Virus record (IMG/VR): IMGVR_UViG_3300018424_000247
Location: 1-24,844 of that record
Reading direction: 5' to 3' (one strand)
Length of the DNA stretch: 24,844 nt
DNA from: a virus
Numbering within the stretch: the first letter of the stretch is position 1; every line of letters starts with the position of its first letter. The translations under genes and the position numbers were made by a program. Positions 1-24,844 of the stretch are shown piece by piece. The notes beneath the pieces are model-generated. The model worked only from the letters and a program-made list of their open reading frames with translations. It was not told the origin of the DNA and did no database searches.

Positions 1-3000
1 ACACCAATATGACGTGGTGATCCATCCAAATCTGGACGATCAAACTCAACTCCACGAAGATCGAGAACTTTATTTAAAGCATCAGAAATTGTTTCAATAT
101 TAGTTTTTAATCTAATATCTGAACTTGCAACAACATTTCCTCCAGAATACATGGTACCTGTTGCTTCAATATCACCTACAGCTTTAACAACTGTACGAGT
201 TTCAGTTCCAGTAAATATCCAACCATCATTAGAATTACCACCAGTTGTAGTAACAGAACCATCAGAATGTTTGTACTCTAATATACCATATTGAGTATAA
301 GATCCGCCCGAGTGATCACTAAATTTAATTTTAGCACCTACACCATTAGTTGTAGGTGATAAGAAGATTCCATCATCATTCGTGAATGTCACATAACCAG
401 TTGTAGTATCATTGGCATCAGATCTTAAGAAACTGGATGCCTGAATACCATCGACGGTATCAGCATCTAGACCAGTACCAGAACCATCGTTTCCTTGGTG
501 CCAAACTAGATTACCATTTGCATAGATATTGTTTGATGCAGTTCTTACTTGTCCAGTTGATTCAATCTGGAATACTTCGGTAGTAGAATTTTGGAATACA
601 AATCCTCTATTTGTACCACCAGTCATTCTAAAGTACATGTTATAATCAGAGGTCGAATCTAATCTTCCACCCCAAGTTCCATCCGTTGCAGAGGACATCC
701 ATATCTTATAACTATCACTATCCCAGAAACGTAAACCTCTTCCATGACCAGATGCGAGTCTTACATCAACATCATTTGATGAATCTCTTCTGAAATATCT
801 TGTATTGGATTCGGTCTCTGTGTAATACCTACTATCATGAGTATGTGAGTCATTAGCGACTACAATCGCATTGTAGGTACCAGATACATCTCCACCAAAA
901 GTCGTAGATGTATTGAGATAATAAGAACCTTGTTGTCCATCAAGTAAGTCCGCATCTAGACCAGATGAAGCACCATCAACTGTCTTAATAAGGGTAAGAA
1001 TTTCAGAAGCAGTTTGATCTCCAGTTGCACCTGATTCAATACCATCTAATTTAGCTCCATCTACAGATAAATCACGTCCATCAACAGTTTGGGAACCAGA
1101 GAATGCAATGTTTCCTGTAAATGTAGCACCTGATAATTGTGCAAATGCAGTAGATTGAAGTCCATCTAAAGTATCTGCATCTAAACCATTTCCAGATCCC
1201 TCATCAGCAGTTGTTAGTATTCTATTGCTATTATAATATGGAACTTTATTGAGTATCCATGAATCTCCGGTAGAAGAATAAGTTATAGTAGCACTCGCAC
1301 CGTCAATGGTCAGTCCTGCTCCGTTGGCAGCTGCTGCGTTTGCAGCACCAGAAGCAAGAGTTAAGTTTAGATCATCAATAGTAATTGTAGTAGAATTAAT
1401 TGTGGTTTGGGTGCCATCGATCTGCAAGTTGCCTTTAATAACAACAGTTCCAGTATTATCGCCAACTGCAGCCGGATCAATAACAAACGATGCAGGTCCT
1501 CTGAGTTCTCCAGCAAGAGTTACTGTATTTGCACTAAAGTTACCAGAACCATCTCTTGCAACAACTTTAGATGCAGTATTTGCAGAAGTTGCATCAACTG
1601 CCCAGGTAGTTGCTGAAGAACCATCGAAGTTTGATCCTGTTAAATAAGTTCCTCTTGTAAGAGTATTGGAGACTTGAGTTGCAGTACCACTCAAGGTAGC
1701 CGTTATTGTTCCCGCACTGAAATTACCAGAAGAATTTCTAGCAACAATTGTAGATGCAGTATTTGCTGATGTGGCATTACTCGTAACAGTAAATGTTGCT
1801 GTACCAGAACCATTATAGGTTGCAGATCCGCTCAATCCAGTTCCAGAAGTATTAAGTGTTAGTGTATTAAGATTGGAACCAAGAGCAACACCAGAAATAG
1901 TGGAGTTTGTTAAAGCACCATTAGGAATATTAGTTAATGATGCACCAGAACCACTGAATGTTGTAGCTGCTAAGACTCCAGTTGAAGAATTAAATGTTAG
2001 ATTAGATCCGCTCTTTGGTGGAAGATTTCCTGTAGCAGCAGTTACGAATAGTGGAAAACAAGTAGTATCAGTAGACTCATCTGCAACATTAATGTTATTA
2101 GCATTAGTTGCTGTAGTCGATGAAGTAGCATTACCACTCAAAGTAGCAGTGATTGTTCCGGCACTAAAGTTACCGGAACTGTCTCTAGAGACTATAGTAG
2201 AACCAGTGTTAGTGGTTGTTGCTGTTGTTGCACTATTTGGAATGTTTGTTAGTGATATACCAGAACCACTGAATGTTGTAGCGGTAATTGTTCCAGCGCT
2301 GAAGTTACCAGAACCATCTCTCGCAACAATTGCTCCACCAGTGTTAGCAGAAGTAGCATTACTTACAACAGTAAATGTTGCATTAGTCTCTTGGTTTGCA
2401 GAGAACGTAGTTGATCCAGATAGACCTGTTCCAGAAGTTTGTAATGTTAAAGTGCCATCTGGAATACTTGTGAAGTTACTAGCATCCAGATAGTAAGAAC
2501 TATCTTGACCATCAAATAGATCTGCGTTAAGATTATCAACTTTTGTTGTGGATGCTACTGTAAATGGTGCAGTTCCAGTTGCTTGTGTTGAAGTGAAAGT
2601 CGTTGCAGTAACAGTATTGCTAACTGTAACCCCAGTGTTACTGGTTTCAAGTTTCTTACTGTTGTTATAGTAAAGTTCAACTGATCCATCGCGTATCATC
2701 TTGATAGCAGTGTGGAAACTGCTACTGTCATGATTTACCAGTCTTAGGTTTGCAGAATAAGCAGTTCCTCCACTATTTTTGGTGTAGAAATCAATATACT
2801 TGGCAGCGGGACTTGTAAAGTTTAATTCACTAGTCAGGTCAACAGTCCCAGAGAATAGACTATTAACAGTTACTGCACCAGCAGCGAAGTTACCAGAAGA
2901 ATCTCTTGCAACAACTTTAGATCCAGTATTTGCAGAAGTTGCATCAACTGCCCAGGTAGTGCTTGCGGAATTATTAAAGTTATTACCAGTTAAATAGGAA

Positions 3001-6000
3001 CCTCTAGTTAAAGTATACTGTAGATTTCCTGAGAAAGTCGTCGCAGAAATAGTGTTTCCTGCAAAGTTACCAGAACCATCTCTTGCAACAACTTTAGATG
3101 CAGTATTTGCAGAAGTTGCATCAACTGCCCATGTTGTATTTGCAGAGTTGTCGAAATTGTTTCCAGTTAAATATGTACCTCTTGTTAATGCATATTGTAG
3201 ATTTCCTGAATATGTTGATGCTGTAATTGTTCCAGCGCTGAAGTTACCAGAACCATCTCTCGCAACAATTGCTCCACCAGTGTTAGCAGAAGTAGCATTA
3301 CTTGTTACTGTAAATGTAACGTTTCCAGAATTATTGAATGATGTGGATCCAGATAATCCAGTTCCTGATGTATCCAGCGTTAAGGTATTAAGTAAAGAAC
3401 CTGCCAGGGTGGTGGCAGTCAATCTACCTGTTGATGGATTATATGTAAGTTTTGTACTGGATACCTTCTGACCTAGATTACCAGTATTTGCAGATACGAA
3501 TGTTGGATAGTGTACTGCGTTCGTTGCGACATCATTTGTAATAGTAGTATTTGTCGCATTAGTAGCAGTACCACTTAAAGTTGCAGTAATCGTACCAGCA
3601 GCGAAGTTACCAGAAGCATCGCGTCTTACAACTCTATTTGCGGTGTTTGTGGTAGCTGATGCATAACCATTCAAATAGTTAGCGTTGAGATTTGTTACCT
3701 GTGTGGTTGAAGCAACTACAAAAGGAGCAGTGCCTTGTGCAACATCAGAAATAAATCTTGAAGCAGTAATAATTCCAACTACATCAACATTACCTAAAGA
3801 ATCAAATGTGACACGATCGGATCCAGCAGAATTTCTTAGTATTAATGCAGTTGTGTATTGCAAGTAAAGATTATTATTAAAGAACTGTATCTTAGAATCA
3901 TGTTCACCTGTCCAATTAGATCCATTTGTGAATCTAATATCAGAATCAGTTCCAACTGTTATTGCACCAGCGCCTGCATTAAATGACACGTCTCCAACAA
4001 ATGTTGGTGTTGTTGTTAAGTTATAGGAACTACCATTACCCTGAAGAATTGCACCACTTGATGGCAATGCATTTAGTCCAGTACCACCTCTAGTAATTGG
4101 AATGACTCCAATATGATTTGCAGAGTCTATGTAATATGCACCAGAATTGCCGCCTAAACTTGCAGCATCAACGTCGCCTCCAGAGGCAGAGTTTTTAATT
4201 GTAATTCTACCGTCTTCACCAACAGCAAACGTAGTTAACTTGTACTGAGATATTCCAAGAGTTGAATAGTCATCAATTGTTGACTCAACTCTGTTCAATC
4301 CAAGGACAAAATCTCCATAATAAGTTGTTATTCCAACTCCACCTGGAGGGAAATCAACACTAGTATATCCTTGAACATCAAATCCTGCAGTTGTTCCGAT
4401 ACCAACAGATGTTATGACTTTCTTGTACGAGGAATCACCAGCTAAGAACGTTTGTTCGTTTGCAACACCAGTACCCAATCTAACTGGGTCAAAAATTCCA
4501 CTAACGATATTTGCGGCATCCAAACTACTGGATGATAATAGAGACCAATTATCTACGTCACTAGAAGAAGTGTTTACTGTCGTTGTATACTCTACATTTT
4601 GTTCTGTCAGAGTCATTATTCCAACTGAACCAGATGCATTCTCCAAACTCTGAGTGTTTAATAATAGTCCATTTATAGAACTGAGAGATTGTGCTCTGGT
4701 TTCATGTAAAGTAAATGTATTTGTAGTTACAGAACCAACAAAATAGAAATTGCCAGTGGTTATGCCAGTTGGAGTAGATCCAGTAACTCTTACCGGATCT
4801 CCTTGAGTGAATGGGTGACCAACGAATGTAATTTGATCTGTGACAGTATTAAATCCAGCTCTAACAAGTTCATGCGTACCAGTTCCACTACTCTGGAGAT
4901 CAAGTTTAGTTACTAATGCATAAGTTGTATAAAGCTCAACGGAACTTATACCGACAGTTTTTGTATAGTAAGTTACCCCATTCGTTAATGGCGATACCGC
5001 AGTACCTGCAGTAACAGTATAAACAACCGCATCTCCGTCTGCAAATGGATGTCCAGATCCAAGAACTATTCTATCGTTAGCAAAGTCTATACTACCACTC
5101 AGATCAATATCAGTTGGTGTAAATGCTACGGTTGTTCCAATTCCAATATTTGTTGAATAACCAACCGCGTTTCCATCTGCAAAATAATCTGGAAGTGCTA
5201 TTGTTCCTGCAAACTTTTGAGCATTCGTCAATCCGATATAGAGTCTAGTTTCTACGGAACCAATTTTAATGGTAAAGTTTGATCCGCCACTTCTTCCACC
5301 AATCTCATTGGGGTCATTTACTGTAAGCAAATCATCTACTTCAAATTTAAATCCACCCGTAGTAATGGCAACATTTGTTACAGTTCCAGAAACACCAACA
5401 GTAATAGTTCCAGTAATACCAGTACCAATACCAGAAGCGATATCAAGTCTTACTCCTGTGTAAATTCCTGCACTTGTATATCCAGATCCACCAACGAGAT
5501 CTTTTAATGATAGTGATACTCCACGAACTAATCCTGTCGTACCATAACCGACATTAGGGAATGATAATGTATCTGTATTAACTCCAGATGTAGTTGGAGC
5601 GGTAACTACACCAATTGCACCGCCACCTGCGTTTACACTTACAATTTCATCCTGATTATTGAAATTATAAATTGTGTCGTTATCTAAAACAATATACTGG
5701 GATAGTAAATCACTTAATAATACGAAGGAGTCTACTGGTTCAGATACAACTTCTCCACTTAAGATATTTTGAGCGGGAATCTGATTTACGAGTTGAGTTC
5801 TAGCACCTTCATAATTCGCCTTATAGTAATTTACACTCTTTGGAGGAATCAAGTCAGCATTAATCTGTCCCAAAGAGTTCAACTGAACAACAGCATTAGG
5901 AATAGAGTTAGTGGAAACGAGTTTATCAATAAAGTTTCCTAGTCTGTTGGATAGGAAAGTTCTAACAGCAAGCTGAGTTGAAACTCTACTGTTTTGTGGT

Positions 6001-9000
6001 CCACCTGTTTCATTATCTCCCATTCCCCCATCAATTGAGAATTCTTCAATTGAAACACCACCAGAGAGAGATAGACGTAGAGAATCTAGATTACCAATTG
6101 TTACTGTGTTATTGAAGATAATATTACCGGTTCTGTTATATGCGGTAATAAAGTCTCCAATCTTGAAATCTCCAAGTTCGTTTGTTCCGGAGGAATATAC
6201 TCTTCCTCCACCTTCACTAACTTGTTCCGTAGCTGGATCAGTTCTTCCACCGTTTTCTGGTAGAGCATTATAGTCTGTACCAGAACCAGAATATTCCCAA
6301 GTATGTGAAGAGGAGTTAATGACAGATGGTCTGTGGAAGTGTAGTTTATAATCTTCTGGTAGATTTGATGGAGTAATTATTGTTCCACCTGCAAGAGTAG
6401 ATGCAATCTTTGCATTAACACTCCAATAAGTTGTTAAACCAGTGACTGCTCCAATAGAAGTTCCTATTGGAGTTCCAGTGTGATCTTCGATTAGTAAATT
6501 TGTTACCCCATCTGTAACTGCAAAATTTACTCTCTCATCATTCGACAATTCAACCGATACGATAAGTTCTCTAGAAGAAGAATCCCATGTATAAGCATAT
6601 CCAACAGCAGTTCCTGTAGTTACTGTTTGTTGAACTTGTCTACCAGAAACGAATTCTAATGTCTGTGTTCCTGGAATAGTTATCTTTTGATATGAATTAT
6701 GTCTATCAACTATCTCACTTGCAAAAAACTCTTGCGTATTTTTAATAAATGTGTGGATACCAGTAGATGCGTCAGTAAGATCTACTATTTGTGTTAGAGA
6801 AGAATCTTCAGTTAACTGAATGGTATTTGCGTCAATATAAACTACGTAATATTGATTCTCATGAATTAGTCCACCAATAACTCTCTCTGGGACATCTTGA
6901 ACATCTCCGTAATAAACTACAGAATCTCCATTGAGGAATGGGTGTCCCGTAATGAATAGTTTATCACTGGCAATTCCTACAGAACCACCAACTGTAGATG
7001 CTGTTCCTGTAAATGTTTGAGTTACGGGAACTGGTTTGAATAGAGCTGTTTGGTCATTTCCACTGTTGTTTATAAATCTACATACATACAAATCCTGTTC
7101 AGATCTTCCCAGACCAACGACTTTAAGAGTTTGTGATCCACCAGAAGTTCCAGTTGCAGCAATTCTTCCTCTATCAAAAGCAAATGAATTTTTACTGAAT
7201 CCGGTAGATCTGAGAGCATATAAACCGAAGTTGGTTGCAGAGTTTGTGATTGATAGGTATCCACCAGACTGAGTTAATGATCCATACTTACAGAAGATTT
7301 GGAAACAAGAAACGACCTGAGCATAACCATCATTAATAGTTCTCCAACCAATACCACCAAAGGAAACCATGGTGAATGCCGCAGCAACCATAGATTTACC
7401 TTGTTGTGGTTGATCGCCAACAACAGGTCTTTCAGATTCTTGAGGAACTAAAGCTACGTTTGGTGATTGTACTTTAGATCCATCAACAAGAATACCATTA
7501 CCACCCAAGAATGAGAGAATAGAACAGTTTTGAATGTATGGCGATCTAAAAATAACAGGGGGATCGTTCTTAGTTGCGTATCCAATTCTGGATGTAGTCG
7601 TATCCGCAGGGTCATCAAATGCAACAGCGTAATTGAAAGTATATTGTGGAACACCGGCAGCATCAATTGCATCTTTCATTGCAAATCCAGTGAGATATAC
7701 TCCGTTTCTTAGTCGGAATAAATCTTTGTTTGCATTTTGTGGTCTTATAATTGTGTTTCTTAGGTTATCACCAAGGACGGCAATATCATCATAAAGGATG
7801 ATGGGATTGTCCTCCACATACTCACCTGCTTCCACAAAGATCGCAATTGGTTTTGATTGAGTCTCTGGCAGGACCGTGGCAGGCGCTGCAGTGGTACCCA
7901 ATCCAACGATGGTCGTAATGATACCAACATAGTTAACCAACGCACTTCTAACGTCTGCACAGTCGGTTTGACCGATACTTGTACTTGCTATTCCGACCAA
8001 ACTTGCTGTGTCTAGTGCAGTAGTTAAAATACCCACTAAATTACCAATTTGGGTTTGGGTGGAAGAACAAGAATATGGGTCCGTATTAAATCCAGTTATT
8101 GAATCAGCAATAACGGTCAAATCTCTATTATTAAGTTGATTTGTAATTGCTTTTTTTGCTAGATCTCTGGTGGCATTAAAGGCGGTAATAGATTCGGAAG
8201 TCTCTCCCGCTACCCCATTGGAAATTAAAGTTCCAGCTCCATCAAAATATTTCTTAGTTGCATATAAAATATGTTGATTTGTATCAAAAGAAACGTCCTG
8301 AGCTAAAGCATCAACAATATAGTTTAGATCTCTAGCGCATTTACGTCCACCAAAAATATTTGTCGAACCAATACCAACAGAATCGCTAACATTGAGATCT
8401 GGAGTGATTAGGAAATATCCATAATTTGAAGTGGTACCAATTCCCGCAGTAGAACCAGCAGCAACTGCAGTAGTAACAATACCAGTGAGAGTAGAAACCG
8501 TTGATCTTACATTAGCGCAAGATAGTGGATCTGTGTTGGATCCAGTTATAGGATCTGCTGTAATTGTAAGGTCTTGAATTGTCAACTGGTTCGTGAGTGC
8601 AGAGGACATACCAACTGCAGCCTCAGTAAATGCATGATTTGACTCAATTTCTTCCCCAACAAGTCCATTTCCTAACGGAGCTCCGCCATCAAAATAGAAT
8701 CCAAGGAATGATCTTGTATAATTATTACCACCGGTAAACACGTCAGTAGAAACAGCATCAATAAAATATCCGAGATCTCTCTTACACTTATCCTCTGTTG
8801 ATGATACTCCGGGATAAGTTGCTACTGTATCTGCCCATGCATAGTCAATAATTTCTTGTTTGTTCTGTTGAATCAGTCTGTAAGAATCATAGAATCTGGA
8901 TCTTTCATTGGATTGAGTATCCCCAGGGAAGTAAAAGTCGGGGTGATCAATAGCAATCGCTGCAAGAGACTTGTCAACAATCTCAAGTTTGTTTGCAAGA

Positions 9001-11717
9001 ATTAAATTTCTAGCGTCTTTTGATACATGGAAATCAAAATCATTTGTATTATTTGGATCCTGAGTAATTGTAAAATCAAATGACTGTGATACTGAAGTTT
9101 GGTATATAGTTGGTGGAGTTTGATTATTGATTACATACTGACCAATGAACTTCAAATACTCATAAGCAAAGATTGCTTGTTCTTCTTCTCCAGCAACATA
9201 TGAAGATGCTCCATCCCAATATGCATTACCAGCTTCGATGGATTTAGAGTTTCCTCCAAATCTGATATCGTAAACTAAAGCATCTACTAGATAACCAACA
9301 TCTCTCTTACAAATAGTCGCATCATAATCGGGAAGATCTGTAGTGATGTTTTCGTAGTTAAACTCTAAGTATGCTACTACTTCTTCTTGAATAAATTCTT
9401 TGTTTGATTCGAGAAGATTTCCTGCATCAAGATATCTTTGCCCAGGAATTACAAAACTATTGAATGAGGCCAATTGAGCCGCTTTCTTGATAGTTTTTAC
9501 TGGTAGAGTTTTTCCATCATAACTATCGTTACCATTTAGTGCAGAAACATAATATCTGGATTCATAAAGTCCTGCAGTCGTGAAACCTAGTTCACCATTA
9601 CCACCTGGCAGTATTCCCAATACCTGACCAGCAGTACCAACAGTTGCAGGAAGAGTTAATGTATAGTGTGATGATATTCCAGCGGTTGACGTTTTTATGG
9701 TGACACTACTGTCTTGAGATAAAATGTCATTATACGCATCAAAAGTTAAAGTTGTTACACCAACTTTATTAAGGGTAGAAATACCACTATAATTTAAATC
9801 TGTACCAGAAATTGTTGTTACAACTCCTGTGTTTACATAAGATGTATCAATGTTAGCAGTAGTGTAAGTTAAATCTGTACCAGAAATTGTTGTTACAACT
9901 CCTGTGTTTACGTAAGCGGTGTCAATATCAGCCGTGGTAATAGTAGAATCCGTAGAAGTTAGATTAGTAACAGTTCCAGTAGTAACTTCTAAATTGGTGA
10001 TTGTTCCAATACCACTATAATTTAAATCTGTACCAGAAATTGTTGTTACAATTCCAACATCCGCATAGACATTATTAATTGTTGCATTAGTGTAAGTTAG
10101 ATCTGAGCCAGAAATAGAAGTTACAACTCCAGTATTAACATAAAGAGTTGTTACAAAACCGACATTAATGTAAGAATTGCCCGATCTAGAAGTTGCGTAA
10201 TTTAAGTTAGTACCAGAAAGGGTAGTTACTACACCTGTAACAATATTACCTGTAGTAATATTAGAAATATTATAATCTAAACTTGTACCAGAAATTGTTG
10301 TAACTATGCCTACATTAATGTAACCATTTTCAGAATATGAATTCGTTATAAAAGCGTCTACTATTGTTGATAGTCCAACAGATTCACGAGTTACTTCAAA
10401 ATCTGTTGAATTTAAATAAGTAGTAATACCAATTTCAGCATTGATACCATAAGTGAAAATATCAGCACCAACATATACATCTCCAGTAGCTACAATATCA
10501 TTAGTTTGTACTGTAGTACCTACTGATATATTTTGTCCAATATTTGCGTATTCCTGAACATCGAGAAATCCACTAATGGTGGTTATACCAGAAACCTGAA
10601 GATCAACATTTAATATTGTACCAATAGTTGATGAAATTGTTCCAGCAACAGCGCCTCCAGCATAAATGTATAAAGTATCTTCATCAGATCCAGGTGAAGA
10701 TTCTGGAATAATATATGTATCCCCATCTACATCCTTCACTCCACCAAGAGAACCCCATTCACCTCCAGGACCATAACCTTCAAATGAAGAGTTATCTGTA
10801 TTAAATCTAATCTGTCCTGTTACCGCTACACCTACAACGTCTCTCTCTTCGGTTGTTCCAGAAGGTATTTGGATAGAATTGGTACTATCAAATATAACTC
10901 TATCAGAAAATGTCGATAGACCAGTAATATAAGCAGGTCCATTTACTGTTAAATCTTCTAAAGTAACATATCCAGCTGTAATAATACCAACATTCAATAT
11001 TCCTGTTAACGGATCATTGAATGTTAAACTTGTTGATATTGATAAATTGCTGAAATAAAAGGGTTCTGTTGATCCTTGAGGCCCAATTACAGTTTCACTT
11101 ACTGTAATGCTGCCTACTCCCACTTCAGTTACAAGAGCTCCAGATAATAATATAGAATAGTTTGATATTGCATAACCTACCGCAATATTACTAGTGTCAA
11201 TACCTAATACATTTCCATCCGTATTATTAAGTGTACCTATTTTTTGTATCTGAGTTTCTGGAGTGTAATCAGATAATTGTATAAAATTTGTCCCTACAGA
11301 TATTACAGTAGTTCCAGAACTTACAACATTGCTGGTTACTACATAACCTACTCTAATATCACTAGTATTGATTCCAGTTATTATATTATTAGAAGTATCA
11401 CTTCTAATACCAGATAATGTTACAGGAGCTCTAAAATTGATATCTAAACTTCTTAATTGGAGATTCCCATCAATGTTTGCATCTCCGATGGCTACAAATT
11501 GCAAACTACCTGTAGTGGTTGTTCCAATTCCTACCCATCTTTTGTTAGTTAATCCTTGTGGAGAAGTTTCTCCAATTAGATATTGCCCGCCTGGAGTAGA
11601 ACCATCATGAACTACAGCCACGTCTAGATTGGTATCTACCGTTATTTCACCAGATGCACCTGTAAACGCCTGGTGTTCTGCAGATGACCCTCTTCTGAAC
11701 TGTATCTGTTTGGTCAT
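1..11717 (-). CDS. Giant tail fibre/adhesin with C-terminal S74 chaperone domain (3' end outside window)
   Basis: One open frame runs from ATG 11717-11715 to the window edge, 3905 codons without a stop, so the protein exceeds 3905 residues. Visible parts: residues 1-45 resemble the N-terminal domain of major tropism determinant and cyanophage fibres (TKQIQFRRGSSAEHQAF, then VVHDGSTPGG). Residues 457-646 hold VTTISGTDL repeats. Residues 720-746 carry the beta-helix entry motif NGNDSYDGKTLPVKTIKKA. Residues 800-1270 hold cysteine modules, 1285-1500 a probable right-handed beta-helix, 1850-1930 a conserved glycine-rich hinge (GGMGDNETGG), and 2535-3405 the RD-SGNF repeats. HTHDSRYYTETES follows near 3610. 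From about 3863, SSDIRLKTNIETISDALNKV and GSPRHIG mark the start of an S74 intramolecular chaperone, which in known fibres aids trimerisation and cleaves itself off. The start is fixed by the family N-terminus and a late promoter; the RBS is weak. Receptor binding is inferred. Confidence 0.9.
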   Translation of the reverse strand, partial: MTKQIQFRRGSSAEHQAFTGASGEITVDTNLDVAVVHDGSTPGGQYLIGETSPQGLTNKRWVGIGTTTTGSLQFVAIGDANIDGNLQLRSLDINFRAPVTLSGIRSDTSNNIITGINTSDIRVGYVVTSNVVSSGTTVISVGTNFIQLSDYTPETQIQKIGTLNNTDGNVLGIDTSNIAVGYAISNYSILLSGALVTEVGVGSITVSETVIGPQGSTEPFYFSNLSISTSLTFNDPLTGILNVGIITAGYVTLEDLTVNGPAYITGLSTFSDRVIFDSTNSIQIPSGTTEERDVVGVAVTGQIRFNTDNSSFEGYGPGGEWGSLGGVKDVDGDTYIIPESSPGSDEDTLYIYAGGAVAGTISSTIGTILNVDLQVSGITTISGFLDVQEYANIGQNISVGTTVQTNDIVATGDVYVGADIFTYGINAEIGITTYLNSTDFEVTRESVGLSTIVDAFITNSYSENGYINVGIVTTISGTSLDYNISNITTGNIVTGVVTTLSGTNLNYATSRSGNSYINVGFVTTLYVNTGVVTSISGSDLTYTNATINNVYADVGIVTTISGTDLNYSGIGTITNLEVTTGTVTNLTSTDSTITTADIDTAYVNTGVVTTISGTDLTYTTANIDTSYVNTGVVTTISGTDLNYSGISTLNKVGVTTLTFDAYNDILSQDSSVTIKTSTAGISSHYTLTLPATVGTAGQVLGILPGGNGELGFTTAGLYESRYYVSALNGNDSYDGKTLPVKTIKKAAQLASFNSFVIPGQRYLDAGNLLESNKEFIQEEVVAYLEFNYENITTDLPDYDATICKRDVGYLVDALVYDIRFGGNSKSIEAGNAYWDGASSYVAGEEEQAIFAYEYLKFIGQYVINNQTPPTIYQTSVSQSFDFTITQDPNNTNDFDFHVSKDARNLILANKLEIVDKSLAAIAIDHPDFYFPGDTQSNERSRFYDSYRLIQQNKQEIIDYAWADTVATYPGVSSTEDKCKRDLGYFIDAVSTDVFTGGNNYTRSFLGFYFDGGAPLGNGLVGEEIESNHAFTEAAVGMSSALTNQLTIQDLTITADPITGSNTDPLSCANVRSTVSTLTGIVTTAVAAGSTAGIGTTSNYGYFLITPDLNVSDSVGIGSTNIFGGRKCARDLNYIVDALAQDVSFDTNQHILYATKKYFDGAGTLISNGVAGETSESITAFNATRDLAKKAITNQLNNRDLTVIADSITGFNTDPYSCSSTQTQIGNLVGILTTALDTASLVGIASTSIGQTDCADVRSALVNYVGIITTIVGLGTTAAPATVLPETQSKPIAIFVEAGEYVEDNPIILYDDIAVLGDNLRNTIIRPQNANKDLFRLRNGVYLTGFAMKDAIDAAGVPQYTFNYAVAFDDPADTTTSRIGYATKNDPPVIFRSPYIQNCSILSFLGGNGILVDGSKVQSPNVALVPQESERPVVGDQPQQGKSMVAAAFTMVSFGGIGWRTINDGYAQVVSCFQIFCKYGSLTQSGGYLSITNSATNFGLYALRSTGFSKNSFAFDRGRIAATGTSGGSQTLKVVGLGRSEQDLYVCRFINNSGNDQTALFKPVPVTQTFTGTASTVGGSVGIASDKLFITGHPFLNGDSVVYYGDVQDVPERVIGGLIHENQYYVVYIDANTIQLTEDSSLTQIVDLTDASTGIHTFIKNTQEFFASEIVDRHNSYQKITIPGTQTLEFVSGRQVQQTVTTGTAVGYAYTWDSSSRELIVSVELSNDERVNFAVTDGVTNLLIEDHTGTPIGTSIGAVTGLTTYWSVNAKIASTLAGGTIITPSNLPEDYKLHFHRPSVINSSSHTWEYSGSGTDYNALPENGGRTDPATEQVSEGGGRVYSSGTNELGDFKIGDFITAYNRTGNIIFNNTVTIGNLDSLRLSLSGGVSIEEFSIDGGMGDNETGGPQNSRVSTQLAVRTFLSNRLGNFIDKLVSTNSIPNAVVQLNSLGQINADLIPPKSVNYYKANYEGARTQLVNQIPAQNILSGEVVSEPVDSFVLLSDLLSQYIVLDNDTIYNFNNQDEIVSVNAGGGAIGVVTAPTTSGVNTDTLSFPNVGYGTTGLVRGVSLSLKDLVGGSGYTSAGIYTGVRLDIASGIGTGITGTITVGVSGTVTNVAITTGGFKFEVDDLLTVNDPNEIGGRSGGSNFTIKIGSVETRLYIGLTNAQKFAGTIALPDYFADGNAVGYSTNIGIGTTVAFTPTDIDLSGSIDFANDRIVLGSGHPFADGDAVVYTVTAGTAVSPLTNGVTYYTKTVGISSVELYTTYALVTKLDLQSSGTGTHELVRAGFNTVTDQITFVGHPFTQGDPVRVTGSTPTGITTGNFYFVGSVTTNTFTLHETRAQSLSSINGLLLNTQSLENASGSVGIMTLTEQNVEYTTTVNTSSSDVDNWSLLSSSSLDAANIVSGIFDPVRLGTGVANEQTFLAGDSSYKKVITSVGIGTTAGFDVQGYTSVDFPPGGVGITTYYGDFVLGLNRVESTIDDYSTLGISQYKLTTFAVGEDGRITIKNSASGGDVDAASLGGNSGAYYIDSANHIGVIPITRGGTGLNALPSSGAILQGNGSSYNLTTTPTFVGDVSFNAGAGAITVGTDSDIRFTNGSNWTGEHDSKIQFFNNNLYLQYTTALILRNSAGSDRVTFDSLGNVDVVGIITASRFISDVAQGTAPFVVASTTQVTNLNANYLNGYASATTNTANRVVRRDASGNFAAGTITATLSGTATNATNTTITNDVATNAVHYPTFVSANTGNLGQKVSSTKLTYNPSTGRLTATTLAGSLLNTLTLDTSGTGLSGSTSFNNSGNVTFTVTSNATSANTGGAIVARDGSGNFSAGTITASTYSGNLQYALTRGTYLTGNNFDNSANTTWAVDATSANTASKVVARDGSGNFAGNTISATTFSGNLQYTLTRGSYLTGNNFNNSASTTWAVDATSANTGSKVVARDSSGNFAAGAVTVNSLFSGTVDLTSELNFTSPAAKYIDFYTKNSGGTAYSANLRLVNHDSSSFHTAIKMIRDGSVELYYNNSKKLETSNTGVTVSNTVTATTFTSTQATGTAPFTVASTTKVDNLNADLFDGQDSSYYLDASNFTSIPDGTLTLQTSGTGLSGSTTFSANQETNATFTVVSNATSANTGGAIVARDGSGNFSAGTITATTFSGSGISLTNIPNSATTATTTNTGSTIVSRDSSGNFSAGTITATLSGNATSSTTATNANNINVADESTDTTCFPLFVTAATGNLPPKSGSNLTFNSSTGVLAATTFSGSGASLTNIPNGALTNSTISGVALGSNLNTLTLNTSGTGLSGSATYNGSGTATFTVTSNATSANTASTIVARNSSGNFSAGTITATLSGTATQVSNTLTRGTYLTGSNFDGSSATTWAVDATSANTASKVVARDGSGNFSANTVTLAGELRGPASFVIDPAAVGDNTGTVVIKGNLQIDGTQTTINSTTITIDDLNLTLASGAANAAAANGAGLTIDGASATITYSSTGDSWILNKVPYYNSNRILTTADEGSGNGLDADTLDGLQSTAFAQLSGATFTGNIAFSGSQTVDGRDLSVDGAKLDGIESGATGDQTASEILTLIKTVDGASSGLDADLLDGQQGSYYLNTSTTFGGDVSGTYNAIVVANDSHTHDSRYYTETESNTRYFRRDSSNDVDVRLASGHGRGLRFWDSDSYKIWMSSATDGTWGGRLDSTSDYNMYFRMTGGTNRGFVFQNSTTEVFQIESTGQVRTASNNIYANGNLVWHQGNDGSGTGLDADTVDGIQASSFLRSDANDTTTGYVTFTNDDGIFLSPTTNGVGAKIKFSDHSGGSYTQYGILEYKHSDGSVTTTGGNSNDGWIFTGTETRTVVKAVGDIEATGTMYSGGNVVASSDIRLKTNIETISDALNKVLDLRGVEFDRPDLDGSPRHIG
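3..131 (-). other. S74 intramolecular chaperone domain, N-terminal part
   Basis: In the giant fibre's frame the sequence reads VVASSDIRLKTNIETISDAL, followed by LRGVEFDRPDLDGSPRHIG. The pattern S-D-x-R-x-K-x-x-I with A-L-x-K-V and a later R-x-I-G is typical of Peptidase_S74 domains at the end of phage fibres and tailspikes, where cleavage occurs at the serine of the SD motif. Here that is the SSD at about residue 3865. The rest of the domain, including the catalytic lysine region and the stop codon, should lie within a few hundred bases beyond position 1. Family assignment is from recognition, not a search. Confidence 0.85.
1536..1604. repeat. Perfect 69-base direct repeat, copy 1
   Basis: This stretch is identical to 3063-3131 and encodes another RD-SGNF unit (SANTASKVVARDGSGNF). 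A third, imperfect copy lies near 2883-2955. The first two copies begin 1527 bases apart, a multiple of three, so exchange between them keeps the frame. Confidence 0.82.
2284..2364. repeat. Perfect 81-base direct repeat, copy 1
   Basis: This stretch is identical, base for base by eye, to 3223-3303. It encodes part of one RD-SGNF unit of the giant fibre. The copies begin 939 bases apart, exactly 313 codons, so recombination between them would delete or duplicate a block in frame. Confidence 0.85.
3063..3131. repeat. Perfect 69-base direct repeat, copy 2
   Basis: This is the partner of 1536-1604. The downstream context also resembles copy 1 (a TRGTYLTG-type unit), so the larger duplicated block is longer than the perfect core but has diverged at its edges. 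Confidence 0.82.
3223..3303. repeat. Perfect 81-base direct repeat, copy 2
   Basis: This is the second copy of the repeat at 2284-2364. The flanking bases differ on both sides, which sets the limits of the perfect match. Because synonymous positions also match, the duplication is probably recent or maintained by gene conversion. Confidence 0.85.
7900..9320 (-). repeat. Alternating cysteine-containing modules in the giant fibre
   Basis: Two module types are interleaved. Type A has the pattern C-x-R-D-x-x-Y-x-V/I-D-A-x-x-x-D, then Y/F-x-D-G and usually G-x-x-G-E. It occurs three times: CKRDVGYLVDALVYDIRF near 9316, CKRDLGYFIDAVSTDVF near 8796, and CARDLNYIVDALAQDVSF near 8345. Type B has the pattern C-x-x-V/T-x-S/T-x-h-x-x-h-x-G-I-h-T-T, at about 8520 (CANVRSTVSTLTGIVTTAV), 8075 (CSSTQTQIGNLVGILTTAL) and 7970 (CADVRSALVNYVGIITTIV). 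Both look more helical than the surrounding beta-rich sequence. Similar stretches occur in cyanophage structural proteins as far as I recall, but I know of no named family. Confidence 0.7.
9780..10345 (-). repeat. VTTISGTDLxY short repeat array
   Basis: In the fibre frame a motif near YVNTGVVTTISGTDLTYTTA recurs about every 25 codons, in roughly seven variants. At the DNA level 9794-9836 and 9869-9911 are identical over 43 bases and start 75 bases apart, which is one 25-residue unit. A further copy starting at 10022 matches for about 29 bases. The pattern suggests a regular beta-solenoid or a trimeric shaft turning once per unit. It grades into a less regular region upstream in the protein. 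Confidence 0.8.
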
Positions 11718-11751
11718 GTTATTATACGGCTCAAGTATATTTCTTCTGAGT

Positions 11752-11759
11752 TATTTATC
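11752..11759 (-). promoter_or_regulatory. T4-type late promoter box GATAAATA before the giant fibre gene
   Basis: The minus strand reads GATAAATA. This fits the NATAAATA form of the T4 late promoter reported for T4-like cyanophages, recognised by the gp55 sigma factor. It lies in the 46-base gap, 34 bases upstream of the fibre ATG, and would give a leader of roughly 25-30 bases. The gap also shows a weak imperfect hairpin without a T-run. Confidence 0.65.
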
Positions 11760-11763
11760 GTAA

Positions 11764-13623
11764 TTAGATGATAACTGTGTAGGATCTTGGGATTTGGAAT
11801 GGATTGTTTCTGACATCAGCAGAAATTGCCGGTGCATATAATATTGTACCAATGCCAACGTATCCAGATTTGGAGAATGATTCGAATCCGGAAGAAATAT
11901 AAAATAGACTTCCAGATGTAAAATCATAAGTCTTGACTAGAGCATTATCCGACGCTCCAGTAACAAAGATATCGCCAAATCCATCTGGAGAAGGTATAAA
12001 CTTAATGTTTGGATAAACTACATCATAACCATATATTGATATTGATCCAGTTCCAATTTCTGCAGCTAAAGTGGAATTATGGGATATTCCACTGATATTA
12101 ATAGATGCAACTGCACGACATCCAGTATTATCATCAAATGTCTTAATATTATTATCGAATAAGAAGAAGGTTGATGAAAAATCACATACTTCTGGATAGA
12201 GATATTCATCAGATTTTGCAGTTATTGCAGAACCAAGAATCGTCAGTTGTACTGTTAGTCCTGATGCAAAAACAAGATAGGATTCCGAACCTCCAGAAAG
12301 AACTAAGAATAGACCAGAACCAGTAAACTCAGAATATGTTCTATTTTCAATACCGGAAGATATTGTAAATAGAGATCCTTGAGAAATCTCACTTATTGAT
12401 GACTTAATATCAATAGTACCAGATATAGTTATAATTCCACTTACATCAGCAGAATATACGGATATTGGACTATCTTCTGAATTTCCGCCGATAGTATATA
12501 AAACTGTATCTTCTGGTGGATTTACAGTAAGACTTGTAGAAGCTGAATGATCATAATCTGAAGGTACAGTGTCACTATCGCATGTATCATACAAATCATC
12601 ATCACAAAGATGAGTTACAAATCTAACTGGTATTGAATCTGGAGTCAGATAAGAAACCGAGTGTGTTACTATAGATTCACCAAAAATATCAAGATCAGAA
12701 GGAATAACAGTATAATGTTTTGTAGTATTTTCTTGGTCTGCGGCAGAATTAAATGTAAATAGAACGGTATTTTCTACATCATCTACTAATATAGATTCTT
12801 GTGCAGTTCCAGTAATCTGATATAAAGTAGTGTTAGTGAGTCCTGTAGTCTGAACTACAGACGACTCCACAGCACCAGATGGAGTTGTAATAGTTCCAGA
12901 ACCGTTATAATCAAATTTATTTCTTATAATAACTCCACCGGACTTGGAGACAGTTCCAGAACCTACGTAATCAAATACTACTTCTTCTTGTAAAGTAGAT
13001 GATATTGATATTACTCCAGAAGTTCCTGGATTTCTTTCATCTCCATAATATCCATAATTTTGAATCTCTTTATCTTCAGCTGAACCGGATAATGTAGTAA
13101 TACCAACGGCATTATAATTTGATCTGGAGAAAGATTCGTCAGCGGAATCAAAGAATATGAATGGAACGTTGGCTTCACCTCTCGGATATGGATTTATTGG
13201 TATAGTACCAGCAAATCCATAGATGGATATCGTACCTATTCCCGATCCAGGAGTCTTATCATTTATTGGATATCTTGGTGAATAGTATCTCGGTTCACCA
13301 ACTATCTTAAATGCGAACGTAGATATGCCAATATTTCTGTCTATACCATAATGTGGAGTATAATCTACGTCCGGATGAACAAGTTCAGTTTCAGTTACAT
13401 TTATTGTTCCGAAAGGATATATGCTCTCATCATTAGTCAATAATCCCCAATCGTCCTCTGGATTTTCCGGAGTACACAGAGGGTGTTCTTGCGGATCTAT
13501 AGATTCTGTACCTTCATTATAGTCAACAAAAGCAGTTGGAGAATTTGATATACTACCAAAATCCTCCTCAAAGTATTCATTTACCCCTGTTTGGGGATTG
13601 TAAATAAAAATGCAATGTGACAT
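11764..13623 (-). CDS. Repeat-rich beta-structured virion protein, 619 aa, function unknown
   Basis: I do not recognise this as a named protein. After an acidic N-terminus (MSHCIFIYNPQTGVNEYFEED), with several prolines and cysteines up to about residue 110, most of it is made of degenerate units of about 18-20 residues. Their form is G-S-G-x-I/L-x-x-x-S-G-x-x-E-S, for example GSGTVSKSGG, GSGTITTPSGAVES, TLYQITGTAQES and GSLFYISSGFESFSKSGY. These glycine-serine and aromatic strands suggest a beta-solenoid or repeated beta-sandwich. Similar repeat proteins sit beside fibre genes in marine T4-like phages, so a fibre, connector or decoration role is the best guess. The gene lies between a terminator upstream and the giant fibre gene downstream. 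Its RBS is poor (AGGA is 17 bases from the ATG) and I see no late-promoter box, so its expression is unclear. Confidence 0.85.
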   Translation of the reverse strand: MSHCIFIYNPQTGVNEYFEEDFGSISNSPTAFVDYNEGTESIDPQEHPLCTPENPEDDWGLLTNDESIYPFGTINVTETELVHPDVDYTPHYGIDRNIGISTFAFKIVGEPRYYSPRYPINDKTPGSGIGTISIYGFAGTIPINPYPRGEANVPFIFFDSADESFSRSNYNAVGITTLSGSAEDKEIQNYGYYGDERNPGTSGVISISSTLQEEVVFDYVGSGTVSKSGGVIIRNKFDYNGSGTITTPSGAVESSVVQTTGLTNTTLYQITGTAQESILVDDVENTVLFTFNSAADQENTTKHYTVIPSDLDIFGESIVTHSVSYLTPDSIPVRFVTHLCDDDLYDTCDSDTVPSDYDHSASTSLTVNPPEDTVLYTIGGNSEDSPISVYSADVSGIITISGTIDIKSSISEISQGSLFTISSGIENRTYSEFTGSGLFLVLSGGSESYLVFASGLTVQLTILGSAITAKSDEYLYPEVCDFSSTFFLFDNNIKTFDDNTGCRAVASINISGISHNSTLAAEIGTGSISIYGYDVVYPNIKFIPSPDGFGDIFVTGASDNALVKTYDFTSGSLFYISSGFESFSKSGYVGIGTILYAPAISADVRNNPFQIPRSYTVII

Positions 13624-13651
13624 TAGAATTTACCAAGGTTTCCTAGAATCT

Positions 13652-13686
13652 AAAAAAGGAGGATCGCCATAAACAAGCAACCCCCC
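13652..13686 (-). terminator. Rho-independent terminator downstream of the 339-aa gene
   Basis: On the minus strand, GGGGGGTTGC pairs over ten positions with GCGATCCTCC (three are G-T wobbles) around a nine-base loop, followed directly by six T residues. It lies 44 bases after the stop of the 339-residue gene and 29 bases before the next ATG. It should end, or weaken, transcripts arriving from the baseplate side. The opposite strand has no matching T-run, so it acts in one direction. Confidence 0.85.
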
Positions 13687-13729
13687 TCACATTCAGAATT
13701 TAATTTTGTTATATGAAAGTATTGTAAAA

Positions 13730-14749
13730 TCAGTCAAGTGCGATGTTTAGTGTAATTCTGATTTGGTCTCCATTGTTTTGAATTTCATAAGGACCATTCG
13801 AGAATCTTTCAGCGTACATTATACTTGAATATAGTGTGCAAGTATCAAGTCCAACAGCAGAATTCAATACGGGATTGATTGCTGGAGTAGTATGGAACTC
13901 ATTAACTGATGGAGTTGAAAATACTGTGTATACATTAGAATCTAATACGGTATTTCCGACACCAGCAGCAACGTAAACAACATCACCAGCGACCAGTCCG
14001 TGACCAGTTGCGGTAACAGCACCATAATCAAATTCTACAGTGGGATCAGTTGCAGCCTGGATGTTATCTACAAGTGGTAGGTCCAAATAAACTACTTTTA
14101 GGGCCCTATCTACACCGATAACTTTTGTTCCTACTTGAATTCCAGCGTTTCCGCCAGCACCACCCTTAACAACCATTCCTAGAGTGATATCATCAACACT
14201 TAGATCAGAATCGATTGTAATATACTTATTTCCTACAACTCCAATGGTTGGATCCGATAAAGTTCCCTTTGAAACTGTTGTCCCTTTTCCAACAGTAGCG
14301 TAATGTTCAACGCCTTGAACAGTTACAGGCATGTTGTTAGCTCTGGTCACATAATAACCAAAAATACTACCTGCAGCTCCAGTGAATGTGAATGTTTGTT
14401 CAGGATAAGTTGCTGTGGTTCCACTACCAACCTGAGAAACTACCCATCTGGACCCATTTAATAAAATGCCTGTTTGGGAGGTATAAGCTTGATCAGTTCT
14501 ATTGTCTACACAATATGGATATCCAGTACTTGGGGGAGTTCCATAAACATTCGTATTTAAAGAATTATATGGTTCATAATATGCAGTCGTAGATGGAACA
14601 TCACTCTCAGCAGGAGTGGTGTCACTAGTAAACAATTTTAAAACTAGATTTCTGGGAGACTGGTCAGAGAGACTAGCTGTATGATTGTTTTGTGCAACCA
14701 AGTATCTGAGTGACTCAAGTTCTCCAATATTTGGAACTAATAGTGCCAT
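13730..14749 (-). CDS. Virion structural protein, probable tail or fibre-associated, 339 aa
   Basis: The N-terminus MALLVPNIGELESLRYLVAQ and the following NLVLKLFTSDTTPAESD match the start of a structural protein conserved in T4-like cyanophages, by recognition. Residues 105-150 contain SRWVVSQ, then QTFTFTGAAGSIFGYYV, a beta-sandwich pattern shared by several small phage fibre proteins. The middle (about 165-280) has a threonine- and valine-rich segment with DDITLGMVVKGG, and the C-terminus ends AERFSNGPYEIQNNGDQIRITL. No membrane segment or signal peptide is visible. The start is well supported: AGGGGAG lies eight bases upstream, with a TATAAATA late box further back. A terminator follows the gene, so it can form its own late unit or end a longer one. 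The exact location in the virion is unknown. Confidence 0.85.
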   Translation of the reverse strand: MALLVPNIGELESLRYLVAQNNHTASLSDQSPRNLVLKLFTSDTTPAESDVPSTTAYYEPYNSLNTNVYGTPPSTGYPYCVDNRTDQAYTSQTGILLNGSRWVVSQVGSGTTATYPEQTFTFTGAAGSIFGYYVTRANNMPVTVQGVEHYATVGKGTTVSKGTLSDPTIGVVGNKYITIDSDLSVDDITLGMVVKGGAGGNAGIQVGTKVIGVDRALKVVYLDLPLVDNIQAATDPTVEFDYGAVTATGHGLVAGDVVYVAAGVGNTVLDSNVYTVFSTPSVNEFHTTPAINPVLNSAVGLDTCTLYSSIMYAERFSNGPYEIQNNGDQIRITLNIALD

Positions 14750-14757
14750 TTAAACGA

Positions 14758-14764
14758 CTCCCCT
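14758..14764 (-). promoter_or_regulatory. Strong Shine-Dalgarno site AGGGGAG for the 339-aa gene
   Basis: AGGGGAG on the minus strand ends eight bases before the ATG at 14749. It is the clearest ribosome binding site in the window and fixes this start. Confidence 0.75.
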
Positions 14765-14792
14765 ACAGGTTATAATTTTTGATATCTATGTT

Positions 14793-14800
14793 TATTTATA
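14793..14800 (-). promoter_or_regulatory. T4-type late promoter TATAAATA
   Basis: This is an exact match to the T4 late consensus on the minus strand. It overlaps the last codons and stop (14796-14798) of the 225-residue gene and lies 43 bases upstream of the 339-residue gene, with the strong ribosome binding site in between. The expected leader is about 35-40 bases. Confidence 0.75.
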
Positions 14801-15473
14801 ATTTTAATTTTAAAGAGACTACAAACCTGTTGATGCCACTAACAGATCTAACCCAAAACCTTATTATATCACCAGAGACTATTGTTTTACTCCAACCAAT
14901 CAAATTGTCATCACGATATTTACTATTATTTGAAATAGATGGATATTGATTATTACTTAATGATGTGAAAGTCGGAAAATCTGCATAATTTGACTTTTCT
15001 ATATCAATAGAAAGATCGCCTGTTTGATCTGCAAGTATTGTGACAGATTCCAAAACTCCACTAACATCAAGAGTTACAGACCCTTTGTTACCAGTTAACA
15101 TATCAATTGAACCACTATCCACAACATAATTAATAGTTCTTGTTAGGTCTGCAGTTGTAGCTAAAGCAACAATGGTATTATCTATGTTTCCAGCGGGAGC
15201 TGTATCAAATATGATGTTTGCACCAGAAATAGTAAAATCTTTTCCTGGTTTTAATATTTGACCATCAGACATAACTAACAGTTGTTGGTCATTAATAGGT
15301 ACATAAGGTGTACCATCCTTGGTTAAAGCAAATGTAGTTAAGATTCCATCAAATTGGGAACTAATATCATCCAATATTATGTTGGCATACTGGATGGATT
15401 TTGTTGGAATTTCATAGTCAACACCAATCCTATATGGACCCGGTTCATTTAACGTTACTACATAATCAGTCAT
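14796..15473 (-). CDS. Virion structural protein with fibre-type beta domain, 225 aa
   Basis: The segment of residues 27-105 contains YANIILDDISSQFDG, then TFALTKDG, LLVMSDGQILKPGKDFTISG and an IIFDTAPAG motif. This recurs in cyanophage structural and fibre proteins: a small beta domain in which LDD-x-x-x-x-F-D-G, the Q-x-P/K-G-x-D-F-T turn and F-x-x-A-P-x-G are the conserved points. The C-terminal half (from about residue 118) is a different beta-rich piece (SGSIDMLTGNKGSVTL, then ISNNSKYRDDNLIGW), with a basic end. The ATG overlaps the stop of the upstream 110-residue gene in an ATGA arrangement, and AGGAGT lies six bases upstream, so the two genes are translationally coupled. A fibre-base or connector role fits the context but is inferred. 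Confidence 0.82.
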   Translation of the reverse strand: MTDYVVTLNEPGPYRIGVDYEIPTKSIQYANIILDDISSQFDGILTTFALTKDGTPYVPINDQQLLVMSDGQILKPGKDFTISGANIIFDTAPAGNIDNTIVALATTADLTRTINYVVDSGSIDMLTGNKGSVTLDVSGVLESVTILADQTGDLSIDIEKSNYADFPTFTSLSNNQYPSISNNSKYRDDNLIGWSKTIVSGDIIRFWVRSVSGINRFVVSLKLKL

Positions 15474-15802
15474 TGAGATACTCCTGGTGTAACAAGAACA
15501 TTTCCTTGTACTGCTCTAGTTCTATATTCATTGGGAGAAATCAGAATAACATCATAGACATATCTACCACCTTCTATTGATCCAGTAGAAGTATATCCCA
15601 TAGAAACAGTAACTTTGCCGTTTAATCTGTCTGGAAATGATAAAGTCAATGGATATGCAGTAGATGATGATGGATGTTTTCTAATAGAGGAAATTCCAGA
15701 ATACCCCGTTAGGTTTAATGGGGAATTATTACTATTATTAATTGTAAAAGTGGCTTGAAAGTCAACCCCCTGTTCAAGAACTAAGTTTACATTCCTTGCC
15801 AT
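15470..15802 (-). CDS. Small Ig-like/BppU-N-like phage protein, 110 aa
   Basis: The protein reads as a single compact beta-sandwich. It has LEQGVDFQATFTINN at residues 8-22, PLNLTGYSGISSIRK at 28-42, a GRYVYDVILISP strand near 79-90 and a VQGNVLVTPGVSQ end. This order (Q-G-x-D-F, then P-L-N-L-T-G-Y, then Y-V-Y-D, then G-x-V-x-V-x-P) is widespread among short tail proteins of phages and prophages and resembles the N-terminal domain of baseplate upper protein BppU. It may act as an adaptor between the baseplate or tail and a fibre. It is transcribed from a CATAAATA box just upstream, has AAGGGA nine bases before the ATG, and is coupled to the 225-residue gene by a four-base overlap. The family match is by eye. 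Confidence 0.82.
   Translation of the reverse strand: MARNVNLVLEQGVDFQATFTINNSNNSPLNLTGYSGISSIRKHPSSSTAYPLTLSFPDRLNGKVTVSMGYTSTGSIEGGRYVYDVILISPNEYRTRAVQGNVLVTPGVSQ
15480..15485 (-). promoter_or_regulatory. Shine-Dalgarno AGGAGT for the 225-aa gene
   Basis: AGGAGT on the minus strand lies six bases before the ATG at 15473, within the last codons of the 110-residue gene. With the ATGA overlap it supports coupled translation and this start. Confidence 0.7.
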
Positions 15803-15822
15803 TATTAGGATCCCTTTTTAGT

Positions 15823-15830
15823 TATTTATG
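15823..15830 (-). promoter_or_regulatory. Late promoter box CATAAATA before the 110-aa gene
   Basis: NATAAATA form on the minus strand, overlapping the stop codon of the 71-residue gene and 20 bases upstream of the next ATG. The resulting leader would be only about 14 bases, with the AAGGGA ribosome site (15811-15816) close to the transcript 5' end. Confidence 0.6.
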
Positions 15831-16041
15831 AATTAGAATCTAATTTTGAAATTATAAATTTCATCATATCTTTCAATTCACCAACATCTTTTTTTAAATT
15901 TTCAATCTCATCTACTTCTTTCAATTTGGCATTTTTTCTTCTAATATAGGATTCATATTCAGAATCTGAAACATTTACTATTGCTCCAGATTCGGAATCT
16001 CTACATAAAGAACTATTATTTTCTACTGGAAGTAAACCCAT
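15826..16041 (-). CDS. Short coiled-coil protein of the structural cluster, 71 aa
   Basis: Residues 12-32 contain a CRDSESGAIVNVSDSEYESY stretch with the pattern R-D-x-x-S-G-A-I-V-N-x-x-x-x-E-Y. It is followed by charged IRRKNAKLKEVDEIENLKKD and a heptad-like helix to the end (LKKDVGELKDMMKFIISKL), a probable coiled coil of about 30 residues. Small proteins with this layout lie in the structural block of T4-like cyanophages, always annotated as hypothetical as far as I recall. The gene starts two bases after the stop of the DUF4815 gene, so it is probably translated by coupling or read-through of ribosomes; no separate Shine-Dalgarno site is clear. The coiled coil could drive oligomerisation or bind a fibre or chaperone, but no function is known to me. 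Confidence 0.8.
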   Translation of the reverse strand: MGLLPVENNSSLCRDSESGAIVNVSDSEYESYIRRKNAKLKEVDEIENLKKDVGELKDMMKFIISKLDSNS

Positions 16042-16043
16042 AT

Positions 16044-19000
16044 TTAGATTGTAGCAACTGATCTAAAGTCTCGAATTCTTGGAACATATGCAGGATTTGT
16101 ACCAGACATCACTATTTTAATTTGATATCCGTTGAATTGTGGAAGATTCTTTATTGTATATTCATATGTTCTGAAATCACTGCCAAGTGTTGATGGTCCA
16201 ATAAACTTATCAGAGAGTCCATCATTATTTGACGGATTAATAATATTTCCATTGGCATCAAGATTTAGATATCCAGGGAAAAGTTCCCAAAGAGGTTCAG
16301 ACTTAGAATCTGATCTATACAATCTATAAAGAACTCTAATGTCATTTGTATAGTGTCTGTATGCATCAAAAATTACATTGATACTGTCTGCTTGTTTCTC
16401 CAATCTGACAATTTTGCTAAGATATACCGCAGCAGAAGGATCTCCATACATTGTATTGACTCTAAAGTCATTTGAATAATCAGAGATTTTAGAATTAATT
16501 CTATTGTTGATAGTTATAAGATTAACTCTATCCAAGTCAATCATGGGACTTACCTTGGTATTATTTGTGGTAAGATCAACTTCTAGAGTAAATGATTTTG
16601 AAGCAGGAAGTTGACTCAATCTAGAAGTTTCATTTACCTTCGATGCAATAATTCTTGGACTATCAAAAGCATTAGTTTCATTTAGGGAAATTGGTTCAAA
16701 ACCTTGATCTACGAATGATACCAATGAATTAGAATCAACTCCGGAACCACTAGTAGTTCTTACCCTCGCAGAAACAGATGTTCCTGTTGGACTCATCATT
16801 TGAATTTTAGGTAGAATAGAAGTAAATGGAATATTTTGGGTTGCTTTCTGTCCTCTACTGGAAGAAACCAGTGGAATTATATCATAAGATCCACAAGATT
16901 TTTTAGAATCAAAGTACAATTCTGGATATGAATTTGGATTTGCATTAGATCTGTCTGTAGAAGCTACTCCAGTTTCTCCTTCTTGATTAATTTTCAAATA
17001 GTAATAATCTAAATCATTTGGATAAGTGGACTGATCCGTATCAGATAAGATATGAGTTTTATTTATTCTATTCAAAGAAACTCCAGATATTTCATACTTG
17101 TAAACTTTTGTTTTATCAGGGTATGATCCAGAAATACTATTTGCAACGTTTCTTGTAATTCCCGTCAAAGAACTTGTACTTGTAACTATTCCAGTGTACT
17201 TGATTATTTCATCTTCTATTAAAATATAACCAGGATTTAATGTTCCAACAGGAATATTTTCAAAGGTTGTTAAAATTCCAACACTACTTACAACTATAGG
17301 ATCTGTAGAGTTTGGTGATAGTGCGGAATTCAATGTAACTGGTTTTACATCGGGTTCAATTCCACTAATTTTAACATAATCATTTGTGGAATACATTCCA
17401 TGATTACTATGGGAAACTTTGAAGTGTAGTCCGTCTTCAATAACATTGATATATCTGACTTTTGCATTTGGTAATGAGTTTGTACCTCCAGAACCGACAT
17501 AATATATCTCATCAGTAGAATTTTGAATTGGATTTCCAGATACTTTATCAATTACAAGAGCATTAAACGAAGAAATAATTCCAGAAATATTTGGTATGCT
17601 GAGAATTAAATTACTTCCTCTATTGTCTACCTGAGAATAATCCACAGATAGTGCGTCACCATATGCATAACCAGTTCCACCAATAGAAACTGTTGCCGCT
17701 ATTGCGACACCATTCTGAACGCTTAAATCTACTTTGGCACCAGCACCAAATCCTGTCAAAGAAACCAAATCTACATTTGAATATGTCTTAAATCCAGAAG
17801 TAAATCCACTTCCAACAGAAGTGACAACCAGGGTACTTCCAATGCCAACTGATCCAGCCAAACTCTTTAATTTAGAACTAAATTTAGAATTATTATTTTG
17901 AAGAATAGTTATACCTGGAGTTAAATTGGTTTGTTCAGAAGAACTGAAGCTCTTTCCAACACCAACTAGTAGTGATCTGGAAATAGTGTCTATTGGATTT
18001 GACTTTAATGTAGCTATTTGTTTGTTACCAATATCCAAGTCTGGATTATAGAATCTAACAGTGGAAGTTCCTCTATAGAAATCAGCTCTATATAATGTTA
18101 GTTTCAAATCTTCCAATTGACTTGGATCCCAAGTTGCACCATTCTGTGACTTGAATAGAGAACCGAGAAGTGGTTGTTGAGAGACAATTATCTTTTCTGC
18201 CTCTACATTATTAACTGTTGTAATATCCTCCTCTCCCATTCTTGAAATAAAGACAGTGTATTCATCAGAAGCTGAAAGAAGAACAACACAATAAGCTTGA
18301 CCACCTTCACAGTAAACGGGAGATGGGAATGTAAATGTGGTCGGAATAGTTCCATCAGTAGAAACATTAACTTGAGATGGATCCAATATTACTTCACCAA
18401 AAGGTAATATCTCTTGAGTTGGTAAACCAGTCTGCATTGTTCTTATTTGTGCTGTAACTGGTAGATTTTTGGTATCTCTAGTGTTAAAGTACACATCAAC
18501 CTTGGTTAAAAAGACGCCTGGTTCATCAGGGACTTCAAAAGATTGTGCTAATGGGTCAATCCATCTTGTTTGGGTGGTCGATCTATTCCTAAATGTAGTA
18601 TTTGCTCGTATCTCAGTTTTTTCTTCAGTTACAACTCTCTCATCAGTTCTTACACTTCGATCAATTTCGGAATTTCTTATTCTGAGTGTTACTTCTTCTG
18701 TATTGTTTAGGGTTCCAGAAGCAATATATCTAGCGTCTGCGCTACTATCAGTTGCTCCAGATATAGTTGTATTTGATGAACTGGTAGTTAGTGTAAACGT
18801 TTTTGTGCCGGTTTCAAAAGAAGGAGTTGAAGCTAACGATGGATCTGGAATAAAGAATGATCCTATAAGTGTACCAGAAGAATCTGTAATCATTCTGAGA
18901 TTGGAAACCTCTGCAACTGCCCCGCTGGTCTCGCCCTTCAATTGCATTTTAGTAACAATATATCCAAAGAAACCAGAAGCAGATTGTAACTCTAAACTAG

Positions 19001-22000
19001 CAGTGTCTACATTAAGTATAGTGGAAGTACTTGAATATGAAGATGGTAGATTCTCATTAACATTATATGGATTTTCCACAAAGGTTTGAGTTGGAGAATT
19101 ATAAGGTCCATACTTGTGATTTTGTGCCGCTAATCTAAATCTCACTGAAGTATTTCCGTAAGTTCCATTGACAGTTTCGCCTTGAATGAAAGTACCACTC
19201 TTCATTTGGACTTCAACTAATTTTGGAACGATATACTTGTTTATGTCTACGTTATCAAAGAATGCAAATAGTCTGGTTTTTGGTTTCAGTCTTCTTGCAA
19301 CAAATTCTACATTTCTAGAACGCATTGTATGGACAACATCAGTAGAAACAACTCTGTCGCCCAGATTTGTAGTTTCAAATCTTTCACCTACTTTATATTG
19401 TATACCAGTTCTACTTTGATTCTCTGTTGTAAGAGTAGTAACATTTTGGAAATTAGTAAACTGATCTCTAAATGTTGTTCTTGTCGTAACTGGAATTCCT
19501 CTTCCGTGTTGGAAACTTCCCCAACTCTGACTGCTTGAGACTCTTTGGGTTCCAACGTGAATAGAACCCATATTTACTCTATTAGTCTCCTGAACACCAA
19601 CCCAACTGGTTTCCCATGATCCCCAATCAATAGGAGATAGACCGGTATTTGTATCAATAGATAGAGCTCTAATAGTTTGATTATAATTTCCCTCTATATC
19701 AGAAGTTCTCTTTGTTTTTCTTGTTTCTACCCAAGTATCTGTAGCTGGATTTAATTCTATCTGACCAATCCAGTTTACAACAGCAAACGGATTGACATTT
19801 TCAATTCTGGTTGCAAATTTATTTTGTAACCATTGGACATCAGAATATTTTAAACAAACAACATCACCAACTTTGACAGTATTTGGTGTTCCAAGATCTT
19901 TTACAAATCTATAGTCTGCAGTTGGATCAGATACATTCGAAACTCCAACAACAGCTTCAGATCCAAGTAATAAGTCGATGGATGTAGTGTAGTGTTGTGG
20001 TCTTACAACGCCTTCTTTAGTGTCAATACTACATTTGTGTGCAATATCACCTAAGAATCCAGAAGAATTAGATTTGAAGTTATCTACTAAGAATCCAGAT
20101 TTAAATCTATCCAGTCCAGTTCCAGCGTCTCTAATAGTTAGATTTTTAGTTTCACTTTCAAGAAGACTTAATGATGTATAATATTCAACATTTTTTAATC
20201 TATCTTCTATTCTTGTAATATCTTGCATACGATACCTTTTATGTATCGCAAGTCTTACTTCAACATCAGAAGAATCAAACACATATGGTGGAAGGAAAAT
20301 TGTGCAAACTTCTAAAGATGCATCAACAGGATCTGGGAATGATGGTATATCATCTGGAATTCCTTCGCTAATAACAAAGTCTCCAGTCTTCGTTAGATAA
20401 AGCTTGTCTATACGACCGAGATAATAATCATAAGATATATTGACTGGTTTATCTTTTGCTAAAATGAATGACGATGAATTACTAGTAAAATTAAACGATC
20501 TGGCATTAAATTCGAATGGAGAATAAACACTTGTAGCTGGATCGTAAGGTAAAACTCTAGGTCTGAGATCGATTATATCGGAAGTTAAAGTACCTAAGTC
20601 CAAAGAAATTACCCTGTTGGAAAATCTATTGGTATCATAGGAATTTACAACCGTTAATTGTCCTTCATCTGCAGGATCAATGTAGTAATAATTGTATACT
20701 ATTTTTAATTTTTTAGCAGGAGGAGTAATACCGTCTTTTCTTTCTATATAACTATAATTTACAATATCAAGTTCTTGACCAGAATTTATAACAAAATCAT
20801 CTACTATGTTTCTATCTCCTTCAATAATAAGAGAAACATTTGCAGTAATATTTGATTCTAAAAATGTTACCTTTTCATCTAGTGTAAAAGTATTTTCATT
20901 TACATATACAATATCTACCTGGTTTGTTCCATTAGTGGAAACAAGTAGTGCTCTGGCATTACTTGTTTCTCCATAGATTACTTCACCAACAATAGAATTT
21001 AATATATTAGAATTTAAATTGAGGAACTGTAACTTGTAAAGATCTGGTTCATTTTCATCTGTAGATTCAAAAATACCTAAGACCTCGGTAACATCAGGTC
21101 TTTGTAAAGAAATTTTGTCATCTTGAACTCTAGTTCCATATATTTCACTATATGTTAATCCATCATTAAGTGTTGTATTTCCAACACCAGATGATGAATT
21201 TGAAGATCTAACAATATCCAGAACTCCACATCTCTTATGTATTTTTTTCCTTGGAGTTATATTCTGTTTTCTCAGAGTTGCAATTAAAGTAGCATTTCCA
21301 CTGGAAACTGACAAATCAACAAGAGTAACAGTTCTTCCACCAGAAATGGAGAATTGTGAATTCTGAAGAGGTTCAATAACTCCATTGTCATATATTAAAG
21401 TATAATCCTCTTCATCGAATGGTTCTGCAGTTATTGAACTATCAGTTTCAAGAGTAGCAGTAACACTATTTGAAGAAACAGTTACTGCATATGATTTTCT
21501 GAAAACCAAAGAACCCGTTGTTAAATCAACCGAAGCAACATTGTTATGTTCTAACCTCTCATACAAGTATGCTTCTTTAGAGTTTAGTATTTCTGGAACA
21601 ACCTTAAATACCTCATTTGATTCTACAGTTGATGTTGGTAGAGATCCTAGAGAAACATTAGAAATATTTGTTGTTGCTTCAATTTCAACAGACTTTAATG
21701 ACTGATTTACAGTTTTTACTTTATTATAGGTTGGTAAAATATCTCCAGGTTTTGTATATGTAATTATGTCCCCAGTAGAAATTCCAACTCCAAAATTTTT
21801 GTTCGAAGTTGTTATTGTACTCACACCAGCACTACCAGGTGTTATATTGAATCCAGAACTTAATGGAGCAAGGAAAATAGCCTGATTTAAAACAGTGTCT
21901 GCAGTAAACGTCGTTTCGTCTATTGATGTTAATTGCCTTGTATCCGCAATAGAATAATCCCTTGAAGAAATTATAGTTCTTGATACATCAGATCCATTAA

Positions 22001-23570
22001 CTTTGATAGATTCATTTTGAAGAAATTTTCCATTAACTTGATATAGTATTACCTGATTACTATTAGTAACATCCTGGACTATAAATCCAGAAGCCCCACT
22101 ATTATTACCTTCAACAAAACCAGATTTTGATAAAGTTGTTGTTGTATTTAAGTTCAAATATGTATATGTCTGTATATCATACAAAACGGTTTCAAATACA
22201 GATGACTCGTTAGAATAAGCACTATTTTTCAACTTTAAGTCATATACTCTCGCTAAACCTATTTCAATACCAGAAGATGAACCTTGAGATGATGTTCTTT
22301 CTGAGAATAGTTTAACCTGACTTGTTGTTCCGAACCCAACCGTAGTAGTTCCATATACATTGTTAAGTTCTAATTGATTTCCAACATTAACAGTTAGTGA
22401 AGTTCCTTCTACATTTTTTGTTGTTCTTGGTTTATCTAAGTCTAGATTTATAGTGTTTATAGTCTCTATTTCGTATCCTTTAATATAAGCTTTTCCGGGA
22501 GATACTTGAAGGGCTAATAAATCTTCACTAGGAACATTTCCTTGTTTTGTTAAGGTGTTAAAATTATACACTCCATCATTACCAATTCCATTAATCAAAC
22601 TTTCTTTTGCTGTTACTCTAAATGGAGTTACATAGTAATCCCCAGACTCATCATAAGTTCTTCTTGCTAAAACATCAGTTATTAACTTATCTAATTCTAC
22701 TTTTTTGGTAAACTTTTGAAGTATACCATTTTCAACTCTCATCAATTCTACAAAATTTTCATCATTAAAATCATCTAATGATTTTTTAGATAAAACTGCT
22801 GTGATTTTTAATCTATCAGCACCTGGAGCAGCAAAATTAGAGAATCCTCTGGCATTATCATATAAGTCACGATTTTGCGACGAAGCAACAACAACTTCTT
22901 CTTCTAATGTCAATCCAATTCTATATGATGGAAGATTACTATATTGATCAAGTACAATCGTCTGAGAAAAAACTTCTACAAAGAATCCTCTAAGGAAATA
23001 TACTCCATTTTCAATTTTTGCAGCTGAACCAGTTGCAATCGAATCGGAAATTATACAAGTTGCAAATGTAGTATCTACTTTAATACTAGATGCACCATAA
23101 TTTACTGTTTGTAAGGATATTAAATCCTCGCCATCAATAAAAGTTGTGGATGCAAAATCTTCTTCCCCAGAACTTAGATACTTTACATATAGTGTAAAAT
23201 TATTATTTTCCGACTCTAAATTGGTTATATAATTTTCTACTTTAGCGGTAACTCCGCTGGTAGCACCCTTTACCAGTTTACCAACAAAACTACTTAGATA
23301 TAAAGATACATCTACTCCTAAGTGTGTAGGATCTATTTGAACGCAAGTATACTCTGATTCATAAGCAACATTACCTGGAATAACAACAGATCCTTCTTTG
23401 AAAGAAGTTTTTCCAAATTTTTCTATTTGGTCCTGGAGAATAGACTGTAACGTTGTAAGTTCTCTAGCCTGAATAGGAGCACCTGGCTTGAATAATACCC
23501 TTTTATAATTTTTTGTTGAATCAAAATCATCAAAATATGGAGACGTGTTTAGATTGGTATTTTGTGCCAT
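16044..23570 (-). CDS. DUF4815-type virion structural protein, baseplate/tail-associated, 2508 aa
   Basis: The N-terminus (NTSPYFDDFDSTKNYKRVLF, then PGAPIQARELTTLQSILQDQ) is the hallmark of the DUF4815 family of T4-like cyanophages and other large phages. Further family marks are VSPGKAYIKGYEIET near residue 365, a central domain with HKRYRMQDITRIEDRLKNVE near 1120 followed by YTSLSLLESETKNL, and LPVTAQIRTMQTGLPTQEIL with FPSPVYCEGGQAYCVVL near 1740-1800. The C-terminus is NGYQIKIVMSGTNPAYVPRI then RDFRSVATI, where F/Y-Q-I-K-I-V-M and V-P-R-I-x-D are conserved. Between them are many threonine- and serine-rich beta segments, including a glycine-rich GxGY module near residue 1950. The gene follows gp8 by six bases, in the position of T4 genes 9-12, which supports a role at the baseplate rim or as a fibre anchor (inference). 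GGAG lies twelve bases before the ATG. Confidence 0.9.
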   Translation of the reverse strand: MAQNTNLNTSPYFDDFDSTKNYKRVLFKPGAPIQARELTTLQSILQDQIEKFGKTSFKEGSVVIPGNVAYESEYTCVQIDPTHLGVDVSLYLSSFVGKLVKGATSGVTAKVENYITNLESENNNFTLYVKYLSSGEEDFASTTFIDGEDLISLQTVNYGASSIKVDTTFATCIISDSIATGSAAKIENGVYFLRGFFVEVFSQTIVLDQYSNLPSYRIGLTLEEEVVVASSQNRDLYDNARGFSNFAAPGADRLKITAVLSKKSLDDFNDENFVELMRVENGILQKFTKKVELDKLITDVLARRTYDESGDYYVTPFRVTAKESLINGIGNDGVYNFNTLTKQGNVPSEDLLALQVSPGKAYIKGYEIETINTINLDLDKPRTTKNVEGTSLTVNVGNQLELNNVYGTTTVGFGTTSQVKLFSERTSSQGSSSGIEIGLARVYDLKLKNSAYSNESSVFETVLYDIQTYTYLNLNTTTTLSKSGFVEGNNSGASGFIVQDVTNSNQVILYQVNGKFLQNESIKVNGSDVSRTIISSRDYSIADTRQLTSIDETTFTADTVLNQAIFLAPLSSGFNITPGSAGVSTITTSNKNFGVGISTGDIITYTKPGDILPTYNKVKTVNQSLKSVEIEATTNISNVSLGSLPTSTVESNEVFKVVPEILNSKEAYLYERLEHNNVASVDLTTGSLVFRKSYAVTVSSNSVTATLETDSSITAEPFDEEDYTLIYDNGVIEPLQNSQFSISGGRTVTLVDLSVSSGNATLIATLRKQNITPRKKIHKRCGVLDIVRSSNSSSGVGNTTLNDGLTYSEIYGTRVQDDKISLQRPDVTEVLGIFESTDENEPDLYKLQFLNLNSNILNSIVGEVIYGETSNARALLVSTNGTNQVDIVYVNENTFTLDEKVTFLESNITANVSLIIEGDRNIVDDFVINSGQELDIVNYSYIERKDGITPPAKKLKIVYNYYYIDPADEGQLTVVNSYDTNRFSNRVISLDLGTLTSDIIDLRPRVLPYDPATSVYSPFEFNARSFNFTSNSSSFILAKDKPVNISYDYYLGRIDKLYLTKTGDFVISEGIPDDIPSFPDPVDASLEVCTIFLPPYVFDSSDVEVRLAIHKRYRMQDITRIEDRLKNVEYYTSLSLLESETKNLTIRDAGTGLDRFKSGFLVDNFKSNSSGFLGDIAHKCSIDTKEGVVRPQHYTTSIDLLLGSEAVVGVSNVSDPTADYRFVKDLGTPNTVKVGDVVCLKYSDVQWLQNKFATRIENVNPFAVVNWIGQIELNPATDTWVETRKTKRTSDIEGNYNQTIRALSIDTNTGLSPIDWGSWETSWVGVQETNRVNMGSIHVGTQRVSSSQSWGSFQHGRGIPVTTRTTFRDQFTNFQNVTTLTTENQSRTGIQYKVGERFETTNLGDRVVSTDVVHTMRSRNVEFVARRLKPKTRLFAFFDNVDINKYIVPKLVEVQMKSGTFIQGETVNGTYGNTSVRFRLAAQNHKYGPYNSPTQTFVENPYNVNENLPSSYSSTSTILNVDTASLELQSASGFFGYIVTKMQLKGETSGAVAEVSNLRMITDSSGTLIGSFFIPDPSLASTPSFETGTKTFTLTTSSSNTTISGATDSSADARYIASGTLNNTEEVTLRIRNSEIDRSVRTDERVVTEEKTEIRANTTFRNRSTTQTRWIDPLAQSFEVPDEPGVFLTKVDVYFNTRDTKNLPVTAQIRTMQTGLPTQEILPFGEVILDPSQVNVSTDGTIPTTFTFPSPVYCEGGQAYCVVLLSASDEYTVFISRMGEEDITTVNNVEAEKIIVSQQPLLGSLFKSQNGATWDPSQLEDLKLTLYRADFYRGTSTVRFYNPDLDIGNKQIATLKSNPIDTISRSLLVGVGKSFSSSEQTNLTPGITILQNNNSKFSSKLKSLAGSVGIGSTLVVTSVGSGFTSGFKTYSNVDLVSLTGFGAGAKVDLSVQNGVAIAATVSIGGTGYAYGDALSVDYSQVDNRGSNLILSIPNISGIISSFNALVIDKVSGNPIQNSTDEIYYVGSGGTNSLPNAKVRYINVIEDGLHFKVSHSNHGMYSTNDYVKISGIEPDVKPVTLNSALSPNSTDPIVVSSVGILTTFENIPVGTLNPGYILIEDEIIKYTGIVTSTSSLTGITRNVANSISGSYPDKTKVYKYEISGVSLNRINKTHILSDTDQSTYPNDLDYYYLKINQEGETGVASTDRSNANPNSYPELYFDSKKSCGSYDIIPLVSSSRGQKATQNIPFTSILPKIQMMSPTGTSVSARVRTTSGSGVDSNSLVSFVDQGFEPISLNETNAFDSPRIIASKVNETSRLSQLPASKSFTLEVDLTTNNTKVSPMIDLDRVNLITINNRINSKISDYSNDFRVNTMYGDPSAAVYLSKIVRLEKQADSINVIFDAYRHYTNDIRVLYRLYRSDSKSEPLWELFPGYLNLDANGNIINPSNNDGLSDKFIGPSTLGSDFRTYEYTIKNLPQFNGYQIKIVMSGTNPAYVPRIRDFRSVATI

Positions 23571-23576
23571 TTTATC

Positions 23577-24844
23577 TTAAAACTCCAGTATGATTTTAAT
23601 ATCTTCTTTTTGGTTTGAAGATCTGGGGATAGGGGCCCTATTGTCTATGTATACGATATCTCCGGACTTGGTATTATATTCTGCCGAAGATATACCAGAG
23701 ACAAACTCATTCCCCAATTGATATATTCTATTATTTATTGTAGTAGTTATGCCATTAAACGTTGTTTGTATTGATAAAGCTGGACCTATGATTGAACTTC
23801 CATTAATTGTCGTACCGTATCCAGTATCCGGGTTGGATGTAAATGGAATAATTTTGTATCCTGATTCACTAGAAGCAAGACCAGTTGATTGATAATATTT
23901 TAAAACTCCAGTAACTTGATCCCAGGAAGCAACATATCCAATAGCTGTAGATCCCAATCCTACAGTTTGTTTAATAACAGAATCAACTGCATATGTGGTA
24001 GTTGTTGTAATTCCACCCAACTTCAATGATTTTAAACCACTAACTAGAGAAACATTTAACAATTCTGTGTCACTACCAAGAACTGTTGGATTTCGAATTA
24101 CACCAACTCTAGCAAAATCATTACCAATAATAATATCGGGATTAGATTCTAAAGTTTCATATCTAGAATAAAGTAGAACTCTATAGGCACCTAATTCTCT
24201 ATAAACATCTTTTCCATGACCACCTTTTGGGGGTATGATAACGTTGAAAGATGCTTTTGATGTAGTACCTATTCCAGTATTACTCAACTTACTTAATGGA
24301 CCGTTTATTTCAGTTCCAGGAGCTCCTGGGAAAAATTCTATGGTGCCATTTGTATATCCAGTACCACCTTCTGTTACAAATACTTCCGAAACCTTTCCAA
24401 AAGAGTCGATAGTAATTGTTGCTTTACCACCAGTACCGTCACCCAAGATAGGAACGTTGGAAAATGAAGTAGATATTGGTTGGTAATTTGATCCCCTATT
24501 TGATATTAAAACTACTTCTACTTTACCATCAATAGCGTTATTCTTTGTCGATATTGATTCACCAGTATTGCCCCAGTCATCCGGAACTGGAATATATTCA
24601 ATAGAATCAAATTTTACAATTTCAAAAGGTTTAATAGTGTACAGGTATTTCCAAACATATCCATCACCAGAAGTACCTGCAGTTCTTGGTTCAAGGTCAA
24701 TAAATGTTGGTTGGTCGTAAGATGGTCTACCTTTTGGATTTTCTGGGTCAGTTCCATTCTGCAAACAAACATAAACTCTCAAGTCTTCATTCACAATATA
24801 ATAATTTGCTTCATATAGACTTGATTGTCCTGTAACAGGAGTTG
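23577..24844 (-). CDS. 8: Baseplate wedge subunit gp8 (5' end outside window)
   Basis: The frame is open from the window edge to the TAA at 23577-23579, giving 421 visible residues; the true start lies beyond 24844. A GTG at 24794 is only an internal codon, since the frame continues upstream through SSLYEANYYIVNEDLRVYVC. The pattern Y-E-A-x-Y-Y-I, then VYVCLQNG, P-K-G-R-P-S and DGYVWKYLYTIKPFEIVKF matches T4 gp8 and its cyanophage relatives, which bind gp6, gp7 and gp10 in the wedge. T4 gp8 has 334 residues, so this version is longer. The extra length includes a glycine-rich segment (GDGTGGKATITIDSFG, then EGGTGYTNGTIEF) like modules in the two giant neighbours. The end, QKEDIKIILEF, resembles the gp8 C-terminus. 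It is followed after six bases by the DUF4815 gene. Annotation rests on recognition. Confidence 0.88.
   Translation of the reverse strand, partial: TPVTGQSSLYEANYYIVNEDLRVYVCLQNGTDPENPKGRPSYDQPTFIDLEPRTAGTSGDGYVWKYLYTIKPFEIVKFDSIEYIPVPDDWGNTGESISTKNNAIDGKVEVVLISNRGSNYQPISTSFSNVPILGDGTGGKATITIDSFGKVSEVFVTEGGTGYTNGTIEFFPGAPGTEINGPLSKLSNTGIGTTSKASFNVIIPPKGGHGKDVYRELGAYRVLLYSRYETLESNPDIIIGNDFARVGVIRNPTVLGSDTELLNVSLVSGLKSLKLGGITTTTTYAVDSVIKQTVGLGSTAIGYVASWDQVTGVLKYYQSTGLASSESGYKIIPFTSNPDTGYGTTINGSSIIGPALSIQTTFNGITTTINNRIYQLGNEFVSGISSAEYNTKSGDIVYIDNRAPIPRSSNQKEDIKIILEF
23732..23739 (-). promoter_or_regulatory. Possible late promoter box AATAAATA inside gp8
   Basis: NATAAATA form on the minus strand, 161 bases upstream of the DUF4815 ATG. 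It lies within coding sequence, and boxes of this kind arise by chance several times per strand in AT-rich DNA of this length, so it is only a candidate for separate transcription of the 2508-residue gene. Confidence 0.25.

Follow-up and report, generated by a model that had tools for sequence, protein, structure and literature searches.

The window, i.e. the whole stretch of DNA that was analysed (24,844 nucleotides), is a complete linear virus contig record. One gene occupies almost half of it, and its features and neighbours are as follows.

3..11717, minus strand: giant tail-fibre gene, 3905 of about 3962 codons (open frame; PHROG tail fibre families 5342 and 4527; single-frame relatives)
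3..122, minus strand: start of the Peptidase_S74 chaperone, residues 3866-3905, with SSDIRLK (Pfam PF13884, E 3e-6)
117..482, minus strand: swappable tip cassette of 366 bp just before S74 (identical flanks of 825 bp and 116 bp)
1458..3821, minus strand: repeat shaft, residues 2633-3420, with repeats of the 'ARDGSGNFSAGTITAT' type (self-comparison; shuffled control of zero)
7158..7892, minus strand: most conserved core, residues 1276-1520, beta-helix-like by sequence (75-90% identity across relatives)
7872..8405, minus strand: phycobiliprotein-like module 3, residues 1105-1282, whose upstream half has diverged and whose Cys1127 lies in KCARDLNY (hhalign; repeat of module 2)
8406..9053, minus strand: phycobiliprotein-like module 2, residues 889-1104, Cys978 in KCKRDLGY (AlphaFold2 model; PDB fold matches; hmmsearch E 6.6e-6; Pfam PF00502)
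9003..9440, minus strand: phycobiliprotein-like module 1, residues 760-905, Cys803 in ICKRDVGY (hhalign of the module class to CpcA/CpcB; only cyanophage matches)
9690..10412, minus strand: short repeats 'GVVTTISGTDLNY', residues 436-676, a variable N-terminal stalk (self-comparison; missing in several relatives)
11595..11705, minus strand: Mtd_N N-terminal domain, residues 5-41 (Pfam PF18454, E 3.6e-9)
11764..13623, minus strand: 619-aa protein without family match, in the place of S-SCSM2R_111 (1369 aa)
13730..14749, minus strand: 339-aa protein, phrog_10467
14796..15473, minus strand: 225-aa virion structural protein, phrog_10330
15470..15802, minus strand: 110-aa LtfC-like protein, phrog_1084
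16044..23570, minus strand: 2508-aa protein, phrog_358, whose S-SCSM2R relative is called DUF4815
23577..24842, minus strand: gp8-like protein of the baseplate wedge, truncated at the contig end (PF09215, phrog_438)

The giant gene runs from its ATG to the contig edge in one frame, and because the window is the whole virus contig, its stop lies beyond the record. At a GC content of 37.8%, a frame of 3905 codons would arise by chance with a probability of about 10^-117, and throughout the gene the GC of the three codon positions follows a coding pattern. The original prediction of a tail-fibre gene encoding a single chain, with the S74 domain just starting at the edge, was borne out: Pfam recognizes S74 from residue 3866, and the PHROG families (phrog_5342, E 2e-201), the Mtd_N domain and the synteny all agree with a tail fibre. 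The stop that was to be sought beyond position 1 was found in a near-identical contig (L004), which shares 825 identical bases upstream of the tip and 116 bp within S74, and then continues for about 57 codons before it terminates. The full protein would therefore have about 3962 residues, very long as foreseen, but slightly under the predicted 'about 4000 residues or more'. Downstream of its stop, L004 carries a 274-aa gene followed by genes matching the T4 neck protein and the sheath stabiliser gp15.

The giant gene lies between baseplate wedge genes and neck genes, as do cyanophage giant tail fibres, and its relatives in isolates and other contigs lie beside the neck gene gp13. The nearest named phage is Synechococcus phage S-SCSM2R, which has the same gene order: baseplate gene, 2505-aa gene, LtfC-like gene, two small fibre-module genes, 1369-aa gene, a colinear 3403-aa fibre gene at the same locus, and neck genes. 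The 2508-aa neighbour (phrog_358) matched 1537 records, and distant relatives of it occur in phages of Staphylococcus, Salmonella, Bacillus and Listeria. A 1501-aa core of the giant fibre is covered to 99-100% in two isolates, and the cores of the nearest two relatives are 69% and 63% identical over 1500 residues. The cultured giant fibres S-SCSM2R_112, S-PM2p091, Syn1_101 and WJZ47903 of DSL-LC03 have the same core and module family, a similar length and, in most cases, the same site before gp13; the window fibre differs in being longer and in having its own tip.

An assembly artefact fusing two genes into the long frame could be suspected in a single metagenome contig that ends within the gene and has a tip polymorphism close to its edge, where assemblers break. 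However, relatives colinear with the window gene over its whole length, each in a single frame, are present in the isolates S-SCSM2R and DSL-LC03 and in more than 20 contigs, so that the frame is not a two-gene join; the complete relatives found in IMG/VR have between 2311 and 5354 codons, again in one frame. A chimeric junction is conceivable only next to the tip, within the last 500 bp. An artefact is thus extremely improbable, and as judged from the sequence the frame is real and conserved.

The size of the protein, which had been considered remarkable, proved to be ordinary. Fibres at the same locus measure 3338 aa in S-PM2, 3380 in Syn1, 3219 in S-WAM2 and 3115 in ACG-2014i, and the relative in the freshwater phage DSL-LC03 has 3161 aa. 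A second fibre elsewhere in S-PM2, Syn1 and ACG-2014i reaches 3779-4102 aa, and S-SCSM2R_104 (5172 aa; L002, 32914-39949), which also bears modules and adjoins a gp8-like gene, is longer still. The 4971-aa long tail fibre of S-CREM2 was detected with 286 peptides in the virion proteome by mass spectrometry (PMC10665884). The idea of a size record was rejected, since frames of 6076-7312 codons are found in Syn9, P-SSM4, P-SSM7 and others. Because cultured T4-like cyanophages routinely have fibres of 3100-5000 residues, the length of the window fibre is not novel; what is new is its phycobiliprotein-like content.

A windowed dot-plot revealed three sets of repeats, namely residues 436-676, the cysteine modules (797-1282) and the shaft (2633-3420), with shuffled controls of zero; the predicted repeat shaft was thereby confirmed. 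When conservation was measured against 20 relatives, the first 600 residues were variable except for Mtd_N, a block from about residue 676 to 2650 was conserved with a peak at 1276-1500, and beyond this block the repeat shaft was followed by a tip that varies among the relatives and by S74, which is conserved. The N-terminus, previously described as adhesin-type, is instead an Mtd_N domain, more likely the end that anchors the fibre to the virion. The expected beta-helix gained strong sequence conservation but not a proven fold: the predicted model of this region is of very low confidence, and for this reason no enzyme activity is claimed for it. At the other end, Pfam and the end taken from L004 place the S74 chaperone at the C-terminus, as anticipated. 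The Ser and Lys of SSDIRLK are present, and the domain would be expected to undergo autoproteolysis. The C-terminal chaperone with its S-D-I-R-L-K start is common to the Peptidase_S74 (endosialidase-type) fibre proteins, whereas in the window about 3860 residues of fibre precede it and no endosialidase domain was found; the final 599 residues found no match in the PDB. Some relatives (L098, L096, L104, L105) begin with a different N-terminus (MAGNRDLSKF, MDKFLSGRKS) or carry, in place of S74, another C-terminal domain (GPENGVYVRGK...DYWT).

The tip just before S74 differs between the window and L004. Where the window has 366 bp, L004 has an unrelated stretch of 411 bp (positions 826-1236) between identical flanks, and the two tips are perhaps two alleles of one population. 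This single comparison shows a wholesale cassette swap rather than the adenine-biased point changes in a variable repeat that mark a Mtd-type target of a diversity-generating retroelement. Replaced stretches were also seen in the tip region of other pairs of relatives (L088/L101, L086/L097, L091/L094), and in some relatives a different C-terminal domain takes the place of S74. The putative receptor-binding tip is, on this sequence evidence, a swappable cassette. Such variation fits the variability in host recognition known from marine phages, whose fibres have variable C-terminal recognition regions ('metaviromic islands'; PMC3909814). Those fibres likewise have a variable recognition end and an otherwise conserved chain, and what sets the window tip apart is the sharp exchange of 366 for 411 bp, with 825 identical bases on one side and 116 on the other.

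The helical cysteine modules noted earlier are indeed modules (Cys803, Cys978, Cys1127), but their likeness to phycobiliproteins, the pigment-bearing proteins of the host's light antenna, had been missed. The first signal came from a profile of residues 760-1860, which matched phycocyanin alpha in the PDB (E 8e-4). The three module classes were then aligned by hhalign with CpcA and CpcB from 80 cyanobacterial loci; the best pairings reached probabilities of 92-96% for the two complete module classes and 85% for the class of module 3, where the match is confined to the C-x-R-D helix, against at most 11% for reversed-sequence decoys. A 64-row module profile searched against the PDB gave a best E of 6.6e-6 and 127 sequences at E<=1, the 60 listed being all phycobiliproteins. 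Pfam recognized the 'Phycobilisome' family PF00502 in 38 of the 64 modules, and any other family in one module each; the best family member had E 3.9e-7, while the window module scored 19.2 bits against a curated cut-off of 22.2. AlphaFold2, run without templates on module 2, returned a model with pLDDT 88.3, pTM 0.84 and eight helices, which we read as X, Y, A, B, E, F, G and H. The best 50 Foldseek matches of this model in the PDB were all phycobiliproteins (probability 1.00, TM to target 0.55-0.77), with E-values that are modest by themselves (best 2e-3). The model and its top fold matches (50/50) thus indicate a globin-like fold with an N-terminal X-Y hairpin. The weight of the identification lies in the agreement of five tests, and the predicted phycobiliprotein fold of the cysteine modules is well supported.

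The chromophore motif K-C-x-R-D is largely kept. In the alignment of 64 modules, C90, R92 and D93 are invariant and K89 occurs in at least 90%, and the module cysteine falls on phycobiliprotein Cys84. The Arg and Asp of the motif stand at the chromophore-binding places. Among modules picked without requiring Cys, by a pattern that did require the Arg-Asp step, Cys is present in 161 of 161; in the module set collected by HMM, Cys is found in 91% and Asp in 95%. In degenerate copies Cys, Arg and Asp tend to go missing together. Modules of L083, L086, L097, L082 and L002 (first module) have lost Cys with Arg or Asp (NTWKAGIGS, STFRTRIGN).

Convergence, i.e. short helical repeats combined with a chance C-x-R-D motif, would account for the low identity of the modules to phycobiliproteins (12-17%) and for a sequence signal that spans only about 60 residues (helices B and E). 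We regard it as improbable, because the fold match spans some 160 columns and keeps the order of the eight helices, the top matches are phycobiliproteins and no other globins, the same site is matched by all three module classes, and Pfam finds Phycobilisome at the E-value given above. The modules share with phycocyanin, phycoerythrin and allophycocyanin (PF00502) the eight-helix globin-like fold, here predicted, the X-Y hairpin and the Lys-Cys-x-Arg-Asp at the chromophore site. They differ in being tandem domains of a viral fibre, at about 15% identity, and in having an extra invariant Asp and a GGN motif in and after helix E.

Among 50,697 phage records, all those matched by module 1 (329/329) and module 2 (240/240) are cyanophages. 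The fibre core is likewise confined to cyanophages, and therefore this range is not special to the modules. Scans of the genomes of T4, KVP40 and the pelagiphage HTVC008M found none, and none was found in S-CREM2, whose proteome is consequently silent on modules in virions. The protein SSM1_102 of S-SM1 (6180 aa, three module matches) is a giant structural protein different from the window fibre; its cluster, T4-GC969, is reported among the proteins detected in purified S-SM1 virions (Sullivan et al., 2010; PMC3037559), a detection stated at the level of the cluster. No description of phycobiliprotein or phycobilisome domains in a tail fibre or virion was found in the open-access literature, and the annotations of the cultured giant fibres name none; such domains in a virus particle are apparently unreported so far, even though automatic Pfam annotation may already flag some module proteins.

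The modules accompany the bilin-lyase gene cpeT, whose function in phages has been called 'unresolved' (PMC3037559). In a set of 23 named phages, to which the window phage does not belong, CpeT is present in 16 of the 17 with modules and in none of the six without. Both were found by HMM in S-PM2, Syn1, ACG-2014i, S-SCSM2R, S-WAM2, P-HM2, Syn9, P-SSM4, S-SM1, S-SSM5 and P-RSM4, and in ACG-2014f CpeT was identified by annotation and tblastn. For S-ShM2, P-SSM7, Syn19 and Syn33 the modules were found here, and CpeT is as listed in PMC3037559 (Table 3). The one phage with modules but no CpeT is DSL-LC03; P-SSM2, S-SSM7, S-SM2, S-TIM5, P-TIM68 and S-CREM2 have neither, and no phage scanned has CpeT without modules. 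The two sources of CpeT calls differ, as the HMM missed S-ShM2 and P-SSM7, which are in the published table, and the table omits the cpeT of Syn1, evident from HMM and GenBank. The hypergeometric chance of this co-occurrence is about 7e-5 (17/C(23,16)), a figure that ignores kinship and includes several phages chosen for having modules or cpeT. If only HMM evidence is counted, the value is 0.004 among cyanomyoviruses and 0.016 for thirteen phages taken mainly by name, kinship being again ignored. In S-PM2, Syn1 and ACG-2014i (L374, L375, L376), cpeT lies 0-2 main genes upstream of the second giant module-bearing fibre gene. The fibre gene adjoining cpcT in S-SCSM2R has no modules, and in ACG-2014f cpeT does not adjoin a fibre gene. 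Among the phages scanned CpeS is found only in S-CREM2, known to have an S-type lyase (PMC10665884), and bilin reductase (PF05996) in none of 14 records.

The gene very probably encodes a giant receptor-binding tail fibre of a T4-like cyanophage (Kyanoviridae) that infects cyanobacteria of the Synechococcus type, with modules of phycobiliprotein fold that keep K-C-x-R-D and co-occur with cpeT. Along the chain, the Mtd_N anchor would be followed by the variable stalk of repeats, the three phycobiliprotein-like modules, the conserved core rich in beta structure, the repeat shaft, the swappable receptor-binding tip and finally the S74 chaperone. As in other S74 proteins, this domain is expected to trimerise the chain and then cleave itself off, in which case nearly all of the mature fibre would lie within the window. 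In a trimer of this kind, the tandem modules of three chains may form a phycobiliprotein-like disc round the three-fold fibre axis.

Whether the modules bind bilin is a separate question. It is quite possible, judging from the retained motif, that they carry one on their cysteine, phage CpeT acting as lyase or chaperone. An alternative that deserves comparable attention is that the modules are of phycobiliprotein descent and have lost bilin binding, the fold serving the phage only as a structural or trimer-forming unit of the fibre while CpeT acts on the host antenna, as has been speculated in print (PMC10452541). This alternative would explain the joint loss of Cys, Arg and Asp in some modules, and why P-SSM2 and S-SSM7, which make bilins (pebS), have no modules; it explains less well why K-C-x-R-D is otherwise kept and why CpeT never occurs without modules in the phages scanned. 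Bilin binding is further opposed by DSL-LC03, with modules and no CpeT, and by the modules lacking the motif; T-type lyases such as CpeT are, in addition, thought to serve the beta Cys153 site and not Cys84 (PMC10452541).

If bilin is bound, the pigment might make adsorption light-dependent. Darkness almost abolishes adsorption of the T4-like P-HM2 but leaves that of the podovirus P-SSP7 unchanged (PMC7112961); six module matches were found in P-HM2 and none in P-SSP7, and S-PM2 also bears modules. A speculative and rather unlikely extension is that cyanophage tail fibres are chromoproteins, in which phage CpeT attaches bilins from the host or the phage to the captured phycobiliprotein domains of the virion, and the pigment acts in light-dependent adsorption. 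If true, this would give phage cpeT a purpose and would explain the difference in dark adsorption between P-HM2 and P-SSP7.

Cyanophages are known for photosynthesis and pigment genes that are taken to support host metabolism. If present in the virion itself, antenna-like domains would put host pigment proteins to a different use, and the orphan lyase gene cpeT would gain a candidate target in the same genome. The modules would also be a molecular candidate for light-dependent adsorption, and both ideas can be tested in cultured phages such as S-PM2, P-HM2 and S-SM1.
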